A stretch of 39,802 nt of DNA from Bacillus sp. AFS059628 (GTDB lineage: Bacteria; Bacillota; Bacilli; Bacillales; Bacillaceae_G), in the NCBI RefSeq assembly GCF_002571225.1, contig NZ_NVEC01000055.1, positions 1 to 39,802 on the forward strand, in the 5' to 3' direction. A program made the translations under genes and the position numbers. Shown here in pieces: positions 1 through 39,802 of this stretch (within the stretch, counting starts at the first letter, position 1; the number at the start of each line of letters is the position of its first letter). A model generated the notes under the pieces. The model had not been told where the DNA came from, ran no database searches, and saw nothing but the letters and a program-made list of their open reading frames with translations.

Positions 1-42
1 TTGCTGGATATCATAAATAAACTGTTTTGTGTTTGAGTTCAT
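1..42 (-). CDS. 5' end of an unidentified gene (partial)
   Basis: Only the first 14 codons are inside the window. The protein starts MNSNTKQFIYDIQQ and runs off the left edge. The call rests on a well-placed ribosome binding site: the complement of 48-55 reads GGAGGAAT, about 5-6 bases before the ATG at 42-40. The fragment is too short to assign a family. It is transcribed away from the rest of the window. Confidence 0.6.
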   Translation of the reverse strand, partial: MNSNTKQFIYDIQQ

Positions 43-449
43 TTGTTATTCCTCCGTTTTGGATATACTTCTATTCTATCATATTTGAATGGATAATATT
101 AGATTCTCCTAAATTTACACCTACCTCGCACATCTCCTCAAATATACCAATTAATCACTTAACGTAAAGGGAGCTAATCAAAACATGTCAATTTTGTGTC
201 TAAACGTACAATTTTCATGCCCCCCCGTTAGAAGAAATGCGACAATTTCAATCGTATAAGGATAAAAAGGAGTGAAAATACACTCTTTTTTTATTTATCT
301 TACTATTTTTAGGAGGTTAATATGAATAAGGTATTGATAAAAGGTGAATAGCATTTTTATTGATGAAATGTCATTAAATATTCTTGTGGAATATATGTGA
401 AATATTGTATAGAATAAGCAAGAATGCCAAAAATTATAGGGGGAAAGTT
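43..449. other. Intergenic stretch with a 9-codon ORF
   Basis: I see no ordinary gene here. A short hairpin followed by a T-run (270-292, five-base stem) could be a weak terminator. After it, an excellent AGGAGG (311-316) precedes ATG at 322 of a nine-residue ORF, MNKVLIKGE, stopping at 349-351. It could be a leader peptide, or the head of a gene whose body has been lost. A run of seven or eight C at about 221-228 is unusual for this AT-rich DNA. Confidence 0.4.
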
Positions 450-1517
450 GTGAAGAAGAATAAGAGTTTAATAAATTTTTTAGGAGTGTTTATTATGCTG
501 TTTTCTTTTTGTTTTCAAGGAAATGTACAGGCAGATGTAAATACTGTTCAATCTGGGAAAATCAAATCAGGAAATGTAACGGTATGGGAAGTTGGAAATG
601 TGGCGAAAGTGTTAGCTGATGTAGAGCGTTTAAATTTAAATACAGTAAATGTACCGATTCAGGTAGATATTCCGAACGTGACTTCTACGAACATGGTAAT
701 TAATCAAGCGCAAAAGCAACAGGCTATTTTTTTAATTCAAGAATTATTAAAGCGTAATATTCAAGTTATAGTGGAACTGTTCCCGTATATTCAGCAAGGA
801 AATGTTGGGGAAACGGAATGGAATCCGAGTAATATTAATGATTTCTTCTGGAATTGGAAAACGGTTATTTTGCAAGATATCTTTAATTCGATTACAAGTA
901 AATACAATGTGTACGGAATCAAGATTGCTTCTAATTTCGTGAATATGGAATATGCAGAAGGATATTGGAGCGATACGATTGATTTTGTTCGTCAGCAGTA
1001 TAAGGGAAATGTTTTGTATCAAATGAATTGGTGGTTAACAGCAAGTTGGGATTCTTCTTATGAAGCGAAGTTTGTAGAGAAAATCAATCGTCCGTATTTA
1101 AAAAAGGTGGATATTGTTAGTATCGATAGTTGGTTTGAAGTTTCGGGAAAAAGAAATCCATCATACGAAGAAGTAAAGCAAAGTTTATTTGCGACGACAG
1201 TGTATAACCGTGGGCAAAATGTTGTGCAGCAGTTGGAACAATTACATAATGTAACAGGAAAACCGGTTTACTTTGGTGGATTTAACGTTCCGGCACGTGA
1301 ACTTGGGCTGCAAAATCCGTGGAATCCAGATGTTTCTAATATGTTTTCAAAGGACGTACAATTAAACGGATGGCGTGCTTATCGTGATGTATTAGAACCG
1401 AAACCATATTTTAAAGGTTTTTCAATTTGGTTTATTGGCTCTCATAATAGTACGCATGCGTATCAAATACATAGTAAAGAAGCAGAGGCAGTTATTAACG
1501 GCTGGTACCGAAAATAA
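450..1517 (+). CDS. Secreted TIM-barrel protein, GH113-like, possibly catalytically dead
   Basis: I choose the GTG at 450 as start because AGGGGGAAAG lies just upstream and the protein then opens with a clean signal peptide (KKNKSL, hydrophobic core, cleavage near VQA-D). This gives 355 residues. The mature part has alternating strand/helix blocks of a TIM barrel: PVYFGGFNVPAREL, VDIVSIDSWF and FKGFSIWFIG are typical barrel strands. The order YQMNWW, then DIVSIDSWF, then KPVYF, then NPWNPD resembles family GH113 beta-mannanases. From memory, GH113 has a catalytic Glu in a GTEL-like strand and another in an FTEIGYRS-like strand. The aligned stretches here read ASNF and FGGFNVP, with no Glu. 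It may be a carbohydrate-binding pseudoenzyme. The palindrome at 1564-1579 lies between it and the next gene. Confidence 0.6.
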   Translation: MKKNKSLINFLGVFIMLFSFCFQGNVQADVNTVQSGKIKSGNVTVWEVGNVAKVLADVERLNLNTVNVPIQVDIPNVTSTNMVINQAQKQQAIFLIQELLKRNIQVIVELFPYIQQGNVGETEWNPSNINDFFWNWKTVILQDIFNSITSKYNVYGIKIASNFVNMEYAEGYWSDTIDFVRQQYKGNVLYQMNWWLTASWDSSYEAKFVEKINRPYLKKVDIVSIDSWFEVSGKRNPSYEEVKQSLFATTVYNRGQNVVQQLEQLHNVTGKPVYFGGFNVPARELGLQNPWNPDVSNMFSKDVQLNGWRAYRDVLEPKPYFKGFSIWFIGSHNSTHAYQIHSKEAEAVINGWYRK

Positions 1518-1563
1518 TTTTTATTAAATAGGTAAGTTTTGAATTTTACCACATATACTTCTA

Positions 1564-1579
1564 GTGAAAGGCCTTTCAC
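1564..1579. promoter_or_regulatory. Perfect 16-bp palindrome
   Basis: GTGAAAGGCCTTTCAC is a perfect palindrome, 28 bases upstream of the DUF378 start codon and just before its AGGGGG ribosome binding site. It has no loop and no following T-run, so it suits a dimeric regulator's operator better than a terminator. The regulator is unknown. Confidence 0.4.
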
Positions 1580-1606
1580 CATCTTATCACCTAGGGGGCA
1601 ATCATA

Positions 1607-1798
1607 ATGAAATTTTTGTCTTACCTTACAGTAATTTTGGTGATTCTTGGCGGTTTGAATTGGTTGTTTGTAGCGTTAGATTACAATGTAGTTGAGAAAT
1701 GGTTTGGTTCTATGCCGGCGCTTGTGGACACTATTTATTGGCTCATTGGTCTTTCTGCTATTTATCAAATTTTTGATCGGTTCTTCACGGACAATTAG
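1607..1798 (+). CDS. DUF378 family small membrane protein
   Basis: This 63-residue protein has two hydrophobic segments, about residues 2-25 and 38-58. The first carries the GGLNWLFVAL signature typical of DUF378 proteins such as B. subtilis YuzA. The ribosome binding site AGGGGGC is nine bases before the ATG. No enzymatic residues are visible, and the function of the family is unknown. The gene is probably a single transcription unit: a palindrome lies upstream and a strong terminator immediately downstream. Confidence 0.85.
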   Translation: MKFLSYLTVILVILGGLNWLFVALDYNVVEKWFGSMPALVDTIYWLIGLSAIYQIFDRFFTDN

Positions 1799-1818
1799 CA
1801 ATTATAATTTATTACTAG

Positions 1819-1853
1819 AGTGTTAAGTACGATTATGTACTTAACACTTTTTT
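1819..1853 (+). terminator. Rho-independent terminator after DUF378 gene
   Basis: A perfect 12-bp stem (AGTGTTAAGTAC at 1819-1830 with its complement at 1837-1848) and a six-base loop are followed by a run of T. It lies 20 bases after the DUF378 stop. Confidence 0.9.
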
Positions 1854-2008
1854 GTATGTTTATAAAAAGTAGTTTGCACATGCAAGCGATTCCATTGCGT
1901 CTTGCGCCGTAATAGTGGAAAACAAATTGACCACGTATTATATTTCGGGTTATAATTCAGAAAGTTTAAAAATTAATAAAAATGAGAAATAGGGAGGTTA
2001 TTAGGGTG

Positions 2009-3091
2009 ATGGAGAGAGTGTATAATTTTTCAGCTGGACCATCAATACTCCCTTTGCCAGTTTTAGAGAAAGTGCAAAAGGAGCTTGTAAATTATAACGG
2101 GACAGGCATGTCTATTATGGAAATGAGTCATCGATCTTCTTATTTTCAAAGTATTATAGATGAAGCGAGTAGCTTGCTTCGTGAATTAATGAACATTCCT
2201 AATGAATATGAAGTATTGTTTTTACAAGGCGGTGCGTCATTACAATTCTCTATGATACCGTTAAATTTAATGAATACGTATAAAAAAGCAGGGTACGTAT
2301 TGACTGGCTCATGGTCTAAAAAGGCGCTGCAAGAAGCTGAAAAAGTAGGGGAAGTACAAGTGATTGCTTCTTCTGAACAAGCGAAGTTTACTACAATTCC
2401 TAAATTGGATGGTTTACTGAGCGATGAAAAACTAGATTATGTACATATTACAACGAATAATACAATTGAGGGGACGAAATATGTGGATATTCCACATGTA
2501 GATAAAGTACCGCTCGTTGCGGATATGTCCTCAAATATTTTATCAGAACAATACGATGTTTCGAAGTTTGGTCTTATATATGCGGGAGCGCAAAAGAATT
2601 TAGGGCCAGCGGGCTTAACGATTGCTATTATAAAAAGAGATTTAATTGGAGGAGCAGATCGCTCCTGTCCTACGATGTTAAACTATGAAACTTACAGTAA
2701 AAATAACTCCTTATATAATACACCGCCGTCCTTTAGTATTTACGTAACGAAACTTGTACTAGAGTGGCTGAAAGAGCGGGGCGGGGTATCTGCGATTGAA
2801 GAACAAAATAGAATGAAATCTTCACTTCTTTATAATTTCTTAGATGAATCAACTTTGTTTACTTCACCGGTTGATCCTACGTATCGATCACTTATGAACA
2901 TTCCGTTTACAACACCGTCAGAAGAGTTGAACAATGAGTTTTTACAAAAAGCGAAAGAACGCGGCCTTGTTACGCTAAAAGGACATCGCTCAGTCGGTGG
3001 TATGCGCGCAAGTATTTACAATGCGATGCCAGCGGAAGGTGTACAGCAATTAGTAAGTTATATGAAGGAATTTGAGCTTGAGAATAGATAG
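2009..3091 (+). CDS. serC: Phosphoserine aminotransferase
   Basis: SerC transaminates 3-phosphohydroxypyruvate with glutamate to phosphoserine in serine synthesis, and can act in pyridoxal phosphate synthesis. The 360-residue protein begins MERVYNFSAGPSILP, the SerC N-terminal signature, and carries GTGMSIMEMSHRS, LFLQGGAS, the TNNTIEGT region and the PLP-lysine segment IYAGAQKNLGPAG. It ends with the substrate-binding GHRSVGGMRAS. AGGGAGG at 1991-1997 serves either GTG 2006 or ATG 2009; I chose ATG 2009 because the family starts at MERVYNF. An in-frame ATG at 1982 has no ribosome binding site. serA follows after 12 bases, so the two are an operon. I saw no T-box or riboswitch upstream. Confidence 0.97.
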   Translation: MERVYNFSAGPSILPLPVLEKVQKELVNYNGTGMSIMEMSHRSSYFQSIIDEASSLLRELMNIPNEYEVLFLQGGASLQFSMIPLNLMNTYKKAGYVLTGSWSKKALQEAEKVGEVQVIASSEQAKFTTIPKLDGLLSDEKLDYVHITTNNTIEGTKYVDIPHVDKVPLVADMSSNILSEQYDVSKFGLIYAGAQKNLGPAGLTIAIIKRDLIGGADRSCPTMLNYETYSKNNSLYNTPPSFSIYVTKLVLEWLKERGGVSAIEEQNRMKSSLLYNFLDESTLFTSPVDPTYRSLMNIPFTTPSEELNNEFLQKAKERGLVTLKGHRSVGGMRASIYNAMPAEGVQQLVSYMKEFELENR

Positions 3092-3103
3092 GGAGATGGG
3101 GAT

Positions 3104-4276
3104 ATGTTTCGTGTTCAAACGTTAAATCAAATTGCAGAAAAAGGCTTGCAAGTACTTAGCGGAGAGTGCTATGAAGTAGGGGAGAGAATGGATCACCCAG
3201 ACGGCATTTTACTTCGCAGCTATTCTTTACATCAAGAAGAATTCTCAAAAGATTTAAAGGCGATTGCGAGAGCTGGTGCAGGGGTAAATAATATTCCTGT
3301 TGAGCGATGTACAGAAAAAGGGATTGTAGTCTTTAATACGCCAGGAGCTAATGCCAATGCAGTAAAGGAACTTATTATCGCCAGCCTTATTATGTCTTCA
3401 CGTAACATTATTAACGGCGTAAGTTGGACGAAAAATTTAGAAGGTGAAGAAGTACCGCAGCTTGTTGAATCAGGGAAAAAACAATTCGTTGGATCAGAAA
3501 TTGCAGGGAAACGTCTAGGTGTTATCGGACTTGGCGCAATTGGTGCTTTAGTTGCGAACGATGCGTTAGCTTTAGGAATGGACGTCGTCGGATATGATCC
3601 TTACATTTCAGTTGAAACAGCTTGGCGCCTTTCTACACATGTGCAAAGAGCATTTAGTTTAGATGAAATTTTTGCAACATGTGATTATATTACGCTGCAT
3701 ATTCCTCTTACAAATCAAACGAAGGGGATTATTGGTGAACACGCTCTAGAGAAGATGAAAAAAGGTATGCGTCTATTCAATTTCTCAAGAGGAGAACTTG
3801 TAGATGAAAAGGTTCTTCAAAAAGCGTTAGAAGAAGAGGTTATTGCGCATTACGTAACGGACTTCCCGAATGAAAATGTGATTAAAATGAAAAACGTAAC
3901 AGCGACGCCTCACCTCGGTGCATCTACATCTGAATCTGAAGAAAATTGTGCAATAATGGCGGCGCGTCAATTACGTGAATATTTAGAGACTGGAAATATT
4001 CGTAATTCAGTAAACTATCCAAACGTAGAACTTCCGTATATCGGAAAGAAACGTATTACAATCATGCATCAAAACGTTCCAAACATGGTAGGACAAATTA
4101 CAGGATGTTTAGCAGAACACCATATTAATATTGCCGATATGATTAATCGTAGTAAACATTCTTGGGCGTACACAATGATTGATATTGATAACGGAATTGA
4201 TGATATAATAAAAGAGAATATTGTGGAAAATATAAGCAAAATTACAGGTGTTGTAGCCGTTCGAATGATTGTGTAA
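3104..4276 (+). CDS. serA: D-3-phosphoglycerate dehydrogenase
   Basis: SerA oxidises 3-phosphoglycerate to 3-phosphohydroxypyruvate, the first step of serine synthesis. The 390-residue protein has the NAD-binding motif GVIGLGAIGALVAND (about residues 145-160) and GYDPY after it. It also has the TLHIPLT and FSRGELVDE blocks of the D-2-hydroxyacid dehydrogenase family and the catalytic His in ATPHLGAST. A C-terminal ACT domain (about 320-390, ITIMHQNVPNMVGQI) suggests serine feedback control. The length matches the short SerA type without the intervening domain of B. subtilis SerA. It sits downstream of serC, so the first two pathway enzymes are cotranscribed. Confidence 0.96.
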   Translation: MFRVQTLNQIAEKGLQVLSGECYEVGERMDHPDGILLRSYSLHQEEFSKDLKAIARAGAGVNNIPVERCTEKGIVVFNTPGANANAVKELIIASLIMSSRNIINGVSWTKNLEGEEVPQLVESGKKQFVGSEIAGKRLGVIGLGAIGALVANDALALGMDVVGYDPYISVETAWRLSTHVQRAFSLDEIFATCDYITLHIPLTNQTKGIIGEHALEKMKKGMRLFNFSRGELVDEKVLQKALEEEVIAHYVTDFPNENVIKMKNVTATPHLGASTSESEENCAIMAARQLREYLETGNIRNSVNYPNVELPYIGKKRITIMHQNVPNMVGQITGCLAEHHINIADMINRSKHSWAYTMIDIDNGIDDIIKENIVENISKITGVVAVRMIV

Positions 4277-4289
4277 AGGAGAGAGGAAT

Positions 4290-5537
4290 TTGGCAAAAAT
4301 CCGACCGTTTCGGGCCATTCGTCCAGTAGAAGAAAAAGCAGCGGAAGTCGCTGCTTTACCGTATGACGTATTAAATAGTGAAGAAGCAAGAGAGGTTGTA
4401 AAAGGAAATCCGTATTCTTTCTTACACGTTGATAAAGCAGAAATTGATTTAGACCCGGCACTTTCACCGTACGATGATCGTGTATATGAAAAAGCGGGTG
4501 AAAATTTAAATCGGTTTATACGAGAAGAAGTGTTCATTCAAGACGAAGAGCCAGCGTTATACATTTATGAATTGACGATGCAAGGAAGAACGCAGTCAGG
4601 CCTTGTCGTTTGTACATCTATTGATGAGTATGAAGATGATACAATTAAAAAACATGAAAGAACACGTCATGAAAAAGAACTAGATCGCATTCGCCACGTA
4701 GATGTGTGTGACGCGAATACAGGTCCTATCTTTTTAACGTATCGCACAAAAGAAGAGATAAAGCGTTTCATTGCCAGCTGGAAAGAAGAACATGCGCCAA
4801 TCTATACATTTACAGCAGAAGACGGCGTTAGGCATGTCGCTTGGAAAATAGCTGATGAAGAAGTAATTACAAGTTTAGTAAACTTATTTGAAGATATTCC
4901 TAATCTTTATATCGCAGATGGACATCACCGTTCTGCATCAGCTGCAAAAGTTGGGCTCATGCGAAGAGAACAATATCCGAATCACACAGGAGAAGAAGAG
5001 TTTAATTTCTTCTTATCTGTTTTATTCCCTCACGATGAATTATCCATTTGGGACTATAACCGAGTTGTAAAAGACTTAAACGGTTTATCAGAAGAACAGT
5101 TTTTAAAACAAATCACGCAATACTTTTATGTAGAAGAAGCAGCTGTTTCTCCGTATAAACCAAATGAGCCAAAAACATTTGGAATGTATGTAAACGAGAA
5201 GTGGTATAAGCTTACTGTGAAAGAGGAAACGTTTGATGCGAACGACCTTGTAAAAGGTTTAGATGTATCTATCCTGCAAGATCATTTATTAAGCCAAGTA
5301 CTTGAAATACATGATCCGCGATCTGATTCACGTATTGATTTTGTCGGAGGAATCCGTGGTTTAGAAGAACTAGAACGCCTTGTAAATAACGGCAAATATA
5401 AAGCAGCGTTCTCATTATATCCGACATCAATGGAATCTTTATTAGCAATCGCAGACGCTGGAGAAATTATGCCGCCAAAGTCAACGTGGTTTGAACCGAA
5501 ACTGCGTAGCGGGTTGTTTGTACATTCTTTAAAGTAA
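4290..5537 (+). CDS. DUF1015 family protein
   Basis: Starting at TTG 4290, with AAAGGAGAGAGG just upstream, the protein is 415 residues and begins MAKIRPFRAIRP, the usual DUF1015 opening. LPYDVLNSEEAR and the later YIADGHHRSASA are family hallmarks; the latter resembles the nucleotide-hydrolase/ParB-like fold assigned to this family. It lies 13 bases after serA and in many Firmicutes DUF1015 travels with serC/serA, so a link to serine or phosphoserine metabolism is likely. No reaction can be assigned from sequence. A terminator follows 17 bases after the stop. Confidence 0.88.
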   Translation: MAKIRPFRAIRPVEEKAAEVAALPYDVLNSEEAREVVKGNPYSFLHVDKAEIDLDPALSPYDDRVYEKAGENLNRFIREEVFIQDEEPALYIYELTMQGRTQSGLVVCTSIDEYEDDTIKKHERTRHEKELDRIRHVDVCDANTGPIFLTYRTKEEIKRFIASWKEEHAPIYTFTAEDGVRHVAWKIADEEVITSLVNLFEDIPNLYIADGHHRSASAAKVGLMRREQYPNHTGEEEFNFFLSVLFPHDELSIWDYNRVVKDLNGLSEEQFLKQITQYFYVEEAAVSPYKPNEPKTFGMYVNEKWYKLTVKEETFDANDLVKGLDVSILQDHLLSQVLEIHDPRSDSRIDFVGGIRGLEELERLVNNGKYKAAFSLYPTSMESLLAIADAGEIMPPKSTWFEPKLRSGLFVHSLK

Positions 5538-5554
5538 ATAGACTTCTTTAGTTT

Positions 5555-5589
5555 GAAAAACCGAAATGATTATAGTTTCGGTTTTTCTT
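5555..5589 (+). terminator. Terminator closing the serC-serA-DUF1015 operon
   Basis: GAAAAACCGAAA at 5555-5566 pairs perfectly with 5576-5587 and is followed by a short T-rich stretch. The symmetrical A/T flanks let it work in either direction. Confidence 0.8.
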
Positions 5590-5621
5590 ATTTTAAAAGA
5601 GTTTTTGAGGAGGGGCATGGG

Positions 5622-5942
5622 ATGAAATTACAAGTAGGTGAAAAAATCACCTTTGAACGAACGTTTACAAAAGAAGATGTTGTGTTATTTACGGAAGTAT
5701 CGAAAGATGAAGGTGCTCATCATGTTATACCAGATGAGCAGGGGAGATTTGTTGTACAAGGGCTTTTAACATCAACACTACCTACAAAAATTGGCGGAGA
5801 TTATAACGTACTAGCTCGCAAGATGGACTTTGAATTTTTACGTCCTGTTTTTAGCGGTGATACAATTCGTTGCGACGTAACAAGTGAGCATTTGAATCTG
5901 ATGAAAAAATCGTACAAAGACAATTACGATGCTTACATATAG
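5622..5942 (+). pseudogene. MaoC-like hot-dog dehydratase, 3' end frayed
   Basis: The start is ATG 5622 after GAGGAGGGG. The first 90 or so residues are a good MaoC-type hot-dog domain: FTKEDVVLFTEVSKDEGAHH, VQGLLTSTLPTKIGG, and FEFLRPVFSGDTIRCDVT. This fold hydrates or dehydrates enoyl thioesters. After about residue 91 the frame leaves the family pattern. Family-like fragments continue in other frames: FESDEK near 5895 and NQLEEEGMKGR near 5943-5980. The 106-residue product is about 20-30 residues shorter than the family usually is. At least two frameshifts therefore separate the N-terminal domain from its tail. A short active form cannot be excluded. It lies exactly at the junction with the accessory DNA. 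Confidence 0.65.
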
Positions 5943-6176
5943 AAATCAACTTGAAGAGGAAGGAATGAAGGGGAGATAAGGCTAGGTAGCATAAAACATA
6001 TCACTATATGTGGAGTGGTTAATGCAAACATGTGGGTTGAATGGTTTTAAATGATGAATTTGCGGTGATAGCGGTGATGGAGGGGAAAGAATATGTTGAG
6101 TATAAAGATAAAGTAGAAAATATAATGAATTGAACCCGAAAAGTAACGCAGTAATTGGAGGTGGTACACTAAACTA
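5943..6176. other. Degenerate junction DNA
   Basis: No intact gene. The first 40 bases carry out-of-frame remains of the MaoC-like gene's 3' end. Further on, several short purine-rich stretches resemble coding DNA with stops in every frame. This is the left edge of the accessory region. Confidence 0.5.
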
Positions 6177-6435
6177 GACATTAACTTAAGGGGGAAATTG
6201 CAACGACATATATTTCCTTGTGCTCTAGAACACCTAGCTAAAGGAAATATTGAGAAAAGGAGTTAGTTGTTTTATGTGTATGGTTTAACCCAAAATTGTA
6301 AGTATATAACTCACACCATTATGTAGTTACCTTGAAGCATCTACAGGTATTCTTATCATCCCTCAAGAACCACTTAGCTCTCGAAGTTGAGTAATTTTAT
6401 GCACAATTAAGTGAACGTTTTTCTACATAGATTAG
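6177..6435 (+). pseudogene. Decayed IS231/IS4-family transposase N-terminal fragment
   Basis: Three frame-broken pieces, in the correct order, match the N-terminal part of B. cereus-group IS231-type transposases as I remember them. The pieces are LQRHIFPCALEHLAK (about 6198-6244), CSYLEASTGILIIPQ (about 6322-6366) and YAQLSERFS (about 6396-6425). Stops and frameshifts separate them, and the catalytic DDE part is absent. I see no intact terminal inverted repeats. It marks past transposition at the border between the conserved serCA region and the Hyp cluster. Confidence 0.6.
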
Positions 6436-6519
6436 TTGACACTTATATATAGTTCATTCATTTCTAAATGTATTTTTGCTTTGTTGTTTTTCAAATATAA
6501 CGGATAAAATTTTCGTATT

Positions 6520-6567
6520 ACCCTTTTTTATAACGTTTCTTTGCAGAGGTACGTTATAAAAAAGGGT
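6520..6567. terminator. Bidirectional-type terminator hairpin
   Basis: ACCCTTTTTTATAACGT at 6520-6536 pairs perfectly over 17 bases with 6551-6567. The stem has A/T runs on both sides. It lies about 145 bases beyond the stop of the minus-strand permease and could end that transcript. The rest of 6436-6711 shows nothing recognisable. Confidence 0.75.
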
Positions 6568-6711
6568 TGTTAATTGAAAGATGAGAAATAACTTCTATTA
6601 ATCATTCATATTTTATTAAATTACATTGATCTAATTATAAGTCAGTTGAAACTGTACTTATTCCAACCTAGATAGTATATAATCTGTGGTATTAGTTTAT
6701 AGGAGTAGAAA

Positions 6712-8007
6712 CTAATTTTCATTTGATGTATTTATTTGATGATTGGCTATAGTACTATACTTCTTATTCATAACTATATAAATCCAACCAATAATTGATA
6801 AGATAACTGGATAAAAAATAGCCCAACCACTAAATGAGTATACAATAATACATATAATGAGAGAAAGGAAGGCCATCCACCAACCAATATCACGCACTTT
6901 TAATAATTTAAGTGCAGCTAGCATTGTAAAAATATATGAGGTAATAAAAATTACACTAGGACCTTTAAGAAGCATTTCTAAATTTGGTCGTGCCACACCA
7001 TAAAAAATTAAAATACAACTAAAAATTCCTCCTAAAACTAGTAATACCCTAGTTGGAGTTTGAAATTGAGAATGTAACCTAGCAAAGAAGGAAGGGAAAT
7101 GTCCTTCTCTAGCTTGAGCGTAAATCATTCTTGAAAAACCTGCAATGTTAGCATGTACAGCACTAAACGAAATGAAAATTGCTAAGATAGTTGTTATATA
7201 GGTACCTATTGGTCCTAATCCTTTTGATATTAGAATACTAAGGGAAGCTATCTGATTCTTATCACCATATGAGTGGGTCCCTATTGTTACAAAAGATATA
7301 GCAATGTACATAATGGAGATACAAATTGCTCCTAAAAATAAACTAATGGAAATATCTTTAGCGGGTCTTTTAAATTCTTCAGCTAATGGGGTTATCATTT
7401 CCCACCCTACAAAGGAGAAAAAGATAATTACAGAAGAAGCGCCAACGGAAGACCACCCGTTTGGTACAAATGGTGTAAAAGAACTTAATTTTACATATGG
7501 TATAGAAACGATAACAGCGACAACTATTAAAAGTGAAATAATACAAATTACAAACACACTAACTTTTGACGATAGTTCTATCCCTTTTATATGTAGGAGC
7601 AAAGAGGTAATTAAAATTAATGCTGCAATTCCTATAACACTAAGATTGCTTATTGGAAAAACATATCCAATATAATGGGCACCTGTTAAAGCAATAATCG
7701 GCACTCCAATAGGAATAGATCCTAACATAATCCATCCTAGGATTGCACTCGTATTTGCATTAAATGCCATCTGAACATAAGCTGTAATTCCTCCAGCACT
7801 AGGAATCATTTTAGCAAGACGCGCTAGAGTTGCTACAATAGGAAAAGCTAATATAGACATGATAACCCAAGATAAAATTGAAGCTGGTCCAGCGCTATTT
7901 GCAGTAATTGAAGGTAAAATAAGGATTCCACAGCCTAACACAGCTCCGATGGTTAATGCGGTCCCCTGTACCCAAGTAATTGAACGTTTCAATGATTGTT
8001 GTGTCAA
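6712..8007 (-). CDS. APC-superfamily amino-acid transporter, YjeH-like
   Basis: The ATG at 8028 has no ribosome binding site. GAGAGG lies inside the first codons, nine bases before a TTG at 8007, so I take that as the start (431 residues, MTQQSLKRSITW). About twelve hydrophobic segments are visible. The first carries GAVLGCGILILPS, the substrate-binding loop of APC transporters. IPIGVPIIAL, FFSFVGWEMITPLAEEFKRP and GFSRMIYAQAREGHFP follow the layout of E. coli YjeH, an exporter of methionine and branched-chain amino acids. That resemblance favours export over uptake. It is divergent from an Lrp-type regulator across a short AT-rich region, the classic arrangement for a regulated amino-acid exporter. 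It probably handles the substrate or product of the HypE/HypF cluster. Confidence 0.85.
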   Translation of the reverse strand: MTQQSLKRSITWVQGTALTIGAVLGCGILILPSITANSAGPASILSWVIMSILAFPIVATLARLAKMIPSAGGITAYVQMAFNANTSAILGWIMLGSIPIGVPIIALTGAHYIGYVFPISNLSVIGIAALILITSLLLHIKGIELSSKVSVFVICIISLLIVVAVIVSIPYVKLSSFTPFVPNGWSSVGASSVIIFFSFVGWEMITPLAEEFKRPAKDISISLFLGAICISIMYIAISFVTIGTHSYGDKNQIASLSILISKGLGPIGTYITTILAIFISFSAVHANIAGFSRMIYAQAREGHFPSFFARLHSQFQTPTRVLLVLGGIFSCILIFYGVARPNLEMLLKGPSVIFITSYIFTMLAALKLLKVRDIGWWMAFLSLIICIIVYSFSGWAIFYPVILSIIGWIYIVMNKKYSTIANHQINTSNEN

Positions 8008-8028
8008 AATTCTCAGCCTCTCTTTCAT

Positions 8029-8157
8029 TAATTGATATTAATTATATAAAGTTTAAAAAAAAGATAACATGCTATAATTTATGTATTAATTATAATTTTC
8101 TTAAAAAATTTAAGAATTATTAAATGTTTTCTTAATTAATCAAAGGGAGGTCCAGCA
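8029..8157. promoter_or_regulatory. Divergent promoter region, permease / Lrp regulator
   Basis: This is an extremely AT-rich divergent intergenic region. A TATAAT box lies at about 8073-8078 on the plus strand. Several A/T-only inverted stretches (for example around 8098-8145) are the kind of sites Lrp/AsnC proteins bind. AAAGGGAGGT before 8158 is the ribosome binding site of the regulator. Autoregulation plus control of the exporter is the simplest reading. Confidence 0.5.
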
Positions 8158-8598
8158 ATGGATGAAACAGATTTAAAGATTCTTTCTCATCTTCAAGAAA
8201 ATGCACGTTTAAGTATGGTTGAAATAGGAAAACTAGTAGGTTTGAGTTCTCCTTCTGTTACAGAGCGAGTTAGAAGACTAGAAGAACAGGAGGTTATTAC
8301 AAGTTATCGCACGATTGTTAATCCGAAAGAATTAAAAAAACATATTACTGCGTTTGTTTTGATGGAACCAAGGGATTGCAATAAATATAAAAAATTTGCA
8401 ATGGAACATTCAGATGTGGTTGAATGTCACCGTATTGCCGGTATGTATAGTTATCTAACAAAGGTAGTGACGGAATCTGTACATACACTCGAAGACTATA
8501 TTAATTTGTGTTTAGAGTATGGAAAGCCTACAACCTTAATAGTGCTTTCTTCTCCAGTAGAACATAAATCATTTTTTACAGAGAGTGAAAAACTTTAA
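8158..8598 (+). CDS. Lrp/AsnC family transcriptional regulator
   Basis: This 146-residue protein has the two Lrp domains. Residues 1-60 form a winged helix (MDETDLKILSHLQENAR, then GLSSPSVTERVRRLEEQ as recognition helix). Residues about 65-140 form the ligand-binding RAM domain (ITAFVLMEPRD, VVECHRIAGMYSYL). Such proteins sense amino acids as octamers or dimers. Its place between the exporter and the hydrolase/HypE/HypF/aminotransferase genes suggests it senses the amino acid made or exported here. GGGAGG lies nine bases before ATG. A long hairpin separates it from the next gene. Confidence 0.95.
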   Translation: MDETDLKILSHLQENARLSMVEIGKLVGLSSPSVTERVRRLEEQEVITSYRTIVNPKELKKHITAFVLMEPRDCNKYKKFAMEHSDVVECHRIAGMYSYLTKVVTESVHTLEDYINLCLEYGKPTTLIVLSSPVEHKSFFTESEKL

Positions 8599-8632
8599 TT
8601 ACATATGAGAGATTATTCTAAATAAAAAGCGT

Positions 8633-8679
8633 AAAATTAATGCCTAATGGGAAATAGAGTCCTATTAGGTATTAATTTT
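8633..8679 (+). terminator. Terminator-like hairpin after the Lrp gene
   Basis: AAAATTAATGCCTAAT (8633-8648) pairs with 8664-8679 with one mismatch across a 15-base loop. The A/T-rich outer stem makes it a plausible terminator for the regulator's transcript. Confidence 0.65.
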
Positions 8680-8717
8680 CAGAAAATTATTTAGAAAATT
8701 TAGATAAAAAATAATAT

Positions 8718-8747
8718 TTGACATATTCTTACTACTGGTGGAATAAT
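8718..8747 (+). promoter_or_regulatory. Sigma-A type promoter for the hydrolase gene
   Basis: TTGACA at 8718-8723 and AATAAT at 8742-8747 are separated by 18 bases. A clear GGAGGT ribosome binding site precedes ATG 8802. Confidence 0.6.
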
Positions 8748-8801
8748 GAACATTGTATTTTAGAAAAATTAAATTCTTAGTTAATTGGAGGTAGGAATAT
8801 T

Positions 8802-9383
8802 ATGAAATATGCAGTGCTTACAAATGACTTACAGTACGATTTGGTTAATAAAAATGAGGATAGAATTGCAGCTGTGGAGGAGTTTACGCCTAAAATGGTG
8901 TCTTTCTTAGATACTATGAGAGAAAATGATGTTTCTATTGTTCACCTACAGTTAATTAACTTAGAAGATGATCCAAAAGCTGAACGATATGGTGATTTTT
9001 TACCAGTCACAAAGGGATCTAAGGGTGCAGAAATCTTACCTGAGTTTCTTCATGAAAAAGATATTATTATTGAGAAAAATAAGGATAGTGGTTTTTTTGA
9101 GACAAATCTTGATGAAACCTTAAAAAATTTGGGAGTAGATACAATTATTATTACGGGTATGCAGACTCAAATTTGTGTACAAACAACTGCAGCAGATGGA
9201 TTTTTCCGTGGTTATAATGTAATCGTACCAGAAGACGCGGTTGTTTCAGCGAAGGCTGAAGATAAAGAACGGGCTTTAAAGTGGTTAGGTTCATATTGTG
9301 CAAAGATTATGAGTATCGAGGAAATCTGTAATTCGATTTCTAAAAATGAAGATATTTCTTTTGATGGAGTTGCAATTCCGTAA
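8802..9383 (+). CDS. Isochorismatase-fold cysteine hydrolase
   Basis: This 193-residue member of the isochorismatase-like/nicotinamidase superfamily shows the catalytic triad: Asp9 in LTNDLQYD, Lys92 in IEKNKDSGFF, and nucleophile Cys125 in TQICVQTTAADGFFRGY. The EDAVVSAKAED stretch after the Cys is also typical. Because the nucleophilic Cys is present, it should cleave a C-N bond, as nicotinamidase, N-carbamoylsarcosine amidase and ureidoacrylate amidohydrolase do, rather than act like true isochorismatase, which lacks this Cys. The substrate cannot be read from sequence. Next to HypF and HypE, which handle carbamoyl and cyano groups, a carbamoyl or amide compound is an attractive guess. A hairpin separates it from hypE. 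Confidence 0.9.
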   Translation: MKYAVLTNDLQYDLVNKNEDRIAAVEEFTPKMVSFLDTMRENDVSIVHLQLINLEDDPKAERYGDFLPVTKGSKGAEILPEFLHEKDIIIEKNKDSGFFETNLDETLKNLGVDTIIITGMQTQICVQTTAADGFFRGYNVIVPEDAVVSAKAEDKERALKWLGSYCAKIMSIEEICNSISKNEDISFDGVAIP

Positions 9384-9396
9384 GTAAATACGTTGT

Positions 9397-9434
9397 AATA
9401 TCACTTGTTCTATGTAGCAAGTGATATTATTTTT
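9397..9434 (+). terminator. Terminator between hydrolase and hypE
   Basis: AATATCACTTG (9397-9407) pairs perfectly with 9418-9428 and is followed by ATTTTT. It would partly uncouple hypE-hypF expression from the hydrolase. Some read-through is likely because I see no strong promoter between it and the hypE start. Confidence 0.8.
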
Positions 9435-9465
9435 CAAAAATAAAAATGAAAAGGAGTTTTAATTC

Positions 9466-10494
9466 ATGAAATTAACTAAAGATTTAGAAAATATAATTTT
9501 AGACCATGGAACAGGAGGCCTATTGAGTCATGATTTAATTAGCTCAATTATTACCGCAAAACTAGAAGATGTTCATCTTGGAAAAATGGAGGATAGTGCC
9601 ATTCTTGAGGTAAGTAGTAGAAGGTTGGCGATGACAACGGACTCTTTTGTTATTGATCCTATTTTTTTTGGTGAGGGGAATATAGGTAAAGTAGCAGTTT
9701 GTGGGACGGTTAATGATTTAGCGGTTAGTGGTGCAAAACCACTTTATCTTTCATTGGCGTTAGTACTAGAAGAAGGTTTTCCAATTAAAGATTTGGAAGA
9801 AATATTGGATTCTATAAGAGAAACAGCGAAAGAAGCTGGCGTGTATATTGTTGCCGGAGATACAAAAGTTGTTAAAAAAGGTGAAGTAGACAAAATCTTT
9901 ATCAATACAACTGGAATAGGAGTTTTTGAAGGAGATGTATCACCATTTTCGGTAAACTCTATTCAAGAAGGTGACGATATCATTATAACAGGACAACTAG
10001 GAAACCATAGTATACATATCCTTTCTATAAGAGAAGGATTAGGATTTGAACAGAGAATAAATAGTGATTGTGCACCATTAAATCATATGATTTCAGAGTT
10101 AAAAAACCATTTTGGTGATTCTATACATTGTATGCGAGATATTACAAGAGGCGGTTTAGGTACAGTTTTAAATGAAGTCTCAGAAACAATTAATACCGGA
10201 ATAAAAATACAAGAAAAAGAGATTCCTATGTTAGCAGAAACCATTATGGCTGCCGATATGTTAGGTGTTAATCCAATGTATCTAGCCAATGAGGGTAATG
10301 TTTGTATGTTTGTGTCTCCAGAGGTAAGCGAGGAAGTCGTGAGAGTACTACAAAATACTAAATATGGTAAAGAAGCTGCAGTAATTGGTAAAGTTACTCA
10401 AACACAAGATAGACAAGTACTAATGGAAGCAAAATCAGGTGAATTGAAACTCATTGAGTTATTATATGGGGCAGAATTACCTCGATTATGTTAG
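9466..10494 (+). CDS. hypE: HypE-type carbamoyl dehydratase
   Basis: In hydrogenase maturation HypE receives a carbamoyl group from HypF on its C-terminal cysteine and dehydrates it with ATP to a protein thiocyanate, the cyano donor. This 342-residue protein fits the family throughout. It has DHGTGG at residues 13-18, TDSFVIDPIFF, GKVAVCGTVNDLAVSGAKP, the ATP-binding VAGDTKVVKKGEVDKIFINT, and RDITRGGLGTVLNE. It ends in PRLC, the counterpart of the canonical PRIC, so the acceptor Cys342 is kept. The ribosome binding site is AAAAGGAG. hypF follows after 10 bases. No hypA, B, C or D and no hydrogenase gene is in the window, so the cyano group probably goes elsewhere. Confidence 0.95.
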   Translation: MKLTKDLENIILDHGTGGLLSHDLISSIITAKLEDVHLGKMEDSAILEVSSRRLAMTTDSFVIDPIFFGEGNIGKVAVCGTVNDLAVSGAKPLYLSLALVLEEGFPIKDLEEILDSIRETAKEAGVYIVAGDTKVVKKGEVDKIFINTTGIGVFEGDVSPFSVNSIQEGDDIIITGQLGNHSIHILSIREGLGFEQRINSDCAPLNHMISELKNHFGDSIHCMRDITRGGLGTVLNEVSETINTGIKIQEKEIPMLAETIMAADMLGVNPMYLANEGNVCMFVSPEVSEEVVRVLQNTKYGKEAAVIGKVTQTQDRQVLMEAKSGELKLIELLYGAELPRLC

Positions 10495-10504
10495 GAGACA
10501 ATTT

Positions 10505-12835
10505 ATGAAAAAAGTAATAAATAGATTTATAAAAAAGTATCAAGTTAAAGGTATTGTGCAAGGTGTTGGTTTTAGACCTTTTGTATATAGAATAGCAAAA
10601 AAATATGATCTAAACGGATGGGTGTTAAATGATTCAAATGGAGTGCTGATAGAAGTAGAAGGGGAACAAAATAATATTACTCTTTTTATTCATGATATAG
10701 AATTTAATTCCCCAGAATTGGCTTATGTGCAAGAGGTTAAATTGGTAGAGGAGCAAGAATCTGATAATCGTTATAGCTCTTTTGATATTTTGAGTAGCCA
10801 AAAACATAGTAGTAGGCAAACTTTAATATCTCCTGATACTTATGTATGTAATGAATGTTTAGAAGAATTATTTGATCCAACGAATAGAAGGTATCGCTAT
10901 CCATTTATTAATTGTACAAATTGTGGACCTAGATATTCAATAATAAAAGATATTCCTTATGATAGACCGTATACTACAATGGCAAAATTTCCTATGTGTA
11001 AAGAGTGTGATAAAGAATATAAAGACATATTAGATCGGAGATTCCATGCACAACCAAATGCTTGTTGGAAATGTGGACCACAAGTTCAATTGAAAACAGC
11101 AGATGGTACAAATGTCCCGACTGATAATCCAATAGAAAAAACCATTGATTTGTTGAAAAAGGGGAAAATCCTAGCTATTAAAGGGTTAGGTGGATATCAC
11201 TTAGTTGTAGATCCAATGAATCATGAAGCTGTAAAAGAATTAAGAAAAAGAAAAAAACGGGATGAAAAACCTTTTGCTTTAATGTCATCTCAATTAGATG
11301 ATGTGAAAAATTTTGCTAAAATAACAAAAAACGAAGAAGTTTTATTAGTTTCTAAAGAACGGCCAATTGTGTTATTGAACAAAAAGGATAATCAGTTTAT
11401 TTCTTTAGATGTTGCACCTAATAATAATACCTATGGGGTAATGTTAGCTTATACACCACTTCATCATCTCATATTAAGAGGGAATTTTATTGCATTAATA
11501 GCTACGAGCGCCAATGTTTCTGATGAACCTATTGTATATAAAGATGGAGATGCAATTGAGCAGCTAAAAGGCATTGCAGATTATTATTTAGTACACAATA
11601 GGGAGATATTCACTAGAGTAGATGACTCTATTGTTAGGGCTATTGATTTAGATGATGAAATAACAACACTACAAATAATTCGTCGCGCCAGAGGGTATGT
11701 ACCAAACCCAATTGATTTTAAAGAAGGATCAACTAATGTACTTGCTTTAGGAGCAGAATTAAAGAATACGATTTGCTTAACTAAAGGTGAAAAAGCTTTT
11801 ATTAGTCATCATATTGGCGATTTAAAAAACTATAAAATTTATGAATCATTTAAAAATACTATAGCCCATTTACAAAAAATCTTTGAAATCAGTCCTTCCG
11901 TAATAGCAAGTGATCTTCATCCTGATTTTTATAGTACAAAATATGCATTTGATCAAAAAGCTTTACCAGTTGTACAGGTTCAGCATCATCATGCCCACAT
12001 GGCTTCTTGTATGGTTGATAATCAATTAGATGGTCCTGTTTTAGGAGTTATTTTAGATGGTACGGGTTATGGTGATGATGGGAATATTTGGGGCGGAGAG
12101 TTTTTAATTGGTGATTTTCTTAATTATGAAAGAACGGCATATATTGATTACTTTCAGCTACCAGGCGGTGATAAAGCCGTTAAAGAACCGTATAGAATCG
12201 CTTTAGGAATATTGACGCAAATATATGGTGAACAAGTCAAAGAATTACCAATAAAGATTATTTCAGAGCGAAATAGTTTTGAACTAGATGTACTTATAAA
12301 AATGATTCAAAAAGGAATTAATTCTCCTCTTACTTCAAGTATGGGAAGGCTTTTTGATGCTGTTTCAGCGCTATTGGGTGTCCGTGAAATAATCCAATAT
12401 GAAGGACAGGCTGCTATTGAGTTGGAGCAAGCGATTGATATCAATGGTTCTTCCGATCCTTTATTATCTTATGAAATAGTTGCTTCGAATGGAATTAGAA
12501 AAATTGATATAAAGCCTATGTTTAAAGAGTTGGTATCTTTGATACTTAAAAATAAGTATACCAAGGGTGAATTGAGCTATCGTTTTCATTATACAATGGT
12601 TCAAATGATTACAGAAACCTGTAAACAAATTCGTCAAGAAACAGGGATTAATAAACTAGTTCTTAGTGGGGGAGTATTTTTAAATAAGTTTTTACTTGTA
12701 GAAACATATAAGTCACTTAAGGCTTGTAAATTCGAGGTTTATATGCATAAACAAGTACCTACCAATGATGGGGGAATCTCTCTTGGTCAAGCAGCAATAG
12801 CAGCTCATCGTTATAAAGATATGCATTCAGTATAA
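10505..12835 (+). CDS. hypF: HypF-type carbamoyltransferase
   Basis: I start at ATG 10505 because AGGAGA at 10493-10498, overlapping the hypE stop, is well spaced and the protein then opens with the acylphosphatase domain. The 776 residues contain all four HypF modules. These are an acylphosphatase-like domain (VKGIVQGVGFRPFVYRIA) and four CxxC zinc-finger motifs (CNEC, CTNC, CKEC, CWKC, about 115-195). A YrdC-like carbamoyl-adenylate domain (ILAIKGLGGYHLVVDP, TSANVSDEP) and a Kae1-like transferase domain (VQHHHAHMAS, DGTGYGDDGNIWGGEF, LVLSGGVFLNKF) complete it. HypF makes carbamoyl adenylate from carbamoyl phosphate and ATP and passes the carbamoyl to HypE. Nothing is missing. With hypE it forms a full cyano-forming pair outside any hydrogenase context. 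Confidence 0.96.
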   Translation: MKKVINRFIKKYQVKGIVQGVGFRPFVYRIAKKYDLNGWVLNDSNGVLIEVEGEQNNITLFIHDIEFNSPELAYVQEVKLVEEQESDNRYSSFDILSSQKHSSRQTLISPDTYVCNECLEELFDPTNRRYRYPFINCTNCGPRYSIIKDIPYDRPYTTMAKFPMCKECDKEYKDILDRRFHAQPNACWKCGPQVQLKTADGTNVPTDNPIEKTIDLLKKGKILAIKGLGGYHLVVDPMNHEAVKELRKRKKRDEKPFALMSSQLDDVKNFAKITKNEEVLLVSKERPIVLLNKKDNQFISLDVAPNNNTYGVMLAYTPLHHLILRGNFIALIATSANVSDEPIVYKDGDAIEQLKGIADYYLVHNREIFTRVDDSIVRAIDLDDEITTLQIIRRARGYVPNPIDFKEGSTNVLALGAELKNTICLTKGEKAFISHHIGDLKNYKIYESFKNTIAHLQKIFEISPSVIASDLHPDFYSTKYAFDQKALPVVQVQHHHAHMASCMVDNQLDGPVLGVILDGTGYGDDGNIWGGEFLIGDFLNYERTAYIDYFQLPGGDKAVKEPYRIALGILTQIYGEQVKELPIKIISERNSFELDVLIKMIQKGINSPLTSSMGRLFDAVSALLGVREIIQYEGQAAIELEQAIDINGSSDPLLSYEIVASNGIRKIDIKPMFKELVSLILKNKYTKGELSYRFHYTMVQMITETCKQIRQETGINKLVLSGGVFLNKFLLVETYKSLKACKFEVYMHKQVPTNDGGISLGQAAIAAHRYKDMHSV

Positions 12836-12913
12836 ATTTACAATAGTGATTATATAACTTTTCGTTATTCTTTATAAGGATAGTAAAAATGAAAAATTAG
12901 GAGGAGCTCTTAT

Positions 12914-14188
12914 ATGGTAGTTAGTTCAAAAATGGATATATTTAATGAACTGGAATCCCAAGTTCGAAGTTATAGTAGAAGCTTTCCAACAATCTTTACT
13001 AAGTCTAAAGGATATAAATTATGGGATGTAGATGGAAAAGAGTATATTGACTTTTTCTCAGGTGCTGGGGCTCTTAATTATGGACATAATGATGAAAAAA
13101 TGAAACAAATATTAATAGATTATCTTTTAGAAGATGGTATTATTCATAGTCTTGATATGGGAACAAGTGCTAAAGTGAGTTTTTTAAAGCACTTTAACAA
13201 AATTATTTTGGAACCACGTGATTTAGACTATAAAATTATGTTTCCTGGTCCAACAGGTACAAATTCTGTTGAAAGTGCACTGAAAATTGCTCGAAAAGTG
13301 ACTGGAAGAACTAATATCATAAGTTTTTCTAATGCTTTTCATGGAATGAGTTTAGGATCACTTTCGATAACGAGTAATCATTTTAAGAGAAAAGGTGCTG
13401 GGGTACCACTAAATAATAGTATTATCATGCCGTATGAAAATTATTTAGATTCTCTTAATTCTTTAACATATTTAGAAAAAGTATTAGGTGATAGTGGAAG
13501 TGGGGTGGATTTACCTTCTGCAATTATTCTAGAAACAGTTCAAGGTGAGGGTGGTTTAAATACCGCTAGCCCTCAATGGTTAAAGGGGATTGACGAAATT
13601 TGTAAAAAGTATAATATATTACTGATTATTGATGATATTCAAGCAGGGTGTGGACGTACGGGTACATTTTTTAGCTTTGAACCTGCGAACATTAAACCAG
13701 ACATAATTTGTTTGTCAAAGTCTATAAGTGGCATTGGTCTTCCAATGGCTATTACACTTATTAAACCGGAATATGACAAGTGGGAACCAGGAGAACATAA
13801 TGGAACGTTTCGTGGGAATAATTTAGCATTTTTAGCTGCTACAGAAGCATTGAGTTATTGGCAAGATATAGAGTTTATTAATGCTTTAAAATGGAAGAGT
13901 GAAAAAATAACTAGTTTTCTTAATGGGATTTGTTTGAAATATCCCCAACTTCAAGGAGAAGTAAGAGGAAGAGGGTTTATGCAAGGAATAGCGTGTAATA
14001 CTCTTGGAATAGCTAAAAAGATCTGCTCAGTAGCATTTGAAAATGGTTTAATTATTGAAACATCTGGACCTAGTGATGAAGTTATTAAGTTGTTACCTTC
14101 TTTAACAATAGATTTAGAAGGTTTATGTAAAGGGTTGGAACTGTTAGAAGAGAGTATTTCTACTATTTTAAAAGAGGTAACTCATTAA
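12914..14188 (+). CDS. Class III aminotransferase, EctB-like diaminobutyrate-2-oxoglutarate transaminase
   Basis: This 424-residue fold-type I PLP enzyme closely follows EctB/diaminobutyrate transaminases. It shows [19 protein letters not shown] at the start, then [17 protein letters not shown] and [28 protein letters not shown], the Asp of [16 protein letters not shown] and the PLP lysine (Lys269) in [12 protein letters not shown] follow. [14 protein letters not shown] is also diagnostic. The expected reaction is L-glutamate plus aspartate 4-semialdehyde to 2,4-diaminobutyrate, or the reverse. No ectA or ectC is nearby, so this is not an ectoine operon. It is last in the hypE-hypF unit with a strong AGGAGG-type site, 78 bases after hypF, and is closed by a terminator. 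A diamino acid is thus the likely scaffold for the HypE/HypF-made group. Confidence 0.9.
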
Positions 14189-14228
14189 GTTTGAGCGACT
14201 CGCACTTAATTCAAGTTTATATTTAGGT

Positions 14229-14265
14229 ACAAAAAGGACTGCAAGTAATTGCCAGTCCTTTTTGT
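14229..14265 (+). terminator. Terminator closing the HypE/HypF/aminotransferase unit
   Basis: ACAAAAAGGACTG pairs with CAGTCCTTTTTGT across an 11-base loop, followed by more T-rich DNA. It lies 41 bases after the aminotransferase stop. Confidence 0.9.
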
Positions 14266-15208
14266 ATGTTAACTAAGTAACTACTGAGAATGTAATGAGA
14301 AGAAAAAGAACCCTATCGGGTTCTTTTTCAAGGCATATTAACAGTAAGGAGAATCATGAAATGCTACTTCAAATCTTTATTAGGGGAAAGATTTTGAAAA
14401 AGCTTAACATACATCTATTTTTACATAAATGTAAGATATAGTAAATTGATAATCTTTATACTTACTATTATTAATATTCAATTAAGATAGTTAACACTAT
14501 TCGTATAGTGTTAACTGATGTTTAGTGTAGTATACATTTAGAAATCTAGTATTAGATTATAATTTTCTAAAAAGCTAATAGATTTAGCTTTTGAAATTCT
14601 AACTAACATTTAAACCCTTTAATTGAAATTTGGTGCGTAATGACTCTTATAAGCCAAATAAAATAAACAAAGACCCTGTAAAAATACAGGGTCGGATACA
14701 GGGTTAAGGGAACGCATAGTTTCTTAAAAACATAATAGCATATATATTTTGTGTAGCTATATGAGGATTTTGACAAATTTAAGAACAAGACAGAAAATCT
14801 TTAAGAAATTATATTGGTGGAGATATGATTTGGAAGTGAACTGTTTATCTGTTGATATAGATGAAAACTTTGGAGCACCGTGATCAAATTTTCTTTAAAT
14901 AAGGAGTGTAGGTTATTGAGGTAATTGGATCTTTTTGAAAAAGAAAAATGTTTTTCAATTAAAAGAAAAAAGAGACCTTTTGGATGTCTTTTCTTGTGGG
15001 ATACAGCTCACATATTGCTGAATTTGATATGAAATCATAATTCGACTATGAAATAAACAACTTAAGAAATTTTAACATAATATGGACTGAAAAGAATATG
15101 TAATAGTGCATTTTTAGTTTTCAATTGCTTTATTGGATTTAAAAAAGCAGTATAAATAAAAAGGGCATGCAGTCGTATCTGCCGCCCCTTTTAGGAGGAA
15201 TTCAAGAC
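14266..15208. other. Gene-less stretch with several perfect hairpins
   Basis: I see no convincing gene. There are three clean inverted repeats. At 14302-14329, GAAAAAGAACCC pairs with its complement across a 4-base loop and acts as a second terminator. At 14490-14515, GTTAACACTAT pairs across TCGT. At 14672-14693, GACCCTGTA pairs across AAAA. A weaker terminator-like hairpin lies near 14964-14998. Short ORFs here, including a 61-codon one on the minus strand at 14603-14788, lack ribosome binding sites and protein-like composition. The region looks like an eroded island end. Confidence 0.5.
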
Positions 15209-15418
15209 ACCAATAGAACACGTATTGGTAAAAAGGCTCAAAAATAGTATATGTAAAAAGAAAAAGTCCTATACCGAAGGTGGACTGAGCCGTATCTTTA
15301 TTACTTATTTAAAAATTAAATTTCATTCTTTTCAAAATCAGTACGGTAAACATATGGTTTGGAATGAATTTAGAAAAAGTATACATGAAAATGGCAGACA
15401 ACAATTTTGTCGTCTGCC
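15209..15418. other. Cluster of nested inverted repeats, possible structured RNA or element remnant
   Basis: Four pairings are packed into 210 bases. ACCAAT 15209-15214 pairs with ATTGGT 15224-15229. GGCTC 15235-15239 pairs with GAGCC 15287-15291 and encloses AGTCC 15265-15269 with GGACT 15282-15286. GGCAGACAAC 15393-15402 pairs with 15409-15418 with one mismatch. The nesting is directly visible; whether it is RNA or DNA structure is unknown. A 69-codon ORF (15225-15434) overlaps it and is very basic, and I do not count it as a gene. Confidence 0.35.
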
Positions 15419-15671
15419 AGTGCCAATGGACTGAATGAGTTAGTCAATTACTATATATTGCTACCTCATTACCAGAAGAGTGAAGCCGCTAGTTCAAACG
15501 GCTTAAACCTAGTTTGCCTAATAAAGAAAAAATTATGAGTAAAAATTTTGTTTGCTCTATATGAAAAGATAATTAGATATTCATCAGACAAGGATAATAC
15601 AGCATACCTTGAATAGGGTGTAGGAACGAATTAAGGAAAAGAATGTTATTAGGGAAGGGACTGAATCGGGA

Positions 15672-15947
15672 GTGGGAATTTCGGACAGGATTTGGGGAGC
15701 TGTGGTTGCCTTTGGTATTGCGACTAATATCACTGCTTGTATAATGGCATTATACATTCAAAAGTATGAGCTAATGATAAACTACCTTACAAATATTTTA
15801 TTTTTAATAATTATAGCGATAACGTATATGAAGATGAAAATTAACAAGTGGGTGGCGTTAGGATTTACATTAGTTGTAATGGAAAAAGGTATTAAGGCAG
15901 GTTATGACTTCTACACACATGATTACTATGTGTCAGTTGAAGTTTAG
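15672..15947 (+). CDS. Small membrane protein, unknown
   Basis: This 91-residue ORF starts at GTG with a poorly placed upstream purine tract (GGGAAGGGA about 12 bases away). It has three hydrophobic segments at about residues 8-27, 34-51 and 57-72, with Lys-rich turns. I do not recognise a family. Composition is protein-like (WGAVVAFGIATNITACIMAL), which is why I keep it. It stands alone between non-coding DNA and the convergent rap-phr pair. Confidence 0.55.
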   Translation: MGISDRIWGAVVAFGIATNITACIMALYIQKYELMINYLTNILFLIIIAITYMKMKINKWVALGFTLVVMEKGIKAGYDFYTHDYYVSVEV

Positions 15948-16212
15948 TTATCATTGTCTATTGTATATACGAGATGAAAAATTATTATGTTGAGACAAAT
16001 AAATAGCCGCAAAAAATAAGGGTTAGTAGGCGGAATTCTTGTTAATGTATACAATTTTTTGAATAATAGCTATTACAATGCATGTAATATTGTATATAAA
16101 GAGTCGGTAGTTATAATAGTCAGCGTATTTCTATTATTATTTAACAGATTTTCCTAACAGATTCGCCTTCCTTAAGCGTGTACAGAGTGATACGTGAGAG
16201 ATAAATTTTGAC
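15948..16212. other. AT-rich spacer
   Basis: The stretch is 265 bases without a gene. I see no clear promoter, hairpin or coding fragment beyond A/T-rich runs. Confidence 0.4.
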
Positions 16213-16246
16213 ATGTAGAGCCCCTCCGAATGGAGGGGCTCTACAT
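16213..16246 (-). terminator. Strong GC-rich hairpin ending the rap-phr transcript
   Basis: ATGTAGAGCCCCTCC at 16213-16227 pairs perfectly with 16232-16246 across four bases. It lies ten bases past the phr stop. On the minus strand it is followed by only a modest T-rich run, so it may act as a 3' stabiliser as well as a terminator. Confidence 0.75.
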
Positions 16247-16255
16247 ATCCTTACA

Positions 16256-16417
16256 TTAAGTTTGTTGTGGTGCACCACCATGATCGCCAACACTATATGT
16301 GGGAGCGGGGTAATGTCCATGAGTAGCAAACTGATCCGCTTTAGAAAATTGAGAAATTCCCACGGTTAGAACCCCAATAAAAGCAATACCCGATAATAAT
16401 AGGCTGATTTTTTTCAT
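16256..16417 (-). CDS. Phr-type secreted signalling peptide precursor
   Basis: This 53-residue precursor starts at the ATG that shares a base with the rap stop (TAATG), with AAGGAG inside the end of rap. It has a typical export signal (MKKISLLLSGIAFIGVLTVG) and a short tail, QFATHGHYPAPTYSVGDHGG plus APQQT. Phr precursors are secreted, cut to 5-7 residues, re-imported by Opp and bind the cognate Rap. The active piece could be C-terminal (for example around APQQT) or lie around GDHGG; from memory, a pXO1 Phr peptide reads GHTGG. The tail is exactly two 11-residue units (THGHYPAPTYS and VGDHGGAPQQT) of the repeat that builds the protein at 33299-33904. Confidence 0.85.
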   Translation of the reverse strand: MKKISLLLSGIAFIGVLTVGISQFSKADQFATHGHYPAPTYSVGDHGGAPQQT

Positions 16418-17532
16418 TATTTTAACACTCCTTTTTCGATTGATTTTCGTCTTGCTTGGTAACAAATATGGAAATAATCACTTACCTTTTGATGGTTCTC
16501 TAATTGTCTACATTTTGTGGCAAATAATTCAGCGTATTCGACAACATATTCCCATAATTCTTCTTCCTCAAAGTATAAGATTCCTTCTTGGATGATTTTT
16601 TCTAATTCTCCCAATGGTATATTTTCGTTTAATCTTTTTAAAATAGAGAAGTGGTGTGTGTATTCTTCGTTATGAATTCCTCTGCAGATCTGTAATCCCC
16701 TATCAATGAGTTTGCTAGCTGCGGATTGTTCTCCTAATTTATAATGTTCCTTAGCCTGTAGGAAGATAGCTTTGAAGTGTGTAGGGATTTTTTCTGTTAC
16801 TTCTGAAAGGTGACGAATAGCTAGCGTAGACATACTTTGATCAGAATACAGCCACCCCAATGTACTTTTTACGAAGAACAAGGAATCTTCTTCCTTATTC
16901 TGTTGTAGTAATTCAATTGCATAATGCAGATATTCTTCTGCTTGTTCGTATTGCTTTAAATAGATACAGCAGCCACCTAGCAAACTATTACAAAAGGCTG
17001 TTTTTACTTCATAACCTTCATATTTTGAAAAGATTGCTCTCGATTTATTTGCGTATTCGATAGCAGCGAGCATGTTATAGGTATGATGATAAAAAGTAGC
17101 AATTCTATAGTAGAATTCAGCATGTTCAATCTCATCTGGAATGTTTACTAGTATCTTTTCTGCCAGTTTATAATGTTCCTCTGCCTCAGTAAAACTTGAT
17201 ATAAAAGTGGAATGAATGGATTTAAAAAAGTGATAATAGAAGCGTAGAAAATGGTCTGTAGGCATATCGTAATCACTAATAGCATCAAAACTATTTTGTT
17301 GAATACCGAGGCTATCTGTTAAGACTGTGTAACGAAATTCAAGTAGTGAGTAATATAGTAACAAATTTTGATCCTGACGTTCTTGATTTGACTCAATGCT
17401 TAACTTAGTAATTTTTTCATCAATTTTCTTTTTTAGATTAGTAGCTTTTACAACTTGTTGAGATAGCATAGATCGATACCAGTCGTTCAATAGAGAGGTT
17501 AATTGTTCATTTCCCTTTACTGAAACACTCAC
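16417..17532 (-). CDS. Rap-family TPR regulator (response-regulator aspartate phosphatase type)
   Basis: An ATG exists at 17547, but GGGGGAG lies inside its first codons, about eight bases before a GTG at 17532. I choose that start (371 residues, MSVSVKGNEQLTSLLNDWY). The N-terminal three-helix region carries NLLLYYSLLEFRYTVL, typical of Rap proteins. From about residue 95 on there are repeated TPR-like helix pairs (AEEHYKLAEKIL, AIEYANKSRAIF, AEEYLHYAIELL, SKLIDRGLQICRG). Rap proteins dephosphorylate Spo0F or block DNA-binding regulators and are inhibited by their Phr peptide. Which target applies here cannot be told from sequence. The phr gene is translationally coupled downstream. Confidence 0.93.
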   Translation of the reverse strand: MSVSVKGNEQLTSLLNDWYRSMLSQQVVKATNLKKKIDEKITKLSIESNQERQDQNLLLYYSLLEFRYTVLTDSLGIQQNSFDAISDYDMPTDHFLRFYYHFFKSIHSTFISSFTEAEEHYKLAEKILVNIPDEIEHAEFYYRIATFYHHTYNMLAAIEYANKSRAIFSKYEGYEVKTAFCNSLLGGCCIYLKQYEQAEEYLHYAIELLQQNKEEDSLFFVKSTLGWLYSDQSMSTLAIRHLSEVTEKIPTHFKAIFLQAKEHYKLGEQSAASKLIDRGLQICRGIHNEEYTHHFSILKRLNENIPLGELEKIIQEGILYFEEEELWEYVVEYAELFATKCRQLENHQKVSDYFHICYQARRKSIEKGVLK

Positions 17533-17695
17533 TATATACTCCCCCATCCTATAGAAATATCTTAATCCTATTTAATTGTAACTATCATAGCAAAATAGAA
17601 GGAAAAATGGAGGTGTTTTACAATTTTTTCAATAAAATTCATAAAAACTAATCAATTTATGTCGAATGTACGTAGAATTTAATACCTAAAATGAT

Positions 17696-17735
17696 AAAAA
17701 GAGGACGCATTATTATTTACGACCTCTTTTTATTA
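17696..17735 (-). terminator. Terminator after ntdR-like gene
   Basis: AAAAAGAGG at 17696-17704 pairs with CCTCTTTTT at 17723-17731 with an 18-base loop. It lies 38 bases past the minus-strand LacI-type gene. The interval 17533-17695 holds only AT-rich DNA and the rap promoter region. Confidence 0.6.
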
Positions 17736-17768
17736 ATCACATCGGTTTAAGCAAAAACTTTAATTTAA

Positions 17769-18758
17769 TTATGTAGATTCACGAATAATTAAGTTTGTAG
17801 GGTATTCAATAATTTTACGTTTAATAGATTCATCTGTATTTATATATAGTAGTATCTCGTTAACGGTACGTTTACTCAGTTCAACAATTGGAATATCAAT
17901 AGTACTAATTGTTGGGGTTGTAACTGTACAAATTAATTGATTATCATAACCACAAACAGCTAAGTCAGTTGGAATAGAATACCCCCTAATAGTAGCTCCT
18001 TTAATGACTCCAGCAGCAACTTGATCATTTCCTGTAAATAATGCAGTAGGTTTATCTTTTAATTTATCTAGCTTCTCAAAAATTCTAAACCCATCATTAA
18101 TAGTAATGGCATCTCCAAATAGCCATTTTTTATTGAATGGTAATTGTTTTTCTTTTAAGGCATGCAGATAACCTTGTTGGCGTTTTAATTGTGCTTGACT
18201 ATTAAGAGAATCAAAACAAAAGCCAATTTTTTTATGACCTTTGCTTATTAAATGTTTAACAGCTTTGTATCCAGCTTCAAATTCATCGTAACAAATTATC
18301 GGAATAGGTGCATTTTCCTCATACTCATTACAAAGTATTATGGGCCCATATGCTAAATAATGCTCTATATTTTCCCAACTATTTTCTAGAGATCCGAGAA
18401 TTACACCATCTACAGCTTTATTCTTTAGTAATGAAAGTAATTCAAGCTCTATTTTTTTCTCATAAAAAGTCTGATAAATTAGCAATTTGTAATTGTGTTT
18501 TAATAATTCTTTAGAAATTTCTCTAGCTAATTTCCCGAAAAAGGGATGATCTATATTTGGAATTGATAGAGCAATGGTTTGTGTCTTATTTATCCTAAGA
18601 TTTCTAGCAATAGCACTAGGAGTATAGTTGAATTCTTGCATTACTTTTATTATTTTCTCACGTTTTTCTGAATTTACATAAGGATGATTATTTAGAACTC
18701 TTGAAACCGTAGCATTTGATACATTACATAATTTAGCTATTTCATTAATTGTTACCAT
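17769..18758 (-). CDS. ntdR: LacI-family regulator of the kanosamine operon (NtdR/KabR-like)
   Basis: This 329-residue LacI/GalR protein has an N-terminal helix-turn-helix (VTINEIAKLCNVSNATVSRV, hinge YTPSAIARNLR) and a periplasmic-binding-protein-like sensor (DGVILGSL, IGFCFDS, ALFTGNDQVAAGVI, DLAVCGYDNQ). It is divergent from ntdABC, as ntdR is in B. subtilis, where NtdR activates ntdABC in response to neotrehalosadiamine. B. cereus UW85 has a comparable kanosamine regulator, named kabR as I recall. The gene name is given by position and family. The operator is probably the TGTAATCGATAACA site in the shared upstream region. Confidence 0.85.
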   Translation of the reverse strand: MVTINEIAKLCNVSNATVSRVLNNHPYVNSEKREKIIKVMQEFNYTPSAIARNLRINKTQTIALSIPNIDHPFFGKLAREISKELLKHNYKLLIYQTFYEKKIELELLSLLKNKAVDGVILGSLENSWENIEHYLAYGPIILCNEYEENAPIPIICYDEFEAGYKAVKHLISKGHKKIGFCFDSLNSQAQLKRQQGYLHALKEKQLPFNKKWLFGDAITINDGFRIFEKLDKLKDKPTALFTGNDQVAAGVIKGATIRGYSIPTDLAVCGYDNQLICTVTTPTISTIDIPIVELSKRTVNEILLYINTDESIKRKIIEYPTNLIIREST

Positions 18759-18783
18759 AGAAAAACCCTCCGTAAAAAATATG

Positions 18784-18814
18784 TTGACATGTAATCGATA
18801 ACATAAAATATAGT
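18784..18814 (+). promoter_or_regulatory. ntdA promoter with cre/LacI-type operator
   Basis: TTGACA at 18784-18789 is followed by a possible TATAGT at 18809-18814 with 19-base spacing. Between them, ATGTAATCGATAACAT (18789-18804) is a near-perfect palindrome centred on CG. It fits the catabolite-response consensus WTGNAANCGNWWNCA at every position. CcpA or the adjacent LacI-type regulator, or both, could bind here. Confidence 0.6.
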
Positions 18815-18850
18815 CTACTCATGATTTTCAAAATAATTTCTTAGAGGTGA

Positions 18851-21029
<2,179 letters not shown>

Positions 21030-21046
21030 AAGGGGATGTTCATATA

Positions 21047-22096
21047 ATGAATATTGGGATTATAGGTGCAGGAAGTATTGCAAGAGCTCATTCTAGAGCA
21101 TTATCAACTGTTGATAGTTGTAAATTAGTTGGAGTGTATGATGTTAATTCTGAGAATGCCGATAAATTGGTAGGGGATTTTGGTGGGAAGGTTTTTAATA
21201 GCTATGAAGAGTTACTAGAAGTAGTTGATGGGGTAATAATATCTTCTCCGAATTTTTGTCATAAATCTCAAGCTGTTCAAGCATTATTAAAAAACAAACA
21301 TGTTTTATGTGAAAAGCCTATGGCGATTTCTTGTGAGGAAGCAAAGTACATGATGACAATAGCGAAAAATACTAATTTAGTCGCTTCAATGGGGTTTAAC
21401 TATCGCTACCTATCTTATGTTAAGGCTTTAAAACAATTAATTCAAAATGAAGAATTAGGGGAAATAGTAGTGGTAAGATTGCATTTTAAAAAGAATAGCG
21501 CTTTTAGGAGAACTTCGTTTACTTGGCGAGATGATTCCCAAAGTAATAGAACTAGTGGGGCCTTAGGAGATTTAGGAATTCATCTAATAGATTTATTATG
21601 GTTTTTATTTGAGAGTGATTTTAGAGAGGATACTGTTCGAACTAAAATTAAAACAAACGTTAAGGAAAAAGAAAGCAAACCAGTTTTTGTTGATGACTAT
21701 GCTGAAGTTTATGGCCAATTGAATAATAAGGTTTTTGTTAATATTACAACATCTAAAAGCTCATTTCTTGACGATTGTGGTTTTAGTATAGAGGTAATAG
21801 GTACGAAGAAAGAATATAAGTATTCTTCTAAAGAGCCAAATAAATATATACTCTTTGATGGGTTGGAAAAACATGAAATCTCGTTACCTTTACCGTTGCT
21901 AGTCGATCCAGAAAATGAAATTTTTGAATGGTCTGATTCTTTTAGAAGTGAAATAATAGAATGGGCTAAGGCTGCGGCAGGTGGTCCTAATAAGTCTGTA
22001 GCAACATTTGAAGATGGATTTCGTTCACAAGTTATATTGGATATGTTTTTTGATAAAAGCAGTAGTAATAAAGAACGAACTGTAGCAACTATTTAG
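21047..22096 (+). CDS. ntdC: Glucose-6-phosphate 3-dehydrogenase
   Basis: NtdC oxidises glucose 6-phosphate at C3 with NAD to feed NtdA. The 349-residue Gfo/Idh/MocA protein has the Rossmann motif IGIIGAGSIARAHSRAL at the N-terminus and CEKPMAISCEEA with the catalytic Lys. GALGDLGIHLIDLLWFL provides the conserved Asp and His. AAAGGGGATG precedes the ATG. It completes the set needed to make kanosamine from glucose 6-phosphate. A hairpin terminator follows 10 bases after the stop. Confidence 0.92.
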   Translation: MNIGIIGAGSIARAHSRALSTVDSCKLVGVYDVNSENADKLVGDFGGKVFNSYEELLEVVDGVIISSPNFCHKSQAVQALLKNKHVLCEKPMAISCEEAKYMMTIAKNTNLVASMGFNYRYLSYVKALKQLIQNEELGEIVVVRLHFKKNSAFRRTSFTWRDDSQSNRTSGALGDLGIHLIDLLWFLFESDFREDTVRTKIKTNVKEKESKPVFVDDYAEVYGQLNNKVFVNITTSKSSFLDDCGFSIEVIGTKKEYKYSSKEPNKYILFDGLEKHEISLPLPLLVDPENEIFEWSDSFRSEIIEWAKAAAGGPNKSVATFEDGFRSQVILDMFFDKSSSNKERTVATI

Positions 22097-22105
22097 TTTT
22101 ATGGT

Positions 22106-22149
22106 AAAAACAGGGGTTTAGAAATTTTACTTAAATCCCTGTTTTTATT
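22106..22149 (+). terminator. Terminator or attenuator between ntdC and the transporter
   Basis: AAAAACAGGG at 22106-22115 pairs with CCCTGTTTTT at 22137-22146; GTTTA and TTAAA extend the stem imperfectly. It would lower transporter expression relative to ntdABC. Confidence 0.8.
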
Positions 22150-22170
22150 TTGGATTGGAGTTGAGAAAAG

Positions 22171-23373
22171 ATGCGGTTAATATTTTACTATGGTTGCTTG
22201 TTTTATTTTATAGTAGGGATCATACATGTTTGTATCGGTAGTTTAATTCCTTCATTAATACAATATTACGGAAGAACCCCTGATCAATTAGGTGTTTTAA
22301 TATTTTTTCAATTTACAGGTTTTTTATTTGGTGTTCTAAGTTCACCCATACTAGTAAGAAAGTATCATTATTTTAAAACAATAACATTAGGTGTTTTAGT
22401 TATGTCCATCGTCCTAGGAGGTTTTATATATATTAAAGAATGGTCATATTTAGCCGTTATTTGCTTTGTATTAGGCTATGGAGCGGGTTTGTTAGAAACT
22501 ACGGTGGGTTCCTTTATTATTTCAGCAGAAAGGAATAGTGCTGCTAAATTTAGCATTCTCGAAGTATGGTTTGGGGTTGGGGCACTAGGGTTTCCGTTAC
22601 TAGTTAATTTTATTATAAAATTTTATGAATGGTATTTTATTCTTTATGGAATATTACTATTCTTTATTTTTACACTATTTGTTTGGTACATGTTTGGACG
22701 TACAAAATTTCTAAATTTTTCTCCTCAAAAAAATGAAAAGGGAGGAGCATCCCTTTCCTCATTCACTCTTAAATTTAAAAGTGAAAAGATTAAAGTTATA
22801 TTCTTTATTTCACTTTTTGCATTCTTATATGCAGGCATAGAAACTAATCTTGCAAATTTTTTATCTACAATAATGATTCTTACCAATAATGAATTAATCA
22901 GTTCAGTAAGTATATCTTGTTTTTGGCTAGCAATAGTTATAGGAAGAATACTTGTAGGTAAGCTAGCCCATAAATTTAATTATTGGACATACATTACATC
23001 TAGTTGCTTTACATTAGTGATTCTTTTATCTCTATTTCCCTTTGTTCGAGATACAGGTATGTATTTGTTTATCATCTTTATTATTGGTTTAGTCATAGCG
23101 GGGGTTTTTCCAATAACATTAATCTTAGCTTCCCGTATTATGGAAAATAATATTGATCAAGTGACTAGTTTATTTATTGCATCGGCCAGTTTAGGGGGGG
23201 CACTAGTATCTTTCCTAATTAGCTGGAGTCTATCATTAAATACTATCACTGTTACTTTTGGGATATTTTCTCTTTTTGCATTTAGTCTAGGTTGTATTAT
23301 TTTAAAAATAAGGGGAATTTCAACTTACAGTAATGAAAGTACCAAAAAAGTAGAAAATATAAAAAATTTATAG
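22171..23373 (+). CDS. MFS transporter, GlcP-like
   Basis: This 400-residue protein with about twelve membrane segments follows B. subtilis GlcP closely by memory. It shows FFQFTGFLFGVLSSP, CFVLGYGAGLLETTVGSF, LFAFLYAGIETNLANFLS and TSLFIASASLGGALVSFL. GlcP is a glucose/mannose:H+ symporter at the end of the B. subtilis ntdABC operon. The same position here could mean glucose supply for kanosamine synthesis. In B. cereus an export role for kanosamine has also been considered (kabD, as I recall). Sequence alone cannot decide direction. The ribosome binding site TTGGAG is weak and the upstream hairpin suggests reduced expression. Confidence 0.85.
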   Translation: MRLIFYYGCLFYFIVGIIHVCIGSLIPSLIQYYGRTPDQLGVLIFFQFTGFLFGVLSSPILVRKYHYFKTITLGVLVMSIVLGGFIYIKEWSYLAVICFVLGYGAGLLETTVGSFIISAERNSAAKFSILEVWFGVGALGFPLLVNFIIKFYEWYFILYGILLFFIFTLFVWYMFGRTKFLNFSPQKNEKGGASLSSFTLKFKSEKIKVIFFISLFAFLYAGIETNLANFLSTIMILTNNELISSVSISCFWLAIVIGRILVGKLAHKFNYWTYITSSCFTLVILLSLFPFVRDTGMYLFIIFIIGLVIAGVFPITLILASRIMENNIDQVTSLFIASASLGGALVSFLISWSLSLNTITVTFGIFSLFAFSLGCIILKIRGISTYSNESTKKVENIKNL

Positions 23374-23670
23374 AAAAATTTTTTATAATGTGAAAAAGTT
23401 AATTTTAATTGCAATGCCTAAAAAGGTTGATAAACTTAAAAATCCTGTATTTGGGCTTTGTTTTATATATTGTGCTGTGTAATATATAAAACAGGGATAC
23501 TTCAAAAATAAGAGTGATATGCAATAGTGACCAGTTCTCAGGTAATTGAATATTATGAAAAGAATGCCTTATTGTATATAAAATAAGGTAGTAAATAGCA
23601 TATTTTCATAAATAATAAAAAGTTATTTTAATTAGCTTTTAAGATTAATCTAAGAGGGGTTTGTTATCGA
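23374..23670. other. Intergenic with a stable AT-rich hairpin
   Basis: TGTTTTATATATT at 23459-23471 pairs perfectly with 23481-23493 across nine bases; TCCTGT/ACAGGGA may extend it. It probably ends the transporter transcript. I saw nothing else except an AGAGGGG ribosome binding site for the next gene. Confidence 0.55.
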
Positions 23671-23886
23671 ATGGAGATAAAAATTAGTAAAAAGGATAAG
23701 ATTGATATCTCTAAAAAATTAAAGTCTTTTTTGGCTGAACAATATTCACTGGAATTGGGTGAATACATAAGCTATGAGTTACTTGAATTCATAATAAAGG
23801 AATTAAATCCACATTTTAATCAAGTTACTATGGATAGGTTAGAATTGTTGTTAAAGAATATAGAGAAAGATATATACAGTCAATAA
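23671..23886 (+). CDS. DUF2164-like small protein
   Basis: This 71-residue, wholly helical, charged protein has an AGAGGGGTTTG ribosome binding site before ATG. The pattern (IKISKKDKIDISKKLKSFL, then LELGEYISYELLEFIIKELN and PHFNQ) follows DUF2164 proteins, which share a conserved E-x2-E-L-G core and an F-N/Y-N motif. No function is known for that family. It has its own terminator downstream, so it is probably monocistronic. Confidence 0.6.
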   Translation: MEIKISKKDKIDISKKLKSFLAEQYSLELGEYISYELLEFIIKELNPHFNQVTMDRLELLLKNIEKDIYSQ

Positions 23887-23966
23887 ACTTTAAATGACAA
23901 TCGAAAAACTAAGGTATCATTTTAGATATCTTAATACCTAGTAAGAATAGAATAATTAAAGCGTTA

Positions 23967-24016
23967 CGAAACACCCATTCAATTTTATTAATGATAAAGG
24001 ATGGGTGTTTTCTTTA
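23967..24016 (+). terminator. Terminator after DUF2164 gene
   Basis: GAAACACCCAT at 23968-23978 pairs with ATGGGTGTTTTC at 24001-24012 across a 22-base loop, followed by TTTAT. Confidence 0.75.
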
Positions 24017-24123
24017 TATGGGGTGTGTTAGGAAAAAACTGCCGATGAAAGTCTATATTAAATACTGTCTGGCATTTTTGTATGCTAAATCATTTTATAT
24101 AACTAAGAACTAATTATATATAG

Positions 24124-24192
24124 ACTGATTCCTCAGACGAACAGTTAATAAATGACGGAATAGAAGAAAAATTAGAAAAAATAACCGTGTAA
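24124..24192 (+). pseudogene. Short coding-like fragment, possible gene tail
   Basis: Between two stops there are 23 sense codons reading TDSSDEQLINDGIEEKLEKI then TV. The codon use is protein-like and there is no start codon or ribosome binding site. It may be the last part of a deleted gene. The remainder of 24017-24260 is AT-rich without features except AAAGGGGG before the next start. Confidence 0.3.
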
Positions 24193-24260
24193 TGGTAGAA
24201 TATGGTTGATGAACCTGTAGCTGATTAATCAATAAATCTAGTATTAAAGGGGGAATTAAT

Positions 24261-26264
24261 TTGGGTAATAGAAATAAAAGAATGAAAATTTATTTTCAAA
24301 GGTTAATAGCTGTAAGTATTTGTTTTTTATTATTTTTTCTGGGGAGCAATTATTCAAAAGCCGAAACTGTTGCACCTATAACATTAAATCCTAAAGATGT
24401 AGAAGCATTTACCAATAAAGTAATTCCAGAGAAAATGAAAAAAGAAAATGCAGCTGGTGTAGCTCTTGTCGTTGTAAAGGATAATCAAATTTTATTTCAA
24501 AAGGGATTCGGATTTTCCGATAAAGAAAAGAATACTCCCATCGATCCTAAAAAAACAGTTTTTCGATTAGCGTCAATATCAAAGGTTTTTACTGCTAGTG
24601 CTGTCATGCAGTTAGTTGAACAAGGAAAAATTGAATTAAATAAAGATATAGTAAATTATATGGGGGGATTAAAGTATCAAAATAACATGAGTGAACCAGT
24701 TACAATGGAGCATTTACTTACCCATACAACAGGGTTTGATTACGTAGATCCTAGACCCGAGGACATCCATTATCAAGAAAATGATTATACAATGCTTAAA
24801 GATTATGTAGAAGATAATATGCCCACAGTAGTAAGAAAACCAGGGGATACATATACATATGATAATTTTGCTTCTATGCTTCAAGGGTATATTGTTCAAA
24901 ATCTGACAAACACACCTTTTTACAAATATATGGCCAAAAATATTTTTTACCCTTTAGAAATGCATAATAGCAGTTTTGTTATGACTAATTTTATTAAAGA
25001 AAAGCTTGCAACAGGATATGATGCTAAAGGTAATGCCATTCCATTTTATCAAACAAGACCAACAGATATGCCACAAGGGAGTATGTTTTCTACAGGGAGT
25101 GATGTAGCCAATTTCATGATTGCTCAATTGAATGATGGTAAATTTAAAAATAACCAAATACTACAAAAAGAAACTGTAGAAGATATGCAAAAAACAAAAT
25201 TTGCCTTACATCCTAAATACCCTAATATGACATACGGATTTGAGTTCTTTTCACCGCAAAGTCATAACGGGCAATATGTGTTTGGGAAAGGTGGAAATAT
25301 ACCAGGTTTTTCATCTTTAATGTGGTTAATTCCCGAGCATAAAATTGGAGTTTTTGTTGTTACAAATAAAGATAGTTCAGCACTTCCCGTTGAAGTATTT
25401 GATGATTTTATGAATCACTATTTCCCCGATAAAACAAAGCCTGAATATTTAAATCCTAATGAAGAAGAATTAAAGAAATTTGAAGGCGTTTACCGAGATT
25501 TGAGATTAAAAAACCTAATGTCACATGTAAACATAAGTGAAGGAAAGTTATTTGTAAGTGATAAAGTATATGGTAAACAGCAGCTAAAACAAATAGACCC
25601 TTTACTATTTGAGGATGAAAAAGGGAATTATATGGCATTTAAACTTGACAAAGATGGTACTGTGAAAGAAATGATACATTGGAACTCTGGCAGCTCAGCG
25701 GTGAAGTTAAGTGAGCCTGAAAGATTTAAAGACATAGATGAAAATCATCCATATGCTAAGTTTATAAATCCTTTACATCAATACGAGGTATTACAAGCAA
25801 ATAAGGAGGGGAATTTCAATCCAGAATCTTCTCTTACACGGGCAGAATTTGCATATTGGTTATCTCAAATTGCTTACTTTACACCACCTTCAAAAAAAGA
25901 ACCAGTGTTTTCTGATGTGAAAAATCATCCATATGCACCACATATTCAAAAGTTATATGAAATTGGTATTTTATATGAAAAAGAAGGGGAACAATTTCAT
26001 CCAGATCGTGCAATTACTAGACAAGAAGCAGCATGGATTACCTGGCAGTATTTAAAAATGTTAGGAGCGCCATCTGCAGATGCAACATTAAAGGGAGAAA
26101 CTGATGATTGGGCAATAGAGTCCGTAAAAAACATTGTAGGTCATCGTTTAGTAGGGCCTGAGGTTATATATAATGAAGATGGATCAGCAGATTATCTATC
26201 AAAACAAAGTATGAAACGACAAGAGGCAGCTGCATTGTTATTTTACGTTTTGTTATCTAGTTAA
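24261..26264 (+). CDS. Secreted serine beta-lactamase-fold hydrolase with three SLH domains
   Basis: The start is TTG 24261 after AAAGGGGG (667 residues). Residues 1-34 are a signal peptide ending YSKA. Residues about 45-390 form a class C beta-lactamase/AmpH-type domain. It has Ser105-x-x-Lys108 in LASISKVFTA, Tyr200-x-Asn202 in YTYDNFAS, and GKGGNIPG as the KTG-like third motif. This points to a D-alanyl or related serine hydrolase, not necessarily antibiotic resistance. A linker domain follows. About residues 490-667 hold three S-layer homology repeats (FKDIDENHPYAKFI, FSDVKNHPYAPHI, and a more divergent DDWAIESVKNI). These anchor the protein to pyruvylated cell-wall polysaccharide. It stands alone, ended by a terminator. 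Confidence 0.92.
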   Translation: MGNRNKRMKIYFQRLIAVSICFLLFFLGSNYSKAETVAPITLNPKDVEAFTNKVIPEKMKKENAAGVALVVVKDNQILFQKGFGFSDKEKNTPIDPKKTVFRLASISKVFTASAVMQLVEQGKIELNKDIVNYMGGLKYQNNMSEPVTMEHLLTHTTGFDYVDPRPEDIHYQENDYTMLKDYVEDNMPTVVRKPGDTYTYDNFASMLQGYIVQNLTNTPFYKYMAKNIFYPLEMHNSSFVMTNFIKEKLATGYDAKGNAIPFYQTRPTDMPQGSMFSTGSDVANFMIAQLNDGKFKNNQILQKETVEDMQKTKFALHPKYPNMTYGFEFFSPQSHNGQYVFGKGGNIPGFSSLMWLIPEHKIGVFVVTNKDSSALPVEVFDDFMNHYFPDKTKPEYLNPNEEELKKFEGVYRDLRLKNLMSHVNISEGKLFVSDKVYGKQQLKQIDPLLFEDEKGNYMAFKLDKDGTVKEMIHWNSGSSAVKLSEPERFKDIDENHPYAKFINPLHQYEVLQANKEGNFNPESSLTRAEFAYWLSQIAYFTPPSKKEPVFSDVKNHPYAPHIQKLYEIGILYEKEGEQFHPDRAITRQEAAWITWQYLKMLGAPSADATLKGETDDWAIESVKNIVGHRLVGPEVIYNEDGSADYLSKQSMKRQEAAALLFYVLLSS

Positions 26265-26916
26265 TTTGTTTTGAGATGAATTTCACAAAGATAGAAGATC
26301 TAAAGAGCTTGAAATAATACACAGAAAAAGAATAATCTTTGACCAATGATTATTCGTAACAAATAGAGGTGGCTGAGTTATAAGCATACTCCAAATCTTA
26401 AGTATAGCTGTAATTAGAAGGATTTCATAAGTGTTTTGTAATGTAAGGAGCTCCTTTCAGGGGAGCTTTTTTATATTATTAATAATAATTTCATGTACCA
26501 TAATTGTTATTAATAATATAAAAAACTACAACAAGGGGGTTCAGTTCAAGCCAGGTCACAGTAATACATTAGTTGCCGCCTTTCTTTTTTTGAAGGAGAT
26601 TTTTATATTTTGGCTAGTGCGACATTGCTATCAAGTTAAGATTATACAAAGTCAATTTAAGGCGGAATTGTTTCCTTTTTCTAAAGGGAGAGTATATTGC
26701 TTTATCTATTGTAAATAATTTTGAGTCAGATAAATCTTTTATTCTTGGCATAAAATTAAATCTTAATAGATGGGTAAATTTAAAAATCTATTTGGTGTAA
26801 CCGACTCTGTCTGTATACAACAATGGACTTTACTTGGAGTAATAGGTATGATAGGCTCGTTATTCGGAAAAGATTCCTGTTGAAAAAAGTACATCCATAG
26901 AGGAGGATTGGTAACC
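26265..26916. other. Gene-less interval upstream of vanR
   Basis: A terminator-type hairpin lies at 26448-26473: AGCTCC pairs with GGAGCT across a short loop, followed by a T-run. An ORF at 26431-26718 overlaps it and has poor composition and no ribosome binding site, so I do not count it. The vanR ribosome binding site AGGAGG is at 26901-26906. No VanR-box-like repeat comparable with those after vanS is obvious here. Confidence 0.5.
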
Positions 26917-27612
26917 ATGAGTGATAAAGTACTTATTGTGGAAGATGAACGCGAAATTGCCGATTTGGTTGAGCTTTACTTGAAAAATGAGAATTATACG
27001 GTTTTCAAATACTATACCGCCAAAGAAGCATTGGAATGTATAGATAAGAATGTGCTTGACCTTGCAATATTGGATATCATGCTACCCGACGTAAGTGGTC
27101 TCACTATCTGTCAAAAAATAAGGGACAAGCACACCTATCCAATTATCATGTTGACGGCGAAAGATACAGAAATAGATAAAATTACAGGGCTAACAATTGG
27201 TGCGGACGATTATATTACAAAGCCCTTTCGCCCACTAGAGTTAATTGCGCGAGTCAAGGCGCAGTTACGCCGATATAAAAAATACAATGGAGTAACGGCA
27301 CAGAACGAGAATGTTATCGTACACTCTGGTCTTGTCATTAATATAAGCACGCATGAGTGTTCTCTGAACGAGAAGCCGTTATCTCTCACTCCCACCGAGT
27401 TTTCAATCTTGCGTATCCTCTGTGAGAACAAGGGGAATGTGGTTAGCTCTGAGCAGCTGTTTCATGAGATATGGGGTGACGAATATTTCAGCAAGAGTAA
27501 TAACACTATCACCGTGCATATCCGACATCTGCGAGAAAAGATGAACGATACGGTTGATAATCCGAAGTATATAAAAACGGTATGGGGGATCGGCTATAAA
27601 ATTGAAAAATAA
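26917..27612 (+). CDS. vanR: VanR-type response regulator (VanA-like)
   Basis: ATG 26917 follows AGGAGG by 10 bases and gives 231 residues, the length I recall for VanA-type VanR. The receiver domain has the acidic pocket (VEDE), the phospho-acceptor Asp53 in LAILDIMLP, MLTAKD, and Lys in ADDYITKPF. The OmpR-type winged helix covers about 130-231 (SLTPTEFSILRILCENKGNV, NNTITVHIRHLREKM, WGIGYKIEK). By memory most positions equal the enterococcal Tn1546 protein. VanR switches on vanHAX and its own promoter. GC content and codon use look higher than in neighbouring AT-rich genes, suggesting transfer. It overlaps vanS by 11 bases. Confidence 0.93.
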   Translation: MSDKVLIVEDEREIADLVELYLKNENYTVFKYYTAKEALECIDKNVLDLAILDIMLPDVSGLTICQKIRDKHTYPIIMLTAKDTEIDKITGLTIGADDYITKPFRPLELIARVKAQLRRYKKYNGVTAQNENVIVHSGLVINISTHECSLNEKPLSLTPTEFSILRILCENKGNVVSSEQLFHEIWGDEYFSKSNNTITVHIRHLREKMNDTVDNPKYIKTVWGIGYKIEK

Positions 27613-28756
27613 AAAGAAGAATAAAAAAATCGATTATTCAAAATTAAAACGGAAACTCTACCAATATATCTTTACGATTGTCATGGCAGCAGTTATATTT
27701 GTGCTGTTTTTGCGTCTATTTATCCAAGGGACACTTGGGGAGTGGATTGTACGTTTTTTGGAAAACAGTTATCATTTAGAGCGTTGGGACGCAATGATAA
27801 TATATCAGTATACTATACGGAACAATATAGAAATTTTCATTTATGTGGCGGTTGCCATTAGTATTCTTATTCTATGCCGCGTTATGCTTTTAAAATTTGT
27901 AAAATACTTTGAAGAGATAAATACCGGTATTGATATACTTATTCAGAACGAAGATAAACAAATTGAGCTTTCTGCGGAATTGGAGTTCATGGAACAGAAG
28001 CTCAACACATTAAAGCGAACCCTTGAAAAGCGAGAGCATGATGCAAAGCTGGCCGAACAAAGAAAAAATGAAGTTGTTATGTACTTGGCACACGATATTA
28101 AAACGCCTCTTACATCAGTTATCGGTTATCTGATCCTGCTTGACGAGGCACCCGACATGCCAAGAGAGCAAAAGGCAAAGTACGTGCATATCACGTTAGA
28201 CAAAGCATATCGTCTGGAACAGTTAATCAACGAGTTTTTTGAGATTACGCGATATAACCTTCAAACGATTACGCTCACGAAAAAGCACATAGACCTATAC
28301 TATATGCTGGTGCAAATGACTGATGAATTTTATCCCCAGCTTGCTGCGAGGGGAAAACAGGTGGTACTCCATGCTTCTGAAGATTTGACCGTATTTGGTG
28401 ACGCTGATAAGCTAGCGAGGGTCTTTAACAATATTTTGAAAAACGCCACTGCATACAGCAAGGACGACAGTGTTATTGACATTACGGCGAACCTATCCGA
28501 AGATGTGGTATCCATCGTTTTCGAGAACGACGGAAACATCCCGAAAGATAAACTTGCTACCATATTTGAAAAGTTTTACAGATTGGATGATGCCCGTTCT
28601 TCTGATACGGGCGGCGCGGGACTTGGATTGGCGATTGCCAAAGAAATCATTGTTCAACATGGCGGACAGATTTACGCGGAAAGTAATGATAACTCTACGA
28701 CTTTCACGGTAGAACTTCCAGTCTTTCAAGGCTCGGTTAATAAAGGGAATTCTTAG
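27602..28756 (+). CDS. vanS: VanS-type sensor histidine kinase (VanA-like)
   Basis: It starts at TTG 27602 within the end of vanR, giving 384 residues. Two membrane segments (about 21-41 and 76-96) enclose a short external loop of about 35 residues. This is the VanA-type layout, which responds to glycopeptide or cell-wall stress. His164 lies in MYLAHDIKTPLTS. The N box (ARVFNNILKNATAYS), the G boxes (RSSDTGGAGLGLAIAKE) and the F box (FEKFYRL) are intact, so an active kinase/phosphatase is expected. Divergence from the remembered Tn1546 protein is concentrated in the membrane and loop part. No vanH, vanA or vanX gene is in the window, so the pair is an orphan or has new targets. Confidence 0.93.
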   Translation: MKNKKKNKKIDYSKLKRKLYQYIFTIVMAAVIFVLFLRLFIQGTLGEWIVRFLENSYHLERWDAMIIYQYTIRNNIEIFIYVAVAISILILCRVMLLKFVKYFEEINTGIDILIQNEDKQIELSAELEFMEQKLNTLKRTLEKREHDAKLAEQRKNEVVMYLAHDIKTPLTSVIGYLILLDEAPDMPREQKAKYVHITLDKAYRLEQLINEFFEITRYNLQTITLTKKHIDLYYMLVQMTDEFYPQLAARGKQVVLHASEDLTVFGDADKLARVFNNILKNATAYSKDDSVIDITANLSEDVVSIVFENDGNIPKDKLATIFEKFYRLDDARSSDTGGAGLGLAIAKEIIVQHGGQIYAESNDNSTTFTVELPVFQGSVNKGNS

Positions 28757-28815
28757 AAAATAATCATTGTTTCTTAAGAAATTCTTAAGGTTATCTCTAC
28801 TTTTTCTTAGGAAAT
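28750..28815 (+). promoter_or_regulatory. Four in-phase VanR-box-like repeats after vanS
   Basis: TTCTTAG or TTCTTAAG occurs at 28750, 28771, 28782 and 28804. The spacings of 21, 11 and 22 bases are all close to whole helical turns. Three of the four continue as AAAAT, AAAT or GAAAT (for example TTCTTAGGAAATT). From memory the VanR consensus is TCGTANGAAATT, and the vanH promoter of Tn1546 has a similar repeat array. This is probably the surviving vanH promoter region. Confidence 0.6.
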
Positions 28816-28838
28816 TAACAATTTAATATTAATAAATG

Positions 28839-28886
28839 GCTCGTTCTTATGCAGTAGATTTAAATCATAAGAACGAGCTTTTTTAT
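28839..28886 (+). terminator. Terminator or attenuator hairpin in the former vanH leader
   Basis: GCTCGTTCTTATG at 28839-28851 pairs perfectly with 28866-28878, followed by TTTTTTA. A hairpin with the same CTCGTTCTTA stem lies between vanS and vanH in Tn1546 as I remember it. Confidence 0.85.
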
Positions 28887-28935
28887 TTCGTCAAAGAAAG
28901 ACATGATAACTTATGCGTGGATTAAAATAGCTTAC

Positions 28936-29175
28936 ATGAATAAAGAGCTGTTTTTTCAGAGTAAAGTAGAGGTTCAAAAATATGATCAAAATCACAAAGA
29001 TAACATAGATAATACAGGGACTACCTCAATTTTTCATTAAGATGGGGAAAAATATTTGATTTCATATTATTCTTTTTTTCAAAATAAAACAATTGAAGTT
29101 GAAATACCAGTGAATGAATTTTATGGAATATATGGAGAAAATATAGATGGGGTGATTGTGACCACCCGTTCTTGA
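28936..29175 (+). pseudogene. Small gene interrupted by one in-frame stop
   Basis: From ATG 28936 (or ATG 28903 in the same frame) the reading frame runs MNKELFFQSKVEVQKY and so on to a TAA at 29038-29040. It then continues in the same frame with good protein-like sequence (DGEKYLISYYSFFQ, IEVEIPVNEFYGIYGE) to TGA at 29173-29175. One point mutation at the stop would restore an 80-codon (or 91-codon) gene. I do not recognise the family. It sits where vanH would be expected after the VanR-type control region. Confidence 0.5.
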
Positions 29176-29231
29176 ATTATATTCTAAAATGACAAAGTTA
29201 TAAATTACAATGTAAAGTTAGGAGATTTTAA

Positions 29232-29870
29232 ATGCATTCAGAAGTTTTGATTAATTATTTATATACTTATTTTTTTACTATTATTTTTTGTATAGTGTTT
29301 CAAATTGGATTTTATTTTAAAACGAAAAAAAATATATCTATTCAGCATTTTCTATGGGTGTATGTTTTTCTATTCTACCTTTCACTAGTGTATAAGGTAA
29401 CGCAGATAGGGACTATATGGGACATAGGAAGATACGAAACATTAATTCGTGCAAATCAAATTAACTTGATTCCATTTGCTTCTGAAGGTATGACTACTTA
29501 TGTCTTAAACATTTTACTGTTTATGCCATTAGGTTTTTTATTGCCGACTATTTGGCCGCAGTTTAGAAGAATGAAAAGTGCTGCCTATGCTGGATTCGGT
29601 TTTTCATTGGCTATTGAGTTAGGTCAATTGCTAGATAATAGAATTACAGATATTGATGATTTATCTATGAACACCCTGGGAGCAATTATTGGGTATTTAT
29701 TATATAGAGTATTATTCAAAATGATATATAAAAGAGATGAAAAAAAGATTGATAATAATATCTCTCTAGTAATAAAATACGAGGCTATTTTTTATTTAGT
29801 TTGCTCATTTGTAGGTATGATGTTAATTTATTATCCAGTTTTATTTAGACGGCCTTTAATGCTTCAATAA
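29232..29870 (+). CDS. VanZ-family membrane protein
   Basis: This 212-residue protein has five or so hydrophobic segments and the VanZ-like core: NLIPF, then YVLNILLFMPLGFLLPTIWP, FGFSLAIELGQLLDNRITDI and DDLSMNTLGAIIGYLLY. VanZ proteins raise low-level teicoplanin or lipoglycopeptide resistance by an unknown mechanism. The Asp-rich segment TDIDDLSMNTLG is the family hallmark. Its sequence does not resemble the Tn1546 VanZ beyond the family pattern, and its base composition is AT-rich like local DNA, unlike vanRS. It may therefore be native and adjacent by chance. TTAGGAGA precedes the ATG. Confidence 0.85.
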   Translation: MHSEVLINYLYTYFFTIIFCIVFQIGFYFKTKKNISIQHFLWVYVFLFYLSLVYKVTQIGTIWDIGRYETLIRANQINLIPFASEGMTTYVLNILLFMPLGFLLPTIWPQFRRMKSAAYAGFGFSLAIELGQLLDNRITDIDDLSMNTLGAIIGYLLYRVLFKMIYKRDEKKIDNNISLVIKYEAIFYLVCSFVGMMLIYYPVLFRRPLMLQ

Positions 29871-30149
29871 AGTGATTAATATACATATAGCAAATTGATT
29901 CTTAAATAATAGGAAATTACATATACCCATTTATATTAAATTTTCATAGAAATCTTTCAAAACTATTCTTACTGAAGGTTGAGTGGTTATTGAATTGATT
30001 TCTATTGCTCCCGTTTTCTATCAAAGTACCAGCCTTTAATTAACAATTATATCCATTGTAAAAAAATAAGATAGGCTTTAATATTTACCAGTATTTAAGT
30101 GCCGAAAATTATTTAAGGCATTTCAACCAAAATTTAAGAGGAGCATACA

Positions 30150-31133
30150 ATGAACAAACTAAAAAGGTTATTGAAACGTAAAGCGACTTGGATAATTCTT
30201 ATCCTATTCGTATTTGTTTATGTAAATAACAGTTCTTTTTTTGCTAAGAGGGACGATGGAACTCCTCTTCTTCTTGCTCACCGAGGACTTTCGCAAACAT
30301 TTAGCATGGAAGAAATAGAGAGTGATACATGTACAGCAGAACGTATAAATAAACCTGAACACTCTTATTTAGAAAATACAATTCCATCTATGGAAGCTGC
30401 ATTTAAAGCTGGAGCTGATCTAGTAGAGTTTGATGTTCAACCAACTAAAGATAATAATTTTGTTATTTTTCATGATTGGACGCTTGATTGCCGTACTAAT
30501 GGTAAAGGTGTTACAAGAGATTTTACAACAAAAGAATTACAAGCACTTGATATTGGTTACGGTTATACAGCTGATGGGGGTAAAACATTCCCATTTCGTG
30601 GCAAAGGGATTAATCTTATGCCAACACTTGATGAAGTACTTACCCATTTTCCAGATCGTTCTTTTCTTATTCATATTAAAAGCGATGATGAAAATGAAGG
30701 AATCCAATTGGCTACTCACCTCAAGAAATTACCAGCGAAACGCCTTGATCAAATAACTGTATATGGTGGCGATAAACCAATTGCTGTGATAAAAGAGCGC
30801 ATCCCTAGTTTAAGAACAATGTCAAAAGCGACCATGAAAAAAGATCTTATTACTTATATGGCATTAGGATGGACTGGCTACATACCTTCAAGCCTGAAGC
30901 ATGGAGAATTACATATACCAGACAAAGTAGCTCCTTGGCTTTGGGGATGGCCAAATCGTTTTCTTAATCGAATGGATAAAGCAGATACTCGAGTTATTAT
31001 TGTAGGAGGAAATGGGTTTGGGTTTTCAAGTGGATTTGACTCATCTGAAGATATAAAACGCCTTCCTGAAGATTATACAGGTGGAATTTGGACAAATCGC
31101 ATTGATAAAATAGCACCTGTATTTAAGAAATAA
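30150..31133 (+). CDS. Membrane-anchored glycerophosphodiester phosphodiesterase
   Basis: The protein is 327 residues with an N-terminal membrane anchor (about 12-30) and the GDPD TIM barrel outside. Key elements are LLAHRGLS (catalytic His), ENTIPSMEAAFKAGADLVEF, DVQPTKDNNFVIFHDWTLD (metal Glu/Asp and second His), RSFLIHIKSDD, and GGIWTNRIDK near the end. Enzymes of this family cleave glycerophosphodiesters, including teichoic-acid or phospholipid breakdown products, to glycerol 3-phosphate. A CxAE-type insertion after LAHRG (about 60-80) is longer than in the shortest family members. AAGAGGAGC is the ribosome binding site. The gene is alone, with a terminator downstream. Confidence 0.92.
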   Translation: MNKLKRLLKRKATWIILILFVFVYVNNSSFFAKRDDGTPLLLAHRGLSQTFSMEEIESDTCTAERINKPEHSYLENTIPSMEAAFKAGADLVEFDVQPTKDNNFVIFHDWTLDCRTNGKGVTRDFTTKELQALDIGYGYTADGGKTFPFRGKGINLMPTLDEVLTHFPDRSFLIHIKSDDENEGIQLATHLKKLPAKRLDQITVYGGDKPIAVIKERIPSLRTMSKATMKKDLITYMALGWTGYIPSSLKHGELHIPDKVAPWLWGWPNRFLNRMDKADTRVIIVGGNGFGFSSGFDSSEDIKRLPEDYTGGIWTNRIDKIAPVFKK

Positions 31134-31226
31134 GGGATAATATAACAGTCGAAGTTTTTTCATCTGTTTAACCATTTATATTTTAAAAGAAGATTTATTA
31201 ATAATTTTAAAGGTTTATATACCGGT

Positions 31227-31273
31227 AAACACCCCTGATTTCCTATGAATAATGGAAATCGGGGGTGTTTTTT
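31227..31273 (+). terminator. Terminator after the glycerophosphodiesterase gene
   Basis: AAACACCCCTGATTTCC at 31227-31243 pairs with 31254-31270 over 17 bases, followed by TTT. Confidence 0.9.
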
Positions 31274-31380
31274 GGATGAATGGAACTTATTTTATTTATA
31301 TTCAAACAGAAGTACGACAACGATTGAATAATTACTCACAAGATGTAAAAATGAGCTGAATCCTCATAAATAACTAACTG

Positions 31381-31606
31381 TAGAAAAGTAAATTTTTCGT
31401 TTGGGGGTACTTTCAAAATCTTAGGTTGATGGGCATGTGAAGGTACCCCATCGCTATCAACTTAAGAAATTAATTGTTCTCTAAAGCGAAAAAATAAAAT
31501 GAATTTCTTTGAACACCTATGAAAAGAATAAATTTTCGTTCTGGGAGAACTTCAAAATGTTAGCTTGATAGCGATGTGAATGGAATCTCCACTGATTAAA
31601 GTTTCC
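31381..31606. repeat. Two imperfect direct repeats with hairpins
   Basis: The block at 31381-31449 (GAAAAGTAAATTTTTCGTTT, then GGGGGTAC, TTCAAAATCTTAGGTTGATG) recurs at 31521-31582 as GAAAAGAATAAATTTTCGTT, then CTGGGAGAAC, TTCAAAATGTTAGCTTGATA. GGGGGTAC and GTACCCC form a hairpin in the first copy, and TTGATAGCGATG in the second is the reverse complement of CATCGCTATCAA at 31449-31460. They resemble dispersed B. cereus-group intergenic repeats. The last part (31589-31604) also matches the right edge of the window in inverted orientation. Confidence 0.6.
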
Positions 31607-31608
31607 CT

Positions 31609-32640
31609 TTATTCCACGCCACTCTCTAAAATAGAGAAAGATGCATTTTCACAATTAATTTCTGCCATCGCACCGTAAGGTAAAATAAACTTCGGTTCAG
31701 TATGACCAAAATTTAAATTATAAAGAATCGGCAAATCTTCTAAGTTATATTCTTTCATAACTTTTAGTATTTCATGTTTATATTCTTCATAATAAATTTC
31801 GTCTTTTGGTTTACCAAAAATGATACCTTTTGCTTTTGGGAGAATGCCTTGCGCTGCGTAATTTCGTAAACAATACTTTATATAACTTGGTTCTGGATGG
31901 TCTTCAGAAGTTTCAAAGAAAAGGATACTATTCTCCCAATGTTTTTTCTCAGGCCAAAGCTCCGTTCCTTTTGCAAATTCCAGTACTTCTATACAACCAC
32001 CAATTAAGCGTCCTTGTACAGTAGTAGAGCCTTGAAGTAGTTCATATCCTTTGTTTTGTTGCATCGTACGCCTTGTATCCTTATTTATCTCTATCCATTC
32101 TAAACGCTCACTCGTCCATTCAGGAGCTGGTTGAATTTCGCCAATCATTTCATTGGAAAAGAGAGTTCGCTTTACCATTTCAACTGTATATGGATCCATC
32201 TCTATATTTTCGGCAAAATCAGTTAAAATGGCTGGACCGTAAAAAGAGGAAATTCCTGCTTTATGACAAAACAAGTGTGAAACGGTAACATCAGAGTATC
32301 CCATAAAAATTTTCGGGTTTTCACGTATTACATTAAAATCTATATAGGGAAGTAAGCGAATGCTATCTTCACCGCCAATATTCGCAATAATTGCTTTCAC
32401 ACGCGTATCTTGAAATGCAGTCATTAAATCTTCCGCACGAGCCTGTGGATTGTTATAAATGAATTCGCTACCTTTTAAACTATTCGGCATTGGAACAACC
32501 GTAAGACCAAAAACTTCTTCTAATCTCTTTACTCCTTGATCATATCGCCATCGTATCTCAGAATCACCTGCGCCTCCCCATGAAGGACTTACTGTTGCCA
32601 CGATATCACCTGGCTGTAATCTCTTTGGTTTCTTTAACAT
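31609..32640 (-). CDS. S66-family serine carboxypeptidase (LD-carboxypeptidase / MccF-like)
   Basis: This 343-residue S66 peptidase has the nucleophile Ser116 in IFMGYSDVTVSHL, Glu in GGCIEVLEF, and catalytic His in NLNFGHTEPKFILPYG. It also has the N-terminal LQPGDIVATVSPS signature. Members either trim the D-alanine of muropeptide tetrapeptides (LdcA) or, like MccF, cleave and detoxify microcin-C-type peptidyl-adenylates. The WGGAGD N-terminal loop and the length favour the MccF-like branch, which B. cereus-group genomes carry. There is no signal peptide, so it is cytoplasmic. AGGAGCGGAG on the minus strand precedes the ATG. A broken second copy exists at about 34110-34190. Confidence 0.9.
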   Translation of the reverse strand: MLKKPKRLQPGDIVATVSPSWGGAGDSEIRWRYDQGVKRLEEVFGLTVVPMPNSLKGSEFIYNNPQARAEDLMTAFQDTRVKAIIANIGGEDSIRLLPYIDFNVIRENPKIFMGYSDVTVSHLFCHKAGISSFYGPAILTDFAENIEMDPYTVEMVKRTLFSNEMIGEIQPAPEWTSERLEWIEINKDTRRTMQQNKGYELLQGSTTVQGRLIGGCIEVLEFAKGTELWPEKKHWENSILFFETSEDHPEPSYIKYCLRNYAAQGILPKAKGIIFGKPKDEIYYEEYKHEILKVMKEYNLEDLPILYNLNFGHTEPKFILPYGAMAEINCENASFSILESGVE

Positions 32641-33115
32641 ATTAACTCCGCTCCTACATAATGTAATGGATTACGATTATCAAACTGTAGTATTGAAAAA
32701 TATGATGCATGGCATTAGTTTCTTCATCATCAATCTGTTTACCTGCTGGGATTCAAGAATTCAGTCTTAGTGTTGAATATAGGAATAACTGATTTATATT
32801 TGAAAATTACAGTATGCAACATTGTATGAGAAAGATGGTTGCTATTTTCTGCAATTTGTAACTGTAATGATTATAGGTTGGTCGTATTCAATCCGAAAAA
32901 TAAAATCATCATGAATAGAGAGGTGATAGCTGTTCCTGAACAAGAAAGCTATCGCCTTTAGGCACTTGGGATGATAGTGAGATTGGATACGGAGTTTCAC
33001 TAAAAATCGCAACGTTCGTGGTACTTTAAGTGTCTGAAGTATAGGTAGTTTCTTCGGTTTTTTTGTTGGGGTTTTTAGGGGAGTATTCTTTAATTATTAG
33101 ATAGAGAGGTAAAAT
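32641..33115. other. Gene-less interval holding copy 1 of a duplicated leader
   Basis: Bases 32798-32919 match 34222-34344 with about one gap and scattered changes, including the final ATAAAATCATCATGAAT. In the second copy this leads into a real gene (34355). Here no coding sequence follows; instead a hairpin appears (GGTGATAGCT 32922-32931 with 32947-32956). The rest shows no features. Confidence 0.7.
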
Positions 33116-33148
33116 AAAAAATACACCTAATTACTAGGTGTATTTTTT
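33116..33148. terminator. Bidirectional terminator
   Basis: AAAAAATACACCTA pairs perfectly with TAGGTGTATTTTTT across five bases. It could end the minus-strand repeat-protein transcript about 150 bases upstream of it, or anything coming from the left. Confidence 0.8.
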
Positions 33149-33298
33149 AGACTTGAAAACCACATATGTATTGAAAATTTCTCTTGGGTAGAGTGTATCA
33201 CAATAGAAATCATGTATATACATAATATTCGTTACATCGAATGGTTTCCTTGTAAATATATGAAAATGGTAAACTAAATAGATTTCAATTTGGGCAAC

Positions 33299-33904
33299 TT
33301 AAATACCTGTACCATGTTCAGAGTTAGCGGGAGCCACGCCAGTATTGCCATGAGTTTCAACTTTTGGAGCAGGGAAATGTGCATGCCCTTCTTGTTTAGG
33401 AGCCCCACCAGTGTCACCGATGTTTAATGCAGGAGCCCAAGTATCCGCATGTGAATCTAATTTTGAGCTTAAATCAGCATGTGTCTCTTGTTTAGGAGCA
33501 GGGAAATGTTCGTGCCCCTCAAGTTTCGGAGTCGGCGTATCACCAACATTTAAAGCAGGAGCGCCAGTATTACCATGCGCTTCTAACGTAGGAGCAAAGA
33601 AGTCAGCGTGACTCTCTTGTTTAGGAGCAGGGAAATGTTCATGCCCTTCAAGTTTAGGAGCGCCGCCGGTATCGCCAATATTGAAAGCAGGAGCCCAAGT
33701 ATCCCCTTTATTATATGATGAAATAGGAGGTCTTCCATGATCATAAGCAGGAGCGCCACCGTAGTCACCATGATTTTCTAATTTCGGAGCAGGAACATCG
33801 CCATGCTCCGCTTTCACAACGCCGCCATCCCCAATATTTAAACCAAAAAGACCAAAGCTAAACACTGATAACCCTACAACAGCTGTACTAATTTTTCTTT
33901 TCAA
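33299..33904 (-). CDS. Secreted protein made of 11-residue Phr-tail-like repeats
   Basis: The start is TTG 33904 after AAAGGAGAGAG (201 residues). Residues 1-32 are a signal peptide (KRKISTAVVGLSVFSFGLFG, cleavage at VKA-E). The rest is about 15 units of 11 residues with the pattern x-H/G-x-D/H-x-x-A-P-x-x-E/N. Examples are IGDTGGAPKLE, GHEHFPAPKQE, SHADFFAPTLE, AHGNTGAPALN and IGDTGGAPKQE. There are no Cys residues, no membrane segments and no sorting signal. The two units of the Phr precursor at 16256-16417 have the same pattern and length. It may be a multi-copy peptide precursor, a decoy, or a His/Asp-rich metal-binding wall protein. No rap gene is adjacent. Annotation as a hypothetical protein would hide this link. 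Confidence 0.8.
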   Translation of the reverse strand: MKRKISTAVVGLSVFSFGLFGLNIGDGGVVKAEHGDVPAPKLENHGDYGGAPAYDHGRPPISSYNKGDTWAPAFNIGDTGGAPKLEGHEHFPAPKQESHADFFAPTLEAHGNTGAPALNVGDTPTPKLEGHEHFPAPKQETHADLSSKLDSHADTWAPALNIGDTGGAPKQEGHAHFPAPKVETHGNTGVAPANSEHGTGI

Positions 33905-34109
33905 TCTATCTCTCTCCTTTTGCTATGGTTTTCCATTTTGTCTAAACGTGGTAGATAAAATGAAATGAATCGTAAAAAAATTCTAAATATATTACGATAT
34001 ACGAATAATTCTGTGTAATATTTTGTAAAACCTCCTTGAAATTTGAAATTTATGAAAATAAAATTCGACATGGTTCATTTTTCAACTAGTTGAATAATTT
34101 GTGATTGAG
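33905..34109. other. Upstream region of the repeat-protein gene
   Basis: AT-rich DNA with the minus-strand promoter region of the repeat protein. I could not fix a specific -35/-10 pair. Nothing else was seen. Confidence 0.4.
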
Positions 34110-34190
34110 TTTTTATAAAGCTATTCGTTAACCTTAGGACCGAAAGTAGTTCTTAATTTCTTTACACCGTGGTCATAAGGTTATTTTAGC
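34110..34190 (-). pseudogene. Fragment of a second S66 peptidase gene
   Basis: Read on the minus strand, about 34180-34130 encodes YDHGVKKLRTTFGPKV, which matches YDQGVKRLEEVFGLTV (residues 33-48) of the intact S66 protein at 31609-32640. A frameshift follows, with TNSF continuing the match to PNSLKG. Nothing else of the gene survives. It lies just before copy 2 of the duplicated leader, in the same order as the intact gene and copy 1. Confidence 0.75.
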
Positions 34191-34221
34191 TTTGAATTAA
34201 ATTAAAGCCCTCTTGCTGTAT

Positions 34222-34344
34222 ATTTAAAAATTACAGTATGCAACATTGCATAAGAAAGATGGTTGCTATTTTGTATAACGTGTAACTATAATGGTTACAG
34301 GTTGGGCGTATCCAATCAAAAAAATAAAATCATCATGAATGGAG
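34222..34344 (+). repeat. Copy 2 of a duplicated leader/promoter segment
   Basis: It matches 32798-32919 nearly base for base (ACAGTATGCAACATTG, AGAAAGATGGTTGCTATTTT, and so on). This copy ends in GGAGA (34341-34345) and the start codon of the secreted protein at 34355, so the repeat contains that gene's promoter and 5' untranslated region. Confidence 0.85.
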
Positions 34345-34354
34345 ATGTTTCATA

Positions 34355-34996
34355 ATGGGTATGAAAAAATTAATTTTAGCTGGTGCTTTAGGTATCGCAG
34401 CATTATCAGGAACGAATTTACCAGGATTAGAAGTAACAAAAGCGAGTGCAGCTTCTATTGAATCGAATTTCTCGACGTTAGAAGGACGAGTAGTAGAAGT
34501 AGATAACGGTGTAATTGTCGTAAAATCTAAGCAATATGAGGAGCCAGTTAGTGTATACATGGATACTTTCTCAAATGTGAAAGTAGGAGATGAGGTTAAG
34601 GCTACTGGATCTATGATGCGTAATTTTACAGAATATATGGTTGCAACTGCAATTGAAAATACAACAAACAAGTTAGGCATGCACATGAAAGAAGATGGCT
34701 CACCTGATTATGTAATTGGAGAAGTATCAAAAGTAGGAACGATGGAAGATGAGGGAGACGGTGCTACTAAATATGTCGTAGTGGAGTATCCATCGTTAAA
34801 CGGGAAGAAAGTTATTATTGATGTTTTCTTAACAAAGGGACAAGTATTTAATACGGGTGAGAAAGTGAAAATTGATATGAAGTATGTGGGCTGGGGCGGA
34901 AGTTCTATTAACTGGAACACAACGGACAATATTGAAAAAGTTCATGAGGTAAAGAGCAACGTTGAAAATAATGATGATGTTTGGATTTGGTCTTAA
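34355..34996 (+). CDS. Secreted protein with two OB-like repeats, unknown function
   Basis: The 213-residue protein has a signal peptide (MGMKKLILAGALGIAALSG, cleavage near ASA-A at about 33). Two similar beta-rich halves follow: LEGRVVEVDNGVIVVKS, VYMDTFSNVKVGDEVKATG, and then VIGEVSKVGTM, VIIDVFLTKGQVFNTGEKVK. The repeated G-E/R-V-x-x-V ... V-x-x-G-(D/E)-K/E-V pattern suggests paired OB-fold or DUF3221-like small barrels. No catalytic residues stand out. GGAGA is nine bases before the ATG. The promoter region is one copy of a duplicated segment. A strong terminator follows. Confidence 0.75.
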   Translation: MGMKKLILAGALGIAALSGTNLPGLEVTKASAASIESNFSTLEGRVVEVDNGVIVVKSKQYEEPVSVYMDTFSNVKVGDEVKATGSMMRNFTEYMVATAIENTTNKLGMHMKEDGSPDYVIGEVSKVGTMEDEGDGATKYVVVEYPSLNGKKVIIDVFLTKGQVFNTGEKVKIDMKYVGWGGSSINWNTTDNIEKVHEVKSNVENNDDVWIWS

Positions 34997-35028
34997 TTAG
35001 AATTCTGTAATTAACAAATGTAACATGC

Positions 35029-35067
35029 AGCACCCATCAAATGATTATTTGATGGGTGCTTTTTTAT
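35029..35067 (+). terminator. Terminator after the secreted two-repeat protein
   Basis: AGCACCCATCAAAT at 35029-35042 pairs perfectly with 35047-35060 across four bases, followed by TTTTTTA. Confidence 0.95.
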
Positions 35068-35330
35068 TTTTTCTGCTATTGAGACAAATGGAGCAATTTA
35101 CGGTTCATATTCATTTTTTAGCGTGAATTACGTGTGAAATCAAAACGTTATGTGTAGTACATAATAAATACAGTTGTTATCCTATTTTAATTACATGTGG
35201 ATATAGGATAAAGTTGATTTATCATCCTATATTAAAATAAAAATAAACCACTGTTCGATTTGAATATTCCACGATATAATGGTGAGAGTTTATGACAGAA
35301 TAAATATTTACATAAGAAGTGAGGTACTGT

Positions 35331-36170
35331 ATGAAAAAAAGAACGACAGACATTATTTTTATTATTATCGGTGCATTTCTTTTCGCGTTAGGTGTCAATT
35401 TGTTTGTTATCCCGAACGAGTTTGGTGAGGGTGGAGTAACAGGTATCACGATTATTACGTACTATTTATTTGAATGGTCACCGGGCTTAGTTAACTTAAT
35501 TTTAAATGCCATTTTGTTAATAGTCGGTTATAAATTTTTAAATAAGATCACAACAATTTATACGATTATCGCTGTAGTTACGAACTCACTATTTCTTCAT
35601 TTGACAGAAGGCTGGACGATTGCTTCGGATGAAATGCTCGTAAATGCTATTTTTGGAGGAATATTTATCGGGTGCGGGATTGGTCTTATCATTCGCGTTG
35701 GTGGAACAACGGCAGGTACTACCATCTTAGCAAGGATGACACATAAATATTTAGGATGGAGCATTAGCTACGGTCTACTGTTCTTCGATTTAATCGTTGC
35801 GTTTTCATCTTATTTCATCATTGGTGCAGAAAAACTGATGCTGACAATTATTATGTTATATGTAGGAACGAAAGTAATGGAATTTGTAATTGAAGGTTTA
35901 AATCCGAAGAAGGCTATTACGATTATTTCTGATAACCCAAATGAAATTGCTGGTAAGGTAACTACATTAATGGGCAGAGGGGTTACGGTGTACTCAGGTC
36001 ATGGTTATTACACGAAAACGCCGAAGGAAATTCTTTATGTTGTTATTAATAAGCAAGAAGTAGTGAAGCTAAAGAGGATTGTTCAAACTACAGATCCGGC
36101 TGCGTTCATCGCTATACACGATGTTCGTGACGTATTTGGAGAAGGGTTCGTTGATATTTCTAAAGCTTAG
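35331..36170 (+). CDS. YitT family membrane protein (DUF161 + DUF2179)
   Basis: The ATG at 35331 follows GTGAGG by about seven bases; an upstream GTG at 35319 overlaps that site and is not used in my reading. The 279-residue protein has about five membrane segments in a YitT_membrane (DUF161) domain (ALGVNLFVIPNEFGEGGVTG, GIGLIIRVGGTTAGTTILA). A C-terminal soluble DUF2179 domain follows (KAITIISDNPNEIAGKVTTL, GRGVTVYSGHGYYTKTPKEI, AAFIAIHDVRDVFGEGF). B. subtilis has several paralogues of unknown role. A terminator follows, so it is monocistronic. Confidence 0.92.
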   Translation: MKKRTTDIIFIIIGAFLFALGVNLFVIPNEFGEGGVTGITIITYYLFEWSPGLVNLILNAILLIVGYKFLNKITTIYTIIAVVTNSLFLHLTEGWTIASDEMLVNAIFGGIFIGCGIGLIIRVGGTTAGTTILARMTHKYLGWSISYGLLFFDLIVAFSSYFIIGAEKLMLTIIMLYVGTKVMEFVIEGLNPKKAITIISDNPNEIAGKVTTLMGRGVTVYSGHGYYTKTPKEILYVVINKQEVVKLKRIVQTTDPAAFIAIHDVRDVFGEGFVDISKA

Positions 36171-36209
36171 AACTTATTTTTCATTAAAATAATCTTAATA
36201 CTAAAACGT

Positions 36210-36254
36210 AAGAATCTATTTTGAATAATCTTTTTTCAAAATAGATTCTTTTTC
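36210..36254 (+). terminator. Terminator after the YitT-like gene
   Basis: AAGAATCTATTTTGA at 36210-36224 pairs perfectly with 36236-36250, followed by TTTC and more T. Confidence 0.9.
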
Positions 36255-36322
36255 TTTTTCTTGCAAAAAATTCAATTGTTTCTTAAGGTAAGGATGTAGA
36301 AGGATGAACAAGAGAGGGTTTA

Positions 36323-37000
36323 ATGAAGATGATACATATTTTATTAGCTGATGATGATAAGCATATTAGAGAATTGTTGCATTACCATTTACAAAAAGAG
36401 GGGTTTAAAGTTTTTGAAGCAGAAGATGGAAAGGTAGCACAAGATGTTTTAGAGAAAGAAAATATCCATCTTGCGATAGTAGACATTATGATGCCGTTTG
36501 TTGATGGCTATACGTTATGTGAAGAAATCCGGAAGTATCATGATATACCTGTTATTTTATTAACTGCGAAAGATCAGTTAGTTGATAAAGAAAAAGGATT
36601 CATTTCTGGTACGGACGATTATATTGTAAAACCATTTGAGCCAGCTGAAGTTATTTTCCGTATGAGAGCATTACTACGTCGTTATCAAATGCTGAATGCT
36701 GATATGATTACGCTGCACGGAACGACTATTGACCGAAAAGGGTTTGAGGTGAAGTGTAACGGTCAAACGATTTTACTTCCGCTGAAGGAATTTGAATTGT
36801 TATCACAACTTGCTAGTTATCCTGGAAGAACATTTTCAAGGGAAGAATTAATTGAATTAGTATGGGGAATGGATTTTGAAGGAGATGAACGAACAGTCGA
36901 TGTTCATGTGAAACGATTGAGAGATCGCTTCTCAAAACGAACGGATGATTTTCAAATTACGACAGTACGTGGACTCGGTTATAAGTTGGAGTTGAAATAA
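36323..37000 (+). CDS. OmpR-family response regulator
   Basis: The protein is 225 residues. The receiver has DDD near the N-terminus, the phospho-Asp in LAIVDIMMPFVDGY, LLTAKD, and KPFEPAE. The winged helix follows (LPLKEFELLSQLASYPGRTF, RTVDVHVKRLRDRF, TVRGLGYKLE). The kinase gene starts one base after its stop, so the two form a pair. From sequence I cannot name the system. Its context beside YitT and an MFS transporter suggests no clear stimulus. GAGAGGG serves as ribosome binding site. Confidence 0.94.
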   Translation: MKMIHILLADDDKHIRELLHYHLQKEGFKVFEAEDGKVAQDVLEKENIHLAIVDIMMPFVDGYTLCEEIRKYHDIPVILLTAKDQLVDKEKGFISGTDDYIVKPFEPAEVIFRMRALLRRYQMLNADMITLHGTTIDRKGFEVKCNGQTILLPLKEFELLSQLASYPGRTFSREELIELVWGMDFEGDERTVDVHVKRLRDRFSKRTDDFQITTVRGLGYKLELK

Positions 37001-37001
37001 A

Positions 37002-38378
37002 ATGAAATCATTATACTCTAGATTTGTTTTTATGACGGTTGGGATCATGCTACTTAGCAGTATTATCGGTTTTTTATTAACGAATGTGTACTATCAAGTG
37101 AAGTTAAAACCGTACAATAGTGAAAAGATTTTAATGTATGCGGAAGAAGTAAAATCGTTATATGAAAAGCAAAGTGAAGAAAATCAAGAGGCATACTTAC
37201 GGTCTATTGCGAAGCTAGGATATGAAATTTATATTGTCGATGATCAAAAGAACGGAAAGCGCATCGGTAATGCGTTTCGTAAGACGACAATAAGTGATGA
37301 TACCGTTCATAAAGTATTGCAAGGAGAAACGTTTAATGGTGTTTCTACGTATCCAACGCGTCTTTTCATTACAGGATTTTTCGATAATGAATTAATTAAT
37401 AGCGTCGGTGTCCCGGTACAACACGGTGATAAACAGTACGCCTTATTCATTCGCCCTGACATTCAGCAACAATTTGGTGAGATGCGAATTTTTCTAGCGG
37501 TATTACTAGGATTTATCGTACTATTAAGTATTATCTTTATCGCAATCGCAGCAGGTTATATCGTTCGTCCCATTCGTAAATTTACAAAGGCCACACAAAA
37601 AATTGCGAGTGGGGAATATGAAATTGAATTAGACGTAAAGCGAAAAGATGAAATAGGGACGTTATCTACAAGCTTCCAAAAGATGACGAAAAGTATAAAA
37701 GAACTAGATGAAATGAGACAAGAATTCGTTTCGAATGTTTCACATGAATTCCAGTCGCCGCTTTCTTCTATACAAGGGTTTTCGAAAACATTGCAAACAG
37801 AAAAGATGAGCGTGGAAGAAAGAAATCGTTATTTACAAATTATTGAGGGCGAAAGTAAGCGAATGTCTAGTTTATGTAAACAGTTACTTACGCTAGCTTC
37901 ATTAGATAAAGAAGAGAAAGTGTTGCAAATAAAAGAATTCAATCTACAAAAGCAAATTAAAGACGTCATTTTTATGCTCGAATGGAAATGGCGTGAAAAA
38001 GACATCGCCGTTGAATTTGATGTGCCGGACATTACAATACGAGGGGATGAAAATTTACTTCATCAAGTATGGAGTAACATCTTTACGAATAGTATTAAGT
38101 TTTCAAGCGACGGCGGGACCATTGAGTTTTTTGTCGAAGAGTTAGAGTCTAGTATCATCATTTCTATATCAGACAACGGAATCGGTATGGATAAAGAAGA
38201 AATGGACCGTATATTTGACCGTTTTTATAAAGTGGATACTGCAAGAGCGAGAAACGTAGAAGGGAGTGGCTTAGGATTATCCATCGTGCAGAAAATTGTT
38301 GAACTGCATAACGGAAACGTTTCAGTGTATAGTATGAAAGGGGAAGGGACGACTGTTCAGGTGGAGCTTCCGAAATAG
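37002..38378 (+). CDS. Sensor histidine kinase with HAMP domain
   Basis: This 458-residue kinase has membrane segments at about 9-29 and 163-187 flanking an external sensor of about 130 residues. A HAMP linker follows (RPIRKFTKATQKIASGEYEI), then the His in FVSNVSHEFQSPLSSIQGFS, an N box (WSNIFTNSIKFSSDGG) and G boxes (DNGIGM, GSGLGLSIVQKIVELHNG). All motifs are intact. The Gln in HEFQSPL instead of HEF/L-K/R-T-P is a less common H-box variant found in some Bacillus kinases. It is cotranscribed with the upstream regulator and ends at a terminator. Confidence 0.94.
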   Translation: MKSLYSRFVFMTVGIMLLSSIIGFLLTNVYYQVKLKPYNSEKILMYAEEVKSLYEKQSEENQEAYLRSIAKLGYEIYIVDDQKNGKRIGNAFRKTTISDDTVHKVLQGETFNGVSTYPTRLFITGFFDNELINSVGVPVQHGDKQYALFIRPDIQQQFGEMRIFLAVLLGFIVLLSIIFIAIAAGYIVRPIRKFTKATQKIASGEYEIELDVKRKDEIGTLSTSFQKMTKSIKELDEMRQEFVSNVSHEFQSPLSSIQGFSKTLQTEKMSVEERNRYLQIIEGESKRMSSLCKQLLTLASLDKEEKVLQIKEFNLQKQIKDVIFMLEWKWREKDIAVEFDVPDITIRGDENLLHQVWSNIFTNSIKFSSDGGTIEFFVEELESSIIISISDNGIGMDKEEMDRIFDRFYKVDTARARNVEGSGLGLSIVQKIVELHNGNVSVYSMKGEGTTVQVELPK

Positions 38379-38383
38379 AGGAA

Positions 38384-38415
38384 AGAGGCTGTTTTTGAAA
38401 CAGCCTCTTCTTTTT
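38384..38415. terminator. Terminator between the kinase and the convergent MFS gene
   Basis: AGAGGCTGTTT at 38384-38394 pairs with AAACAGCCTCT at 38398-38408 across three bases, then TCTTTTT. It can serve both convergent genes. Confidence 0.9.
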
Positions 38416-38476
38416 GTCGATAAGTCGATATAATCGGAAAATCGCTGATATAAATTTCACGTACCCCTCACTTCTG

Positions 38477-39736
38477 CTATAAAGCCGCACCTTTCCCGCG
38501 CTCTACTTTAAACTGCACCCCAAAAGTATCCGCTGTAATCTCATCAGCTTTTGGCAATGCTCGTAATTTCGGATGAAGTAGCCATACGAGCGAAATAAAT
38601 AAAATCCCGATGCTAGCGAGCGCGAAAATGAGTTGGCTACTAAATACATTTGCAGCATAGCCACCAATTAAAGAACCAAACGGCATAGCAATTGTGCCCA
38701 TACTTCGCATGACTGAGTTAATACGTCCAATATATTGATTTGGAATTACAATTTGACTAATTGTCGCAAATAATATGTTGGTTGCACCAATTGGAATCCA
38801 AGCTAGGCCGAATAAGAAAATAGATAGCCATTGAAATGGTACGATCGTAGAGAGAAACCAAAAGATAGCGCCAGTTGCAAAGCTAATAATAGAGACACGA
38901 CCAACATTCCGTTTGCCAACCCATGAACTGAATAATGCACCGATAAGACTACCTGCTGATATAGCAGCTAGAAAGAAGCCATATGATTTCACGCCTCCTA
39001 AAGAATCAGCAAAAGAAGGGAGTATCGCCATCGTCATACCAATTGAAAAATTAGCGACTACTGAACCGATTAAGAATACGCCCATTAATGAACGGAAGAC
39101 GATTGAAAAACCTTCTCTTAAATCAGTGAAATATTGTTTCGTTGAAAGTGATGTATTGGTTTCTGCTTGCTTTGGCATTTTTAATGAAAAGAACAAAAGG
39201 GCAGTAATCGCGAATGTAAAGGAGTCGATTACATATAAAGTGATTGCGCCAAATAGTGCTACTAATATGCCGGAAAGCATCGTGCAAATTAAATCAATGC
39301 CTTGATACGCAAACGAAAAGAGTGAATTTCCTTTTAATAATTGTGCTTTATTCAGTAGAAGTGGTAAAGCTTTTGACTGTGCAGGAAAGGCGAATTGTTC
39401 GATAAAGGCTACGATGGGCATGATGATGAGTAGTAGTTGGACTGTTAATAGGTCGAAGTAGTGTGTAATAGGAATGATTAATATAAGAATGCATTGCAGA
39501 ATTTGTGTAATGACGAGGGTGTTTTTAATTGACCATCTATCAACGAATGGCCCGGTAAGAAATTGAAGTGCAGAAGGTAATAATGTAAGAAAACCAGCCA
39601 ATCCAGAATAAAAAGGATTACCACTTAGCTTATATACGAGCCACATCGCGGCTACATAGTATAAGCTATCTCCTATGTTTGTAAAAATTCTCCCTAAAAA
39701 CAGTAAGAGGAAATTCCGGTTTTTTAATATGTCCAT
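38477..39736 (-). CDS. MFS transporter (MFS_3 / EntS-like type)
   Basis: The 419-residue protein has about twelve membrane segments. It begins MDILKNRNFLLLFLGRIFTN, with IGDSLYYVAAMWLVYKLSGN following, the usual opening of the MFS_3 transmembrane secretion effector group, which includes EntS-type siderophore exporters and macrolide-type pumps. FLTGPFVDRWSIKNTLV (loop 2-3 motif) and GSLIGGYAANVFS fit this group. Substrate unknown. GGAGTAG on the minus strand is the ribosome binding site. A hairpin repeat lies just upstream. Confidence 0.88.
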   Translation of the reverse strand: MDILKNRNFLLLFLGRIFTNIGDSLYYVAAMWLVYKLSGNPFYSGLAGFLTLLPSALQFLTGPFVDRWSIKNTLVITQILQCILILIIPITHYFDLLTVQLLLIIMPIVAFIEQFAFPAQSKALPLLLNKAQLLKGNSLFSFAYQGIDLICTMLSGILVALFGAITLYVIDSFTFAITALLFFSLKMPKQAETNTSLSTKQYFTDLREGFSIVFRSLMGVFLIGSVVANFSIGMTMAILPSFADSLGGVKSYGFFLAAISAGSLIGALFSSWVGKRNVGRVSIISFATGAIFWFLSTIVPFQWLSIFLFGLAWIPIGATNILFATISQIVIPNQYIGRINSVMRSMGTIAMPFGSLIGGYAANVFSSQLIFALASIGILFISLVWLLHPKLRALPKADEITADTFGVQFKVERGKGAAL

Positions 39737-39760
39737 TTAATCTACTCCTTTATAATAAAG

Positions 39761-39802
39761 TGAAACTTTAATCAGTGGGAGGTTCATCCCCACTGATTAT
39801 TA
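39761..39802. repeat. Hairpin repeat at the right edge
   Basis: TAATCAGTGGG (39769-39779) pairs with CCCACTGATTA (39789-39799). GAAACTTTAATCAGTGG recurs in inverted orientation at about 31588-31605, just after the S66 gene. It is probably a dispersed intergenic repeat that can also act as a terminator. Confidence 0.65.

Follow-up and report, generated by a model that had tools for sequence, protein, structure and literature searches.

A HypE–HypF cassette with a cysteine hydrolase as a candidate cyano donor for small-molecule synthesis

Results

A six-gene locus with HypE and HypF

The window, i.e. the whole stretch of DNA analysed (39,802 nucleotides of Bacillus sp. AFS059628), contains a group of six genes followed by a terminator-like element (Table 1). 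The original prediction had listed these six genes, and all six open reading frames were recovered at the positions claimed; their identities, taken from NCBIfam and Pfam profiles, rest on scores that leave no room for chance. One label had to be amended: the gene predicted to encode a C-N hydrolase does encode a hydrolase, but this is an isochorismatase-fold cysteine hydrolase (CHase) rather than a member of the nitrilase family, and a nitrilase-type enzyme was ruled out on the basis of the Pfam assignment. The transporter gene is divergent from the lrp gene. The top NCBIfam match of its product, which lies below the threshold, is the L-methionine/branched-chain model PRK11021, which we take to be YjeH, and the protein is likely to be an exporter. 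The longest reading frame of hypF starts with a TTG at 10454; the ATG at 10505 was preferred as the likely start.

Table 1 Features of the HypE–HypF locus in the window.
Feature	Positions	Strand	Evidence
APC-family amino-acid transporter, YjeH-like	6712..8028	-	PF13520, 152 bits; PRK11021, 234 bits, below cut-off of 284
Lrp/AsnC-type regulator	8158..8598	+	PF13404 and PF01037, above cut-off
Isochorismatase-fold cysteine hydrolase (CHase)	8802..9383	+	PF00857, 123 bits, cut-off 27
HypE (carbamoyl dehydratase, cyano-forming), PRLC tail	9466..10494	+	TIGR02124, 463 bits, cut-off 252
HypF (S-carbamoyltransferase for HypE)	10505..12835	+	TIGR00143, 841 bits, cut-off 466
Class III aminotransferase, EctB type (L-2,4-diaminobutyrate:2-oxoglutarate)	12914..14188	+	TIGR02407, 686 bits, cut-off 552
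Terminator-like inverted repeat and T-run, 3' of aminotransferase gene	14231..14263	+	By eye

CHase, HypE and HypF form a recurring cassette

CHase, HypE and HypF were found as a stable unit in 10 distinct gene contexts, including contexts in Bacillota, Pseudomonadota and Actinomycetota. The six genes had been expected to co-occur across genomes; it is this three-gene cassette that recurs, not the whole set. The hydrolase thus keeps its place in the predicted group but not its accessory status, as it is the constant partner of HypE-HypF. Similarly, transporters are common neighbours (7 of 10 contexts), whereas Lrp and the YjeH-like type of transporter were encountered in this window only, the transporters of the other clusters being of the DMT, MFS or LysE types. 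The proposed move of the HypE-HypF pair from hydrogenase to small-molecule clusters was supported, with a 2,4-diaminobutyrate (DABA) aminotransferase alongside in half of the contexts (one copy broken; two subtypes). NRPS or ATP-grasp genes adjoin the cassette in five contexts.

This constancy partly reflects how the loci were chosen, via members of the triad itself: HypE for L001-L003, HypF for L039-L042, CHase for L043-L045 and L062, and the DNA of the triad for L058. The fair test is provided by the loci picked by HypE in genomes (3/3 above 47% HypE identity) and by HypF on plasmids (4/7). HypE picked out 38 loci in the genome scan: the three with at least 58% identity had an adjacent CHase, and none of the 35 with at most 47% identity had one in the stretch fetched. 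Among the plasmid regions picked by HypF alone, CHase was absent from L046-L048; the HypF of L046 has neither HypE nor CHase near it in 18 kb, and the HypE of L047 and L048 is of the hydrogenase type. When plasmids were matched with CHase, all 10 records listed with at least 46% identity carried HypF within about 3 kb, and the next match listed (36.5%) had no HypE or HypF annotated nearby. Twelve loci were skipped in assembling the sequence sets.

Two further loci were left out of the 10 intact contexts. L063, which has a CHase with intact catalytic triad and a HAD gene and lacks HypE and HypF, looks like a decayed cluster; L064, also decayed, has HypF, lacks HypE and encodes a CHase without Asp9 and Lys92. 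In surveys with profile A1 (E ≤ 1e-35), positives amounted to 1 of 398 genomes in the phylum of G001 (G001 itself), 1 of 398 in the phylum of the Photobacterium genome G003 (G003 itself), 4 of 394 in the order of G003 (G003 included, two of the other three being decayed) and 0 of 299 in the order of G1137, a set without positive control. As these surveys were nearly empty, the distribution of the cassette in the genomes sampled is sparse and patchy. A phage or viral origin was rejected: no relative was present in viral_contigs, and 26 phage records matched, with 28-31% identity among the five listed. At the DNA level, the top-scoring match of the window among 299 genomes had 66% identity over 3.5 kb, and positions 1-25000 had no close match among plasmids.

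The contexts also bear on the type of product. HypE and HypF might lead to a simple C1-N molecule that acts as a toxin or signal (cyanamide, cyanide, thiocyanate or cyanate); CHase or ammonia would free the cyano group, and the genes around the triad would contribute something unrelated. The minimal contexts fit this idea: in Rhizobium WSM2304, an ABC transporter is followed in a row by CHase, HypE, a DMT transporter and HypF, and in enterobacteria the triad is accompanied by a LysR regulator, a HAD phosphatase and an MFS transporter. Yet these are the only two exceptions, as NRPS, ATP-grasp or DABA aminotransferase genes are present in 8 of the 10 contexts and point to a group that is built into a larger product, and the transporters belong to amino-acid or metabolite families. 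We therefore regard a free C1-N compound as improbable.

Evidence that the cassette is separate from hydrogenase maturation

The claim that no hydrogenase or hypA-D gene lies within 40 kb was upheld. Searches of the window by tblastn with one HypA, HypB, HypC and HypD and one NiFe large and small subunit each were empty, as was a search with a HypC profile. The latter was adopted because the tblastn HypC probe was blind to the annotated HypC/HupF of the two Paraburkholderia loci (L043 and L044), both of which the profile recovered. None of the 14 cassette loci had HypD, which was found in 28 of 38 other HypE/HypF loci. Among cassette loci, HypC occurred only in the two from Paraburkholderia, inside the adjacent hydrogenase operon.

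At the level of whole genomes, four carriers of an intact cassette were searched. In three of them, G001, G002 and G1009, neither HypD nor HypC (the latter searched with Pfam) was found, and no [NiFe]-hydrogenase subunit exceeded the cut-off in G001 and G002. The fourth, Photobacterium, has two HypD, two HypC and a NiFe hydrogenase elsewhere, with separate copies of HypE. P. phymatum likewise has a NiFe hydrogenase with its own HypE apart from that of the cassette, and a second, hypABCDEF set. Of the genomes with a decayed cassette, G918 (L064) has HypD and G1088 (L063) has none.

A tree of HypE, built from 39 of 52 rows after the omission of 13 from Selenomonas and its kin, placed all 13 cassette sequences on one side of a branch with an SH-aLRT support of 100, the hydrogenase HypE of the cassette carriers P. 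phymatum and Photobacterium falling outside this clade. Hydrogenase HypE has been described to end with PR(I/V)C (PMC4506123, accessible text). Cassette HypE departs from this motif while keeping the Cys itself: its C-terminus is PRLC in 13/13 sequences, versus a penultimate I or V in all 39 others, many of which are closely related (one, trimmed by the aligner, shows FPRV). Furthermore, H184 and M261 of cassette HypE are present in none of the 39 other sequences. The tree of HypF was not as clean, the hydrogenase-linked HypF of L048 being located inside the cassette clade.

We considered the possibility that the cassette belongs to an ordinary hydrogenase, either as a remnant that has been displaced or as a helper set, as the annotation names, the hydrogenase genes beside the Paraburkholderia cassettes and the HypF of L048 would suggest. 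This explanation is largely refuted, and we rejected it in view of the separate HypE clade, the second hyp set of P. phymatum and the lack of HypD and HypC in three of the four genomes. Another possibility is that HypE and HypF mature an Fe-CN site in a non-hydrogenase protein, with CHase in place of HypCD. In the accessible text of the hydrogenase papers PMC4506123 and PMC12134894, the two proteins are indeed described for metal cyanation only. Yet HypD is missing from the cassette loci, HypC is confined to the surroundings of a Paraburkholderia hydrogenase, and no metalloprotein was seen to be common to the 10 contexts, where the neighbours are amino-acid or peptide enzymes and transporters; a metal site is thus very improbable. 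The recruitment of HypE-HypF away from hydrogenase is well supported, and the cassette very likely has a non-hydrogenase role in small-molecule metabolism.

Predicted chemistry of HypF, HypE and CHase

HypF of the window has all the expected motifs (acylphosphatase, four CxxC, YrdC and Kae1); this domain architecture, together with the catalytic Lys and Glu and the C-terminal Cys of HypE, is that of a cyano-forming pair. All 12 HypE sequences that were checked keep K134, E276 and C342, Lys134 and Glu272 having presumably catalytic roles in the enzyme of T. kodakarensis. Judged from these residues, cassette HypE therefore probably retains the dehydratase step.

The catalytic triad of CHase (D9, K92 and C125) is invariant in the 13 intact cassettes. 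A structure model (pLDDT 81) matched the folds of 3hb7, RutB and triuret and biuret hydrolases, and the fold and the Asp-Lys-Cys triad place the protein among the isochorismatase-like cysteine hydrolases. Six other residues that are invariant in the cassettes (Q11, H48, Q50, D95, Q121 and Q127) differ from the single outgroup compared, L049. As the nearest characterised folds are amidohydrolases (biuret and triuret hydrolases, RutB), CHase may hydrolyse rather than transfer; that it acts as a direct cyano-transferase is conceivable, with the odds slightly against.

These features also bear on the nature of the group transferred. HypF is a carbamoyltransferase and the fold neighbours of CHase use carbamoyl nitrogen compounds (biuret, triuret, ureidoacrylate), so that HypF and HypE might stop at the thiocarboxamide, which would be passed, perhaps via the Cys of CHase, to an amine; the product would be a ureido amino acid, for example N-carbamoyl-DABA. 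This would hardly explain why the dehydratase residues of HypE are kept. Moreover, HypE and HypF would be superfluous for a plain ureido product, because OTCase-type enzymes make N-carbamoyl-DABA in padanamide biosynthesis (PMC6022934, accessible text). We consider carbamoyl transfer unlikely. Given a non-hydrogenase role in small-molecule metabolism, the group transferred is probably cyano.

DABA aminotransferases and the acceptor

The DABA aminotransferase found with the cassette is of the EctB type in the window and in Paraburkholderia, and of the Dat type in Photobacterium, G1009 and Cohnella (broken copy). Since no such enzyme was found in the five remaining contexts, DABA is unlikely to be the acceptor in every cassette cluster. 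For the window itself, an acceptor derived from DABA is the favoured candidate. An ectoine cluster was rejected as an explanation for EctB, which was found on its own: EctA and EctC were absent from the 29 of 33 window open reading frames of at least 120 aa that were scanned, the other four being nested inside other genes. In G001, G003 and G1009, ectoine synthase was looked for without a match, but the controls likewise had no match anywhere.

In P. phymatum, where the hydrolase, hypE and hypF genes are Bphy_7270, Bphy_7271 and Bphy_7272 and the cassette lies beside a DABA aminotransferase, published nodule data are relevant. According to the accessible text of PMC8305402, the cassette transcripts fall by 5-8 log2 units in nodules of the nifA mutant, 2,4-diaminobutanoate also falls, and nodule metabolomes with and without cassette expression have been published. 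These data are correlative, and the hydrogenase genes that adjoin both Paraburkholderia cassettes are, in this strain, also NifA-dependent.

Discussion

Our proposal is that the window encodes a cyano-donor cassette for small-molecule synthesis, to which we assign a probability of about 0.5. HypF would convert carbamoyl phosphate to carbamoyl-AMP and then carbamoylate the C-terminal Cys342 of HypE, which with ATP would dehydrate it to a protein-bound (iso)thiocyanate. The cyano acceptor would be a small amine, replacing the iron of HypCD; Cys125 of CHase may receive the cyano carbon and hand it over to this amine. In the cluster of the window, EctB would provide L-2,4-diaminobutyrate, and the resulting N-cyano-DABA would undergo ring closure to its isomer 2-amino-tetrahydropyrimidine-4-carboxylate, a six-membered cyclic guanidine (C5H9N3O2), to be exported by the APC transporter under the control of Lrp. 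Elsewhere, the triad would feed NRPS or ATP-grasp peptide pathways.

The recurrence of the cassette suggests an undescribed route to nitrogen-rich amino acids. More tentatively, CHase-HypE-HypF could be a portable module for the electrophilic cyanation of small-molecule amines, with CHase as a cyano/amidino transferase. Carbamoyl phosphate, and not arginine, would then be the starting point for N-cyano amino acids and cyclic guanidines, and the module would be used in antibiotic-like clusters and nitrogen-fixing nodules. In the literature covered, the only task of HypE and HypF is the synthesis of the cyanide ligands of [NiFe]-hydrogenases. If our proposal is true, a mobile three-gene module would bring a new cyanation reaction to biology and a new source of guanidine or nitrile groups, and a hydrolase gene beside a PRLC-type HypE would offer a genome-mining handle for undescribed metabolites.

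The original prediction had also stated that no pathway of this type was described. No pathway was found in the literature covered, but the decRiPPter survey had noted a cluster in which an orphan hypE-hypF pair accompanies an ATP-grasp ligase, and had suggested a novel function (PMC7794033). This was the only earlier mention of a small-molecule use of HypE-HypF found in the literature covered, which leaves out most subscription journals and all preprints. That cluster resembles ours in that it is a candidate for biosynthesis and has no hyp genes besides hypE and hypF; it was classed among candidate RiPP families, and the accessible text of the paper does not mention CHase, DABA aminotransferases, a wider distribution or the chemistry.

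Compared with the synthesis of cyano ligands by HypF, HypE, HypC and HypD, the cassette shares a full-domain HypF and the catalytic Lys, Glu and C-terminal Cys of HypE, so that carbamoylation and dehydration are probably the same. It differs by lacking HypC and HypD, by having CHase as a constant partner and by the PRLC tail and clade-specific residues of HypE. CHase itself has the fold and the Asp-Lys-Cys triad of the ureido hydrolases RutB, BiuH, TrtA and N-carbamoylsarcosine amidase, but is only 17-30% identical across the 50 fold matches listed and has HypE-HypF as neighbours. The DABA/DAP carbamoyltransferases of padanamide, viomycin and zwittermicin biosynthesis similarly place a C1-N unit derived from carbamoyl phosphate onto a diamino acid; as described in the accessible text of PMC6022934, they are single enzymes of the OTCase type that form ureido products with neither HypE nor dehydration. 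Finally, the locus shares with ectoine biosynthesis (EctB, EctA, EctC) an EctB-type aminotransferase leading to L-2,4-DABA, and the six-membered ring proposed here would share its skeleton with ectoine, an amino group standing where ectoine has a methyl; the donor would be a cyano donor here, whereas it is an acetyl donor in ectoine synthesis.

CHase, HypE and HypF form a conserved unit

All six open reading frames named by the original prediction are present in the window where it had placed them, and profile searches made their identities firm. They are, in order, an APC transporter (minus strand), an Lrp-type regulator, an isochorismatase-fold cysteine hydrolase (CHase), HypE, HypF and an EctB-type diaminobutyrate aminotransferase, the sole evident substrate-making enzyme of the cluster. 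The last four genes are co-directional with short gaps, HypF most likely starting at the ATG at 10505, 10 bases past the HypE stop. No Rfam family exceeded its cut-off in the window.

HypE used as the query against genome contigs matched 38 loci. CHase and HypF adjoin HypE in Cohnella faecalis, MAG SKS1.bin41 and Photobacterium marinum, the three loci nearest to the query (58-65% identity), and CHase was not found in the stretch examined around the other 35 (47% identity or less). When 72,556 plasmid records were searched with CHase, 750 matched and 60 of these were listed; among the matches listed, 10 carried CHase at at least 46% identity, all of them with a HypF no more than about 3 kb away (regions of 7 of the 10 were inspected), and the next record (36.5%) had no HypE or HypF annotated nearby. 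Among 5,426 complete E. coli genomes, 14 matched at least 80% of the CHase-HypE-HypF query, all on the chromosome, and the annotation of the 10 matches listed gives the three genes. In the one E. coli copy inspected, a LysR regulator, a HAD phosphatase and an MFS transporter accompany the triad, with a tRNA-Asn gene and broken integrases close by. A profile search of the Photobacterium order added one further intact cluster (genome G1009, L062) and two decayed ones.

Intact contexts of the CHase-HypE-HypF cassette; near-identical ones count as one
Context	Source	Accompanying genes
1	Window	
2	Cohnella L001	NRPS (condensation, AMP-binding, PP-binding) and aminotransferase 3' of HypF
3	MAG L002	B12-radical SAM, arginase-family enzyme, NRPS, LysE-type transporter
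4	Photobacterium L003	ATP-grasp protein, DABA aminotransferase, EamA transporter
5	G1009 L062	Haem-oxygenase-like (just under cut-off), GNAT-like, aminotransferase, EamA transporter, 2OG-Fe dioxygenase
6	Paraburkholderia symbiotic plasmids L043/L044	EctB, GNAT
7	Rhizobium WSM2304 L041	DMT transporter
8	Enterobacteria L039, L045, L058	
9	Streptomyces NBC_01361 L042	NRPS (annotation), SHMT/transaldolase-like enzyme, 2OG-Fe dioxygenase
10	S. clavuligerus L040	ATP-grasp, arginase-family enzyme, DUF3865-like protein (just under cut-off), MFS

Taken as a set, the ten contexts have the gene make-up of clusters that build unusual amino acids and peptides. Aminotransferases for L-2,4-diaminobutyrate (DABA) occur in five (1, 2, 4, 5 and 6), peptide-forming genes (NRPS or ATP-grasp) in five (2, 3, 4, 9 and 10) and transporters nearby in seven (1, 3, 4, 5, 7, 8 and 10); in eight, all but 7 and 8, there is a peptide-forming gene, a DABA gene or both. 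The DABA aminotransferase was recruited as two subtypes in different lineages: the EctB type exceeds its cut-off in the window and in Paraburkholderia, the Dat type in Photobacterium L003 and in L062, and for the Cohnella pieces the best match is the Dat-like model PRK06938. In this Cohnella draft contig the NRPS, the aminotransferase and the end of HypF are all frame-broken, through either draft errors or decay. The ATP-grasp protein of L003 exceeds the PRK07206 cut-off and bears a distant likeness to the dapdiamide synthase DdaF (218 bits, far under the model cut-off of 840).

Positions of the features
Locus	Position	Feature
Window	8802..9383	CHase
Cohnella L001	6171-14697	Cassette region with broken frames
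L048 (Paraburkholderia aromaticivorans)	7965-10295	HypF of the cassette clade
L063	9269-10741	Decayed cassette; CHase and HAD kept, HypE and HypF gone
L064	7567-11939	Decayed cassette without HypE; HypF and CHase remain, 3' of a split ATP-grasp gene
L004	8357-9367	Stand-alone HypE, deltaproteobacterial-type genome
L007	4495-5685	Stand-alone HypE, second deltaproteobacterial-type genome
L043 (P. phymatum)	14051-14362	103-aa fragment directly 3' of hypF; its translation resembles, by eye, the Photobacterium-type aminotransferase, as if a remnant of a lost second aminotransferase
L062	4666-5295	GNAT-like protein accompanying the cassette; no Pfam match at the threshold used
L043	8897-9517	As for L062, and similar to it by eye
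Window	17769-22096	PseC-like aminotransferase, HAD-IIB phosphatase and Gfo/Idh-like dehydrogenase, with a divergent LacI-type regulator; the ORF that follows matches MFS weakly
Window	26908-29870	Pair of VanR and VanS closely resembling vanA-type regulators (504 bits to the VanR-A model, whose cut-off is 500)

Separation of the cassette from hydrogenase maturation

We considered the possibility that the cassette is a hydrogenase remnant and rejected it on the separate HypE clade and the absence of HypD and HypC from three of the four genomes searched. The absence of hydrogenase genes noted by the original prediction was borne out by tblastn, which found no HypA, HypB, HypD or NiFe subunit in the window; HypC was not found there with a profile that detects the HypC genes annotated at two other loci. 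HypD was found at none of 14 cassette loci, the decayed L064 being counted with the 13 intact ones, versus 28 of 38 other HypE/HypF loci. HypC is present among cassette loci only at L043 and L044, inside the adjacent hydrogenase operon, versus 27 of the 38 others. In whole genomes of relatives with the cassette (drafts, G002 being a MAG), HypD and HypC were absent from G001, G002 and G1009, but Photobacterium G003 holds two of each. G003 was also the only one of three genomes searched with a NiFe large subunit over the cut-off, G001 giving one match below it.

In a HypE tree of 39 rows, all 13 cassette copies lie on one side of a branch (SH-aLRT 100), and the P. phymatum hydrogenase HypE (L057) and both HypD-linked Photobacterium copies (L065 and L066) lie outside. 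All 13 end in PRLC; the penultimate residue of 39 others, many of them Selenomonas near-kin, is I (35) or V (4). Not one of these 39 has the cassette residues H184 or M261, and D13 and E140 are present in at most 15% of them. The stand-alone HypE of L004 and L007 branches next to the cassette clade as its closest sister group (support 84); neither HypD nor HypF was found in the 19 and 16 kb stretches, respectively, that contain it, and the scanned neighbours are seemingly unrelated to cassette or hydrogenase.

Cassette copies are grouped in the HypF tree as well (99), together with one hydrogenase-linked member, the HypF of L048. This is the sole HypF place on its plasmid, the accompanying HypE is of the hydrogenase type, and a cassette HypF has apparently been captured by a hydrogenase cluster. 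Read negatively, L048 means that the HypF boundary between cassette and hydrogenase is porous. Read positively, a HypF of the cassette lineage seems to work here with a HypE of the hydrogenase type, so its chemistry is probably unchanged.

Expected chemistry

HypE has Lys134 (in GDTK), Glu276 (in ANEG) and its C-terminal Cys kept in 12 of 12 copies. Their aligned counterparts in T. kodakarensis HypE are Lys134, Glu272 and Cys338, whose roles are described in the literature. Window HypF retains the acylphosphatase, CxxC, YrdC and Kae1 patterns. Among the other cassette rows, simple patterns failed in L040 for YrdC, in L042 for acylphosphatase, and in both L001 and L045 for the Kae1 C-terminus. 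Several hydrogenase HypF rows failed them too. With these residues and patterns kept, (iso)thiocyanate on cassette HypE would be the natural expectation, such a state of HypE being described in passages of PMC4506123 and PMC12134894.

CHase Asp9, Lys92 and Cys125 are kept in all 13 intact cassettes. Its structure model (pLDDT 81) matches isochorismatase-like folds, including RutB, the triuret, biuret and N-carbamoylsarcosine hydrolases, and also maleamate amidase and nicotinamidase. Enzymes of this fold often act on carbamoyl-nitrogen compounds, and CHase is a Cys enzyme that lies beside HypE; a role as both acceptor and transferase of the cyano group would be reasonable. It could also perform plain hydrolysis. 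Among the decayed cassettes, Asp9 and Lys92 are changed in L064, where HypE is lost, and the triad is kept in L063 despite the loss of HypE and HypF.

DABA as a candidate acceptor

In the window, DABA is suggested as the acceptor by the aminotransferase of the cluster and by the recruitment of two DABA aminotransferase subtypes in different lineages. For nodules of a P. phymatum nifA mutant, excerpts of PMC8305402 give log2 changes of -7.58 for ectB, -8.06 for the GNAT gene, -6.29 for the cysteine hydrolase, and -5.17 and -7.47 for cassette hypE and hypF. They report lower 2,4-diaminobutanoate, a drop tied by the authors to ectB, and contain no discussion of the hydrolase or the second hypEF. 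This nifA-dependent co-regulation is not specific, because adjacent hydrogenase genes drop too (hydrogenase hypF, -4.74).

Cyano-DABA and the cyclic guanidine are isomers (computed mass 143.0695); the ureido compound expected from carbamoyl transfer has 161.0800. Elsewhere, plain N-carbamoylation of DABA is the work of OTCase-type enzymes (passages of PMC6022934), so the costly HypEF route would be more sensible for a cyano group. Half of the contexts showed no DABA enzyme, so acceptors other than DABA probably serve there.

Other genes of the window

The set at 17769-22096 resembles the ntdABC genes for kanosamine/neotrehalosadiamine. The VanR/VanS region includes a 1,993-base stretch with 84.6% identity to Enterococcus plasmids and a VanZ-F-like ORF (345 bits, cut-off 375); a scan of 29 of the 33 window ORFs found no vanHAX set.

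Comparison with known systems

The decRiPPter survey is one of Streptomyces genomes. In one of its candidate clusters an ATP-grasp ligase accompanies homologues of hypE and hypF, other hyp genes being absent, and a novel function was suggested; in excerpts of the literature searched this is the sole prior mention (PMC7794033). Nothing in the same excerpts concerns the partnership with a cysteine hydrolase, the HypE clade ending in PRLC, the distribution across phyla and mobile elements, or the link to DABA. The cassette joins known cyano-forming enzymes to a new partner and, we infer, to a new destination.
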